From NCBI GenBank assembly GCA_022496805.1, contig CM040106.1, positions 3,100,001 through 3,164,000 of the forward strand: a DNA stretch of 64,000 nt, given 5' to 3'. The notes beneath the pieces are model-generated. The model saw nothing but the letters and a program-made list of their open reading frames with translations. It was not told the origin of the DNA and ran no database searches. The position numbers and the translations under genes are program-made. Position 1 is the stretch's first letter; the number at the start of each line of letters is the position of its first letter. This DNA is from Pohlia nutans. Taxonomy: Eukaryota; Streptophyta; Bryopsida; Bryales; Mniaceae. This document shows, in pieces, positions 1 through 64,000 of this stretch.

Positions 1-559
1 ATATATATCTTTGTCATTGATTTCAAAAAGCTTTTGGACTTGATAATGCAACACAACCCTTCATAAACGAAGAATATAGTTAGCGCGCTCAACAAATTGC
101 TATAGGCACTAGAGATTGTTCTAATTGTAATGACAATCTTTATGCACCTCTATGGTAAGAACGTATTATTATATTGTACGTAGTACAAAGCCTTTCATTG
201 TGAATCACTAAGAATTTGGTCATTGTATTCTATGTGCTCTACCTTGTCTGTTTGTTTATATTTTGAAGTCCTGCATTATGTATTTTTGTATCTCGTATAT
301 GGTTAGAAGTACTTTGGAGAGGGTGTATCATTGTTTGCAATATTAGATTGGATGTAAAGGTATAAAAATACAACAATATAAAAGGAGAATGGGATGTAAG
401 TTAAAACTTTGAATTTGAATATTGTGTGTTTGCAATAGTCAGGAACGCTAGTGCCAGAATTTAAATGTATTGTTCTTTAACATTGCATATTGACTAGTTC
501 TACTAAGTTGCAGACTGAGCAAGTACATCAATTCCTTGAAAAGAGGTACAACTGCCCTT
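1..559. other. AT-rich stretch without a recognisable gene
   Basis: No open frame of note and no clear repeat. It precedes decayed Ty3/gypsy coding sequence on the plus strand, so it may be the more degraded upstream part of the same retrotransposon, but no motif supports this directly. Confidence 0.4.
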
Positions 560-970
560 TTGAAAGTCTATTTGAGGTTCTACGAGTTCTTGTAAGTAAA
601 GCATGAATGAGGTCAAACGACAATGTGTATTGACTATCGTGTTCTACACAAAGTATCAATTAACAACAATTACCCACTTCTGAGAGTGCATTACTTATAG
701 GAAGAAAAAGGGTATATTGATTGGTTAGTTTGGAGCATACTTTGAGAAAGGAGTTAGGACTAGAAAGAAAAATAAAGGCGGAAATTGTCTTGGTCTAGCC
801 ATTGGACGTTTGAGACTCTAAAGGGAATTTTCTCCATTTCAAAGGCAATGAAGTATCCTCTGTTTGACAAAGAATTTGAGGTTCCTATGGATGCACGTGA
901 CTTTGGCGTTGGAATTGTCGTCATGCAACATAGCCTACAACAAAATGGAATCACGGGCAACACTATCTGA
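560..970 (+). pseudogene. Ty3/gypsy reverse transcriptase / RNase H fragment
   Basis: A decayed piece of retrotransposon pol. Reading through frame changes, about 600-690 gives MCIDYRVLHKVSINNNYPL, which matches the Ty3/gypsy reverse-transcriptase motif usually seen as MCVDYRALNKVTIKNRYPLP. Further on (about 797-950) the open frame has TFETLKG, then FEVPMDARDFGVGIVVMQ, which matches the start of the gypsy RNase H domain (usually TDASDFAIGAVLMQ), with the first catalytic Asp inside MDARD. The parts between are compressed or lost, including the YxDD region, so the element cannot be functional. No LTR was found on either side. The family is Ty3/gypsy by motif; the clade is not resolvable here. 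Confidence 0.7.
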
Positions 971-1270
971 ACCTACATGTCCAACAAAGAATCATTAATG
1001 TGTTTTTCAACAACATGAAGAAGAAGAAAATTAATCAAATACATGTACAAAAAAGGAATAAAGTATAGGAAGTGATTTACACCATACTGCCAAAACTACA
1101 GCATAGCTCTCACGGTCACGAGTGCAATATCAAACGGAAGTGCCCTTTTGATATCAGATAGTGAAGGAAAAATCTTCGGGTCCATGAGTGCCTAAAGCAC
1201 TCTTTTGAAGATATCGGAGTCTAACTTGAGGGGAATAATATAGCGTCCAATCAGGCGATGCGCATAAATG

Positions 1271-1361
1271 AGACACGGCGCTATTGGATCTTGTTATTTG
1301 ACAAATCAAGTGTCATTGATGTTGTCTTGGACAAATAACAAGATCCAATAGCGCCGTGTCT
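1271..1361. repeat. Perfect 30-bp inverted repeat with a 31-bp loop
   Basis: Bases 1271-1300 are exactly reverse-complementary to 1332-1361 (arm begins AGACACGGCGCTATTGGATC). The arms are much more GC-rich than the surroundings and carry no mismatch, while neighbouring coding fragments are heavily decayed. This suggests a young foldback element or a conserved hairpin. No obvious target-site duplication. Confidence 0.85.
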
Positions 1362-1387
1362 GCATTGACAAAGTTTAAACGGAATCC

Positions 1388-1700
1388 TTAAAATAATACA
1401 AAAAAACACGATGGGTGGAAGAAATTAATGAATGATGGAGAAGGATGTAGGAGAGGAGACAAAATCATTTCCATGCGCGTAGGATCTGTAAAAGAGGTCA
1501 ACCAAAGCTCATTAATGCTCCACCAATCCTTGTACATATTGTAGCCATATTTAGTAGCCCGACCGAGTACATCCTTGCGTATAGATGGACTCTTAGGAAG
1601 GAACATTAAGATAGTTCCATCATTGGACAAATGTTGAACGACAAAAGCAAACATGATCTTTACAAAGTCGTCAACATTGGTTTTGTTCTAGTCGGGAGCT
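1388..1700 (-). pseudogene. Possible methyltransferase-like protein fragment
   Basis: An open minus-strand frame of about 88 codons (1654-1388), extendable upstream to about 1700, reads NVDDFVKIMFAFVVQHLSND, then GTILMFLPKS, then KYGYNMYKDWWSINELWLTS. The pattern of a helix, 'HLSNDGTILMFLP' and a following charged helix resembles the later strands of a Rossmann-type methyltransferase, as carried by some plant and algal transposons. No AdoMet-binding or catalytic motif (such as DPPY/NPPF) is legible upstream, so this is a tentative fold-level guess. The end of the frame becomes low complexity. Confidence 0.3.
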
Positions 1701-2797
1701 GAAGTAATGCAAAATTTATATAGTCTTGGAAAAGGGCTCATATATACATTGTTTAATTCTAGTCAAGAAAAATCCAGATGGGCATCTCTAGCTGAATTTT
1801 TGACCGCGGGGGATTCTAAGTGAAATCAACGGGGGATCCACTAATAGAACGCCTTCTATAAGTGGCTGTGCCGTGACAACTTGGATGATTTCTAACTTTG
1901 AGAGAATCGGGACCCTTGTAAGATGAAATCAACAAAAGATTTCCTAATGGAAAGCCATCTACTAGTGGCATCCTCCCTCAAGATTGGCCCCCCTTGTTGT
2001 AACGGTACAAGCTAAGCCAACTTATCAAATCATCAAGAACATGACTCACTACAACTAAGTAATCAAGCCTTTGCTTGAATCCACAATCTATTATGTGCAT
2101 TTTTTTCAAAGAATGATTCTACTGACCTATATCTAAAATAAAGAAGAATTTAGTTGAAACTTATAGGCATCATCTTATTGGGGGTTCCTCCAATGGATTC
2201 AGCCGCGACGTAGATAAAATATATGGAACAATTTTTTATTACACAAGATGAATCATACAATGTACAACGCTACACTTAAGGCTGCGTCAACCACTCTTTA
2301 CATCCTGTACAGCTAAATGATCAAAGCTAATGCAAACACGCTTAGTATATCAAAACTTTAAAAAATTTGGCTTAAATTTTCCATCCATCTCATTCTCCTC
2401 AAGAAATCTTTTCACTGATATAACAAACTTTCCACGGTTTGGCACCAACTTTCACAAATACTTCACAATACTAATAATCAAAGCAAGGATGAGTTGAAAA
2501 ACTCAATATTTATAATATAATAACTATAAACAAACAAGGGCCAAATCAATTGTTCTAAAGCTCAGCCACCCAACTATAAAGAAGAGATCACATAAGAAGT
2601 GTGTCTACCTTTTTACTCCCGAGCCTTATATGCTAGTTCCTTCTCAAAAGGAACTAGAGTCTACTTCTAGTCTTTTTACTTTCTATTCCAAACTTAAATT
2701 TAAGTCATAGATCTTTCTATCCTTTACTCCTATATCTAGAGTAATCTTATCTCTTTACCATCTAAATATGATAATTCCAATGCACCTTGTTAACTCC
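1701..2797. other. Intergenic, no recognisable gene
   Basis: AT-rich sequence with scattered stops in all frames. No tandem repeat or terminal inverted repeat could be assigned before the MITE that starts at 2798. Confidence 0.4.
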
Positions 2798-3068
2798 CTC
2801 GGGGGGTGCACTCTACATTATGTTTGAGAATTACGTGCGTTCATGACCCCTTCTAAAAACCCCCTGTATATAAGAGGTTATTCGTCTAAAATACCTATGT
2901 ATACAGATGTATTCTGTTTTAAATATATGCTTAGTGTAGGTATACGTGAATATTTTCAATTCTAAATGTGTTTATTGTATGTATACGTAATACGGCGGTG
3001 TTCAAATTAATACCCCTCCTGTGCACTCACGTATACTTGTACATGTTTAGTACAATGCACCCCCCGAG
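2798..3068. mobile_element. MITE, CTCGGGGGGTGCAC family, copy 1 (8-bp TSD)
   Basis: The element begins CTCGGGGGGTGCACT and ends GTGCACCCCCCGAG-like (TGCACCCCCCGAG), and is flanked by an exact 8-bp direct repeat TTAACTCC (2790-2797 and 3069-3076). Length 271 bp, no coding capacity. An 8-bp duplication is typical of hAT-type transposition, though P-like or other families can also give 8 bp. Two further copies are at 42890-43176 and 48171-48868. Confidence 0.88.
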
Positions 3069-3119
3069 TTAACTCCAATGCAACTCATTAAATATAGAAT
3101 AGTCTAACTCCAACCACCT

Positions 3120-3330
3120 CATCTTGAGTTGTTTAATTCTTGTGCACATGTTCTCAATTTGGAGTGGTCTAACTCCAGTGCATCTTGAGTTGTCTAACTC
3201 TTGTGCACCTCATCTTGAGTTGTCTAACTCTTGTGCATATGTTCTCGATTTGGAGTGGTCTAACTCCAGTGCACTAAATATGGAGCTGTCGAAAACCTGT
3301 GCACATGTTGTCGACTTGGAGTTTTCTCAC
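3120..3330. repeat. Degenerate tandem repeat (GAGTTGTCTAACTCTTGTGCA type)
   Basis: The unit 'GAGTTGTCTAACTCTTGTGC' or 'GAGTGGTCTAACTCCAGTGC' recurs about six times with alternating linkers (CATCTT, ATGTTCTCGATTTG). Each unit holds the small palindrome 'GAGT..TCTAACTC'. The adjacent TSD of the 2798-3068 MITE (TTAACTCC) fits within the same unit, so the MITE may have landed in this repeat. Confidence 0.75.
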
Positions 3331-3467
3331 TCTAGTCCATCCATCTTTATCTTCTCTCATCCTCTACTTACACACTACTTTATGTGATTAAAAGATTCAT
3401 TCATCTATCATATATCTATAGTTACCTTACAATGTCCCCCTTCCATTAAATGTCATTGTCATTAATG

Positions 3468-3735
3468 ACAAGGTAGGGTAATTTCTTCTGAAATCAACTT
3501 TTCTTTTCCAATAAGCTTTTTGTTCAGGATAACCTTTCCTATTCACATAGAAACTACGGAATGTCTTATTCCTCAGATGTTGATTCTTCATCTTCAAAAT
3601 CTTCTCATGTTAAGTAAGTAGTTCTCCCTTAGGAGCAACTTTTGGAAGATTAGGCATAATATATTAGGATCAGATACATACTTGCTCAAAAAACTAACAT
3701 GAAATACATTATGTATCTGCCAATCTTTTGGTAAC
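3468..3735 (-). pseudogene. Ty3/gypsy chromovirus integrase C-terminus and chromodomain fragment
   Basis: On the minus strand, 3735 downward reads LPKDWQIHNVFHVSFLSKYV, the end of Ty3/gypsy integrase (usually LPxxWKIHPVFHVSLLKPYV). After a frame change, about 3597-3468 reads KILKMKNQHLRNKTFRSFYV followed by NRKGYPEQKAYWKRKVDF, which matches the chromodomain found at the end of chromovirus pol (VKWKGYPxxxATWE). LINE copy A joins it directly at about 3736, so the LINE inserted into, or next to, this older element. It is on the opposite strand from the reverse-transcriptase fragment at 560-970, so the two are probably separate insertions. Confidence 0.75.
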
Positions 3736-3982
3736 AGATAAATAGATAACTCCAACCCTATTTCGGGGCCGACGTGAATAAAGTGTCCGTTCGTAATGTC
3801 AATGACCCCGTGTCTACCGGACAAGGGGACATTGGGACAATACTACTCTCCCCTTTCAATTATGGACACTATAGTAACCGAAACGAAGTAACAGTAACAG
3901 TGACATAATACACTAACAGAGTACTAAACGTTGGATGCTAGTTTTAATAAAGGTATGATTTGAGTTAAGTATTATCAACAAG

Positions 3983-4940
3983 TCATGAGTTCTTTGGTTG
4001 GTTGGTGAAAGGGCGTTGTATCACATTTATATTGTTCGAGTTCGAAACCAATTGGGCTCGTTGAGTAGTAGTGTGATGCACATGGCTTAGTGCTGCTAGT
4101 GAGTTATCATGGCAGGAAAGTTGTACCGACCAACCGGCCCGTCCTATTCCCTGAGACAAGTGTTTGTGTTGAGCTAGTGTTTGAAAAGAGTGGCTAGCAG
4201 TGGTTTTTACCACTAACCTCCTTCTTTTAATGTACCATTCTGTTGGTATTGGCTGATTATTTTCTACATGTCTTTTGTGTAAAAGGATTGATCCAACATA
4301 TTCTATGGGAATGGTGTTTATTTCTTTGAATGTGTGCTTTATGGAGGTTTCGTAGATGTTAAATTCTGTTTCTAGTTGTTTCATTGAGGGGACATGTGTA
4401 GTTCTTCGGGCTCCAGCAGTGATGACTATAATTGGGTCTACTTTCCAACCTTGTTGTATGATATTATTAATTAGAGGTTGGTATTCTAGAGTTTTTTTTC
4501 CTATTGTTTCTAGTGAAAATCTGTCGTTTGTGTATGTGAATTCTATAAATTGTATGGTTAGGTTTTCATTGGGATTTATTGGAGGCGGACTTTCGTATGG
4601 GAGGCCTTTAATGCATGGTATCTCTAGTTTGAATCTGGCATGACATTGACATCTTTGTTGACCACAAGTACATGCTAATAGCCATGGAGGAACTGTGTTT
4701 TCTTATGGGTTATTATTAAATGTACCCGCATTCATGAGGGTCTAGCATCTTGATTTATTCGAGGATAGTATTAGTTTTCTTATTTCCCAAACTATTTTGT
4801 TGTGTCTTTTGGTTCTTAGTGCGTGTATATGGAGTTGTTTGCAGAGTAAGAGTACATGCAGCCATGTGTTTGCATCTTGTGAGTTACAAATGGGACACGT
4901 TTTTGAAGGGAATCTTTGTATATGAAAAATTAATTGTTTT
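3983..4940 (-). pseudogene. LINE A ORF2 C-terminus: CCHC zinc motif and restriction-like nuclease
   Basis: Reading down from 4940, the protein has a zinc motif C-P-I-C-N-(9)-H-(4)-C (about 4850-4905), an RHN-type segment, then the block where copy B has KPD; in A this reads RFKLEI, so the PD pair is lost. Then come FIEFTYTNDR, EYQPLINNIIQQGW, and ITAGARRTTH (about 4395-4570). CCHC, RHN, (K/R)PD, E and KY in this order is the restriction-like endonuclease (RLE) arrangement of early-branching LINEs such as R2, and of the C-terminus of Dualen/RandI. Downstream, 4384-3983 stays open but runs into what is 3' UTR in copy B, so that part is probably not coding. Confidence 0.72.
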
Positions 4941-5866
4941 CAGGCGTTTCCCATGTATTGGCCGGTTCTAAATTTTAGTATGCTTGTTTTTTGTGAGTCT
5001 ATTATTTTTAGGTTATTCCAAAAATCATTCGATATTTCGTTATCTATGATGGGGTTCATGGTCCATTTGTTGATGTTGGAGAAGTCTTTTGCCAATATTT
5101 CTGGATTATTTTTTTGGTCATATTTATTTATGTATTCATCCAAACATCTAACTGGTCCTTTGTCAGGTCTTTCATTACGACCTGGCCATGTGTCTTTTTG
5201 AAAGTAATAGGATGTAGTGTGTGCGAATTCATGTGGTTTGGCAGCAAATTGGTAGTTTCTTTTTGTGGTACCATTTTTTGCTAGTTGGTCTGCTTGTTCG
5301 TTTCCGTTGATTTTAGCGTGTGCTTTAACTTTATATGTTGTGGTGGATTGTGTATGTTTTTCTAGCATTTCTACCATTTCTTTTATTATGGTTTTATTAG
5401 CATGGTTGTTTTTTTGGATTGGTTGTTTTAGTTGTGTGTTTAGAACGTGTATGCAATTGAGACAATCTCTAAAGATATGTGCAGTTTCATTTATATATTT
5501 GGTGGTAATCAGTGAAAGTGTTTCATGTATGGCCATTAGTTCTGCTGTAAAACATGTTTGTAATCCAAGTAATCTTTTAGATATTTGAGCTTCTAGTTTA
5601 GTTGGTTTATAGATCCCATATCCTGCTTTTTCTTTTTTCCAATGTCCATTGTTATCTTCTTTTGGTGGTACAAAAGATCCATCTGTGTAATAGCTGTATA
5701 GTGGTGGAAATTTTAATGTGGTGTTTATTTCATAGTTTGGTAATGGTATTATGTCTATGTTTTGTGAGATGTTATATGGTGGGTATATTAGTTTGTTCCA
5801 TTTTGTGCTTTTATTAACTTTTGTATTAGGTGGTGTAGGTGGTGCTATTCTTATGTGGTGTTGCAA
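4941..5866 (-). pseudogene. LINE A ORF2: RNase H domain
   Basis: An open frame of 308 codons. RNase H motifs in order: YYTDGSF (first Asp), AELMAIHETL (Glu), DCLNCIHVL (third acidic position), and VKAHAKINGNEQADQLAKNG (His and last Asp). All four catalytic acidic residues and the His are present, so the domain itself looks intact in A. After it the chain continues through a linker of about 100 residues to KTSILKFRTGQYMGNA just before the zinc motif. The domain sits between reverse transcriptase and zinc motif, as in Dualen/RandI and I-type LINEs. Within this frame I see no stop; the element as a whole is broken elsewhere. Confidence 0.85.
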
Positions 5867-7318
5867 TATTTGTAAGTTTTCAATTGTTGTGTTTATTGTG
5901 CCAATAATGATATTTTGACGGTGAATACACCATATGTGTACTTCAAGTGGTTCAGTTTGGGTTTTGTTGGGTTCTAATGAGATTGTTGGTTCCTCATATG
6001 TAATGGGGTTAGCAGCAAAATGTATAATAGCGTGTGTGTCCGGGAAGGGTCCACTGTATAGTGAGATTTTGGTACCAGTTGGTGTCTAGTATTGTCAAAA
6101 TGGTGATAGTTTCTGGGTCTTGTTTTGCTGCTAGTCGTGCCCAGTGTATTGCTTGTTGTGCTATTCTGGCATCGAATGAGTGGGCATATCCGATACCTTT
6201 CCATTCGTATCGAAAGGTTGTACCTAATAAGCCAAAAATCTTGTCTCTGGTGAATGTTGAGCAAAATTGTGTGATTTTCGTAGAACATGTTATTGGTGAA
6301 GAAAAGTAGGAGTGTGTTATAATATTAAATGTTGTTATTAGTGTGTTTAAAATGCTAGTTGGTATGGTATGTTGCGTTGTTTTTATTGAATCTTTTTTGT
6401 GGTCTTTGTGTTCATATCTTTGGTATGACCAAACTACTTCTGTTTCAAATGTTCGTGTAGGAGGTACTAGTCTGTGTATTGTATTTGTTTTTGTTATATT
6501 GTTGCCATAACCATTTTATTCTTATAGTTGGGATGGTGGTGATATATTTACCGGTGTCATTGTATATGTGGGTTTTGTCATTTTGTATTTGGATGGTACA
6601 TTTGTTTGTGCTTATGTCTCTTTCTGGGTTGCATTCTATTATGGATGTTAGAACGCAGGGGATTATTGTTGGAGGTGGGATGTATCTTGTGTCTCTGTTT
6701 TGTGCGGGTATAAATCGAGTGTTTATGATATTTTGATAGTGTCTATTTTGATGGTTTGTCTAGTATTTTGTAAGTAAGTTTAGATTGTGATGTGATTACT
6801 GTTGGTAGGTTAAGTGGAAATAATTTACGTTGTTCCATCCATTCATTGTATGTTATATTGTTTGGGATTATCCATTGGCATAGATATGTGTTGTTTTTAT
6901 TTTATATTTTATATTTTATATTTGTCTTTTGTTGTAAATGTTTTATGATTTAATATTGTGTAGATGGAGAATCTTATAGGATCATTTTTATATTTTGTGG
7001 TGGGGCTGGTTGTTGTGGTTGTAATGGCAGAGAAATGTGTAGGGGGTTTACTAGTGTTCTAGGTAATATTCTGTGGTTGTTTATTTTATATCTTTCTTTT
7101 AGTGTACGGAGTGGTAAGTGTATTTGGCATATGTTTGGGCACTCTGAGGTGTATTTTGGGTAACAAAAGAGTTGTTCTGCTATGTATAGTGCGCTTTTTT
7201 CTAATTTAGTTGGGTTTTGGTAGTATATTTTAAATTCTTCTAGTGACATTAGGTTTGTACCGTAGGGAAGAATGATGTGTTTTATTTTATAGATGTTATG
7301 TGCCAGTATTTTGTTCAA
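5867..7318 (-). pseudogene. LINE A ORF2: linker with methyltransferase-like segment
   Basis: This connects the reverse transcriptase to RNase H. The first part (7318-6974) has FKIYYQNPTKLEKSALYIAE and a Cys-rich CPNICQIHLPLRTLKERY segment, conserved in copy B. About 6290-6040 reads TFTRDKIFGLLGTTF, EWKGIGYAHSFDA, AIHWARLAAKQDPETITIL, DTNWYQNL, then a frame change. The order 'FG...', a HPF/NPPF-like position, an amphipathic helix, a hydrophobic strand and W resembles PCIF1-like and other adenine-N6 methyltransferase folds, but the usual NPPF is not present (AHSF here, AHPY in B). Function is unproven; an ancient, catalytically dead fold is possible. Confidence 0.45.
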
Positions 7319-8450
7319 TAATTAAATAAAAATTTGTGGGTCTAAGTGTAAGAGTTCAGCTATAGTTTTAGATCTCCATTTGTGTTCTAGCTTGGTAATG
7401 TGAAGTTGGAAGTTTTCTTCTGTGCTATTTAGGTGTACACTAGCGGCTGTTTTTATAGGAAATAATGTTCATGTTGTCGGTGATCTAATGTAGTTTTGGT
7501 GTTTGATTCTCGGAATGCTTCGGCTCCACCGGCTTTAGCGAGTATATGTTGTATTAGTCGCTTATATATTATTCCTAATCGTCCTGTGTCATTAAGTGCG
7601 TTTCTAAGTTGTTCACCAACACATCTGAGGTAGGCAAGTTTTGATGAGAAGGCTTCTAACCCAAATAAATCATGAGGGAGTTGGGTTATTATGTTTGTTG
7701 TACTTTTAGGGAGTCCGCATGTTGTTTTTTGGGTTGCAATAATTTTTTGTCTAGTTTTTTTATAGTTGGTTGAGAGTATGGAACTGCAAAGAAGCTGTAG
7801 GCTATGCTTGCTCTGATTACTGTGTCGACCATGTTGATTTTTTGTTTGATAGTGACAGGACATTTTGATAGTTGTTTAATTGGTCTGTTACTTTAGCTGT
7901 GGTGATATGTGTTTGGCGCTTCCATTTTAGTCATAGGACCAATTGTATGCCTAAGTAGACATAAGGTTCATTTTGATGTAGTATTGGTAGCGTTTGGTTC
8001 TTGTAGCTGATTTTCTGGGTTGGCATGTGGTTTTTGAATTTGTTTCGTGACAACACATTTTGTGACTCCTAGGTCCATGCCTGCCCATTCACAGAATTTG
8101 TCGATTTTGTTTTGTTGTATTTGTAGTGATTTTGTATTATTTGATATAGCTGCTAGGTCATCTGTGTATCTTGCAGAGCTAATTTTTATTTTTGATGTAC
8201 CAAATGTGTATCCATTTTCCCCTCTTTGTAACCATCTTAAGAGTAGTTCTAAGAATATAAAGAAAAGATATGGGCTAAGTGTGTCTCCTTGTATAGTTCC
8301 TCTTTGGATTGGTATTGGTTATATTTTGCCAAAGTGTTCTCCGGTGAATATAGTGTTTGAGTATGAGTAAATATTTCCAACTAATATTATTGCGTCTTTA
8401 GGGAAGCTGAGGTCTTTCATTGTAGCTAGTAATCTTGCATGATCTAATGA
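7319..8450 (-). pseudogene. LINE A ORF2: reverse transcriptase motifs B, C and thumb
   Basis: On the minus strand the catalytic box C reads RYTDDLA (codons at 8157-8168), so both catalytic Asp residues are kept. Upstream, the GTIQGDT-like box B and FLRWLQRG equivalents are visible at 8220-8310. Downstream, 7863-7453 matches the thumb region of copy B (KKTRQKIIATQKTTCGLPKS; QLPHDLFGLEAFSSKLAYLR). The frame changes at several points, so the coding sequence is broken. The left boundary of box A falls at the duplication GATCTAATGA, where copy B entered. Confidence 0.82.
8441..8450. repeat. Left target-site duplication of LINE copy B
   Basis: GATCTAATGA here recurs at 24385-24394. Joining the flanks restores the reverse-transcriptase motif A of copy A (YIDFKNAFDSLDH), confirming this as the insertion point. 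Confidence 0.9.
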
Positions 8451-9007
8451 GATTGGGCTCAAAAGTGTTCAAAAGTGCAACATTATAGAACGATGAGGGC
8501 GAAAACTTAGACACGTTGAGGGCGGCGGAAGCATGCACTGAAGGCAGGTGGGTGTGATCTAGATTGACGCAAGCTGGGCTGCGACTCGATTGTGTTGAAG
8601 GAATGCTGAGCGTGGCCGTGGATGTTGGCACTAGATTGAGATCTGCAGCAGTAAGGAGCTAGACGCACACGCAAAAGCAACATACGACCATTGTGGAGCG
8701 CTCATCGGAGGAGCGTGCTAGTGTGCAGGCTGGGCTGCCAGGTAGCAGGTTTGATTTGCAAGCTTACACTCCCACTATCAGATCTGATACTTGCTAGTGT
8801 TGAAAAATAGAGTTACATATTCCTATGCTAGTACGCAGGCTGGGCTGCATTGTATTAGACTCAGGTTCCTTACAGTTTTATCTTCTCCCTCGCATTAGTA
8901 AGGCATAAAGTTGGTATGCAAATCAGATCCGATAGTGGCTTGCGCGACAGCATATCGCTAACCCACTTCCCCACAGAGTAGTTGGATCTGTGGACACTCA
9001 GTAGCCG
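8451..9007 (+). promoter_or_regulatory. LINE B 5' leader (probable internal promoter region)
   Basis: The first 557 bases after the duplication have no long open frame and are more GC-rich than ORF2. GCAGGCTGGGCTGC-like words recur three times (about 8575, 8720, 8835), and the palindromic ATCAGATCTGAT (about 8778) has a near match at about 8924 (ATCAGATCCGAT). LINE 5' ends normally carry an internal promoter, so that role is inferred from position only. Confidence 0.5.
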
Positions 9008-10862
9008 GTGATACTTCACTCTTCTTGCCATCCCTGCTCCCTTATGCGCTTCAGATTTGGATTAGGCCCGCTCAGTTCATTCATAACTCACCTACCAGAA
9101 AGCACAGCCGAAACCGTCAACTCCGACAAACAAGCATTCGAGAACTTCAAGAAGCAGATCGGCGCCTGTCGCAGGCTCCTCCTGCTAAACCTTCAGCTAA
9201 TTTCTCTCAACTCTACCATCATTCTGTCTTTATTGTTTTCAATCTCTCACATTTTCTGCATTCCTTTTGATCAAACTTGCATCGGTCCCATAGTGCGCAT
9301 CAACACTTATCTAGCAGAGACCATAGATATGCAAGCTTTACCTTGCGCAGATAGCAGCAACACTTGCACGCACCAAGACCACCGGCACGAGACAGCCAAA
9401 ATCAAACACCGGCATCAGATCTCGCACCACAGCGAGACACTCACGAGATCTTCAACTGCCCGTCACCCTTCGGAAGAAGTTACGTTCACAACGCATCACA
9501 TTGATAGCAGTGGTGACATAACCGTCCTGCCAGCCCAAGATTGGAGTGGGAATCAGCACAACAAAACTGATCCCAACATCACAAATGCAAGAATCAACAA
9601 CAAACCTCAAAACTACAGGATAGCCCCAACTAGCAGAAGCAACGACCTACAAGCCTCGCATCGTACTAGCCATCTCCAAAACTACAGGAAGTCGCATACA
9701 ACAGCCAATCTTGGTAGCAATCAGAACCGGGAGCAAGCCACCAAACAACGCCGACACAATAGCTCTGCCCCAACGTTCTGCCCAGGTAAAGCTAATCCCT
9801 GCAACCCTAACCCTTATCAATTTTGCACCAGCTCCAAGACTGGCGATTCTCCCGACAGCAATAACGAAGCCAATCCCAACAGCGACATTCTGACAGGTAA
9901 GTGCCCTAACCAACCCCCTTGCAATTACAATTTCAATTATTCCCTGATTTTAGACTACATCAGTAGAATTTCTACGTACTTTGATCAAAACGCGTGGCGG
10001 GTGCATAGTGTGGGGGATACAGGTACCAAACGGCATTCCATTGACTTGAAACAAGCAAACATAGAACCACGCCAGTCGGTATGGATTAGGCCCTCAGACG
10101 ACAACCAAAAGATGGACATTGATGGCGAAACCCTGACTGGCAGCCTTAAGAGGCTGTTAGCAGCCAGAGACGCCAAGAACGCTACTCTCAAGAAGACCAA
10201 GAATAACGCCAATTTAGCGGACAAATCCAGCACACAAGACCAAGACGACAACAACTCTATGGAAATCAAAGACAATAGTGGTAGCAATCAAGTTGCAAAG
10301 ACGAACCAGACCCAAGACGAAGCTGCCGCCGCAAGTCAGAAAGAACGTAGCCGTAAGTCCATTGCCAGCGGCTTCGGGGAGCAGAGATACAAGAACAGCG
10401 AACCAAGGCCGCGGCAACACAACCAACTCCAGGACAGAAGAAAACCGAGACGTCAACAGCCGCGGAAGATCACAGCTGAGAGAAGCCAGACCGGCGAGTA
10501 CAGCAGAAAAAACCAAAGGCGACGTAAACGAAGGCAAGCAAAGCACAGGCGGAGAAAGCAGGGGCGGAGAAAACAGAGGAAGCAAAGAGAAGAACCACGA
10601 ACTAAGAAGACGAGAGCCTTCACAAGACGCAAAAACGAGAATCGGCGCAGCTCTCGAGGAGAGCCGCAACAAAGACGCAGACAGCTCGGAGACGCAAAGC
10701 AGCTCCAATGAGGAAACCAGCGGCGACCAACAACGACCAAGCAACACTCGAGGCCACAACAACGTAGGCGAGGAAACGAAGAAGACAGCAGACGGAACAG
10801 CGAAGGACGTACAACAACAAAAAGGAGCGTGGACGGAATGGCAGCGGCAAGACAACATGTAG
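9008..10862 (+). pseudogene. LINE B ORF1, N-terminal basic low-complexity region
   Basis: A 567-codon frame opens at 9008, and a second frame overlaps its end (10278-10862). The chain is rich in Asn, Gln, Ser and Lys/Arg, with long Arg/Lys-Gln runs from about 10380 on, as expected for a nucleic-acid-binding ORF1 tail. The point SLKRLLAARDA (about 10140) matches SLKRILEKK in copy A, which fixes the frame there. Beyond it, copy A resembles the overlapping frame (ending near 10862) more in its composition, so a frame change near 10300 is likely. No known domain is recognised. The ATG at 9008 is the first long-frame start but is not confirmed by copy A, whose matching part is displaced. Confidence 0.55.
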
Positions 10863-10933
10863 GAAGACAGTGACGACCTTAACTTTGTAACTCCTGGTCA
10901 GAAACCCCCCTCTCTCAAACTGATAGTGTAAAC

Positions 10934-12506
10934 GTGAATTTTGGACCACGAAAGCCAAATTTGTGGCTTGGCTTTAAGCATATAGAACTCCTTGGGCGTG
11001 AGAATAATGAAGACGCAATCTTTATGGATGAATCGGTAGAGGACATGGAAACTAGAGGTGTGACCCGTAAGGAAGCCGAGGAAACTATTGATGCAATTGT
11101 GGCGTTCCCACAAACGCCACAAATTCTCTACCCTATGGAAAAGGATGATGGGATTGTAGGGCAACACTACAATCTCACCCAAATTCCCTTTGACATACCG
11201 GTAGATCCCACTACCGGCTTAGCCTTGGACTTCCACGTGGAAATCCACTTCAAAGTCCATATAGAAACCCTGATTCTCCATGATGAAGCCAAAGCTAAAA
11301 TCACTAGCCGGTTAGAGGAAATGAACATTCTCCTTGGTCAAGGCATTATTGACCCCATGGCGGTATTATGTTATAGTGCCAAAAGGGGAGGGCAATGTGG
11401 GGTTTGGAATGGTGAAGTTAAATTACACCTCCAAAACCCGGGAGAGGATGGCATTAAGTTACTCAAAGGGCTCTGCCCCTTTATTCTAGAGTATGATATT
11501 CTAGATGAACCCTGTAACACACCTTGCCCAAAAAAAATTTGGGCAAAGTGTGCAAGAGCTTCTATAATGTTGCTAGAAACGATAGTCTCTCGGTTAAAAT
11601 AAAAAGTGACAATTTGATTGACACTACCGCTAGCTCCCTTTTCCTTGACATCTTGAGGAATAGCTTCCTCAAGAGAAATGATTTTGAAATCACGGATGTC
11701 TAAAAGAAAATTTATGAGTCTTACGCATTCGTAGTAGCTCCTACCCCTAATCAAGCGGACAAGATTAGGATGCATCATGTCGCGACTGACCACGAGGTTA
11801 TTAAACCTCAAAAAATGGTGTACAATACAGCACGCATCTCACCCGAGGAAAAGGCAAAGAAAGATGCCTTGTCCCTTACTCTCTCTTACCTTCCCATTTT
11901 GATGACGGTGGTTGACATCATGGAAGCGATCTTTAGAGTCATGGAGAATAAGAATGTAGCCTCGATATGGTTCCATAGGGAAGTGGGGACTATGCACAAT
12001 GGGAGTGCCAACGTGCAATGCACGAATCACATCGCGTATAGGTCTTTTGTGAACAAGAAATTTGTCATTGGAGGCAACTATGTAGAGTTTTCTCCGCAGA
12101 TAAGAAGCCTAGACGATTTGCTCCCACCCACGAAAGAAATGGTGGAAAAATGGGGTTTTAACGACATCAACAAAGCCTTGATCAACACCGTGACTACACT
12201 TGTAACGGCAACCCCATCCATCACCAAAGAAGATATGAAGAAAATCTTGAAAGATTATGTGAAAACAATTTTAGAAGAGAACAACAAAGCCATGAGGGAG
12301 GAAAACAAGAAGATGAAATTGATTTGAAGTTGTCCATGGAGAAGAAGATGAATGAAGAGAGAATCTTCAACGACGCCAAGCATGATGAACTACAAGCAAA
12401 GATTGATGCCGTTCATATGAATATTATGCTAACAATTAAAGGCCTTGGAGACATCAAGCGTAGTACTTCCCGTCTCACCATAGAGTATTCAAAAAATGTA
12501 GATTGA
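10934..12506 (+). pseudogene. LINE B ORF1, conserved domain and coiled-coil C-terminus
   Basis: Three frames in series (10934-11602, 11770-12327, 12324-12506). The first reads GPRKPNLWLGFKHIELLG, DDGIVGQHYNLTQIPFDIPV, GGQCGVWNGEVKLHLQNPG and LLKGLCPFILEYD; copy A has all of these with only moderate change. The second holds KDALSLTLSYLPILMTVVD and NKNVASIWFHREV. The last 100 residues are charged heptad-like helix (EDMKKILKDYVKTILEENNK) ending in a second helix. Alternating hydrophobic strands around VWNGEVKLHL and AFVVAPTPNQADKI suggest RRM-like folds, but no family is assigned. Frame breaks occur at about 11600-11770 and at 12324. Confidence 0.6.
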
Positions 12507-13218
12507 AAAAAGACCAAGAGTAGAATACACAGTATACTTTATACTTTATAGTACTAGAAACTCTCTACTTTATACTATATAATATACAATATTTATACAA
12601 TATTTATACGGCACACTACTTAGTATTGTACGATATAGAAATACCAAATACATACCATTTTGGTATACATATACTGTAATACTATACACCACAAATAAAA
12701 AGGTATATACTAATACCACAAAATACATATACGGTTATACAATACTTTTGTACTAATACCAATACAAATACAAATACCAATACAAATTCCAATACAAAAA
12801 CCAATATTTATACCAATACTAACACGAATACCAATACAAATACCAATACAAATTCCACGACATTCACCTCTACAAATACCACTTCAAATATCAATTTAAA
12901 TACCAATAAAAATAACTATATAAATACCAACACCAATACCAATACTAATACCAAAATAAATACCAACAAAAAAACCAAAACAAATAACAATGTCAAACTA
13001 AATTTATACAAAAACAAAAAACATACAAAATACATAATACACAAAACAAAAAGAAATATCAAAAATCCCAAAAACAAATACCCCAACAAAAACCGAAGAA
13101 CCAACAAACAAAATAAATGGACTCGGCCTAGCGGCTTCGTCCAAAAAAACTCCAACAACAATGGACTCGGCCTACCGGCCTCGTCTAAAATAGACAAAGA
13201 AAAAAGAAAAAACTAAAA
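12507..13218 (+). other. LINE B inter-ORF spacer, G-poor A/C-rich
   Basis: About 700 bases between ORF1 and ORF2, made of variants of AATACCAATACAAATACC and nearly devoid of G on the sense strand, so little RNA structure is expected. At its end the phrase ATGGACTCGGCCTA(G/C)CGGC occurs twice (13118 and 13162), giving a stop-containing and a 10-codon mini-frame just ahead of the ORF2 ATG. Copy A has an equivalent spacer (27461-28410). It may serve reinitiation or internal initiation of ORF2; this is inference. Confidence 0.6.
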
Positions 13219-13434
13219 ATGGCCCAACAATCTCCCCTGAAAAGAAACTTTTTACAACAAATATTAATATTATGCGGAGATATCGAAACCAACCCCAGGC
13301 CCATGCCCGACCTACTAAAAACACACCCACCTACTCATAGAAGAAGATCCAAAACATACTTTATACCAAGCACGATTAAATTACAATCCGAATACCAACA
13401 TTTAGCAAAACAATTTTCACCTATCTTAAATATG
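13219..13434 (+). pseudogene. LINE B ORF2 N-terminus with degenerate 2A-like motif
   Basis: The frame starts ATG GCC at 13219. Within 30 residues it has FLQQILILCGDIETNPRP (2A core at 13279-13302). Ribosome-skipping 2A peptides end D-(V/I)-E-x-N-P-G-P; here the Gly codon GGG has become AGG (13297-13299), so skipping should fail in this copy. Copy A keeps NPGP. The hydrophobic leucine-rich stretch before GDI is also typical of 2A-like sequences in APE-type LINEs. The frame is cut at 13434 by a CACTA-type insertion and resumes at about 15560. Confidence 0.75.
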
Positions 13435-15556
13435 CACTGCAGGGAAATTTGTGGCTTAATTGACAGAGTTTTGACAAAGATCTATCAACTGTCTTCTCAA
13501 TTAGGGCACCTTGATTCGGTCACTTTGTTGACACATTTTGGTCATCTTGGTCGTCATTTTGGATATAGATACACGTCAGCAGCATTGTCCTCGATTCTCT
13601 TCGCCACGGTGGATTTACTTTGCCACGTCAGCAGTTTCCTTTTAAGGTAGTTTGGTTCATGCATGGTGAAAAGGGTTATAGTGAATTTCGTGGAAATTTC
13701 ATGGTTTGTGTGAAAGTGAAATTAATCCCTAACTGGAATTTGTGGAACTCCGCTATTTTAGTAAAAGTTACTTCTTTACTCCACAGTAGTTTCGTGGCAT
13801 CTTAGTTTGGAACCACTCTCCTGGTTCCAAGTGTTGAATTCAGCAGCCTCTCACATTAGAAGGGAATTGAGGCCAGCAAAGGGCCGTTTCAGGGCTGTTC
13901 TCCAGATATAGGGAACTCAGAAAAAAATATATTATAAAAAAAAAAAAAAAAAAAAGTTTAAAAAAAAAAAAAATCTTTTTATAGTATTCTGTGACGTTTT
14001 GCTAACGTCACAGTGTTCCGACCACGTCAGCAGCCCACATGGCAGCAGCCTTTTTTTATCGCATGGAGCTCCCAAGCTTGGGAGCTTGAAGAGAACTCAC
14101 GGCCTTTTGGAGGCCTGAATTCCCTTCTAATGATTTTATTATGGGCCAAATGAGATTGTCATGCTGCTGTTGACGTTACGATCACCGCGTCGTTTGTAGA
14201 TTACTCGTCCCTGTGCAGACAAAGTGCATTGATTGGAGCAACGCATGTCGGGTATATCGGTAACTAACTTATTCTGAAATGCACAACCTAGCGTGAAATT
14301 ATGACGTTACGATTGAACCTAAGCTGCGTCTGTGGAGCTTGGAAAGGAAAAAAGGCTGAAGAGAAAAAACACCGACCACTCAATGAGAGCATGTTCCTTT
14401 GGGCAGAACAACCGCCTTCCAATCTATGATAAATTAAAAACCCTCTGCACTCATAAGCTTCATAGTCTTTCATTTGCTCAACATTATTTCTCCTCCTTCT
14501 CAAAGCCTCCGCTGCCACAACCAACCCCAAACGCAATGCACACCTGTACCTCCAACCTCGATCTAGAAAACCCTAACCAATACTCCTCGACCAAAATACT
14601 CAAAGAAGAAACCTAGAAACCAGTCACGCGGGAAATGGGAAAAGTAGATGTTTCGTGGATATGGCAGAAAACAAGAGAGAACAACGAAGAGCGGTATCAG
14701 AGCAAAGGACGACAACACTGGAGGTAAAAAAATAAGACTACACGGTCAGACACAACGACATCGCAAAGAATCCCGAAAAAAAGGACGCAGCGTACGAGGT
14801 TGGCAAGCAACAAAGGCATGAAATACCTCGTTGGAAAGCTGGCGCTGTGGGCGAGACGACGGCAATGACAACGAAAGGGGTGAGAGCACGCGCGCGTTGA
14901 GAATCAATGCGGGGAATGCAACGATACTTGCGCAAGCTCCAAACTCCGAAGAGCTTACGAGGATAAGACAGCGACCTGTATGCAGAGCGGTGGCCTTGCG
15001 AGGGATAAGACAACAACAGGGCGGTGGGAGCATAATCGGTGATTAGTAGGGAAATTAGTGACTGGTAAAATTAGTGTGTATTTTTTAAGTGTTATTAATT
15101 ATGGGCATGCATAGAATACTGTAAGTGGAGATAGGGATGCTCATCTTGTCCTAGTCACATTTTGTCCCCACTTTGGGTATTTGTAGGCGTTCCCTTGTAC
15201 ATGATTGCATTATTCTTATTGACCCATCCTTCAAATTAATCATTGTAGTACAACTTTGACAATTGGCTGGTTTTGAAATGGGTTAAAAGATATGCTAAGT
15301 GTAGCAAAAAGTGGCAATTTACTACAAAAAAGGAGTTCCCCGTATGTAGCTTTGAATCAAGCATTGAAAAACTTCTACTCATTTCCAAGCAATTCGGTAA
15401 ATCCACGTTGTAAAGTAACGCGAAGTTGACAAAAAGTTGACAAAATAAAGAGAATTTTCGGACATGACAAGAATTTACATGAAAAATGTTCAAGTTATCA
15501 TCTTGGACATTTCTCTGTCAACTATTTGTCATTCAGACACAGATTTCCTTGTAGTG
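13435..15556. mobile_element. Non-autonomous CACTA-type element in LINE B
   Basis: Left end CACTGCAGGGAAATTTGTG; the right end reversed reads CACTACAAGGAAATCTGTG, so the termini match over about 19 bp with four differences. Copy A lacks this segment: its sequence runs straight across (TCTAAATTTAACACATCC). The 3-bp flanks are ATG (13432-13434) and ATA (15557-15559), a one-mismatch duplication of the size CACTA elements make. No transposase frame is visible in the 2.1 kb, and a MITE sits inside at 13854-14132. Confidence 0.85.
13854..14132. mobile_element. MITE nested in the CACTA-type element
   Basis: Terminal inverted repeats of about 21 bp, CATTAGAAGGGAATTGAGGC at the left and the reverse complement of CATTAGAAGGGAATTCAGGC at the right, each followed inward by (A)AAGGCCGT. 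The middle is poly-A/AT-rich. No clear target duplication. The same terminal block occurs near 58672-58707 and 62124-62160. Confidence 0.75.
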
Positions 15557-15559
15557 ATA

Positions 15560-16067
15560 ACACATCCAAATCATACGGAAGCTAGTAACGACTACCGACA
15601 CATATCAAACTACATTTACCAAAACCAACATCATCCATCACCAAGAATATTATACGCACTCATCGTTACAATAAGTCCATCGAAAGAAACATATGATCAA
15701 ATCTTAATACAAATCCCCAACCCGGATTGAACAACTTTACTGCTAGAAAAAATGTCCTTACTACAAAACCCACCTGAAAGACACATCTTAACTACACATC
15801 CATACACGGAATTTACAACCAATAATCAAAATCTAATAAACCCACCAAATACAATTCACAAAGAAATCTATACTTTTATTCATCAACATAATGGTCCAAT
15901 AACCCTTCAAACCATGACTGAGAAATTCTCATTTCTCCCTATCAATTTGTTAGAAGAAACCTTAAAAATACAAAAACCATTACATGAATACACTCACCCC
16001 CCCCCCCCCCCCACTTCCAAACATACCCACAATACAACCACAAGAAATACATACAACATACCACAAT
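15560..16067 (+). pseudogene. LINE B ORF2 linker between 2A-like motif and endonuclease
   Basis: Resumes the ORF2 chain after the CACTA insertion: DYRHISNYIYQNQHHPSPRI and SKETYDQILIQIPNP, which match copy A at about 27190-27050. A stop at about 15728 and a later frame (15752-16126) follow. A run of 14-15 C (about 15997-16012), where copy A has only four C, shifts the frame before the endonuclease. No domain recognised in this roughly 150-residue linker. Confidence 0.6.
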
Positions 16068-17327
16068 ACAAGATTTATCACATGAAATGCCTTATCACTA
16101 AATACGGCCCTTCCAAACTTACATGAGTTAATCAACACACCAGATGAACCCGCTATCATCAAAATACAAGAAACTAAATTAACCGCTACAAAATCCACCA
16201 AATATTTACAAAACCTATTTCCAAAATACAAATTAATTTTTAATAACACACATGCACTAACAAGATGCATGCAACAACGAATGCAATACATACCCGCAAG
16301 AGGAGGTCTCCTCACACTAATACACCAAAAATACGCATATCCCGGCAACATCACTAAAATCCCAACACCCAAGGAAATATCACCTTATCTACAAAGAATA
16401 AAAATAGACAACAAACCACTACAAACCTGGTTAATTATTCACATGTATATGCCATCACATGTAGAAGACACACAATATATACCAATGATCCAACAAAACA
16501 TACCACAACAAATTAATGTCCACCCAAATACCACACACATATTGTATGGTGACTTTAAGAGAGATATAGTGCTTATTGGACGACAAAATGATACCGACAC
16601 AACTCCACCGCAAACGGAAGATATAGAATGGAGAACATTTACAAATAATCTCCAATTAGAATACATACCAAAAGATTGCCTATACTCTAGACAAGGCGGA
16701 CAAAACTACAACCAAACCAGCCTAATAGATGGATACTACATTAAAACACCAAATAATACTTTATACGCATCAACTACAGACAATAACCACAACCTTAACT
16801 CTGACCACTCACCAGTAACATTATACATACCACCTAACATCTTATTAGCAAGACCCATACCAATAACAAATAAAACAACGAGAATTCTAAACCCCATACC
16901 ACAAGAAAATATTGAAAAATTCAAAATAGAATATTTTGAAAAAAATGCCCTACAAATAGATGAACTCATGACAATACTATCAAATGATCAACTAACAGAC
17001 GTACAATGGCAAACATCCTCTTCGAAAATAGATCACTTGATACAAAAAATATCTAACAAAATTCAAGAAACTTGTAGTGCACCACCGTTCTCGACACTAA
17101 CAAATCGCACCTCTCAACAAGGAGGCTTCTTACAAAGAAAACTTCAAAAAGCATGGAAAAAACACCTATCTACCTACCATCTAATTAGAAAAACAATTTA
17201 CATAACAAAAAATACACAAAATTGGCAAACACATCCAATAATCGAAGAATTAAAAACCCATACAAAGGAACCATCCCACCAATCCCAACTCAAGAGCAAA
17301 ATCAACAAGATTGGATACAATCAATAG
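16068..17327 (+). pseudogene. LINE B ORF2: APE-type endonuclease domain
   Basis: An exonuclease/endonuclease/phosphatase-type nuclease that nicks target DNA to prime reverse transcription. Motifs in order: TRFIT-stop-NALSLN (copy A has TWNASSLN, so TGG became TGA at 16083-16085), KIQETKLTATKS (the catalytic Glu), ARGGLLTLIHQ, ILYGDFKRD (equivalent of GDFN), SLIDGYY, and NSDHSPVTLY (SDH motif with the catalytic His). Length and order agree with the APE domain of LINEs. The remaining 100 residues lead to a basic linker (KLQKAWKKHL). Only one nonsense codon separates this from an open frame, apart from the upstream frame shift. Confidence 0.8.
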
Positions 17328-17779
17328 TAGAATTAGCTAAGACAGCTAAGATACAAGCCCGTAAAATCACCACAAAATATACCCAAAGTTGTATAAAAAA
17401 AGAAATTCTAAAATACAGACAACTATACGACAAAAGTCCAAAGAAAATAAACAAAAATGTTTTCAAAAATCAAGAAACGCCACCATTAGACTGCATTTTG
17501 GATAGGAACAACAACATACTAACCAGCCTAGAAGACATAGCAAATGAAATACTCATACAACAATCAATTAGTAATAGACCTATAGTACCAACATGTTACT
17601 ACCAACCTGAACATCCAGCACAATGTACTTGCGGAGTTAGACAATACCCATGGCATGACCTTGATGGCTTTGTAATAGAAAAAAGAAGAAATCCACAAAT
17701 ACCACTGTATAAACATTTTGATCAAGAAATATATGAAATTTGTCTCAAACACCTATCTAACAACAAAACATTAGGATAA
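17328..17779 (+). pseudogene. LINE B ORF2: linker and reverse transcriptase N-terminus
   Basis: Frame 17222-17779 continues the chain: SCIKKEILKYRQLYDKSPKK, LDCILDRNNNILTSLEDIAN, then CYYQPEHPAQCTCGVRQYPW and SNNKTLG followed by a stop where copy A reads NKILGQDKIPNSILKN. The pattern 'a loop of Asp-rich sequence, then helix, then G.D.IPN..LK' is the usual entry to LINE reverse transcriptase (motif 0-1). The stop comes from a small deletion. Confidence 0.65.
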
Positions 17780-17883
17780 AAAATAATCCCCAATTCAATA
17801 CTAAAAAACATGCCCGAAAGCTTTCATAAATCTCTCTTTTTATTTTTTTCTCACTGCTACAAACAAAAACAAATCCCAGCCTG

Positions 17884-18771
17884 ATGGAAAATAAGTTAAC
17901 CATACTATTGTACAAAAAAGGAAATCCCGCACAACTGCCAAACCACAGACCAATAGCACTTGCAAATACAATATACAAATTCTTCACCAGTGCACTAACA
18001 TACATACTATCAGAATACGGTGAAAAATACCAAATTCTACACGATAGTCAAGAAGGATTCAGAGCAGAAAGAAGTACAGCAAGACAATTACAACTCCTCA
18101 TAGTAGCACTAGAGGACTCAAAATTTACAAATCAAGACATATACCTGCTATATATAGACTTCAAAAATACATTTGGCTCATTAGATCACGCAAGACTCTT
18201 AGCGTTAATGAAAGACCTTGGATACCCAGAAGATGCAATAATGCTATTTGGAAACATCTACTCCTATTCAAACACCATATTCTTTGGAAAACACTTTGGC
18301 AAAACAAAACCAATACCGATTCAAAGGGGAACCATACAAGGAGACACGCTTAGCCCATATCTCTTCATAATTTTTCTTCAACCACTCTTGAGATGGCTAC
18401 AAAGAGGGGAAAATGGATACACGTTTGGTACATCAAAAATAAAATTTAACTCTGTAGCATACGCGGACAATCTAGCAGCTATATCAAACAATACAAAATC
18501 ACTACAAATACAACTAAACAAAATTGACAAATTCTGTGAATGGATAGGCATGGACTTGGGAGTCACAAAATGCGCCGTCACCGGTTGCCCAAATAAATCC
18601 AAAATGCAACCAAACAAATTTAAAACCCACATCACAAACCAAAAAATCAATTACAGAGACCAAACACTACCAATACTCCATCAAAATGAACCTTATGTAT
18701 ACTTGGGTATACAATTAGTTCCATCACTAAAATGGAAACTCCAAACACATATATTACCACAACTAAAATAA
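17884..18771 (+). pseudogene. LINE B ORF2: reverse transcriptase core
   Basis: RNA-dependent DNA polymerase core. Motifs: NHRPIALANTIYK (motif 1), EGFRAERST (motif 3), YLLYIDFKNTFGSLDH (motif A, first catalytic Asp), RGTIQGDTLSPYLF (motif B), VAYADNLA (motif C, codons 18460-18471) and GVTKCAVTG (motif D). Motif C should be (Y/F)xDD; the second Asp is Asn here (GAC-AAT), which should abolish polymerase activity in B. Copy A keeps YTDD. The RT block is followed by the thumb in a different frame. Confidence 0.88.
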
Positions 18772-19277
18772 TAGACCAATGTAACCAACTATCAAAATGC
18801 CCTGCCACCATCAAACAAAGAATCAGTATGGTGGACACAATAATCAGAGCAGGCATAGCCTATAGCTTCTTTGCAGTCCCGTACTCACTACCAACCATTA
18901 AAAAACTTGACAAGAAAATTATTGCAGTCCAAAAAACAATATGCGGACTACCTAAAAGCAACGCAAACATAATAACTCAACTTCCTCATGATTTATTTGG
19001 ACTAGAAGCCTTCTCTCTAAAAAATGCTTACCTTAGATGCATTGGGGAACAACTTCAAAATGCACTTAACGACAAAGAGAGACTAGGAATAATATATGAA
19101 GGACTTATACAATACATACTTGCAAAAGCCGGCAGTGCCGAAGACATCCCAAGAATTAAACGTCAAGATTGCATTACGTCATCTACAACACGAACATTAT
19201 TCCTTTTGAAAACAGCAGGTGGTATACACCTTAAAAGCACAGAAGAAAACTTCCAACTTCTCTATGACCGAACTTGA
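18772..19277 (+). pseudogene. LINE B ORF2: reverse transcriptase thumb
   Basis: Frame 18732-19277: MVDTIIRAGIAYSFFAVPYS, KKLDKKIIAVQKTICGLPKS and QLPHDLFGLEAFSLKNAYLR. This matches copy A at 7863-7453 closely. The helical run after RT motif E in APE-type LINEs commonly has 'IxxxxxxxxYGxxxxP...LxxxxxxxxRxxxGLP.S', which fits. The frame differs from the preceding RT core, so a one- or two-base change lies near 18760. Confidence 0.7.
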
Positions 19278-20978
19278 ACGAGAATAGCAATCTACAGTCA
19301 TAAACAAACTACCACACTTAGAACCAAAACTCTCCATTAAATTATTATAAAAATTAATGGCACACAAAATTTACAATATAAATCAAATCATCCTTCCCAA
19401 CAGCACAAAACTAATGTCACCACAAGAATTTAAAATATACTATCAAAATCCAATTAAACTAGACAAAAGTGCACTAAACATAGCAAAACAACTCTTTTGT
19501 GAACCAAAATGTACCCTAGATTGCCCAAATTCATATCAAATACACTTACTACCCCGTACATTGAAAGAAAAATATAAAATATATAACCACAGAATAATAC
19601 CAAGAACACCAATAAACCCCGTACAATTCCTTCAACCTCCACAACCACAACAACCAACCCCACCATAAAACATAAAAAACAATCCTATAAGATTCCCCAT
19701 TCGCACAATATTAAACCACAAAACAATTACAACAGAAGACAAATATAAAATATTTAAAAATACAACACCTACCTATGTCAATGGATAGACTCAAACCACA
19801 TAACATATAATAAATGGTTAGAACAACGCGAACTATTTCCACTAAATCTATCAACAATAATACACCATAATATAAACCTACTTACAAAATACTACACAAA
19901 TTATAAAAAAAAATACTATCAAAATATCATAAATACACAACTTACACCCGAACAAAATAGAGACACAAGATACATCCCACCCCCAACAATAATCCCCTAC
20001 ATTAAAACATCCACAATTGAATGTAACCCAGAAAGAGACATAGACACAAACAAATGCACCATTCAAACACAATATGATAAAACCCACATATATAACGACA
20101 TCGATAAATATATCACCACCATTTCGACTACAAGAATAAAATGGTTATGGCAACAATACAACAACAATAAATACAACATCCACAGACTAATACCGGCTAT
20201 ACAAACATTTGAAACGGAAGTAGTCTGGTTATATCAAAGATACGAACACAAAAAACACAAAAAGAATACAATAAAAACACCACACCATACCATTCCATCC
20301 AACATTCTAGACACACTAATAACAACATTTAATATAACACACTCATACTTTTCCTCACCAATTACATGTTCCATGAAATCTACCCAAATCTACTCAACAT
20401 TTATTAGAGACAAGATTTTTGGCTCACTAGGGACAGCCTTTTAATACAAATGGAAAGGTATCGGATATGCACACCCTTATGACGCCGAAACAACACAACA
20501 AGCAATACATTGGGCAAGACTAGCAGCAAAACAAGACCCTGAAACTGTCACCATTTTAGTAATCTCAGACACCAACTGGTACCAAAATCTATCACCATAC
20601 AACGGACCTTTCCGGATACGCACGCCATTATACATTTTGCCGCGGACACCATTACATATGACAAACCAACAATATCACTAGAACCCAACAAAACCCAAAA
20701 TGAACCACTTGCAATGCGCATATGGTGTATTCTCCATCAAAACAATAGCATTGGCACAATAAACCAAATAAACACCATAAACACAACAATGGAAAATCTA
20801 CAAATTTCGCAATACCATACACAAACACACCACCCACACCGCCAAACACAAAAGTTAACAAAAGCACAAAATGGAATAAACTAATATACTCAATATACAA
20901 TAACCCACATAACATTGACATGTTACTCCTACCCAACTTTGAAATAAACACTACCCTAAAATTCCTACCAAAATAAAG
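19278..20978 (+). pseudogene. LINE B ORF2: linker with methyltransferase-like segment
   Basis: Corresponds to 5867-7318 of copy A. Open at 19357-19668 (FKIYYQNPIKLDKSALNIAK; CTLDCPNSYQIHLLPRTLKE), then broken. About 20395-20650 reads FIRDKIFGSLGTAF-stop-YKWKGIGYAHPYDA, AIHWARLAAKQDPETVTILV, SDTNWYQNLSPYNGPF, and after a frame change towards 20700 the same downstream elements as A. The spacing between the FG motif, the AHPYD position and the hydrophobic strand ILV resembles adenine-N6 methyltransferase folds of the PCIF1 type, where NPPF would be expected at AHPY. The function is therefore only a suggestion. Confidence 0.42.
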
Positions 20979-21700
20979 CTACTACACAGATGGTTCCTTT
21001 TTACTGCCAAAAGAAGGAGATGATGGCCATTGGAAAAAAGAAAAAGCAGGATATGGAATATACAACCCATCTAAACCAGATGTACAAATATCAAGAAGAC
21101 TGCCTGGACTACAAACATGCTTCAGAGTAGAACTAATGGCCATACATGAAACACTTTCACTGATTTCCACTAAATACATAAACGAACCAACACATATTTT
21201 AATTGATTGTCTCAATTGTATACACGTTCTAAACACACAACTAAAACACCCAACCCAACAAAATAACCACGCCGATAAAACCATATTAGAAGCAATGGTA
21301 AAAATGCTAAAAAAGCAAACACAACCCACCACAATATATAAAGTAAAAGCACACGCTAGAATTAATGGAAATGAACACGCAGATCAACTCGCAAAAGAAG
21401 GTACCATGAAAAGAAGTTATCAATTTGCAGTAAATCCACACGAATTTGCATATACCACACCTTATTACTTCCAAAAAGACACATGGCCCGGTCGCATCAA
21501 ACGACCATACAAAGGTTCAGTTAGATGTTTGGAAGAATATATAAAAAAATATGATCGTGAAAATAATCTAGAAATATTGGCAGAAGACTTTCCCAACATT
21601 AACAAATGGACAACAAACTCCATCATAGATAACAAAATGTTTAATGACTTTTGGAATAATCTAGAAATAATAGACCCACAAAAAACAAGCATACTAAAAT
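20979..21700 (+). pseudogene. LINE B ORF2: RNase H domain
   Basis: Removes RNA from the RNA-DNA hybrid. Motifs: SYYTDGSF (first Asp; a TAA stop at 20973-20975 lies just before it, where A has TAC), VELMAIHETL (Glu), LIDCLNCIHVL (third Asp) and VKAHARINGNEHADQLAKEG (His, last Asp). All catalytic positions are present. After this comes a linker (NINKWTTNSIIDNKMFNDFW) leading to LKFRTGQYMGNA before the zinc motif. A start Met at 21136 is only the first ATG of the residual frame, not a true start. Confidence 0.85.
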
Positions 21701-22446
21701 TTAGAACCGGTCAATACATGGGCAATGCCAGAAAACAATTAATTTTCGCCATACAAAGATTCCCCTCAAAAACATGTCTTACATGTAACTCACAAGATGC
21801 AGATACATGGCTACATGTACTTTTACTATGCAAACAACACCATATACACGCACTAAGAATCAAAAGACACAACAAAGCGGTATGGGAATTAAGAAAATTA
21901 ATACTATCCTTAAATAAATCAAGATGCTACACTCTCACGAATGCGGGCACATTCAACAATAATCCACAAGAAAACACAGTCCCTCCATGGTTATTACCAT
22001 GTACTTGTAGTCAACAAAGATGTCAATGTAATGCCAGATTCAAACCAGATATATTATGCATTAAATGCCTCCCATACCAAAGTCCACCTCCTCTAAACCC
22101 CGATGATAATCTAACCATACAATTTATAGAATTCACATACACAAACGACAGATTTTCACCAGAAACAATTGGCAGGATAATTTTAAAATATCAACCTCTA
22201 GTTAATAACATCATACAGCAAGGTTGGAAAGTAGATCCTATCATGGTCATTTCAGCTGGAGCTAGAGGAACTACGCACGTCCCCTCAATGAAACAACTAG
22301 AAACAAAATTCAACATTTGCGAAACCTCCATAAAACACACATTCAAAGCAATAAATACCATTGCCATACAGTATGCCGGATCTATCCTTTTACATAAAAG
22401 ACGTATAGAGAATAATCAAACAATACCATCAGACATAGTACATTAA
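21701..22446 (+). pseudogene. LINE B ORF2 C-terminus: CCHC zinc motif and restriction-like nuclease
   Basis: Zinc motif CLTCNSQDADTWLHVLLLC (C-x2-C-x10-H-x4-C, about 21775-21830), then RIKRHNKAVWEL (RHN motif), two Cys pairs (CTCSQQRCQC), and ARFKPDILCIK (KPD), followed by FIEFTYTNDR (acidic residue on a strand), LKYQPLVNNIIQQGW (Lys) and ISAGARGTTH. This is the order C-C-H-C, RHN, (K/R)PD, D/E, K of the RLE nuclease in early-branching LINEs and Dualen/RandI. Here the PD pair is intact, unlike copy A. The frame ends with TAA at 22444. The two other Cys pairs between RHN and KPD are an unusual addition. Confidence 0.75.
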
Positions 22447-22926
22447 AAGAGGGAGGTTAGTGGTGAAAACCACTACTAGCCACTCTTTTCAAACAACTAG
22501 CTCAACTTGTCTCAGGGGATAGGAAGGGCCGGTTGGTTGGTACAACTTTGCGATGACAACTCACTAGCAGCACCAAACCATGTGTACCACACCACTGCTC
22601 AACGAGCCCTATTGGTTTCGAACCCGGACCACATAAATGTGATACAACGCCCTTCCCCAACCAACCAAAGAACTCATGACTTGGCGATAAAACTTAACAC
22701 TAGGCATACCTTTATACAAACCAGCACTCATCCAAACAGTACTTCGCTTTTTGCCTCTGTTATCGTTACTGTTACTTTGTTTTGGTTACTATAGTGTCCA
22801 TCCTCGAAAGAGGAGAGTAGTATTGTTCTAATGTCCCTTTGTCATGTGGGCAACGGGTCATTGACATTACAAACGGACACTTTATTCACGCCGGCCCTTT
22901 CTTTGGGTCGGTGTTTCTATCTATCT
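22447..22926 (+). other. LINE B 3' UTR (first copy)
   Basis: About 480 bases from the ORF2 stop to a CTATCTATCT tail at about 22926. It matches the 3' end of copy A on the minus strand (about 3736-4240) and the shorter copy at 24195-24384. Conserved words include GTTACTATAGTGTCCAT, AGAGTAGTATTGT and ACGGACACTTTATTCA. A tRNA-like promoter is present on the opposite strand within it. Confidence 0.75.
22550..22700 (-). promoter_or_regulatory. Antisense tRNA-like (Pol III A/B box) sequence in the LINE 3' UTR
   Basis: On the minus strand, TTTGGTTGGTTGGGGAAGGG (A-box-like, near 22670) is followed about 35 bases later by GGGTTCGAAACC (B box, near 22620). The spacing and B box fit tRNA-derived promoters as found in SINE heads. 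The same arrangement lies in copy A (4000-4060, read on plus). It may be a captured SINE or a chance match; no cloverleaf can be folded convincingly by eye. Confidence 0.35.
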
Positions 22927-24194
22927 ATCTTCTACAAAAAGTATACATATTTAAAATTTGTTCATATTGCATTGTATTCACATTTATGATTATTCTAGTT
23001 TGAATTGAAAACTTGAAATAAAACAAACTATTTTTGAGTTATATACACTATGAGAAGAGAAAAATGAAATTAGAAGGTAACATGCAATTCTCTATTTCTG
23101 CACTTGGCCAAGTGCAATCATTTTGGGACCTAATTCTGCTGAAAAAAAGAAAATTTATCAAAAATAAAGACAAAGAAGACATTGATTTCTTTTTTTGTTA
23201 AAACTTATAGTATATTGCAATAAAAAACTAATATTTCAAATTTTTCAAAACCAAAATTTGAACTTCATTTATTTTTAAAATTGTAAGCTTAACTATTTAA
23301 AAACTATTACAAATTATCAATAGATAAACCCCTAAACGTACTAACCCTTTGAATACGAGTAGATGCTAGCCTTAAAAATAAATAATAACATGGCTCAGAT
23401 GTACATGAGGTGTACATGAGAGGACCATTGGAAGCATAAAATCTACCCAACATATTTGACATACTTGTAGTTGAAGGCCTCTTCAATAATATGAACAACT
23501 CCCTATTACAAGAGATTTATTGCAATTAGTAGATAATTTAATAGGACTACAAAGGTGGAGCGGATGAAAGTCATCCGAGATTGTATGAGAAAGTTGCAAT
23601 GATTTGAATCTGTTTGTTATCTAGTTTTTGGACGATGGGACGTTTAGAGATTAAAACACTATAATAACCCTGCCAAGGTGTATAGAAGAAGACATGAATT
23701 TGTTTCCTTATTTCCTTTTTATAATTTCTTTTTTGTGTATTAAAAGCCCATAAGGGTGTGTAGTTCCTTCCTACATCTTTTAAAAGAACATTGAAATGCC
23801 ATGTATCTTTAGTCCTTCCGCCACACCATATTTTTATTTTTATTTTTTTATTATTATTTTTTAAGGTATATGTACTCCGTCACCCTAGTGTGTACCCTCA
23901 GCCCATCCGCCACGCAAAAAAAAAAAAATGTTTTTTGGGACGTGGCGAATGGGCTAAGGGTTCGGGGCAATGCATCCTCTATCCTACATCCCTCAAGAGA
24001 ACATCAATATGTTCTTCCGTACCCTCTCACGGTCGCCTCGAGAATATATTAGGCAGCCTTGGGAGGATAGAAGAATATATAAATGTTCTCTTGAAGAGTC
24101 ACTTAATGTGAGGACAAAAGAGGATCCGCACGTGCCAACCCTAGGTCACGGAAAACGCGGAATTTTTTAATTTAATCTCTTTTTTTAACCACCA
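22927..24194. other. Extra 1.27 kb between two LINE 3' UTR copies
   Basis: Not part of the LINE as judged by copy A. No gene recognised. It holds an imperfect hairpin near 23898-23957 (GCCCATCCGCCACG ... CGTGGCGAATGGGC). It is bounded on the left by the first 3' UTR's tail and on the right by a second, partial 3' UTR. The position inside the outer duplication suggests it travelled with B (3' transduction). Confidence 0.45.
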
Positions 24195-24384
24195 ATACTT
24201 CGCTTCTCTCCTCTTTTACCGTTATTGTTACTTTGTTTTGGTTACTATAGTGTCCATCCTCGAAAGAGGAGAGTAGTATTGTTCCAATGTTCCTTTGTCC
24301 GGTGGACATCGGGTCATTGGCATTACGAACGGACACTTTATTCATGCCGGCCCTTTCTTTGGGTCGGTGTTTCTATCTATCTAT
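24195..24384 (+). other. LINE 3' UTR (second, partial copy) with tail
   Basis: About 190 bases matching the last part of the 22447-22926 3' UTR (for example GAGAGTAGTATTGTTCCAAT, ACGGACACTTTATTCATGCC) and ending in TTTCTATCTATCTAT, directly followed by the right duplication GATCTAATGA. This copy, not the first, is the true 3' end of the insertion. Confidence 0.8.
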
Positions 24385-24394
24385 GATCTAATGA
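24385..24394. repeat. Right target-site duplication of LINE copy B
   Basis: GATCTAATGA, identical to 8441-8450, immediately after the CTATCTATCTAT tail. LINE A coding sequence resumes at 24395. Confidence 0.9.
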
Positions 24395-25400
24395 ATCAAA
24401 TGCGTTTTTGAAATCTATGTAGAGTAGATATATGTCTTGATTTGTAAATTTTGTGTCTTCTGATGCTGCAATAAGGAGTTGGAGTTGTCTCGTTGTACTT
24501 CTTTCTGCTCTGAATCCTTCTTGGCTGTCGTGTAATATTTGGTATTTTTCACTGTATGTTGATAGAATATATGTTAGTGTATGGGTAAAAAAAATTTATA
24601 TTGTGTTTGCAAGTGCAATTGGTCTGTGGTTTGGCAGTTGTGATGGATCTCCTTTCTTGTAAAGTAGTATGGTTAGGCTTATTTTCCATGAGGCTGGGAT
24701 TTGCTTTTGTTTGTAGCAGTGTATGAAGGATAGGAATAGTAGTTTTGAAAGTTTTCGGGCATATTCTTTAGTATTGAGTTGGGGATTTTATCTTGACCTA
24801 GAATTTTGTTGTTAGATGAGTGCTTGAGACACATGTCATATGTTTCTTCATCTAAGTGTTTATAAAATGGGATTTGTGGGTTATTTCTTTTTCCTATCAC
24901 AAATCCATTAAGGTCGTGCCATGGATATTGTCTAACTTTGCAAATCCATTGTGGTGGGTGTTCAGGTTGGTACACTAATTAGGTATCATAATGTTAGATA
25001 CACTAATTTACATAAACATGTTGTAAGTTTTTACTGTTGACCAATTTTTTTACCCTCTATATTGGTCAAGATGGGGATCTTTCAATAGTATTGGAATTAA
25101 TGTCTTTGGTAATTTTTTTTGTCGAGTTAAAATCTGTAATATTTTCAAATCTTATAATTATCTAACACTAATCTACCTATTTAGTGTAGTAGCATGTTGG
25201 TACTGTAGGCCTGTTGTTAATTGATTGTTGTATGTGGATTTCTTTTGCTATGCCTTCTGGACTGGATAGTATATTATTGTTTCTATCCATAATGTAGTCT
25301 ACTAGAGGCGTGTCTTGGTTTTGAAGACTTTTTTGTTTACTTTTTTAGGACTTTTTCATATAGTTGTCTGTATTTTGATATTGTCTTTTTAATACGGTTT
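24395..25400 (-). pseudogene. LINE A ORF2: reverse transcriptase N-terminal half
   Basis: From 24395 upward on the minus strand: LLYIDFKNAF then the break at FDSLDH (motif A, joined to 8450), EGFRAERSTTRQLQLL (motif 3), ALANTI and ITTAKPQTNC-type sequence near motif 1, and NKILGQDKIPNSILKNMPE. Frame 24975-24679 is open. It matches copy B 17500-18160. The MITE at 24973-25186 splits the stretch before CYYQPEHP. Confidence 0.75.
24973..25186. mobile_element. MITE with TA duplication in LINE A
   Basis: Begins CACTAATTAGGTATCATAAT and ends with the reverse complement of CACTAAATAGGTAGATTAGT; TA flanks it (24971-24972, 25187-25188). Copy B is uninterrupted at this point (GGTTGGTAGTAACATG), which gives the exact empty site and shows the duplication is TA. 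TA duplication points to Tc1/mariner-type mobilisation in spite of the CACTA start. Confidence 0.75.
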
Positions 25401-26860
25401 TGAGTATATTTTGTGGTGATTTTACGTGCTTGTATTTTTGCTGTCTTTGCTATTTCTACTAGTCATTGGATCCATTCTTGTTGATTTTGTTCTTGAGTTG
25501 GAAATGGTGAAATGTTGACATTAGTATGAGTTTTTAATTCTTCAATTATTGGATGTGTTTGCCAGTTTTGTATGTTTTTTGTTATGTATATTGCTTTTCT
25601 AATTAGGTGATAGGTAGATAGGTGATTTTTCCATGTTTTTTGTAGTTTTCTTGGTAGGAAGCCTCCTTGTTGGGAAGTGCGATTTGTTAATGTTGGAAGT
25701 GGTAGTGCACTGCAAGTTTCTTGTATTCTATCCGATATTTTTGTATTATGTGATCTAGCTTTGTACAGGTTGTTTGCTACTGGTTGTTTGTTAGTTGGTC
25801 ATTTAATAGTGTTGTGGTGAATTCATTTATTTGCAGTGCATTTTCTTCACAAAATTCTATTTTGAATTTTTCTATATTTTCTTGTAGTAAAGGGTTTAGA
25901 ATTCTCATTGTTTTATTTGTTATTGGTATGGGTCTTGCTAGTAAGGTGTTTGGTGGTATGTATAGTTACTGGCCAGTGGTCTGAATCAAGGTTGTAATCA
26001 TTATCTGTAGTTGATGTGTATAAAGTATTATCTGGTGTTTTGATGTAGTATCTATCAATTAGGCTAGTTTGGTTATAGTTTTGTCGCCCTTGTCTGATGA
26101 ATGAGCAATTTGTTGGGATGTATTCTAATTGGAGATTATTTGTAAATGTTTTCCATTCTATGTCTTTTGTTTGTGGTGGGGTTGTGTCGGTTTCTTATTT
26201 TCGTCTTATAAGTGCTATATCTCTATTAAAGTCACCGCATAATGTGATATTTGGGTGTGCATTGATTTGTTGTATTATGTTTGATGGATCATTGGTATAT
26301 ATTGTATGTCATCTACATGTGACGGCATGTACATGTTGATAATTAACTAAGTTTGTAGTGGTTTATTATGAATTTTTATTATTTGTAGAGAGATTGATAT
26401 TTGTTTAGGAGTTGGGATTTAAATAGTTGATATTGCCGGGGTATGCATATTTTTGGTGTATTAGTGTGAGGAGACGTCCTCTTGCGGGTATGTATGGCAT
26501 TCTCTGTTGCATGCATCTGGTTAAGGCATGTGTGTTATTAAAAATTAATTTGTATGTTGGGAATAGGTTTTGTAAATATTTGGTGGATTTTGTAGCGGTT
26601 AATTTAGTTTCTTGTATTGTGATGATAGTCAGTTGATCAAGTGTGTTGGAAATTAGTTCATGTAAGTTTGGAAGGGCCGTATTTAGTGATGAGGCATTCC
26701 ATGTAATAAATCTCGTATTATGGTTTGTTGTATATATTTCTTGTGGTTGTATTGTGGGTATGTTTGGAAGTACTGGGGATGAGTATATTCATGTAATGGT
26801 TCATGTATTTTTAAGATTTCTTCTAACAAGTTGATAGAAAAGAATGGGAATTCATCAATC
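25400..26860 (-). pseudogene. LINE A ORF2: APE-type endonuclease and linker
   Basis: Read from 26720 downward: TRFITWNASSLN (the Trp and Asn motif kept, unlike B), TIITIQETKLTATKS (catalytic Glu), ARGRLLTLIHQKYAY, then ILGDFN-type sequence near 26230, and SDHWPV-type sequence near 25975. Several frame changes lie between (for example around 26340-26420 and 25985). Copy B supplies the homologous order. In combination with the C-terminal RLE this element encoded two nuclease types. Confidence 0.72.
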
Positions 26861-27124
26861 ATGGTTAAGAGAGTTATTGACCCATTGTGTTGATGAATAA
26901 AAGTATAAATTTCTTTGTGAATGGTGTTCGGTGGATTTATTAAGTTTTATTACTATTTGTGAATTGAGTGTACGGATGTGTAATTGAGATATGTCTTTCA
27001 GGTGGGTTTTGTAGTATGGACATTTTTTCTAGTAGTAATGTTGTCCAATTAGGGTTTGGAATTACGAGTTGGTCACATGTTTCTTTTGATGGACTGATTG
27101 TGATGATGAGTGCATATAGTATTC

Positions 27125-27460
27125 TTAGTGAAAGATGATGTTGATTGTGGTAAATATATTTTGATATGTGTGAATAGTCATTACTAGCTTCCGCAGATTT
27201 GGATGTGTTAAATTTAGAGTGGGTGAAAATTGTTTTGTTAAGTGTTGGTATTCTGGTTGTAATTTAATCGTGCTTGGTATAAAGTATGTTTTGGATGTTC
27301 TTTTATGTGTAGGTGGATGTGTTTTTAGTAGGTCGGGCATGGGCCCGGGGTTGGTATCGATGTCCCCGCATAATAGTAATATTTGGTGTAAAAAATTTCT
27401 TTTTAGAAGAGATTTTTGTGCTATTTTTCTTTTTTCTTTTTTGTTTGTTTATTTTGGACG
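27125..27460 (-). pseudogene. LINE A ORF2 N-terminus with intact 2A-like core
   Basis: In the frame homologous to copy B the sequence reads FLHQILLLCGDIDTNPGP followed by MPDLLKTHPPTH. The NPGP codons are 27341-27352; the expected skip site is between Gly and Pro (27344/27343). It fits D-(V/I)-(E)-x-N-P-G-P except for Asp in place of Glu. The start codon present in B is ATA here (ATA GCA in place of ATG GCC), so this copy cannot start at that site. The 2A-like unit sits about 30 residues from the start and about 150 before the APE domain. Confidence 0.78.
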
Positions 27461-28410
27461 AGACCGGTAGGCCGAGTCCATTGTTGATGCTCATGTCTAT
27501 CTATATTGTTTTTGAAAAAAGTTTTATGCTCTAAGTTTTTTAGGGTGTTCTGTTTAATTTTCTTTTGAAGAGTTGTTGTAGATTATATTGGTTTTATGTA
27601 GTATATTGTTTATTTTGTGGGTTTATTTTATGTGTTTTAGACTGGTTTTAGTGTTCTTTTGTATAGGTATAATTAGTTGTGTCAAGCTTTTTGATGCATG
27701 TTTTGATGTACATTCTTTTGTTGATGTTTTTGGTGTGTGGGTTTGAATTTTGGAATTGATTTTTGAGGTTTTATTTATGTGATTTTTTGGTGTGTTATCT
27801 TTATGTGTTTTTGTGTGTAGAGCTTCATATGTGGTATTTGAGAGTAATTTGTTGTGTTTTTTGGTTGTAATGTTGTTTCTTTTGGTATTTAGTTTTGTTT
27901 TGTTGTTTTTCTTTTTCTTTTTGTAAAATTTTGTGTATATATTAGAGTATTTGTAGTATGTTCTTTGTTTGTTGTAGAGAAGTATTTGTATTTTGGTATT
28001 GTATGAGTTTTTTGGTATAAGTATATTGTTGTATTTGTATTTTGCACAAGTCTGTATTTTGTATTTGGTATTGGTATATACCATTTTATTGTATTTTTTG
28101 GGTATAATAATACAATATAGTATTTGTATATAGATACTCTATTCGTGAAAGTATTTTTTGGTATTTTTTTGATATACAATATACCATACTCTATGTTCCA
28201 GCGTATATATACGTGTATGTATTCTAAAATATATACTACTTGTATACTATACATGTACCTAATACAGTACATGTAACTAGTATCTAATAAAATATTGGTA
28301 TAGTATAAGTAAAATATGTATACTATGTATTGTATCTTGTAGTCTTTGATCAATCTACGTTTTTTTGGTATTCTAAAGTAGGTCTTGAAGTCTTACTGCT
28401 GATTTTTTAG
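27461..28410 (-). other. LINE A inter-ORF spacer
   Basis: Homologous in position and composition to 12507-13218: on the minus strand it is A/C/T-rich and poor in G, with words such as AATACCAAATACAAAATACA and a single ATGGACTCGGCCTACCGGTC at the ORF2 side. Long frames here (for example 28084-27623) are low complexity (Asn, Lys, Thr, Tyr) and are not considered genes. Confidence 0.6.
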
Positions 28411-29860
28411 ATACCTATGACTGCTAGCATGAGTATCTCATGGATGTTGTCAATCTTTTCTTGTAGTTCATCATATTTAGCGTTGTTGATGAATCTTTCT
28501 TCATACATCTTCTACTCCATTGTCTTCTCAATTTCTTCTTTTATTTACTTGTTTTCTTCTCTCATTGTCTTGTTGCTCTCCTCCATAATTGTTAACAAAT
28601 TCTCCTTCGTGATAGTGGGTGTTGTTGTCACCAATGTGGCTACGGTGTTGACTAGTGCCGCTTTTATGTCATTGAAGCCCCATTTCTGTCTACTTGCTCC
28701 TTGGAAGGTGAGTCTAATCCATCTAATTTTTTACTATGTGGTGCAAAATCCACATAGTGTCTTCCAATCACATGAGCTTTTTTGACAAATGATGTATACA
28801 CAATGGGATTTGTGCATTGCACTCCCATTGTGACTAGTTTCTACTTTCCTATGGACCCATATGGAAGCCACATTCTTGTTTACCATGATTTTGATAATGG
28901 CTTCTATGGTATCAACCACCGACATTAAAATGGGTAAGTGAGAGAGTGTAAAAAATAAAGCATCCTTTTTAGCCTTAGCCTCGGGTGTAATACAAGGTGT
29001 TTGGCTAAATTTCTTTTGAGGCAAAATGATCTCTTCATTAGCCTCTACGTGGTGAAGCTTAATCTTCTCCGCTTGCTTTGGAGTAGGCGCCATGATGAAG
29101 GCATGACTATCAATTGTGTTCTTTTGGACATCCACTATCTCAAAGTCTTGCTTCTTAAGAAAACTATTTCTTAAAACATCATAGAAGAGGGCACTAGTGG
29201 TCAAATCTACTAGGTTGTCACTTTTAATCTTCACGGAAAGGTTAGTGTTCCTAGCAACACTATGAAAACTCTTGTACACTTTACCCAAAAGTATTTTTGG
29301 GCAAGGTGTCTTTGAGTAACCATTAACTATATCCAACTCTAAGATAAAAGGGCACAACCCTTTGAGCATATTTATACCATCAATTTTAGGGTTTGGAAGG
29401 TGTAATTTGATTACACCGTTTGAAAGCCCACTTTAGCCACCCCTCTTGTTGCTAAAACAAAGCACCGCTATTGGATCAATAATGTTCGTGCCAAGAGGGA
29501 TGTATATGTCTATTAATCTTTTAGTGACCTTGGCTATATTGTCATCATGGAGGAAGGGGTTGTTAATATCTACTTTAAAGTGGATTTCAACTTGGAAATC
29601 AAGGGCTAATCCCATACTGGGATTAACGGGGATATCAAAAGGAATTTGGGTTAGATTATAGTGTTGTTCCAAAATCCCATCTTCTCTATCTATAGGGTAG
29701 AGGATGTGGGGTGTTTGTGGGAATGCTACTATAGCATGGCGTGCTTCTTTGGCATTTACTGGAAGCATACCTCTAGTGGTCATGTCTTCTAAGGACTCAT
29801 CCATAAAAATGGCATCATCTCCATTTTCATGGCCTACCAACTCCATGAATTCAAAGTCTA
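28411..29860 (-). pseudogene. LINE A ORF1, conserved domain and coiled coil
   Basis: Frames 29846-29433 and 29369-28734, with a frame change between. Sequence: HENGDDAIFMDESLEDM, EDGILEQHYNLTQIPFDIPV, LLKGLCPFILELD, LSVKIKSDNLVDLTTSALFY, ILMSVVDTIEAIIKIMVNKN and SIWVHRKVETSHNGSA. It matches copy B 10950-12050 nearly throughout. The segment NTIDSHAFIMAPTPKQAEKI (helix after strand) suggests an RRM-like fold. The coiled-coil end (28420-28660) carries several stops. The link to 29877-30134 is a single TGA where B has CGA (Arg). Confidence 0.62.
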
Positions 29861-29876
29861 ACCAAAAATTAGGCTT

Positions 29877-30800
29877 TCACGGCTCAATAATAACCTTAAC
29901 CGGGCTACTGTTAGTTATGTCATTCATGTTCTTATCTTTAGCCATTTCTTCCATATTATGCCCAAGATAGGTTGAGGGAAGGATAGGAGGGATGGGAGGA
30001 ATGGAGACGGTGCTATTGGCATGTATAGGAGTACTTTTGGTTTTTCTATTTTCGTTGTCCCCCATTGCGCTCCTTTGTTGGCCTACTTCTTCTCCAATAT
30101 GCGCTTTAGACTTGTTGTCATAGAGGAGTCCCACTCCTTATCCATGTTGACTGCTCCATCCTCATTGATCCTAGCCCCGCTCGTTGAAGCCATTGCAAGG
30201 AGACTTGGGCTTCTACTGTTGTAGTTGGCCGTTCTTCCTTTCCCTGCTTCTATAAAGTGTTGGTCCTTCCCGTACTCTCTACACTTCACCTCTTCTCTAT
30301 AGCATGCTTCACTCTCGCAGCTCGCGAGTCTGCTGTTGCTTCCTCTTTTGCCACTCTGTGCTCCTTCGGTGTTGTAGTTGTTCACCTCAAACCATCTAGC
30401 CTTGTTTTCACTGCCGCAGCTCCCAACCTTGTCTCCTTCGCAGCCTCGCTTCCTTCTGCAATGCTCGGTCTTGTTTCTCTCGCAATCTTTGTAGCTCCTG
30501 CCATTGCTATTTACATTGTCGGCTCCGCCCTTGTCCACGCCTCAACTGCCGTCTTTTTTGCTGTCTTGGTCTTGACCGCCGGCTCATTGGAATTTTCTTG
30601 TGCAGTTGTTGACGTCTCTGCTATGGCCACTCTGCCCGTTGCCTTGTCTCCACATGCACTTTCTTGTGTTGCCGCGGCCGTTCTGGTAAGTGCTTTTCCA
30701 TTCTTTGTTGTAGTTGATTGGTTGCCCTTTTTCGTATTGCCCTTCGCTGTAATGCACTTCTTCTTGTCTTTTGACGCCTTGTTGCCCTTTGCAATCGCAT
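29877..30800 (-). pseudogene. LINE A ORF1, basic low-complexity N-terminal region
   Basis: Frames 30897-30511, 30538-30083 and 30134-29877. The first is Lys/Thr-rich (NTKKGNQSTTTKNGKALTRT), the second has MDKEWDSSMTTSLKRILEKK, which aligns with SLKRLLAARDA of copy B (10140). This part is shorter than in B by about 550 bp. Bases above 30800 in the first frame belong to the inserted CACTA terminus, not to the LINE. Confidence 0.5.
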
Positions 30801-31055
30801 CACTAGTAGAAAACATGGTCGAAAAGTACCGCAGTCGTTTTCCTATTGCGGTACTTTTGACCACCTTTTTCGCGATTCGTTTGTTCCCTGTTGGCACCCG
30901 ATTTTGAGCAACAGTCGCTCGATTTTCCTATTGCATTGCTCTAAACTGATGTGTGGGTTTAGGGTGTGCCATGATTGTAAAACAAAATTGCAGCGACAAG
31001 CGGCTGCTGTTCTTTTCAGCTCGCGACCTGATCTGCTACCGCGTCGCAACTGCAG
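30801..31055 (+). mobile_element. CACTA transposon terminus (one end) in LINE A ORF1
   Basis: CACTAGTAGAAAACATGGTC starts at 30801, the typical terminal form of plant CACTA elements (CACTAGTAGAAAA). Inside, AAAGTACCGCAGTCG and TTGCGGTACTTTTGACC make a subterminal hairpin (30830-30860). CAT at 30798-30800 would be the 3-bp target copy. The matching end (TTTTCTACTAGTG followed by CAT) was not found downstream, so the element either extends beyond the window or has lost it. Confidence 0.65.
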
Positions 31056-31295
31056 ATTTTTTTTGTGAAATTGCGACTGCGATTTTAGGAATTTCAAGGC
31101 GTGTGACATACCGTTGGAAAGGTATTCAAAAGACCTTTCAAAGGGTATGTGACACGCCTAGAAATTCTTAAAATCGCAGTCGCAATTCCACAAACAAAAT
31201 CTGCAGTTGCGACGCGGCAGCAGATTTTGTTTGTGGAATTGCGACTCCGACTTTAAGAATTTCAAGGCGTGTCACATACCGTTTGAAAGCGATCG
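31056..31295. repeat. Palindromic subterminal repeat block
   Basis: A unit containing AATTGCGACTGCGATTTTAG, TTTCAAGGCGTGTGACATAC and CGTTGGAAAGG occurs at 31061-31122, in reverse orientation at 31132-31195, and again forward at about 31220-31290. The inverted pair forms a cruciform with arms of about 60 bp. Position just inside a CACTA end suggests transposase-binding subterminal repeats. Confidence 0.7.
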
Positions 31296-31379
31296 AGTAA
31301 CACTGCATTTTAAGTGACCTGCAAATTGGAGTGTCGCTCAAATTCAAGTGTTGCCTAGAAGAACTTGTCACGAGAATTA

Positions 31380-31965
31380 GGTGACAGTCGAATTGGGGGG
31401 TCACTCAAGCGCGCTGGTGAAATTTGATAGTCACCCAAATTTGACTGTAAGGCAACCCAAATTTGGGTGCCACTCGGATTGGAGTGACAATCACATTGGA
31501 GTGACAAGCAACTTTGAGTGTTGCGTGAATTTGATTGTCACCCGTATTCGAGCGTCACCCAATTCGGGCAACAATCCGATTCAAGTGTCACCCGAATTTG
31601 AGCGACGCTCGAATTTCACGCACAAAAAAATTTGAGCGTCAATCGCAATTCGTGTGTCACCTAAATTTGGGCGACAATCCAATTTGACTGTCGCCTGAAT
31701 TCGAGCGACAATCCAATCCGACTGTCACTCGAATTCGGGTGACAATCCGATTTGAGTGTCACTTGAATTTGAGCGACGATCCGATGGGATTGTCGCCCGA
31801 ATTCAAGCGACAATCCAATCCAACTGTCACTTGAATTCGAGTGACAATTCCATTCGACTGTCACCTGAATTTGAGCGACAATCCAATTGGATTGTCGCCC
31901 GAATTCGAGTCGACTGTCGCCCAAATTTGAGTGACAATCCAATCCGACTGTCACTCGAATTCATG
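31380..31965. repeat. Tandem short-palindrome repeat array (GTGACAATCC / TGTCGCCCGAATTCGAG)
   Basis: About 25 alternating units of the form GTGACAATCCAATYYGA, STGTCACTYGAATTYGA, GCGACAATCC, each close to its own reverse complement (CGAATTCG centre). Period about 22-24 bp with point changes. Frames inside read as repetitive peptide (SDSRIGLSLEF, SNWIVAQIQV) and are not genes. Confidence 0.8.
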
Positions 31966-32685
31966 GTCCCTCAAAGCACTAGCGTCGTTTGAATTGCATG
32001 AGAGCTATGTGGTTTTAAGGGTTTAGGGTACAAGAGATATAAATTGACAATTCCAACGTGTTGCAACGGGGACATTACAGGTTCTTAGGTACGATCATTC
32101 TCCTTACCAATTGCAGTACAATGTGTACAGGGTGTTTGGAGGTAAACACAGATGCATATACGCTAGCTTCACTTGCTATGCGCAGGTCCTATATGCTAAA
32201 GGGAAATTGCAAAGACCAACACTTGATTATTAGCTACTGTCACTCTCTGCCGTGTTTACTTGCTACTTTCAGCGCAAACTTTGTTGTAGCTAGACCATTA
32301 CAAAAGAGCGCGATACTAGTCATAAGTACATTACCGTGTACCATCTAAAAATGATAATCCAACCCACTTCTATTTGTTCTACGGAAACCAAAGCTATTTG
32401 AAGAAGAGATAGTGCACCTGTTCAAAGCTGCCATCACCCCACACGCTGCTTCTGTTCATCCATTTAACATCATGCAAGCAATCCACGGGATGCTCCTTCT
32501 GGGCTTCTAGGTCATCCCTGCATCAAACATTTGAAACCAGATGATCTGGATGTAGTTCGGAGTGACCTGCAACATGCAAATGCCGAGCGTCAATCCCAAG
32601 TTGCAAGTGGTTTGAATCATCAGTAATCTCATGGCACTGTCACAGTTGGACCTAGAATCCCGAACTTGGAAACATATATTTTATA
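31966..32685. other. Region without a recognised gene
   Basis: Mixed-composition sequence with short frames only (for example 32058-32348 plus). Nothing matching a known domain; no repeats found before the Stowaway element. Confidence 0.4.
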
Positions 32686-32935
32686 CTCCCTTTGTCCCAA
32701 AATTATTGTGATGTTTGAAAGTCATGATTTGAAAGTGCTTTTTTTAAGTAGGTCAAAAAAATACTTCCTTGTGGCTAATTTTAAGGGGGTTGCAATGAAC
32801 ACATGCAATGTTCTGCAATCACTTGTGACATAATTTGGAACCTTTTTTAATCATGTTTCTTACAAAATGATCATGAAATTGGCTCAAAGAACTATCAAAC
32901 AAATTTGTATGACAATAATTTTAGGACGGAGGGTG
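32686..32935. mobile_element. Stowaway-type MITE (TA duplication)
   Basis: Left end CTCCCTTTGTCCCAAAATTA; the right end reversed reads CACCCTCCGTCCTAAAATTA. Both are variants of the plant Stowaway terminus CTCCCTCCGTCCCAAAAT. TA flanks it (32684-32685, 32936-32937). 250 bp, no coding. Such elements depend on mariner-like transposases. Confidence 0.88.
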
Positions 32936-33099
32936 TAGCAGATTAGAGTACGTTCCATATAGATTTCCTTTTATTCAATCTTGTGTGTGTTTTGACCAGT
33001 GCATGGAGGAAACCGAGACCAATTCCGGTGATAGGGTATTTCATCTTCTCCCAAGTATGTTTTACAGAGTGTGAAATTTTCATTTTCAAACCAGAAATC

Positions 33100-33990
33100 C
33101 TCGACAGGTTCAGCGTTTTATTTGTTTTTTGTAGACGCCCAAAAGGATCTCACCTGCAATGCTCGGAATCGGCATCTGTAGGGGATTGGTATAGAAGGCG
33201 TTGGAGTAGCTGCGCTCCCACTTCTTTGTTGCAGGCATACACGGAGCGTTGGGACCTGCAGCAAATGCACGGTCATCCTGAAAAACAGAAAGGGGCAATT
33301 AGTTTTCTCTATTTAAAATGGAATGCTACAAGAAAATGTTCACAACGAAAAAAAAATGACTCCATGTTCCCTATACCTTGAATGGGTTGTTATCTCCTAA
33401 CGGACCAAGAAGGGCCTCATGGACATTAGTTTTTGGCAAGTTCGGTCGGTCCTATGTAGACTTCTTTTTCTTTAGAGTTCCATGTATCTTGGCCACCACA
33501 TGCACTGTTCTTCGCTGATTCTGGTATACCATTGTTGCACGGTATGCTCTGAATTATATTTACTACAATATAATTGATTGTATTTTTCATGTTAAACCCT
33601 CCTAATCTTTGGTTCAAGAAGAGCACCTGGGGTTCTCCCGCGTGGCAATGGCACCGCTCCCCTAGGCCACTAAGTCTGCACAGGACGAGCAAGGACATGG
33701 AATCACTCATACAAGGCTCTCTTAGATAAAGTCATTGAACAACGAAGATTTCACTCATCAAAAGCAGCTTACAACTACTGGAATAGTGATTGCGGAGAGT
33801 GCCTGTGAGAAGCGTCATTTGGATATTAAATCGGCTGAGAGGTGTCCACGCATGTTGCATGGGACTGATTAGCATCTGCAGAGGTGATCTTTGCCAACTC
33901 TGCAAAGTCCATACACTTGAATGTATAATTCCATCTGGCTCATGCGTTTTGGCACCACCTCCTGTCCATCACAACCATTGAAAAACAACA
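33100..33990 (-). other. Possible exon-like remnants, unidentified (TE related)
   Basis: Short minus-strand frames: 33298-33110 (QDDRAFAAGPNAPCMPATKK), 33710-33426 (NNGIPESAKNSACGGQDTWN) and 33970-33870 (QEVVPKRMSQMELYIQVYG). The last resembles the '...ELFIATH' segment near the end of plant CACTA accessory (TnpA/Ptta-like) proteins. The middle one shows nucleotide similarity to 63895-63935 (ACTGTTCTTC..NGATTCTGGT), next to the Tnp2 gene. Both hints are weak; this could equally be intergenic. Confidence 0.25.
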
Positions 33991-35009
33991 GTAAGTAGAG
34001 TCTGATCCCGGCCCATACTTGCAAGTAGGGCCTCTCAAATCAGAGAACTGATTGCACTTTCTTACAAAGATTTCACACTCGTAGCGGAGTGTACAGTAAA
34101 AAGGGAAAAAACTGAGGAACCCAGCTCTATACTAAATGTGTCCCTGTGATCACATCCTTAAATGTTCCTGACAAGCAGAAGGTTATGTAGAGCCTAGTGA
34201 ATGTGAAACTTTCACAATATAAGAATTTACTCACTAACCCTATGAGAACTTTGAAACTTTGTAACAATTTTCAGAGATGTGTGTTCTAGCGCATCGGAAT
34301 CATCTCAGGGCAAACATGGAAATCAACAGTTACCCTATTATTGATATGAGCACAAAGAACGTATCGTGCGGTTGCAGATAGCTTCCCTTTGTATTGCTCC
34401 TTCACTCCCATCAATTGGGCAATACCATCATTAGCAAAATAATCGACCCTCAAAGAGCCCCCTATCCTTGCCTACAAAGACTCCTAGGATTGACCTATCT
34501 TGCTGTACTTCAGGCTTGTAAAGTTCCTAGCATCCTATTTCTGCTGAACCCCTTGTCAGAAGTGGCCATGGACGTGTAAGATGTTGATTTGAAGAAACTG
34601 GTCCTGTACTTTTTGAGATGCTAGTTTCTTGTTTATTTTATTGTTGGGTTTACAAAGGATTTAGTACCACAGACACTGACATTTCCGTTTATCAGCTTTT
34701 ACTACATATCCTTCGGTCTGTATTTTATGGTTTACAACACTGCACGTAGTGCATGTTTCAAGCATACCAAACAGTAATACACATTCACACTTGCAGGCCG
34801 GCTACTGGAATCTAGTATGAGTATGTCATTAAGCCCCTGGACATTACAAAAGTCAATGCCGCTGTGCAGAGAAATAATGCCAGAGCTAAAAAAAAATCTA
34901 AAGGCTACTAGGTGCTTTAGTAGGACCATAAATCCTGTTGGCTCTCTGAATCTGGAATGACAAGAATTGTATGTGGTTCGTTTGTCATAGGTGGCACAGT
35001 GTCATCCTG
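33991..35009. other. Region without a recognised gene
   Basis: Downstream of the 35.0-38.4 kb minus-strand gene. Only short frames (for example 34394-34579 plus); no motif, TIR or tandem repeat recognised. Confidence 0.4.
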
Positions 35010-38000
35010 TTAGGCGTCATGCTCATCATCCATCAAAGGTGTAGCAGGGATCCAACGGCTCTTATCTCGTCGACATTTGGCTCGCCAAGCTGCATGCTTT
35101 TCACGTGCAGAAGATGAGAGTTGTAATTGTCTTCTACTATCTTTCAAAGCCTCTACTGCAACTCTACTCGGTTCTTGCAACTGAGCCAACTCTTTGTCGT
35201 TCTCTCTATGCTGTATTACTCTGTACCACCATTCAAATGTTTGAATGATTGCTGAATGACGTTCTACTCCACCTCCATGTTGCGTGTGATGGTGGAAGGC
35301 TGTTTTACACTTGTAGTGCGATTTCTCCATTGCCTGTGTCGACCAAACAGCAGTGCTGCCATACTCGTTGATAAACCAACTAGAATGTTTTATCATGACG
35401 TGCTGTTACAGTGAGCAAAGAACCAAATTAGAGACATGATATAGCCGTACTGGAGTAGACTCTGATTCATGAAACTAGAATGGTTATGAAAGAGTGTAGT
35501 ATGTGCTTACCACATAATGTGTAACTACACCCTCTCCAAAAGCCTTCACGTATGCCTTTCCCCACTTTTCAAGGGTAGCTTTGTACTCACGACGTTGCCT
35601 TGGGCTTAGATTCAGACACGTAAAGTAGACTTGTAGCTTCTCAAAGGCTGCCCACATCTTCTGGCGGTCCTCTTTGCCTTGTCCTCGATTTGTAATATTC
35701 CTTTCAGCCTCACATATCTCCTTCCAAACAGTATCAAATCTTTCTGAGGAACCTTTCTTGAACATCTTCTTGCACTTTGCACCGTTAAAACTCAACTTAA
35801 ATGGAATGTCTGAATTTGCACCAGACAGTCTAGCGTCTCTTGTAAAGACGACCGTACCGCCACCAAGCCCTACTTTGAAAAGGCATGCTTCCATTTCTGC
35901 CACTGCCTCCTTCCTTTCTGTCACATCTTTAATCATCCACACATAGCATACCTGCAAATGAATAATTTTTTCTACAATCCTGCACTGAGCATGTAAAATG
36001 CAAAAGTGTACTCGTGTCATTGGGATGTCTAAAATAGGGGCCCATTTTGCCTTCCCATCCGGTCCACCTCTTGGCCCCCTAACACGCTTGGCAGTGATCG
36101 ATGAAGAGAAAACTCCACCATTCCAACGACGTTTAGTCAAGTTAGGATTTGTTGCCTCTGTTGTTGTTAAACTAACGGGTTTCGATCTCTCACAGTAACA
36201 ATAAATGCAAGAATGTTGAGTAGTGGGTCCGTGAGAAAAACCGTACAAACACTTGATGGTCTTCATATCGCATGCTAAGTGCCACTCTACTGTAGATTCT
36301 CCTATGTTTTCAACAAATAGTTTTCTACCGCCATTTTGGGCAGCAATGATGGAAGGGATATCGGTTTGGCCCAACACCCAATTCAGGCACTCATGAGATT
36401 CCTTTACAACTTGGAATGTACCAATCGGCCATACATTACCTTGACCTTGTACTGCAAAGAATTTAGGATCCTTCTTGGACATTGCAGGGTACCCCAATGC
36501 ACGATACATGAGCGTAATCGAGATTCGCTCTTGCTTTTGCCCCTTTACAATCTCCGCCTCGTCCATCTTGAGGACAAATATCAAAGATTTGTCGTTCAGC
36601 TCTACACACAACATACAAACATCAATCATTGGCTTTGACTCACAAATTCAAGGAGCAAATAAATGTGTTTATCTTTTAAAAATCTCAAATACAAATAATA
36701 GTAGTGTGCCATACCTTCTGTAGTGAACTCGTAGAACTTGACCATAGACCGTTGCACCATCTCAACATCAACAAACAAATTGTTTGTCTCGTCAAAATGT
36801 ATATGGGTGGGGGTTGTACGCTTTTTGGGGTCGTCACCCAGTTTCAACGGGACAACCCAGGAGTTGTTAATATGATAGTAGTCTCCTATGTATTTCTTTA
36901 GGTTACCATTCATCTCAGTCCGTAATAGGGAAATCTGGAGGCACAAAGGGCACAATTCAAAATTTCACTCTAGCATGCAAAAATGAAAGTAAATCAAGGA
37001 TACATCTATGCTTACTGATTCAACAAAAATGGTGAGGGTTTCTTTCAAAATTACGTGGTTGGTTTTAGATTTGACAATGAGTTGAAGGAAAATACTTTAG
37101 TTCGCACCTGGAAGGGATTTGGCATGGACTTGAAGTTAAGGTTTTTATCAACACGACGTAGGCCATTCTTCATGATCTTGAAGATTGCATCCCAACCCCT
37201 GTGGGGTATCCCTGACCTATCTAGAGTCCCAAGAATAACTTTGCGATTGACAGATTCACCCATAGATTGCAGATGACCATTTGTGACATTGCAAGCCACT
37301 GTTCTAAATTTTGGATCCTCCATCACTGCAGCGGCTTCACCGCGGGAAAGAATTGATGCCAACGCCATCCCTGTTTTGGAGTGTTTAGTTGGCGACCCAC
37401 AAAGCCGCTTCCTTGACCCTGTCGCTAAGTTGCGAATCGCCTCTACTGTACTCGGTTGGACCAGTTCCCTGCAAGGAGACGAAGATTTTTTGGGTGAGTG
37501 GCGCAATTCAATCCACAAGCAAAGGGGGTATTGTAGAAAGAAAGTACTTAAGAAATTGGAAATAAATAGCAAAGAAAGTTGTAAAGCCGCATTTACCTGA
37601 TCTGGGCCTTCTTTCTTCGGGTATAGCCTCCAGTTTTTGACAAATCTGAGAGATCCTTCTTTGGGCGGGAGCTTGTTCTACCAAATGGTGAACGGGTGAG
37701 TCTCTCGCATTTTCGCGTGCTTTTGGATAATTCGTTTCTGGCAGTAAAGAGTTGTAGATTCAAATCCGCAATGTGAGACTTGTAATTTGTGTGAAGGCGT
37801 ATAACCTCCTCTGCCCCTCGCGCAAGCAATGCCTTCATTTCTGTCGATGCCTCGTTTTGGTGGCGATGTTTGTCTGCAATGTGCTCAGCAACGTCAGCCC
37901 GAAGAGCCCGTAGCTGTAGTTGATGTTGTAATTCAACCTCGTGCGCGCGTAATTGAATTTCCGCCACATGCAATTCATACCTCTGCCGGTCTTCATTGTA

Positions 38001-38433
38001 AATGCCTATGAAAGAGTCCCTCATATGGGTCAATTCTAACTATAGAATACGCCTTGAATTCTCTCCTTGTGCAAGAAACTTAGCTAATCGAGTACATTGT
38101 AACCCATTCTCATGAGCACTCTGGAGTGCTGTCACATACCCAAAGAGGCTGTTCAGGCCATCTCCAATAAAACAGAGCATACTCTTCATGTCCCGAAATG
38201 GAGGTGGCAATTGGATGACCGGATTCGTGGGATAAACGCTCCCATCGAGCCAGAGATCTATGTTTGTTGCTCCTGCTTTACGCTTTGCAGGAAATTCATA
38301 GCGAGGCGTCTGACTTGCAAGGGATTTCCCCCTCTCAATGAGCGGTCGATACTGTGAAGGCAAGATGGTGCTTGTAGTATAGACTTCTTGTCGTGCCCTG
38401 AAGTTGGTGACATCTTCGAGCACCATCATCGCC
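35010..38433 (-). CDS. Multi-exon transposase-like protein, unclassified
   Basis: Five exons can be placed with GT-AG junctions: 38433-37598, 37468-37108, 36934-36715, 36601-35511 and 35402-35010. Exon 1 ends in a long coiled coil (RAHEVELQHQLQLRALRADV) but has one in-frame TAG (38040-38042). Later exons carry LKMDEAEIVKGQKQERISI, STVEWHLACDMKTIKCLYGF, QHSCIYCYC (zinc-ligand-like), RVHFCILHAQCRIVEKIIHL, and near the end YGSTAVWSTQAMEKSHY and FHHHTQHGGG. Acidic residues at MDEAE and CDMK followed by a CxxC loop and a terminal QxMEKSHY block look like a DDE-type transposase, as in unnamed families with 'GDLK' and 'QQGLEK' motifs; this comparison is from memory. A repeated-family protein of other function is possible. 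Upstream exon(s) before 38433 may exist. Confidence 0.55.
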
Positions 38434-38664
38434 CTACAACAAGATACAAACACTCTATATTAGGATTTGGTGCACATGGGGAGTTAGGAAGCGCACTTCA
38501 ACTATAGACTTAGTAAAGAAGACTGAATTTGTGCAAAAGGAACACCTACAGAAGTAATTGATCACAAAATTAAAGAAGTGTCGAGGCGAGAGTCCTTGTG
38601 TGTGCCAACTCTGTGGTTGTTTACAAGTGAGGGATGAAGTTTAGGCCTTTACCTACCTCAAGTG

Positions 38665-38735
38665 TATGCAATTTGGCACAGAGACCAAAGCCTTTACTGC
38701 ATGCGATTTGGCACAGAGACCAAAGCCTAGGGTTG
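38665..38735. repeat. Short tandem duplication (period about 35 bp)
   Basis: GCAATTTGGCACAGAGACCA followed by AAGCCTTTACTGCAT is repeated once as GCGATTTGGCACAGAGACCA plus AAGCCTAGGG. Confidence 0.75.
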
Positions 38736-38988
38736 TGTGCAATGGCTTCTTCTTTAACATGGCCACATGGGTATTAGAGCGTCTATTTTTTGGACGATGT
38801 ACAGAATCGATATACATCATTTCATTTGCGGTAATGTTTTTCATCCATTTTTTCACATGAATTTCTTCAGATGTTACCGTCACATAAATAAAGCTCAATT
38901 AGGAAGAAAATCAAAATTGAATTTACTAAGACCTTCCATTCTATGTCTAGTCTAACTTCTTTCAAAAAAGGTAAACAAAACTTCTATC

Positions 38989-41900
38989 TGTGAAATTTTT
39001 ATGCTTCATTTCATGTTGGAGTCATTCACCAAAAAATTCTAAGATCTTAGTTCAAAAGTGTTGTAAGTGAAAAAATTAATTTATAAAATTAAGAAACCGA
39101 AAAATCTCCAAAAATCACCACACTCAAAGTGTTACATTTCCACCTATCACAACAAATTTCATCTAAAAAGTGTCAATATCTTATACACAATCAAATTATT
39201 AAAGAATTTTGGATTGTAAGTTTCAAGTTTTATACAAAAATATTGTTGATAGCAATGATAGATCTAACTACATCGATAGAATCTAAAATTCATAATGTAC
39301 AAATTTTATTCATACATCAAGTTCAAAATATCCCTTTTAATTGCATTCTATAATCAGCATCTTTGCAATTCTCCAAATATAGAGAGGATTGTGGGCATTT
39401 AGGAGTTAATGTATAGATGTTTCTTCCCTTCTCCACAATTTTGATTTATTTGTAATTTTTTCTCATATTATAGATTATGGAAACATTTTTTAAATTGTTT
39501 ATGCATTTATAAATATTATTCATTTGTTTGTATTTTTTTTGGAGGATCTTTTAGATTATAGAGATCATTTTTATTTTTATTCAAAAAAAATTATTTGTTT
39601 ATGTGATTTTAAAATTAAAAAAAAATTACAATTTGACAATTTGTAAGCTTTATTAACTTATTTATTGAATATTTTAATTGTAAAGCTCTCCAAATAAATC
39701 TACAACTCTCTTCTTCACCATAGGGTTCTAGTCATGTCTATATATATCATAAGTGCACTGGCCAATTCCATTTAGAATTAATTAATATCTTTTCACTACA
39801 CTATGTAACATATTTAGTGTCCCGACATGACACTGTTTATAAACCGGGACACTATTTAATTTTAGGAAAATACATTGTCCTCATAAGAAAAAAAATGCAT
39901 GTAGTCTTCCAATGACATATAGCAACTTTATAATAAACATGGCATGCCGCCTCACATCACTCTTATTACTTGGAAAGAACAAAGTACTCTCAATGAAAGT
40001 AGGAATGACAAGTGGTTAACTCCTATCAGTAGTGTCAAGGGATACTTATTTCTCTTCACCTTCAATGAACAAATTGTGGTAAAGTGAGATATCAATTCTC
40101 CTTGGGCACTAAATAAATATGCCAATAAACGTATCTCATGTACTTTTTTGTCACATTTTAATTTTACTTTTATATATAAATATATAAATATTAAATGAAA
40201 ATTTATGAAAGATTTGCAAATGTTTTTTGGGTGGATATCTCAGATTATGAAAACTATTTTATTTATTTATTTATCTAATTAATATTTATTTATTTGTAAA
40301 AGAAATTATTGGTTATTTTAAATTATGAATATCGTTTTTATTTCTATTTGGAAAGAACGTAAAAATCTCTAAATAAATCTAGAGCTCCCTTTCTCGGCTA
40401 CGACGTTCCAGTTTGAGTGAGGGTTTAGGAGGAGAGCAAGGGTAAGGGCAGCTAGCCGTCAAAAGTTAGGGTTGTTAGGAGAGAGAGAGTTAGGATTATT
40501 CGCGGCTAGCTATTAAGAGTTAGAGTTGTTACAAGGAGAAATAGAATTAGTGGCTGCTCGCCGTCAAGAGTTAGGATTGTTTAGCTAGGAAGAGTTAAGG
40601 TTAGTGACGGCTAGCCGCCACAAATGAGGGTTGTTGAAAGGGTTCTTAAGGGGGACAAGCGGATGAAAGAATTCAAAGATGTACAAACATAACTTCGAGG
40701 TATTTTTTCTACTTTTTTTTTGGATTTTATCCTGTGTATTTTATTTTTAAGTATTTTATTTGAGGTTTCGTAAATGCCAAAAAATACGTAATTCATATTT
40801 AAAGTATCTATACGTCATTAGAATAGAACAAAAATAAATTAAAAAGAGATTCATGCTTACTATGAAGTTTGAAAGAGAACATGTTACATTGACTAAAACA
40901 TATAAAAAATATAAGATTGAGAAACGATTGAGTATTAAGGCATGATGGGCTCAAAGACATCTTCTTTTTTTTTTGGGGGGGGGGGGGGGGGGGTAAATGA
41001 TCAAGAATGTTACATTACTCTCAAAATGTTACATTACTCTCAAAATGTTACATGAGTGATGATCAAGAATGTCATATGAGTGATAATTAACTTCTAAAGG
41101 ACCAAGTGTTCTAACTATGACATTTAAAGAACCGGGTAGGCTTTGGTGAACACATTTTTAATCAAAATTTGGAGGAAATTAAAAGTGGATTCCCTAATGT
41201 GCCACAAAAATGGGAATTTTTTTCTTGAATTCTGACACTATGTGGAAGTTATGAGGAGAAATGTGTTTTGGAGGGAGAAATAGCAATGGGGCAGTAGAAA
41301 TGGTTGACTTTTGGGGGAGGGGGCGGGGGCAACAAAAAGCGCGGAGTGTAGAAAAATAGGGTGGACTGTGGGGGACAACAGACTTGCTTCATTAAAAAAT
41401 GATACGTTTTAATTTAAATTTTATTATTTTTAAATATACATACCTTTAATATTAAAGATTGGGGATGGATGAGGTCACACTTTGATTCCCTTTCTCCACC
41501 CTTTATTTTCCTTCTAACCCCCAAAACTCTTAGAAAATATGCTACATGTCTTTTAAAACTTGGAGACAAATGTTTTTTTGCTATTCTATAGAGGGTGGAA
41601 TGTACTTATGTTCACCGCTTGGGTTCTTATTCTAAATAATAAAATGTCAAAACATTGCATTTCCAAAAACAAAGAGTTCTTTCTAAATTTGTAAACCTTC
41701 AACAACTTTTAAAACTTATTACTAATTTGTTTCTCCTTCATCCAATGCCCAATCACTAGTTGGAACAATTTTTGAGCTACTTTTTGACATTTCAAAGCCT
41801 TTTTTGGACACATGAAAAATAATTATCAAATTGTTTTATAACAATGTGTTTACATGATGAATTTGAACGACTTCAAGTAGTATAGGTTTAGGTTTCTTTC

Positions 41901-42405
41901 ATTTAGGTAGGCATATGAGGGATATTCAAGGTTTCTAAGGAATCTTTGGACACCTTTAGACACCTTTTTTTGTTTAAGCCTTCAACTCATACATCTAGGT
42001 CGTTTCTCTTCAAATTGGGCCGTTTAGAAAGGTTGCATCATAAAATGCATCTAAGAGGGATATTTTCATTATTTTGAACTTGACATTTGACTAAAAGTTG
42101 TACATTATGAATTTTTGATTCTATTCATACGGCTAGATCTATTTATGATTTCTATCACCAATATTTCCAAATAAAATTTAAAATTTAATATTCAAAATTC
42201 TTTTGTAATTTGATTACAAATAGGATATTGACTATTTATAGATGAACATTGTTGTGATTGGTTGAAATGCAATACTCTAAGTGTAGTGGTTTCTAGAGAT
42301 TTTTTGGTTGCTTACTTTTATAAGTTGATTTTTTCAAGACCACTTTTGAACTAAGATGTTTTTGGTGAATCACTTCAACATGAAATGAGGCATAAAAATT
42401 TCACA
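38989..42405. mobile_element. 3.4-kb element or pair with long (about 330 bp) inverted arms
   Basis: 38989-39320 is the reverse complement of about 42070-42405 with perhaps three-quarters identity. Paired words include TGTGAAATTTTTATGC / GCATAAAAATTTCACA, TTCATAATGTACAA and TCACAACAA. No coding sequence or recognised transposase lies between; the interior is AT-rich. No convincing target duplication. A third related stretch occurs at 52490-52660 (GCATCATAAAATGCAACG, GGGATATTTTGA). A Mutator-like element with long terminal inverted repeats would look like this, but two opposed insertions are also possible. Confidence 0.5.
40445..40640. repeat. Degenerate tandem repeat, period about 52 bp, four copies
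   Basis: Copies begin near 40450, 40502, 40553 and 40607; each has (G)GCTAGCCGTCAAGAGTTAGG-like sequence followed by ATTGTT and a GGAG/AGGA stretch. Confidence 0.65.
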
Positions 42406-42770
42406 AATCGTCCCCTTTCAATTGGTTCCCAAAAAATCTATAGTAAATAATCTACTCTACAAAAAGTGCATGTATGACGGATGAAAAAACGGAGATTAGT
42501 GACTTACTTCATGCAAAAATTGTATGGTTGGACCTTCAAGGGTTGAACATCTAATGGAAACATCTACTCCAACAAAGCTAAAACACTACAGTTTTAGGGG
42601 ACTAACTGATACCTATTCCAAGTATTGGAGGACTCATTGTGGCAGCCATGTCCTAGTGACAGCTGTAGTGTACTGATCGTCTTCTCAAAGACGTTATTGA
42701 AGTACGGTAACTATACTGTAGAAGAACCATGTATTGAAATGCGTCTTTGTATTTTGCAGTGTGACATTTT

Positions 42771-42835
42771 AACCCTAAATCCTAAACTCTAAACTCTAAA
42801 CCCTAACCTCTGAACTATGGGTCTTCTAAACCCTA
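42771..42835. repeat. Interstitial telomere-like repeat (CCCTAAA type)
   Basis: Variants CCCTAAATCCTAAACTCTAA and ACTCTAAACCCTAACC, then CTAAACCCTAAAG: degenerate copies of the plant telomere unit TTTAGGG on the minus strand. Confidence 0.75.
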
Positions 42836-42889
42836 AAGAATAAACAATTACTTCATACTTTGTTTAGACTTTTTGGGTTGATAAGACAT

Positions 42890-43176
42890 CTCGGGGGGTT
42901 CACTGGCGAAAATTTTAGAAACAACGTGCGATAAAAAATAGGGTCCAATATATTCATTGTAGATAAATTTTGTAAAAAATGTACATGTAAAATAGGGGAT
43001 TTTTAAAAAGTGAAACATGTTTACATGTAAAATACCATCACATATAATATTCTCAATCTTTTTACATGTAAAATACCATCAACTTATAATATTTTTTGCA
43101 AGGTAAATAACCCCCCAAATAAATAGGTCATTATCGCACGTGTATGCAAAATATACAAGGGAGTGCTCCCCCCGAG
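42890..43176. mobile_element. MITE, CTCGGGGGG family, copy 2 (8-bp TSD)
   Basis: Starts CTCGGGGGGTTCACT and ends AGTGCTCCCCCCGAG; exact 8-bp flank TAAGACAT at 42882-42889 and 43177-43184. Inside, ACATGTAAAATACCATCA is present twice. 287 bp, no coding. Confidence 0.88.
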
Positions 43177-43184
43177 TAAGACAT

Positions 43185-44206
43185 TGGACAAAGTTGGAAA
43201 TCTAATAGATTCTAAATGAAAAATTCACCAATTAATTGAATCCTGACAGCATACATGTGTCAAGTGCTAGAGTTAGAAAGGTACAAATGGTGAAGATTGA
43301 GGAATATTAAAGTCATGGGCCTGAAATCACAACACTGCTACACTGGTGATGATTCATCCCCAACGACTTCATTGGATAAGGAGAGGTAGAAAGAGTACAA
43401 ACGGCTATTTTAGAATGACTGTTAATCATAGAATTATAGGGGCAACTCCGCTTGCCGGACTGTTTGTCTTTGGATGCGCCGCATAATACAAAGAGGATGA
43501 CATATTTTGGGTGGAATTACTCGACTCCAGGGACAACAATCCACATCCAACTCTGATATCTACGTTCACAGATGAATGTCAACATCGCACCGAATGGCGG
43601 GGATCTATTGATGCTCAGATTTGTGGCGGAAATCAGGTGGCGGGAGATGAGTTGTTCCACGCGGGAAAACATGGCATTCGTTGATGAGTGCAAACACATG
43701 TTAGTTATATATTTAATTGCGTGGGACCAAGTACCATGTCACTAATTCAGTAGGGAATCAGGGACAAAAGTTGATCATGAATCGGGCTAAGAAACCCAAC
43801 CCCTACAGTTAATGTCCTTCATAGCTACTCTGACCGGGATTGTGATAGCCTACTAGAGCTGGTAATAGCAATTCCAATTAGAATCTACCACTACTATTTG
43901 TCCACTATATAATTTTGTACCAATGGGAAAACAATGCAACCTAAAAGCACTGCACAAATGTCAACCCGCTGTACTGAAATGAAACTTGTGTACTGGTCAA
44001 ATGGCTCTTTTTTTGGCTTTTTTTTACACACATCTTGTACAGTTGTAGTGTTTCATGTAAAATGTTGAAAATGCCTTTAAGTTTGGATTTAACTGCAACA
44101 ATAATAACCTCCATTATTTGTTGGATAACCTTCATTATTGTAATTTTAGTAGAACCATACTATGTTATTAGCTTTTATATTAATTTTTTAGAGGAAATCC
44201 TTTGGA
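43185..44206. other. Region without a recognised gene
   Basis: Moderate GC at 43440-43700, where short frames on both strands exist (for example 43699-43517 minus, 60 codons), but no domain or splice pattern is convincing. Confidence 0.35.
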
Positions 44207-44250
44207 CCCTTGATCCTAAACCCTAAACCCTTAACCCTAAACCCTATTAA
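44207..44250. repeat. Interstitial telomere-like repeat
   Basis: CCTAAACCCTAAACCCTTAA followed by CCCTAAACCCTA: about five CCCTAAA units, Arabidopsis-type telomere sequence. Confidence 0.8.
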
Positions 44251-45360
44251 AGTATTTAACATTCATTTGATTTATTTGTAAATTCTTTTTAATCATTTTT
44301 TTGGTTAACTATATTTTTTTTATTAATGTATGAAAGGAAAGATACGGTGCATCGGTGCCATGTTAAAACTAAATTGTCTTTAAATTTCTAGGCTCCATTA
44401 CAAATCTCAATTCCCAATTTCATGTGAAGTAAAACGTTTCACAAGGAACTACATTGAATAGATACAAGACGTGTTGTATTGTAGATACTCTTGTTTACAA
44501 GTGTTTTCCACAGTTATTTACATTAATTAAATGTCTACATTATTATATAGCCACATCAATATATAGTGAAGATTATTAGACATTTCTTTTTATCATGTAG
44601 GAGTATTGTATATTTTATCAAATGCATTAGGGAGACTTTTTTATAATTTGATAATCTAAATAATATCAATTATATTGTTCTCATATTCATGAAAATATAA
44701 TAATCCAATTTGTTCTCTATCGTGCTTAGTTCGAGGACTTTGTTTCTACATATAGCAGTTTGTTCCTGTCAACGTTCAGTACTATGTGTCTATGTAGATA
44801 TCACCTCTCTACTTGATGAAGTAGGTTATTTACATGTGAATACCGTATGTAGAAGGCAAGGTCAGCACTTTGATGTTGAAAAATTAATAAAAGTTGATGG
44901 TGCATTGAAATTCAATTAAGATAATTTGATACCAACCTCCATATCAACCTAGTATGGATAAAATGGCACTAAAAGAACATGTATGCAACCTTTGGTGTCA
45001 AAATGGCACCAAAATAGTCTGGCCCAACTTTCCTGATGGGCTTCCATGTGGAGATCGGTTGGATGAAAGGCACTACAAGACAAGAATTGAGGTCTCACGA
45101 ACCACCCATGCTCCACCCATTTCGGTACAAATGAAATATATACTCTTGACTTCTCCTGTTTTCACCCATTTCGGTAGAGCTTCCTCCTTTTGAGGACCGG
45201 TCACCCATGCATGAAAAGAGGCCTAAATGATACCTAAGCGATATATAGCATAGGCATTAAATTTTAATAGTAAAAGAAGAGGACGTTTCCAAGCATTTTG
45301 TAATGATATGAGCATAGTCACATCACCACTCAACCGAACATCCACTTCTCCTCATACTTA
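44251..45360. other. AT-rich region without a recognised gene
   Basis: Short plus-strand frames at 44710-44919 and 44954-45193 carry no motif I recognise. No repeat structure seen. Confidence 0.35.
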
Positions 45361-45554
45361 AAACATATAGCTAAACATCAACGTAGGACCTCAAGACATG
45401 TTGATGAACTGTGAGATGAAGTCACAGGACCGCTCAGCCGAGGTCCTACAATGATCAAAACATATAGCTAAACATCAACGTAGGACCTCAAGACATGTTG
45501 AGGAACTGTGAGATGAAGTCACAAGACCGCTCAGCCGAGGTCCTACAATGATCA
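45361..45554. repeat. 97-bp tandem duplication
   Basis: Two near-identical copies (45361-45457, 45458-45554), beginning AAACATATAGCTAAACATCA and differing at only a few positions. Each has an internal inverted pair GTAGGACCTC / GAGGTCCTAC. The high identity shows a recent duplication. Confidence 0.9.
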
Positions 45555-47624
45555 ACCCCTAAACCCTAAGCCCTAAAAAGGAGGTACAAACATTGAGGTG
45601 GAGAATACCGTGCAGTTCCAACTTGAGCAGTAGGTTGGCGATTAGGGTTCAGCAATAAGAGCTTGTACGAATTATTTAACATCGCGTGCCAATCGAGATG
45701 GGTAGTTGTAGGATTTAGGGTTTTAGTGATCGTTCCGCATCACCTGCACTCCAGCTGTCTCTCACTGCTCCTTGTATGTGCTTTGGGACACATTCATTAA
45801 CACCTACAAGAAACTCCACGAATGCAGTACTACGTGGGGAAGCTTGCAACCGTGTGATCAAGAGACCCCACACAATCCATCTCCAAAATTTATAATAAAA
45901 TATTGTTGATCAGATCATTGACCTCTTGCGACAACAGATCCCGATCTTTAGATTGGACTGCGCAACAGCAGAGCTTGACTGCAATTCCTGTGACATATTC
46001 CAAAACTACACTAGAATGTGGAATCAGAGAGTGTGACAATAAGGAGATCTGAGTGTACATTATGAGCGTGCTAGCAAGAAAAATCTCTGTTCCACCTCCA
46101 TCATCATAGGATTCATGTAAGCAATCGCTTTCTCTGTACAGAATTTCCTCCGAAATTGCGACCTAAAAACTATCAACCTACTCTACGCTTTAAGCACATC
46201 ACCCCTACTCCAGAGAATTCCCCATCACCTTCCCTTCAACGACCATCACCGCGAAAACGAACAACAGAATGCCAACTCCGAACCTTGTGAAACTGATACA
46301 GTCGAAAATTCTGTCCTGCAGCGCGGATAGCATACATAGAAGAGGACGAACGTTGAGTTATCACAAGATGTTAGATCTGTCCATAGCTGAAGCAAATCAT
46401 TCTCTGCGCAAAAATACCCTGCAGAGCTGGCCCGGAAATTGAAGCAACCGTTCGTCTTCCGACTCAATGTTGAAGCCTTAACCCTAAAACCTAAAAATTC
46501 GAGGAACAACAGATCTGCCGAGGGAGATTACTGCCGAGGGAGATTTCTAGGGTTTGCAACGAACGATTCAGAGTGGACGTGGACGTCGATTGTCGACGAA
46601 GGTGATCGTTCGTGCGATCGACGAGAACAAAGTGGCAGCTCTCGTGGCGGACACTTGGAGCTTGAGGCCCGGTTTAATCCTTTAGCGCCCACAGTGGGTC
46701 TGCATACTGACCACAGTTTTTTGGGTGTTGAAATTATAGATACTATTAATAGTTTCCAACTGCATGAATCTAAGCATAGCTTAATGAAACAAGTGTCAGT
46801 TAAATCTTGGTAGGATCGGACCGTTGGATTGGAAGATTATAGTATGTCTTTGAACCGTATAATGCACACTCAAAAATGAGATTTTGGGGGATGTGTGACT
46901 TAAAGGTTAAATAGAATTTGGGTTAAATTTTCAAAAATAAAAGTGAAGATGTTCAGCAATGGCCTATGTCAACACCTTTTCATTGCAATCTTTCATGTCA
47001 AGAACAGACTCATACATAATTATTGTGAATTTTATAAGTGAGATTGACTTATCCATGTACGGTTTAAGACAAAATTTATATGTTAAAATAAGAAAGGAGT
47101 TGGTACATTGATGAAGATCAGATTACAAACACTAATGGAGCATGAATAAGAGAACACAATCCAAAAATATATATAAGATAACAAACTTGCAAACACAAGA
47201 AATACCACACAGTACATATGTTGTATTTGTAAGTATTTGTTGTATTTTGAGGTATTTGCAGTATTTTTGTGTTTTGTACATAGGTATTTGGATAGCTAAG
47301 AAAGTCACATTTCAAATTTTCTTTTTGCATCATCTGCAAAATCAAAAGCTACACATCTGAACTTCAAACAACGAATTGAGATTGTTCACGGATATTCCAG
47401 CATTTCGTTTTCTAATGATCTATTGACCACTTAGTGGTTACCTGGGCACTAAAGGATTAATCATCATATATAGAAACTATACCACTAAGGTTATTAACAA
47501 TGTAAGATCTATTTATTCCATTTCAACCAGTTAATTTCAATCATACACCGTGTACATAATATATTTAGCTTAATGTTTTTATGTATGAGCAAAATAATCT
47601 AGACTCTTTTCACAAAATGAAGTT
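45555..47624. other. Region without a confidently recognised gene
   Basis: Contains degenerate CCCTAAA words (45557-45580, 46475-46490) and a short direct repeat CTGCCGAGGGAGATT (46516 and 46531). A 124-codon plus-strand frame (46439-46813) has no known domain; its start lies close to the CCCTAAA words typical of plant promoters, but it may be spurious. Confidence 0.35.
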
Positions 47625-47970
47625 ATCCGTAAAGTCACCTTGGATTTGAAGAATCAACAAAGAATTTTGCTTTATTATATTCTTATTTGTTCACTCCAAA
47701 TAATTAGAAGGTGTGGAAGATCTGGGTAGTTTATCACTATTAGGTGTGTAAAAGGTGTGTAAGAGCTTGGTGGTCTTCAAAAGTTTTTTAGCACTAAGAA
47801 AAGAGTTTAAAATTTTTGAAAAGTTTTGAAGACCACCAAACTCTTACACACCTAATAATCATAGACCACCAAGATCTTTCACACCTTTTAACTATTTGGA
47901 GTGAACAAATAAGAGTATAATAAAGCAAAATTCTTTGTTGATTCTTCAAATCCAAGGTGACTTTACGGAT
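47625..47970. mobile_element. Foldback element: near-perfect 346-bp hairpin
   Basis: Left arm starts ATCCGTAAAGTCACCTTGGA and the right arm ends with its reverse complement (47951-47970). Arms of roughly 150 bp pair with few mismatches through ATTCTTTGTTGATTCTTCAA and ACCACCAA(A/G)CTCTTACACA, with a loop of about 40 bp (around 47795-47825). A transcript would fold into a long dsRNA. Confidence 0.88.
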
Positions 47971-48170
47971 ATCTAATAGAGTTATCCCTTATTAATGATT
48001 CTACACTTATGATTTAATTCCATATCACGAGGATGATAGGAGTATTAATTGACCAACTATTTAATAAGTATGGCATGCTTAAATTCATCGAAAAGAACTA
48101 CCTTTTAGTGAAGATTCTTCCGGGATCAAATAATACACTGGGATGAAGATTATGCTTGTTGTCTTGTTTT

Positions 48171-48868
48171 CTCCAGAGGGTGGGGGGAGACACTGGCAAA
48201 AATCATAAAAACAACGTGCGATACAAAAATAGGGTCAAATATATTAATTGAAGATAAATTTTGCAAAAAATGTACATGTAATCTAAGGGGTTTTAAAATA
48301 GTGAAACATGTTTACATGTAAAATACCATCACATATAATGGTCTCTTTTATCTAGTCAGTACATGTAAAATAGCGTGGAAAAAATTACTAGGGGTAGCGG
48401 GTCTAAGATAGGGTTTGTGCTAGTGGATTAAAAGATATAACTTTTTGTTGAAAAAGCTTGGTTAGATGACTTTACAGGCTGGTTGGCTCGAACGCTACTT
48501 AACCAATGTATTCAATGTGAAGTTAATGTTCTCTACCTGGATCCCAAGAGGAAAAAAATGGGGTGTAAGAAATAAATTGACGATAGTTAGGTTTCGAGAA
48601 AACAATATGGGGTATAGAGTCAAAAGAATTGATTACTTGGGTTATGAGGAAAAAATGTAGTACTAGTAAAATAGGGTATTTTTAAATGATTCTCCCAAAA
48701 AATTATAATTACTGATAGGGACATAGGGTGTATTAAAGTACAAGCATTTACCTTTATTTTGAAAAATACCATACCTTATAATCTTTTTCTGCAGGGTGAA
48801 TGACCCCCTATTAAATAATTCCCAAGTGCACGTGTATGCAAGATATAAGAGGGAGTGCACCCCCTGAG
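48171..48868. mobile_element. MITE, CTCGGGGGG family, copy 3 (longer)
   Basis: Left end CTCCAGAGGGTGGGGGGAGA and right end GTGCACCCCCTGAG are altered forms of copies 1 and 2. Flanks CTTGTTTT (48163-48170) and CTTGTTAA (48869-48876) agree in 6 of 8. Shared interior: AACAACGTGCGATA, AAAATGTACATGTAA, ACATGTTTACATGTAAAATA. It is about 400 bp longer than copy 2, from about 48345 to 48770. Confidence 0.75.
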
Positions 48869-49328
48869 CTTGTTAAATTCTAAACTTTTAATTGTCAAAT
48901 ACTAAAATTTTAATTGTCTTATTGTTTGTGTTCAATGTCTATTAACCATAGAGGCTTTAAATTTTGAAGATAAGAATGCCATGTGGTTAATTGTTTTTTC
49001 TTATTTTGTTGCCAATTTTTTACTTGGATTTTTCAACAAGTTGTCAAAGACTCAAAGGGTGGTTGTCACATAAGTTATCTTGTGTCCACACTTAGTCCAT
49101 TTGGTTATAAATTTCACCTATACAAGATATTTGATACCATAGCAATTATCTTCTAAAAAACACTGTAGTCATTTTTTCTACCCAGCATTCCCGGGCAGCC
49201 ATCCAACACATAGACCAAAACAAGGTCAAACTGAAACTCTGGTCCCGAGCAACTACTTCCTTTGTTTTCCTCCCTTTGCCTGGTTCCACATTGATTATTT
49301 GTGAAGGATTAACCTCTTTTCTACACTA

Positions 49329-51054
49329 ATGGATCCCGTAGACTCAAAAAAGAAGCGTCGGCCTCACAATGCAAAGAAGAGAAAGACTTTGAATGCAGAA
49401 AGTGATAGTAGTGACTCTGATCAAAATGATCGTTGCCAACTCCATGATCGTCTCACGGCTCATAATGTATCGTTCCTTTCATCAATGTGGTCGCAACTGG
49501 AGCGTGTAGTGAAGGAGCCACTATCGGATCCTTTGCAACCAACGTATGGCGACCTTATGGCGGAGGGGGACCAGAATGACGACCAATACATCTACACAGA
49601 GCCCATTTCTTTGAAGGGAATCCCGGAGACGCTTGTAAAGCGCCTAACGGAGGTCTGTCCAATTTTACGAGGGCGATTCGCGGAGTATCCACCTAAATTT
49701 TTTAAGGAGGTAGTGGGGTTGTGTGACCATGGAACCTTGTTGGATAACGTGTTGAAAGAGACGCAAATCACAGTGAAGATGGTGCTCACATATTGGAGTG
49801 AGGGGACTCAGTCCAACCGTTATCCTTGGAAATTATGTACCAAGTCTCTCCAAATACTTCTCTTCAAGGAACACTATGCCAAAGTATATGGTGGTAGGCC
49901 TGACAATGCCTCGTTCTCCATGAAGTTCCTACTTAGGTGCTTTGCTTCTCTGCTTCACAACATACCTGTGAATTGGGCGGAAGAGGTAGCTTCACGGCGT
50001 ACACACAGGGTCAGAAGGACTGGCACGACAACTCTGAAGAAGTTGATGGAGCCCGTTGCCTTCCGCGAGCAGATGGAAGCACTCGTTTGTCTAGTTGGAG
50101 CCGTGGCCACAGGTCCTTGGTGGAGTGACTCAAAGGGCCCAGAAGAATTGAGACTCCACGAGCTTGTGAAGAAGCTTACCGAAGATCACTCCCGAGCAGT
50201 CAAGAAGAAGCTGGAAATTGAAACTCAATTGTCTTTGGAGCGCAATACTCAAGTCGATCTTGAGACACAGTTAACAATCAGACAACAAAAGTGGAGGACA
50301 ATTTGTGAGGAAGCAGACGAGTTGAAAGCGGCAAACAAGCTCGTAGAGTCCTCTACAAAGATGAAAGAAACACGCGCACTTGTTATGGAGATTGCGACGC
50401 TGCAGATTGCACAAGGGGAGTTGGAGTTGAGCATTAAAGAATTGGATATGTTTGAGCTTCCCAAGGCAAAGCTTTTCCTATTCAATTGCAGTGAGGATTT
50501 GGAGAACGCAAAGGGAGAGCTAAAAAAGGTGAGAGCGCACAATCTAGTCTTACGGCCAAAACATGCTTTCCCGTTGTATCCACTTGGGCGATCAATCCCC
50601 CCTTTGCTACATTCACCCGAAGACGAATCTTGCCCTTGCTGCCCAAATCGAGGATTTATTGCACATTGTGCTATCATTGCTCCCTGTGGATGTAAATTCC
50701 ATCTCCCATGTTTGGCGTCTCTCCTCCACACTGTTGAGCACTGCTACCCTCGTTGCGATTGGCGTATTGATGGAGCATACTTAGCACAATTCAGCATTCC
50801 TTTGATGGAATTGAACAAAGTGGAACTGGAGTCAATGACCGATTGTCTAAAGGTTCTCGATGCAGGTAATGCTCTTTTTATTTTTTGGCCTCATGATTTC
50901 TATTAAATTGGGTCTTTGAGTACGACTAGAAGAATTCCTTCTTTGAATTTTTTTAGGTTTTGGTGCATCATTTAAATTTGCTTTGATTTTTGCATCAGAA
51001 CCTGAGGAAGAGGAGCCCTGTTTCACCACGATGCCCCCCCGCAAGACTCTTTGA
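49329..51054 (+). CDS. Coiled-coil / RING-like zinc protein, two exons
   Basis: Exon 1 begins ATG at 49329 (MDPVDSKKKRRPHNAKKRKT, an NLS-like basic start) and runs to 50865; a GT-AG intron (50866-50998) leads to a short exon ending TGA at 51052-51054. Middle: a globular part (VVGLCDHGTLLDNVLKETQI; RYPWKLCTKSLQILLFKEHY), then a coiled coil (ELVKKLTEDHSRAVKKKLEI). C-terminal Cys/His set: CPCC-(x)-CAIIAPCGCKFHLPC-(x)-HCYPRCDW, like a RING or RING-variant zinc fold, which would suggest ubiquitin ligase activity if confirmed. In the last exon a C7 run (51034-51040) precedes the stop; one more C would extend the frame 149 codons to 51500. Not recognised as a known plant family; may belong to a transposon. 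Confidence 0.6.
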
Positions 51055-51500
51055 TCCTCTTACACTCCCATTGTGACAAGCAAGAGTATTTTTTGGGAGA
51101 AGCTACAGCATTGCTTCGTTCTCCAACTGTGAAGGGGGTACCAAAGTTGGTTCCTATGGCCGAGAAGACATCAAAACAAATGAATTTGTTTGGCGGTGCT
51201 CGCACATTAAACCCGACATTGGATGATGGAGCCTCAACTGTTTCAAACCTCACGACGAGGCGACACACCCTGGGAGCACAATTTGACCCAAAAAGTCAGC
51301 CAACTTTAGTGCAAATGGGATACGTCCGAGAAGAACGTGCAGTCATGGCACCACTGGAAAATTGGGATTTGTTCTCTCGGCAGGGCAATGCTGCATCTAC
51401 TGTTGAGGTAGAGCCTAATCACAACAACAATGATAGTGACATGGAAGTAGAGGAGGGATTGGAGAACACAATCAACAACGTCATCAACTTCCATGCCTAA

Positions 51501-52874
51501 GAGTGAGGTTTTTAACACAAACTCGATGTTCCAAACATTAACATCTAAGGTGGAGGCAGTAGTATTAGTATGATATCCCTTGCACAAACCCATTTTTGGC
51601 CTAGTGTTTAGACCACTGCAATGCTCTAGCAATTGAGTCAAATATTTTGTAAATGAACAATATTTGTAAATTGCAATTGTTAATCTCTATATTGCATGAC
51701 AAACCCGAGGACAAACCACTTGTCACTATATGTTTTTAGAATGGTACATTCTTTCTTGTTTGTTGATGGGCTCAAATTTATTTTAGCAAATAATTAAATA
51801 ATTAATGTCAAACCGAAGTCAAGTAAGCTGTAAGCACTGAGAAGTTAATTGTAGCCGAAGTTGAACTCCAAAGATTTAAATTCAAGGCTACTAAGGGTTA
51901 GCTAAACAACATTGGCTATCAGCAGTGTTGAGTATAACAAGTAAAGTAGGTAGTGCTTGCAACTTTATGAGGGAATGTTTTGTCAAACACGAAGTCAATG
52001 TTGAAAGAGCAATGCATGGCAAAATCTATATATTTCCAAAACCTACTTCTATCCATTGATTGCTTTTGTCCACTTGTTTTTGGCTCAGTCTGGATATGTC
52101 TAAACTCGTTTTAGGCTCAGTCCTAGTAGTTTTGATTTTTTATTTCTAAAAAATTACAAAGATTTTAATTGAGGCCAGGGGTACTATCTCAACAATTTGA
52201 CAAGTTAAGTGGTTATAAGAAAAGGAGGCTCTGGTCAAGCGTAGAATACATTTTGTTTAGGGTGTAATTAAATTAAACATGCATGGTAATAAATGTGTAT
52301 CCAAAGACTCTTTCAGGTCATAGTGCATTTTATTCACTTAAACAACTCTGGACCAAGAGTGAGAGTTTGACCACACTGAAGTAAATGACTTGGTGTCCTG
52401 GTACTTTTAGGCTCAGTTTTAGGCTCAGTTCGGAGCTACACTGACCTTCTGTTTAAACCTTTAAACGTCCTTACCCCTCTCCAAATTTGGCGGTTTTGCA
52501 AAGATGCATCATAAAATGCAACGCAAAGGGATATTTTGAATATTTTACATTAAAAATTATTGTAATGATTTTGGAGTAATATGCACTATAATAAGGTATG
52601 ATTTCCAGTATTTGATTCTACTTATTTTGGAAAATAAATTTTAAAATCTCACTCTTTGAACTAAGAATGAAACTTGACATAAACCAATTTTGTTATTGAA
52701 AAAATCACAATATTTTATTTTGAAGATCCATATTGTGCAAATCGTAGCTAACTAGCACAAGAACCAAGAGAAACTTGGATGGATGAAAAACGTCATTGTA
52801 TTTAGTGATGAAAATGCTTGGAATCTATTCAGCATCTATGTAGGCACGTCAAATGGTTAAATTATCACTAATCT
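51501..52874. other. Region without a recognised gene
   Basis: Downstream of the coiled-coil/RING gene. Contains at 52490-52660 a stretch related to the right inverted arm at 41985-42180 (CATCATAAAATGCA, GGGATATTTT). No long frames. Confidence 0.4.
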
Positions 52875-53012
52875 GATGTACAATTCAATTGTTGTAGTGA
52901 CCCCTTCTAGTATTTTATGTTTCAAACACAAGATCAAATCCATGATGTACAGTTCAATTGTTGTAGTGACCCCTTCTAGTATTTTATGTTTCAAACACAA
53001 GATCAAATCCAT
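52875..53012. repeat. 69-bp tandem duplication
   Basis: GATGTACAATTCAATTGTTG at 52875 is repeated as GATGTACAGTTCAATTGTTG at 52944, and the copies remain nearly identical up to AAGATCAAATCCATG. Confidence 0.88.
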
Positions 53013-53392
53013 GTAGTGTCGAGGTGATCATGAAACCTCCCACACCCTTGTACAAAACTGTCGTCTATCCTAAACAAACACAATCTCTCCAGCACGCAAC
53101 GGTCTTAACTTCATTGTCGCACATTCAATCCATTTTAATAATCTTTGTACATGAAACCTCATTATTCTATATTCAAATATGGCATCCCAACTTGCACTTC
53201 ATTGCGGCTGTACCTTTGTTATCCTCCTATGTTGCAGCTTCTCTTCTCCCGCCTTCAATCTTCATCATATAATCTCCTATTTCACACTTCCCCAATTCAT
53301 TCCAATTTAGATCCGCATCAACTTCCCACCCCTCTTACGGTGGCACTTTCATTCCGTTTGGCTTGGCGCCCCAATCTCTCTACTTTCCAGAA

Positions 53393-55041
53393 ATGCCGCC
53401 CTTGAACCGCATTGAAGCTGTATGTTTGCACAATACCCAACAGTGGCCTTCCGGCCGTTGGGTACCAATGAGGTTTGAATTGGGCTCCTGGGTGACTTTG
53501 AACCCTGATCCAGCCTTAGCGTGGGGGCATGATTCTGCAAGATATCACCCATATAGCGAGCAGTATTTGTGGAAGGCCCAAGTGAAAGGATTCGAGTTTA
53601 GTAGAGAAGAAGGTTTGCTCTCTCGTGTGAAAGTTCGACATGCATATGAACCTCGGCAACTGATGTTAGATCCAAATTTGCCTCGGCCCCGAATTCCCTG
53701 TAACTGTAAGTTTGTCACCACTACTTATATTTTAAATTCATCCTCCTCTAGTGTCCATTGCTTTTAGCCGACTACTGTAACATAGTCAACATCTAGGCTT
53801 GCAAGGCATCCACTATCTAAACCCGTAATATGCAAGACACTATAGCTCTGTTTATTCCATTCTTGTGGTACACCATATATTGTATGGTCTAAATCATCAT
53901 GTATGTTATATGTTAGATGTTATTCATGCTCTGGTCTCAATTGTGCCTACATGCATGACACTTGCTGTAGGCCACACCGAGACAACCACATAATGTACTA
54001 GGAGCAATTATTACTCAGTCTTTTGCTATATTCCATGTTTAAATTGTAACAGAAACATTCCATGTTTTGTAGCTAGATTGCCATGAGTTGTCTTCCACCT
54101 CTTGGCCGTGGTTCTTATTCTATTTTCCTTTCATTGGCGCATGGCACAGATCTCTTCCCCGCGTTTTTTGATGACTGGATTGATCCGGCGTCTATAGTCG
54201 GCCTTGTTGTGGGAATGCACGCAGAGGTGGGAACTCTCATCCTCCATGACAAATTAGCTCGTGAGCTCCATGTCGCCAGCATCTTTTTTTATCGTTGGAT
54301 TTATGTCCCACTATCAGGCCTTCGTTTGTATGGTGAATTGGAGGAGATTGCACTACCAGGCTTTTCTTCACCGTCGTAGTCTATACCTGATATGTTGACT
54401 TCTGAAACCTTTCGGTCAAAAATGCGCCTTGACTTCCAAGCCGCCCTGAAACCAAGCACTGGCTCACGGAGGTCTCACATACAATGGTTTATGTCCTTCC
54501 ACGTCTTTGTTGATCTCGTTGCCTCGGCGCGAACATGAACCAGATCCCCCACCCTTTACCAGGTTCATGATATTGAGGACTGTGTCTTTGACGATCTTAT
54601 GGATGCTGGTTGGCACCAGAAGACGACAGATGGCGCCGATATTATTAGGTGCACTGTCGATAAGCCGTCAGTTTCGTTCCGCTTCGACATAGCCAGACAT
54701 ACTCTATATGTCAACTTCTTCTTCCGCCGCGAACTATGGACAGCCCCAAGCTGGATCCAAATGGACCATGCAATTGCAGTCCGCTTTGTGGAAGTCTTTT
54801 GCGAAGTAGTTGGCTCCAATCCGCTCCAGCGATTGAAATTCAACGTTGGCACTGATTGGCCGGTGAGTCATCTGTGACACGAAGCGCAAATCGCCATGGG
54901 AGCAAACTGCCCAACTGAGTTCAAGTTCTTCATATCACAGTTAGGCCAAATGGACATGAAGGTCAATCAACGCCGAGAGAAGCGGTTGATAGTTCTTGAT
55001 ATTCTTCCTCCCAAAGTTTTCAAGCTTAAAGCTTCTGACTA
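53393..55041 (+). pseudogene. Unknown protein, degenerate, two or more exons
   Basis: First exon 53393-53705 (MPPLNRIEAVCLHNTQQWPS; WVTLNPDPALAWGHDSARYH) ends at a good GTAAGT donor. After an AG near 54070, one frame can be followed from about 54083 to 55041: LPPLGRGSYSIFLSLAHGTD, FDDWIDPASIVGLVVGMHAE, DAGWHQKTTDGADIIRCTVD, SFRFDIARHTLYVNFFFRRE, FCEVVGSNPLQRLKFNVGTD, VLDILPPKVFKLKASD. Three in-frame stops (54377-54379 TAG, about 54536 TGA, 54875-54877 TGA) break it, two of them TGA as expected from CGA decay. No domain recognised. It may be a second accessory gene of the same transposon as the 49.3-kb gene. Confidence 0.45.
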
Positions 55042-56702
55042 GGAGTTAGGGTTGATCTTGGTCCATAGTATCTTGCTCTTTCTTTTACAATGACATTGAG
55101 GATATGTTACAAACTCTTGAGCATTATCAGTTTTGGACCTTGATTTGCTCGTTCCTCATTTTTTTTAATTTGCAAACTTTGGATTGTATTACAACTTAAC
55201 CCACTTTGTCATCATGCCCTGTGTTTGATTGTTTCAGGAATCTGTGCATATGTCTAGATATTGTTCGCATTGACTTCCGAATTCCACATAACACAGTCTC
55301 CTTGTATATTTTGTTTTATCTGCATGCACTAATCTCGGCACTAATATATGCCTCTTTGTTTCTCAATGCACGTCTACTTGGATTTCTCCTTTGAGATTTC
55401 ACTAAAATAGATTTATTGACTCATATAAATAAGCACCAGATGACGACACATAGACCACCCTACAAACAAACTTCCATGTAGCAATGAAGTACAATTAATT
55501 GAATGCAACACGTTACTTAGACCCTACTGCAATGAAAGAGATCCAAAATCAATCTCAAACTCCATCCAGTCCATCGTGACTAAGCCAAATGACACGTCGT
55601 TCGTCTGCCTAAACCACACATTCAACCCTCACCTACATCTGCTTCAAGGACTAGAGAGCACATTGTTGTAAACAACTTACCAGGGAGTCTTGGTGGTACT
55701 AGCCACAGTAATATCATAAAGAATGAGTTTCTTTAGTACTCGAATCTCACCACTCACGGTTGGAATACTACTAATTTACTGCCTGTCCTTCAAGCATGTC
55801 AGCCAAGATAGACAAGTTTGAAGCATACCACTCTCGTACCTCATGTAGGCCCCCATTTTTGCAAGTGAATAAAAATGAAAAGGCTTCTATGGGGTCCATT
55901 ATTTTGCTAATGATATAGACTAAAGCAATCACTTTTAAATCGCGTAATGTCGATCCAAACCATTAAGGTGGATGCGCTAATTCCAAGAAATCTAACATCT
56001 GTAATAGCACTCAGTGGCAACCTTGAACTGGAGTACGATTGCAATGTCAAAGAATCCATTGTCATAGTTTTAACCGTCTACAGCCTAGCTTTTAGGAGGT
56101 CAACGCAAGAATGGTTTAATCACTGGTTTAGTGAATGCCATCATATTCGTTTTGGAAAACTCTGAAATGATCCAATACAACTCCGAACTTCGTAACCGGG
56201 ACCATCTGATCAATGCAACACTTGGATATCATGGAAGTGCTTCTCGTAGCCTCCAAGGAGGTTCAATCAAACTAAATGAGATCAAACATCGAGCGTGGAG
56301 GTACATCAAGGACATTCAGCGAGAACCTATGCAAAGTAGCATATTCACGAAGAGGTAAGCCTCTGAACCGCCCGGTATGGCCATCTGCATCACAAAACTG
56401 TGCAACAGTGGTATAGAAAATATTGCCACGGTTTCTGGATTTACCTTGCTTACATCATTCTAACGCTCTTGTTCATCGCTACAAGATCGATAGTGCCCAC
56501 TATGTCAATATACAATCATTTTTGTACACACATACGAATTGCAGCAAGGGGTTCAAAAATTCCTATTCTACATAGAAAGGCGACACTCTTACTGTATAAG
56601 CGCACAGTTTGGTGTTTTGGAGAATATATTTGATTATTGCTAGACAAGCATTTCAGCGCCACTCACGGGTGTAGTGTAGAGTCTCAGAAGTAGTGTTGGA
56701 CC
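55042..56702. other. Region without a recognised gene
   Basis: Short frames only (for example 55206-55394, 55947-56165, 56131-56358, 56400-56633, all plus); none has a known domain or coherent splice structure. I could not find the CACTA end that should lie beyond the Tnp2 gene here. Confidence 0.35.
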
Positions 56703-57249
56703 TCAATCCGCATTTCGTCTGGGGTGCTGCTTCCTACCTCTTCCTCTTTTCCTTCGTCCCCGGTTTCTTCTTGCTTGTTCTTCCCAAGGCCTCTCGCCCC
56801 AGACCAACGCATTCAAGCGGTGAATCTCCGCTGCTGAGACTGCCTCCCCTGCATTCCTCAGATTAGGCTGAAATTGGGCTGCATTCATGTCCAACGGGAG
56901 CTGCAGTCCATCCAAATCCCACGATATCCCCAAAATCTGCTCGTCATCGTTGTCCAATAATCTCCTTGATCGCGGCTCTTTCTGCAGTACCACACTCCAC
57001 CTAGGATGCAGCCAGTCGGGTATGAAGAATACCTAGCACGAGCACAAAACAACATTTCCTGGAATTACTTCACGCAATTGGAGGCCAATTCATGGTATAT
57101 GTTGTCCACGCCCAATGTTTACCCACATCCTCAATTTCTATTTTAAGTGTTAAATCCAAAATAGACTCTCTCTAGACACCGCTGTCTCAGTGTAAAGTAC
57201 GGGTTTGGCTTCCCTCTTGCCATGCATGCATGGATTTCACATTGTCTAA

Positions 57250-57876
57250 GAGCATCTCCACCCCTACTCTAAATTTCAGGTTTGCGATTTGAGATTTGGA
57301 GGGCCCCAAACATGCATAGTGGCTCGCAATTGAAAGGGTCCCCAACCGGGCCACCCGATTTAGAGTTCCGGCCACCTGCCAGCGCGCGCATTGAGGGACA
57401 TTTGCCCTCCGTTTTTGTTGCTGACACAAAGACCAGGGATAGAGGGAAGCCTCGGGAGCGACAGTCGCGGCGAGCGGGCGGGCCCTACAGCCCTGTCGCC
57501 GGTCGACAGTCGCGGCGTCGGACGCCTCCGCACCAGCCTGGCTTCGAAAACATTGTCGTGGCTCTGATCGACGTGATCTGCATTCGCGTGATCTGCATTT
57601 GCAACATCGCCACCTGCATTGGCATCGAACAAGACGCGGCCGGCTCCTGAACTCGGTGTTGCAGCGAAATTGGATCCAGCGCGCCCACGTCCCCGCACCG
57701 CACTTTGGGCTCGCGCAAATTCTCCACAGACTCTGGAAAATGGCGAGACAACAAAGATATTCAGCGAGGCCGCGACCTCCAGGGCCCTCGTCCGAGTCGC
57801 GGTGGGGTACAAAAAACCGCTTGGGCCCGCCACAAGCAATCATGGCCCTTGATTTGGAGTAGGGGTGGAGATGCTC
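57250..57876. mobile_element. PIF/Harbinger-type MITE (TAA duplication)
   Basis: Ends GAGCATCTCCACCCCTACTC and its reverse complement; TAA flanks at 57247-57249 and 57877-57879. 627 bp, GC-rich interior. It lies in the last intron of the Tnp2 gene. Long frames across it (57187-57996 and others, both strands) are artefacts of GC-rich sequence. Confidence 0.88.
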
Positions 57877-58244
57877 TAAGTAGTTTATAAACTCTAAAAC
57901 CGCATCAACAATGGACTGACAAGACAATACGAGTTTAGTGCGAGGCATACTTGGCGGACAGTAGCCGGTAGTGCATAGGGTTACGTCTCCTTGCAATACG
58001 ATCCCTGAATCTGACCACTGTGAACCTATACTGGTCTAACTTTGTTGAAGACCGCAGGCCAGGATCGTTGCGAATCCAAGAACCTCGAAATACAACTCTC
58101 CTCCGAGCTGAGTACCGCACTACAATAATCTCTATCAATACTCCCACCATGCTTACCCCTGCACTCCGCCCTTCCTCTGCTCCAAATATGCTGGCAATGC
58201 CGTAGTCTTGTGTGACGAATCCGGGCTCATCTCCCTCGTCTTTG

Positions 58245-58427
58245 ACCCTCGCGCAAACTCTCCACAGACTCTGGAAAATGGCGAGACAACAAAGATATTC
58301 AGCGAGGCCGCGACCTCCAGGGCCCTCGTCCAAGTCGCGGTGGGGCACAAAAAAATTGCTTGGGCCCGCCACAAGCAATCATGGCCCTTGATTTGGAGTA
58401 GGGGTGGAGTAGGGGTGGAGATGCTCT
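58245..58427. mobile_element. Truncated second copy of the Harbinger-type MITE
   Basis: Nearly identical to about 57712-57876 (AACTCTCCACAGACTCTGGA; ATTCAGCGAGGCCGCGACCT), ending GGAGATGCTCTAAA. The left end is missing. Near the right end GAGTAGGGGTGGA is duplicated in tandem. It abuts the DUF4216 exon of the Tnp2 gene. Confidence 0.78.
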
Positions 58428-58671
58428 AAATTTAAAAATAATTTAAAAACTACTCAGCTCTTGATTGCCTTTCTCTTTGTGCTGCCTAGCAGGCAGGCCA
58501 TGGAATGTGGGTGGCTCTTTATGCTGCCTGGCAGGCAGGCCATGGAAAGTGGGTGGCTGGTTCCCGGAAGCAGCAGTGAACAATCTGATGTGGCCGAACA
58601 ACAAGGTCACGTCATTACAGCATTTAAAAAAAAATTTAAATCAAATTTTTTCTGTACAGGGGTTCAAAACT

Positions 58672-58707
58672 CACGGCCTTTTAAAGGGCTGAAAACTTTC
58701 TGTAATG
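58672..58707. repeat. Terminal block of the CATTAnAAG MITE family
   Basis: CTCACGGCCTTTTAAAGGGC followed by TGAAAACTTTCTGTAATG; reversed it matches 62124-62160 and the ends of the 13854-14132 MITE. A CATTACAG at 58613 could be the opposite end of a 95-bp element. Confidence 0.5.
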
Positions 58708-59063
58708 GATCCACTTGCTTTTGGTTGCTTTGGATAGTGCTTTGGAGAGTCCTATGGAGAGTAGCTAGAGACAAGAAAGTCTTAATTTTCATTCAAAGAA
58801 CGATTTTGTAGTGTATTTTATCAATTTTCATTCACATGATTATCATTCTCATTCAATTATTCCAAAATTTATACCAAAAAAGTGTTATTCATCATTTAGA
58901 AAAGTCCATGGTGAGTCATTAAAACCATTGATGACAGATATTTTAGTGATTTTGATTTTTTTTTTGTTTACAATATTGCTTACATCTTGTACTATGTGTT
59001 TTATATACATGTTGGAAACGTTGACATATCACTTTCCTCTCTAATTACAATTTAAATTAAACA
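58708..59063. other. Intron sequence of the Tnp2 gene, AT-rich
   Basis: No domain-bearing frame. TTTTGTAGTG at 58804-58813 looks like a CACTA right end, but no partner was found. Confidence 0.35.
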
Positions 59064-62000
59064 TCACATTGTAAAAGCCCTTGTAAAAAGCACGTGATAA
59101 AGCACTGATGACAACTTAGGTGGTGCGTATTTCGGAGAATGGACCCACCTCCGTGGCTCACTAGTTGCGGCTGAATTCCTTATAATCCAGGAATGTATTT
59201 CTCGTCGTTCCTCTCCTATTAGCTCACAGTATTGGGCTTTTCCCTCCAACAATTCACCACAGTCTCTTGGTTCCTCGTCGTCATCCCAAATTCTTAGTCG
59301 CGTGTGCGGATACAACTTCAAATACTCCGTGCACAAACCCAATGTTTCATCATACATATACGCATTCGCGATGGCACCTTCTGGATGAGCCCTGTTCCGG
59401 ATGTACTTTTTGAAAACATTTAAATGTCGCTCTACGGGATAGCACCACGCATTAGCAATTGGACCACACAACTTTATTTGCCTCACGAGATGGATTGGTA
59501 AACGAACCATAACGTCAAAGAACGAGGGTGGGAACCAGATTTCCATCAAGCACATGGTTTCTGCTGCGTACTCTTGGAGTCGCTCTAACTCCGCCGGGTT
59601 TATTACTTTCTTGCACATCATAGTGAATAGCCCCGCCAATCTAATTATTGCTTGGCGTGGCCCCGGGTCCATGAGGTGTCTCAAGCACACAGGGAGAATG
59701 TATTGGAAGAATATGTGGAAGTCATGTGACTTCATGTTCCCGATCCTGTTCTTGATGATATGTTTCTTCATTGGCCCGCAATACCTTGTCGGCACACATA
59801 TGCCATCCAGTTGGTCCAAAAAAATCCTTTGTTCTTCCTTAGTAAGCACATATGGTCCCGGGGGCTTGAAGTAATTCCCACCTTCTAGTGGCCCCCGTCG
59901 AACCCATAGATGTTTGCGGATTCCCTCCCTCTCCATGTCTCGACGTGATGCTGCTGTGTCTTTGGTTCCAAACAATAACTTCAGGAGACCCTCACAGATG
60001 TTCCCCTCAATGTGCATTACATTTAGCAGATGCCGGATGGGAAGTTTCTGCAAAAGTGACAACAGCTCAAACAATATCAAGGCTACAAATGGCCCTACTC
60101 TCTAGTATGCAAGGTAAGTACATATAATCAAGCTACTTTAGATTTTATCAAGATTGCGGTGAGTTCTGGAGACAACCATCCAGTCGCCATTTCATTCTGT
60201 AGATTTCATTCTCAAATCATTCCTGTCTAAAAGGTTTAGGTTCATAGAAAGCAATGCACCAGCATATGGCTGTCATAGACATTTGGTAGGAGGGGGGGGG
60301 GGGGGCGGGGGTAGGGACAGAAATAGAAGTAGCTCGCTCTTCAAGATCACCTGGAGCAATTAAACCCTTGTACAATTTTAATCTTCTGGATACGGTTGTG
60401 ATACAAAGAAACAAGCAGAATTAAGGTATGCAAATATGTCGAGGTTCATGTGCAAGTGAAACGTGTTTAGTACATGTCCCTGCATGATTGAGAAACTGCC
60501 GAGCTAAACGTACATATCCCATTTTGTTTAAAGCACAGTGCAAAGTCTTTCATATAACTCTAAGCACAACCAGGGTAGACATAAGGCTCTTGTGCACTCA
60601 CCCGCCAGTACGGTAGCTGATACAATGCCGACACCCGCTTCACGCCGTGCTCTTTTGCCGGGAATTCCTCATCTTTCTCTGTTCCACCAGTGTCAATGTA
60701 TGCCTCTGATTCGCTGCTATGCCGAATTGTTTCATTTCCACTTAGTGGCTCTTCCTCGGTCTCGTGCTCAGACTGATTATCAAATGTTGCGTCTGTTGCA
60801 CGAAAATAGTGTTCTTCATGAAGATATCTTCTGTGGCAAGGACAATACACGTTCTTCCGAAGTACGTTTGACCGCCGTGATACTGTGTGTGGCCCACATA
60901 CAGGACAAGCCTTGAATCCCTTTGTTGTTAGTCCCGAAATAAGCCCATATGCTGGAAAATCGTGCAGTGTCCACATCAAGACTGCCCTCAATTTGAATTG
61001 CTGCATTCCCAATAGAGATCTTGCATCCCAAGTGATAACTCCTCCACAACTCCATAGTTGCTGTAACTCGTCCACCACTGGCTGAATAAACACGTCAAAG
61101 TTAGACCCATTGAGATTGAATTTAGTAGGGATGAGGAGAGATAGCATCACAAAGTACTTTTTCGTCACCAGCCATGGAGGTAGGTTGTAGTTGAAAAGCA
61201 TCACGGGGGTCAAGCTTTGAGTGCTATGTTTCTGAGACCATGAATTCATGCCATCCAGAGCAAGGCCCAAGTGTATGTCACGCGGATCTAGACCAAACAT
61301 TTCGTTCCCGGCCTCTGGTTCCAATTCGGTGTCCACAAACTGCCACTGTGGAGAATCTGCCGTGTGCTTCATTTTTCCATCTTGGCTCCTGTGATTATAG
61401 TGCCAAACGTTTAGCTTTGACAATTTCTTTGAACTGAACATTCTCAGGAGCCGCTATACAAGTGGGAAATGTCTTAGTATTAATGCCGGTACTCTTGATC
61501 TACCGCATTGTCGGTACCTGTCGCGATCACAAAGTGGGCATCTCTCTTCTTCCTCCAATTCGTCCCTAAAGAGACAGCAGCCGTCAGGACAAGCGTGTAT
61601 TATGTTATAAGCTAACCCAAGCCGTCTTAAAATCTTCGACACCTCGTACTCTGTTTGCGGCAAACAATTCCCGGTAGGCAATATACTCATGCTTAGTAGT
61701 ATGAGTAATTCGTTCACAAACGTGTTGGACACGCCGTGTGTCTTGCAGCAGTTTATAATAAGTAGAGTAGCAGATAACATTGACAACGAACTGCCCTCGT
61801 ATAGAAGCAGCGTCGCAGCAATGTCAAATTCTGGATTTACCCCTATGCAATCGTTTGGAATGTGTCCTAACAACGCCTCCAGATCTTCATCGTCGTCGGA
61901 TTCGTTGTCTGAAGAGTCCCATTCTTCATCACTAGAGGAGTCACTGGAATTATCATCTGGCTCCCCGTTCTCCTCTGCGTCGAAGAAGTCCTCGTCACTG

Positions 62001-62123
62001 CCAAGGTCCCGGGGATTAGCGGAATTCGTGGGCTGGCCCAAGGACAAACTCAGATCTACATCCATGTCTGATTGAGCAACCCCAATGTCTTCTCCCTCAC
62101 CCTGCACATGTCCGACACTCCGC

Positions 62124-62334
62124 CATTACAAGAATTTTCAGCCCTTCAAAGGGCCGTGAGAACTGCATTTTCAGCTCACGTGTGGTGCACAACACCAACA
62201 GTTTTACTTAGGCTCCGTTTTCTCTTGCCCCTCGGCTGAAAGGCTGTGGTGGCGCTGTATTTTATCCTCTCTGCAATTGATTCATTCAATTTTGTGGCAA
62301 GAAAAAAAAAAAAAAAAAAAAACTTTTTGTAAGG
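62124..62334. mobile_element. MITE in an intron of the Tnp2 gene
   Basis: Starts CATTACAAGAATTTTCAGCC and ends ACTTTTTGTAAGG; the arms pair over about 11 bp. The first 35 bases are those of the 13854-14132 MITE family. It contains an A20 run and lies between the donor at 62342 and the acceptor at 62103. Confidence 0.6.
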
Positions 62335-62962
62335 CTACTTACCTCGTGCTGTGATTGACTGCCAGAGTGTAGAGTGTTTGGTGTTGACACTTCGGCTGCA
62401 TCGCTGGAGGCTTGAGTGGCTTCAAACGCACGCATGTGAACGTTGTCCGCCTGGGCAAGTGCGTTCCTTACCATGACCCCAATTCCTACCCCCTCATCCA
62501 GTGGAATCTCACGAACTGGTTTGTCGAGGCCTACAAATGCCCTTGCGTGTCTCCCGATATGCTCTTCCCACTCCTCGTCCGATGAGTCGCGGTCGTCACC
62601 CTGAGTCATGGAAAAAAAATTATCAGCCTTGACAAAGGAGCACATCATTACCTACTGGACACTTCGAACTGGCGAGTATAAACAAGTTGCAGCCTTTCCA
62701 AGTTAGTTAGGGGGCTATACATTACGTGTATCCACCCTCTCAAGGCACCGTGCCTGCCCCGATGCCTTAGGTGTCGTGCAACGGTGGCCCTCTTGTAGGG
62801 CCGCCTCCAGCCACCACAAAGGTTGCACGGGCACATGTATTGGGTCAATTTGTTCCTATTTGCACGTTGTTCATCTCTTTGATGCAACTTCACGTCCCTT
62901 GCCTTAATGCGCTCTGGATGAGTCAAGGGCAGTCGCTCATTACGGTCACCCTCATCCTCCAT

Positions 62963-64000
62963 GTTGGTACACCCAGTTAACAAAGGTACACACTGATTAA
63001 GGGCTCGAGATATGCTAGGGCATCTGTGAGAAAAACGGGCTAAACTCACACTCCAATAACTTCTGGGGAATCCGCTGTTATTTAGCTAAGAATTGCTGCT
63101 AGAAACGCTATGACTGTGTCCCCGCTCTCTACAAGGCAGCCTGTACAATTTAGCGTGTAAACGTGTTATTGAATGCATAGCCAGCACTATCGAGCATCAA
63201 ACCTTTAGGGGTTAACTAACGTATTAATTGCCCACATTTGTAAGGCTATTGAATTAGCTTAGTGCTGCTACTTGGGTTGGTGCAGGCGAATTTAGCACTG
63301 GTGGTGGAGATTTACCAATAGCATAGGCACAATTATTTTACTCGTCCAAAATCAGGGCGTGAAAATGAATGGGTCTTCATTGCAAATTAGATAGCAGGAA
63401 TTAGCACCACTAACACAACTTGGACGGTGCAGACATTTAGTAACTAATTCCAGCTAGCTAATTGCCGCTACTTGATTGGTACAGGCATGTACAATGCTCT
63501 GTAATCTTATCACAACACCAACTTGTGAAGAGAACCACATTAATAGAACTATCTTGATAAAGAGCTTTAGAATCAATGTTGCCTAAATTTGCTTGCAAAC
63601 CTGTTGCTGCGCAACACTGGCATTACCAGGGCTTGATTTCAACGAAGCTCCAAGGACCTGAGGTGCCCCTCCTTGCAAACCAGGAATCAATGCTTCTAGC
63701 CTCCTGGTCAACTCCTCAAGACGAGAGTATTGAGCTTCGGCACTTTGGTGCACCTATATGAGAAGAATACTTGAGTCAGTCCCCGCTAGAGAATCTTACA
63801 CAGTTCCACGAACACGGACCAATTGGTCTCTATGATTTTTTTAGCCCTTTTAAGGGGATCATATGAGACTGCACCTTTTTTCATATTTCACTTATTCTTT
63901 GACCATGGTGTACTGTTCTTCACAGATTCTGGTGATATAAATTTTTTGATATGATTTGAAAAGTAATTTTCAAAATATGATCAATCAAATTGGTAAGTTT
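62963..64000. other. Upstream of Tnp2; one possible minus-strand exon
   Basis: 63753-63598 on the minus strand reads HQSAEAQYSRLEELTRRLEA then LIPGLQGGAPQV, a short coiled coil like the C-terminal part of plant CACTA accessory (Ptta/En/Spm) proteins, preceded by an AG acceptor. No other gene is seen and no CACTA end was found before the window closes. Confidence 0.3.

What the first reader, a model, noticed from the sequence alone, without database searches (positions are those of the whole stretch)
8451..24384. A LINE family with two endonucleases (APE and RLE), RNase H and an ORF1: a Dualen/RandI-like element in a plant-like genome
Direct reading shows, in one ORF2, an APE nuclease (IQETK, SDHSPV), a reverse transcriptase, RNase H (TDGS, ELMAI, NGNEHAD), a CCHC motif, RHN, KPD and IEF..KY. 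Most LINEs have only one nuclease type. Dualen/RandI of Chlamydomonas is the known dual case. Here the copies come with plant-type Stowaway and CACTA elements, are about 12.5 kb long, and carry a large unfamiliar ORF1.
Basis: partly seen in the sequence, partly recalled or inferred. Interest (0 to 1): 0.9.

Follow-up and report, generated by a model that had tools for sequence, protein, structure and literature searches.

The report
Dual-nuclease LINE with methyltransferase-like domain
A large jumping gene of the LINE type carries two different DNA-cutting domains and also a domain that looks like a borrowed enzyme for marking messenger-RNA caps, but with its active site changed, which suggests it has been turned to a new use.

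Summary
Copy A (8451-24383) is a non-LTR retrotransposon inserted, with an 11-bp target-site duplication, into an older copy whose halves are B and C. The order is 2A-like peptide, APE, reverse transcriptase, RNase H, CCHC, RLE. The same genome holds unbroken relatives: one 2577-residue frame matches Pfam APE, RVT_1, PCIF1_WW and RNase_H.

Between RT and RNase H lies a domain related to PCIF1, the m6Am mRNA-cap methyltransferase (PF12237 in 8 of 8 pieces at E<=1, best 3.9e-13; best fold match human PCIF1, low-confidence model). It is under purifying selection (dN/dS 0.15-0.25), but NPPF aligns to HPHN, in 13 of 13 loci (12 distinct copies). I read it as a pseudo-methyltransferase reused to bind RNA (inference). 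A chromodomain-like fold before it is tentative.

The layout is Dualen/RandI-like; RT-tree membership was not testable. Only one paper in the library searched holds both 'PCIF1' and 'non-LTR', on another subject. A conserved 2A usually lacks an upstream in-frame AUG (27 of 30 loci).

The parts
8451..24383 (+). Copy A: younger LINE insertion, including nested and 3'-added DNA
   Evidence: TSD TGATCTAATGA 8440-8450 / 24384-24394; inverted-repeat break points
24384..30541 (-). Copy B: 5' half of the older LINE copy (ORF1, 2A, APE, start of RT); 5' end not fixed
   Evidence: BLAST to A at 69-90% up to 29878; reading frames
3725..8450 (-). Copy C: 3' half of the same older copy (RT to 3' end)
   Evidence: 81.9% identical to 18177-22941 over 4797 columns
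10883..12324 (+). ORF1 of copy A, broken; no Pfam match above cut-off
   Evidence: dN/dS 0.09 against B over 285 codons; longer open frames in L015-L018; Pfam
13255..13302 (+). 2A-like peptide of copy A (QQILILCGDIETNPRP; NPGP altered to NPRP)
   Evidence: DIExNPGP in 29 of 30 own-genome loci
27341..27367 (-). 2A-like peptide of copy B (GDIDTNPGP)
13435..15556 (.). Nested CACTA-type element in copy A (ends CACTGCAGGGAAATTTGTG / CACTACAAGGAAATCTGTG)
   Evidence: absent from B; terminal sequences
16140..16820 (+). APE endonuclease domain, copy A
   Evidence: Exo_endo_phos_2 4.9e-4 and 1.9e-4, below cut-off; dN/dS 0.17; intact relative 1e-6
17830..18768 (+). Reverse transcriptase, copy A
   Evidence: RVT_1 8.6e-26; R2 best in PDB, 5e-21
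19690..19905 (+). Chromodomain-like stretch (tentative), placed by similarity to relative P0002
20190..20570 (+). PCIF1-like domain, copy A: part matched by Pfam, read past one stop; the domain is wider
   Evidence: PF12237 6.1e-9 without and 1.6e-11 with the stop read as X; dN/dS 0.21; YAHPY at 20466-20480
6162..6458 (-). PCIF1-like domain, copy C: part matched by Pfam
   Evidence: PF12237 5.5e-9; YAHSF at 6174-6188
20977..21402 (+). RNase H, copy A
   Evidence: RNase_H 4.3e-14
21775..22443 (+). CCHC knuckle and restriction-like endonuclease, copy A
   Evidence: motifs; Foldseek R2Tg and BspD6I for relative P0008, low-confidence model; dN/dS 0.17
22737..22934 (+). Element 3' end, first occurrence, ending in (CTAT)n
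24193..24383 (+). Element 3' end, second occurrence, next to the TSD
   Evidence: 91% identical to 22737-22934

Best explanation
This is a large non-LTR retrotransposon family with both an N-terminal APE and a C-terminal RLE nuclease (sequence and motif evidence). ORF2 carries, between RT and RNase H, a PCIF1-derived methyltransferase-fold domain, possibly preceded by a chromodomain-like fold. Most likely mechanism (inferred): ribosomes reach the ORF2 frame from the end of ORF1, perhaps by a -1 frameshift, and a 2A peptide splits the product; ORF2 binds its own RNA, aided by the PCIF1-like domain acting as a non-catalytic RNA-binding module, since its NPPF motif is lost; one nuclease nicks the first strand for target-primed reverse transcription, the other cuts the second strand; RNase H clears the template. 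Confidence: architecture 0.93; PCIF1 ancestry 0.92; non-catalytic RNA-binding role 0.5; division of labour between the nucleases 0.35; frameshift-2A route 0.35.
Against: No activity is shown. The structure models have low confidence (mean pLDDT 37 and 40), and the Foldseek alignments have rmsd near 20. A single-sequence PDB search with the PCIF1-like piece did not find PCIF1, and the whole-protein profile A1 found it only at E 0.85, behind RNase H1. RLE had no sequence-profile match, and its D-to-E spacing is 27 residues in 3 of 3 relatives against 13 in R2Bm (residue numbers in a PMC10499050 passage). Nothing here shows RNA binding. For the frameshift route, I saw no canonical slippery heptamer in the printed overlaps (by eye), and 11 of the 15 overlapping loci are near-identical young copies.
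Confidence: 0.75

Rival explanations
1. The PCIF1-like domain is still an active adenosine methyltransferase with an unusual motif (HPHN), marking the element's own RNA cap or the inserted DNA.
For: YFSSPITC and RDKVFGS/RDKIFGS are kept in 13 of 13 loci (12 distinct copies); purifying selection.
Against: The N, the second P and the F of NPPF are all replaced, identically in 13 of 13 loci. Passages read: disrupting NPPF reduces PCIF1 activity (PMC6318281), and a single F-to-H change could explain the absence of m6Am in Drosophila (PMC9479742).
Confidence: 0.15
2. Only one nuclease works; the other is kept as a DNA-binding or structural part.
For: LINEs are usually of one nuclease type (PMC10499050 passage). 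The RLE was not matched by any profile. KPDI is KPEI in 1 of 13 loci.
Against: Both domains show low dN/dS (APE 0.17, CCHC-RLE 0.17; CCHC-RLE 0.08-0.10), and both keep their motifs in intact copies.
Confidence: 0.3
3. The PCIF1 match is a chance or generic methyltransferase-fold resemblance, or comes from a contaminated profile.
For: Model confidence is low; KsgA/DIMT1 adenosine methyltransferases score close behind PCIF1 in VIA; the single-sequence PDB search missed PCIF1. Whether the Pfam seed itself holds retroelement sequences was not checked.
Against: A profile built only from this family finds PCIF1 first in the PDB (E 0.02 and 0.039), with human PCIF1 aligned through the motif region, and Foldseek ranks PCIF1 first with the next hit at E 0.14.
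Confidence: 0.05
4. ORF2 translation starts at the Met just after the 2A, and the 2A-like letters are a relic.
For: In 27 of 30 loci there is no in-frame Met before the 2A; the next residue after the 2A is Met in 29 of 30.
Against: GDIETNPGP is unchanged in 8 of 8 printed loci despite silent changes, and the stretch before it shows pooled dN/dS 0.47, less than 1.
Confidence: 0.3

Closest known systems
Dualen / RandI non-LTR retrotransposons (Chlamydomonas)
   Same: APE and RLE in one element, with RT and RNase H (PMC4640811 and PMC3636483 passages)
   Different: PCIF1-like domain, 2A-like peptide and possible chromodomain here; the cysteine protease recalled for Dualen was not found by Pfam in the pieces scanned; RT relation untested
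R2 (RLE-type LINE)
   Same: CCHC followed by PD..E..K with K on a helix; RT closest to R2 among PDB chains
   Different: R2Bm as described in PMC10499050 passages has the RLE and not the APE type; here also RNase H and a separate ORF1
PCIF1/CAPAM m6Am cap methyltransferase
   Same: Sequence and probable fold of the methyltransferase core
   Different: NPPF motif lost; no WW-domain match in the pieces scanned; inside a LINE protein
Non-LTR retrotransposons with 2A-like sequences (trypanosome, sea urchin; PMC4981915 passages)
   Same: GDIExNPGP near the start of the RT-bearing ORF
   Different: no in-frame AUG before the 2A in 27 of 30 loci; ORF1/ORF2 frame overlap in 15 of 30
Retrotransposons with captured cytosine DNA methyltransferases (PMC5890265, start of abstract seen in a search listing)
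   Same: a retrotransposon that took up a methyltransferase
   Different: different enzyme family; here the catalytic motif is lost

Membership tests
Dualen/RandI | APE-type nuclease | tested here: met
   Exo_endo_phos 1e-6 and Exo_endo_phos_2 1.7e-6, both above cut-off, in an intact relative; copy A 4.9e-4, below cut-off
Dualen/RandI | RLE nuclease in the same ORF | tested here: met
   by motifs and by fold hits of a low-confidence model; not by any sequence profile
Dualen/RandI | RNase H | tested here: met
   4.3e-14
Dualen/RandI | RT groups with Dualen in a tree | not testable with these tools
   no Dualen sequence reachable; protein search failed or was switched off
Dualen/RandI | cysteine protease (recalled from the 2005 description) | tested here: inconclusive
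   no cysteine-protease family above cut-off in the pieces scanned; absence of a Pfam hit is weak evidence
PCIF1 (family) | PF12237 / PCIF1 core sequence and fold | tested here: met
   8 of 8 at E<=1; above cut-off in copies A and C and in L009
PCIF1 m6Am methyltransferase (enzyme) | NPPF catalytic motif | tested here: not met
   aligned residues are HPHN in 13 of 13 loci, 12 distinct copies; AHP in 7 of 7 relatives that reach this site
PCIF1 m6Am methyltransferase (enzyme) | methyl transfer to cap adenosine | not testable with these tools
   needs biochemistry
2A / StopGo peptides | D(V/I)ExNPGP with hydrophobic tract before it | tested here: met
   29 of 30 loci, one NSGP; each window copy departs at one residue
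2A / StopGo peptides | ribosome skipping at NPGP | not testable with these tools
   needs a translation assay
Chromodomain | chromodomain fold and sequence | tested here: inconclusive

The most novel reading that the evidence does not exclude
A clade of dual-nuclease LINEs captured a eukaryotic cap-adenosine methyltransferase, lost its catalytic motif while keeping the fold under selection, and uses it as an RNA-handling part of the integration machine; its ORF2 is reached from ORF1 by a -1 frameshift and freed by a working 2A peptide, so that one RNA gives a fixed ratio of ORF1 and ORF2 proteins.
Probability: 0.3. Interest if true: 0.9.

Novelty: new variant of a known kind. Interest (0 to 1): 0.78.

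Why it matters
Dualen-type elements are taken to show that APE replaced RLE in LINE evolution (PMC4640811 passage). A young family with intact copies and both nucleases under selection makes it testable whether the two share the strand cuts. A cap-methyltransferase fold inside a LINE protein, conserved yet without its catalytic motif, points to a new way for a LINE to handle the 5' end of its RNA.

Tried and rejected
Scans for relatives found none in viral contigs, genome contigs or plasmids. The C-terminal profile found no PDB chain by sequence, nor did the APE piece of copy A or the chromo region; the PCIF1-like piece alone did not find PCIF1, and profile A1 found it at 0.85. The Pfam scan of the chromo region gave only sub-threshold names. 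Covarying fold of the 3' end: 0 of 50 pairs had compensatory changes in 3 sequences, so not claimed. TSD of the older copy B/C: no shared word of 9 or more bases in the region searched. Rejected: separate copies B and C (they are halves of one copy). Host PCIF1 could not be looked for: the family search of the own genome did not complete. Notes corrected: my note says 16 of 36 genome matches without stops, recounted it is 18 of 36; my notes give a gap of 67-234 nt between ORF1 and ORF2, which holds only for stop-interrupted copies such as L017 (66 nt after the stop codon) and L018 (230 nt); in 15 of 30 loci the frames overlap. In 3 of those 30 loci (L043, L046, L047) my script found no ORF1 end; the other 12 have a later stop in the ORF2 frame. 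The dN/dS comparison lacked one APE piece; one search replaces it. In one search the two closest pairs (L035, L037) gave 2A dN/dS above 1, from a length difference in the leucine run.

Only one paper held both PCIF1 and non-LTR, on m6A marks of human LINE-1, seen in the listing only. For the nine papers that I opened I saw passages only. Most subscription papers are not held, so a description elsewhere (Kojima and Fujiwara 2005, not held; Repbase entries) cannot be excluded.
Full report
What is there. The region 3725-30541 holds two copies of one LINE family. Copy A lies on the + strand and is inserted into an older copy on the - strand, whose halves are B (24384 upward) and C (up to 8450). 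The break points agree (inverted-repeat arms; BLAST), and the target-site duplication TGATCTAATGA stands at 8440-8450 and 24384-24394. Copy A holds a nested 2122-bp CACTA-type element (13435-15556) and a doubled 3' end (22737-22934 and 24193-24383). From 8451 to the first 3' end, without the nested element, it is 12,362 bp.

Domains in the window copies. Pfam on copy A gives RVT_1 8.6e-26, RNase_H 4.3e-14 and a weak APE match, 4.9e-4, below its cut-off. A PF12237 (PCIF1_WW) match came up between RT and RNase H, 6.1e-9 in one frame piece and 1.6e-11 when the piece is read past one stop; copy C gives 5.5e-9 on its own. The C-terminal block matches no Pfam family (best E 2.7, below cut-off). It holds a CX2CX8HX4C knuckle, RHN, PD, IEFTY and KY.

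Intact copies. The own-genome search answered. The genome has 697.8 Mb in 332 contigs and the window is on contig 22. Of 6648 first-look candidates 36 were scored; all 36 match P0001 (RT end to C-terminus) over nearly its whole length, and 18 of 36 have no stop inside. L009 carries one stop-to-stop frame of 2577 residues. It matches, in order, Exo_endo_phos (456-640, 1e-6), Exo_endo_phos_2 (575-703, 1.7e-6), RVT_1 (1074-1337, 7e-28), PCIF1_WW (1823-1955, 5.5e-11) and RNase_H (2092-2234, 2.7e-13). This rules out a mosaic made by nested insertions. A second search with the 2A-APE region listed 77 matches.

Selection. Between A and B/C, dN/dS is ORF1 0.09 (285 codons, dS 2.36, near saturation), APE 0.17, RT 0.14, thumb 0.11, PCIF1-like 0.21 (95% interval 0.12-0.33), RNase H 0.24, RNase H to CCHC 0.14, CCHC-RLE 0.17. 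Between L009 and four other loci: PCIF1-like 0.15-0.25, chromo-like 0.20-0.30, RNase H 0.11-0.18, CCHC-RLE 0.08-0.10; RT 0.07-0.08 in the 2 of 4 that cover it; APE was not covered well enough in any of the four. So the RLE and the PCIF1-like domain were maintained as proteins in both comparisons, and the APE in the one that covers it.

The altered active site. In the human PCIF1 alignment the NPPF motif lies opposite HPHN. The family reads GYAHPHN in 13 of 13 loci L001-L013; L007 and L013 are the same copy, so 12 distinct copies. It reads AHP in 7 of 7 relatives that reach this site; the window copies read AHPY and AHSF. Passages read: NPPF changes reduce PCIF1 activity (PMC6318281), and an F-to-H change in NPPF could explain the lack of m6Am in Drosophila (PMC9479742). 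Conservation of the fold and of the replacement motif, with selection, suggests a new non-catalytic role. RNA binding is my inference from the known substrate of PCIF1.

The RLE. In P0008 the D (590) stands at the start of a strand (591-595), the E (617) on a strand (612-619) and the K of KIDKY (633-637) on a helix (627-646). A PMC10499050 passage reports Asp996, Asp1009 and a helix-borne Lys1026 in R2Bm. The spacing D to E is longer here (27 residues in 3 of 3).

The 2A and the ORF junction. 29 of 30 own-genome loci read DIExNPGP. The motif GDIETNPGP is unchanged in 8 of 8 printed loci despite silent changes; pooled dN/dS is 0.34 over the 2A (17 codons per pair, 8 pairs), 0.47 before it and 0.17 after it. 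Yet 27 of 30 loci have no in-frame Met between the nearest upstream stop and the 2A. In 15 of 30 loci the ORF2 frame opens 22-25 nt before the stop of ORF1, always in the same relative frame (+2, that is -1). 11 of these 15 are near-identical young copies; L037, L040, L045 and L048 are more diverged. This fits a -1 frameshift giving an ORF1-2A-ORF2 product that the 2A splits, but I saw no canonical slippery heptamer by eye, and a start after the 2A is not excluded.

Comparison. Dualen/RandI is reported to code for both APE and RLE (PMC3636483, PMC4640811, passages). The cysteine protease and mid-position of the RT are recalled from the 2005 description, not read. The features above place this family as Dualen-like in layout; membership by RT tree is untested. 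Among PDB chains the RT is nearer R2 than L1. Among the papers searched, PCIF1 and non-LTR co-occur in one paper only, on another subject.

Noticed in passing
22935-24192: 1258 bp, not A-rich like the LINE, between two copies of the LINE 3' end inside copy A, with the TSD only after the second: looks like a 3' transduction that ended at a second, downstream 3' end.
   Followed up: partly
13435-15556: Nested CACTA-type element in copy A.
   Followed up: partly
24972-25186: About 210-bp insertion in copy B with CACTAAATAGG/CCTAATTAGTG ends and an apparent TA duplication; MITE-like, not read as a canonical Stowaway end.
   Followed up: no
59064-62122: CACTA-type transposase: Transposase_21 1.9e-59 and DUF4218 8.7e-36.
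   Followed up: no
G000:C16:25936359-25980746 (L009 and L019-L022): Four equal-scoring LINE copies spaced 13,505 bp in the same direction: a tandem array or segmental duplication, or an assembly effect.
   Followed up: no
10950-12537 and 28318-29878: ORF1 region of A and B is far more diverged (69% DNA, dS 2.36) than ORF2 (dS about 0.5-0.8), suggesting mosaic elements.
   Followed up: partly
L014 (G000:C9:1373200-1383100): A copy with a long open frame (2773 residues in the stretch) running into the 2A and ORF2 without the usual ORF1 sequence: possibly an internally deleted form.
   Followed up: no
12751-12991: 12-bp tandem array (TACCAATACAAA), 19.6 copies, just before ORF2 in copy A.
   Followed up: no
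P0002-P0005, P0007: Cys-rich stretch after LFC, between RT thumb and the chromo-like region, in 5 of 8 relatives; P0001 keeps part of it.
   Followed up: no
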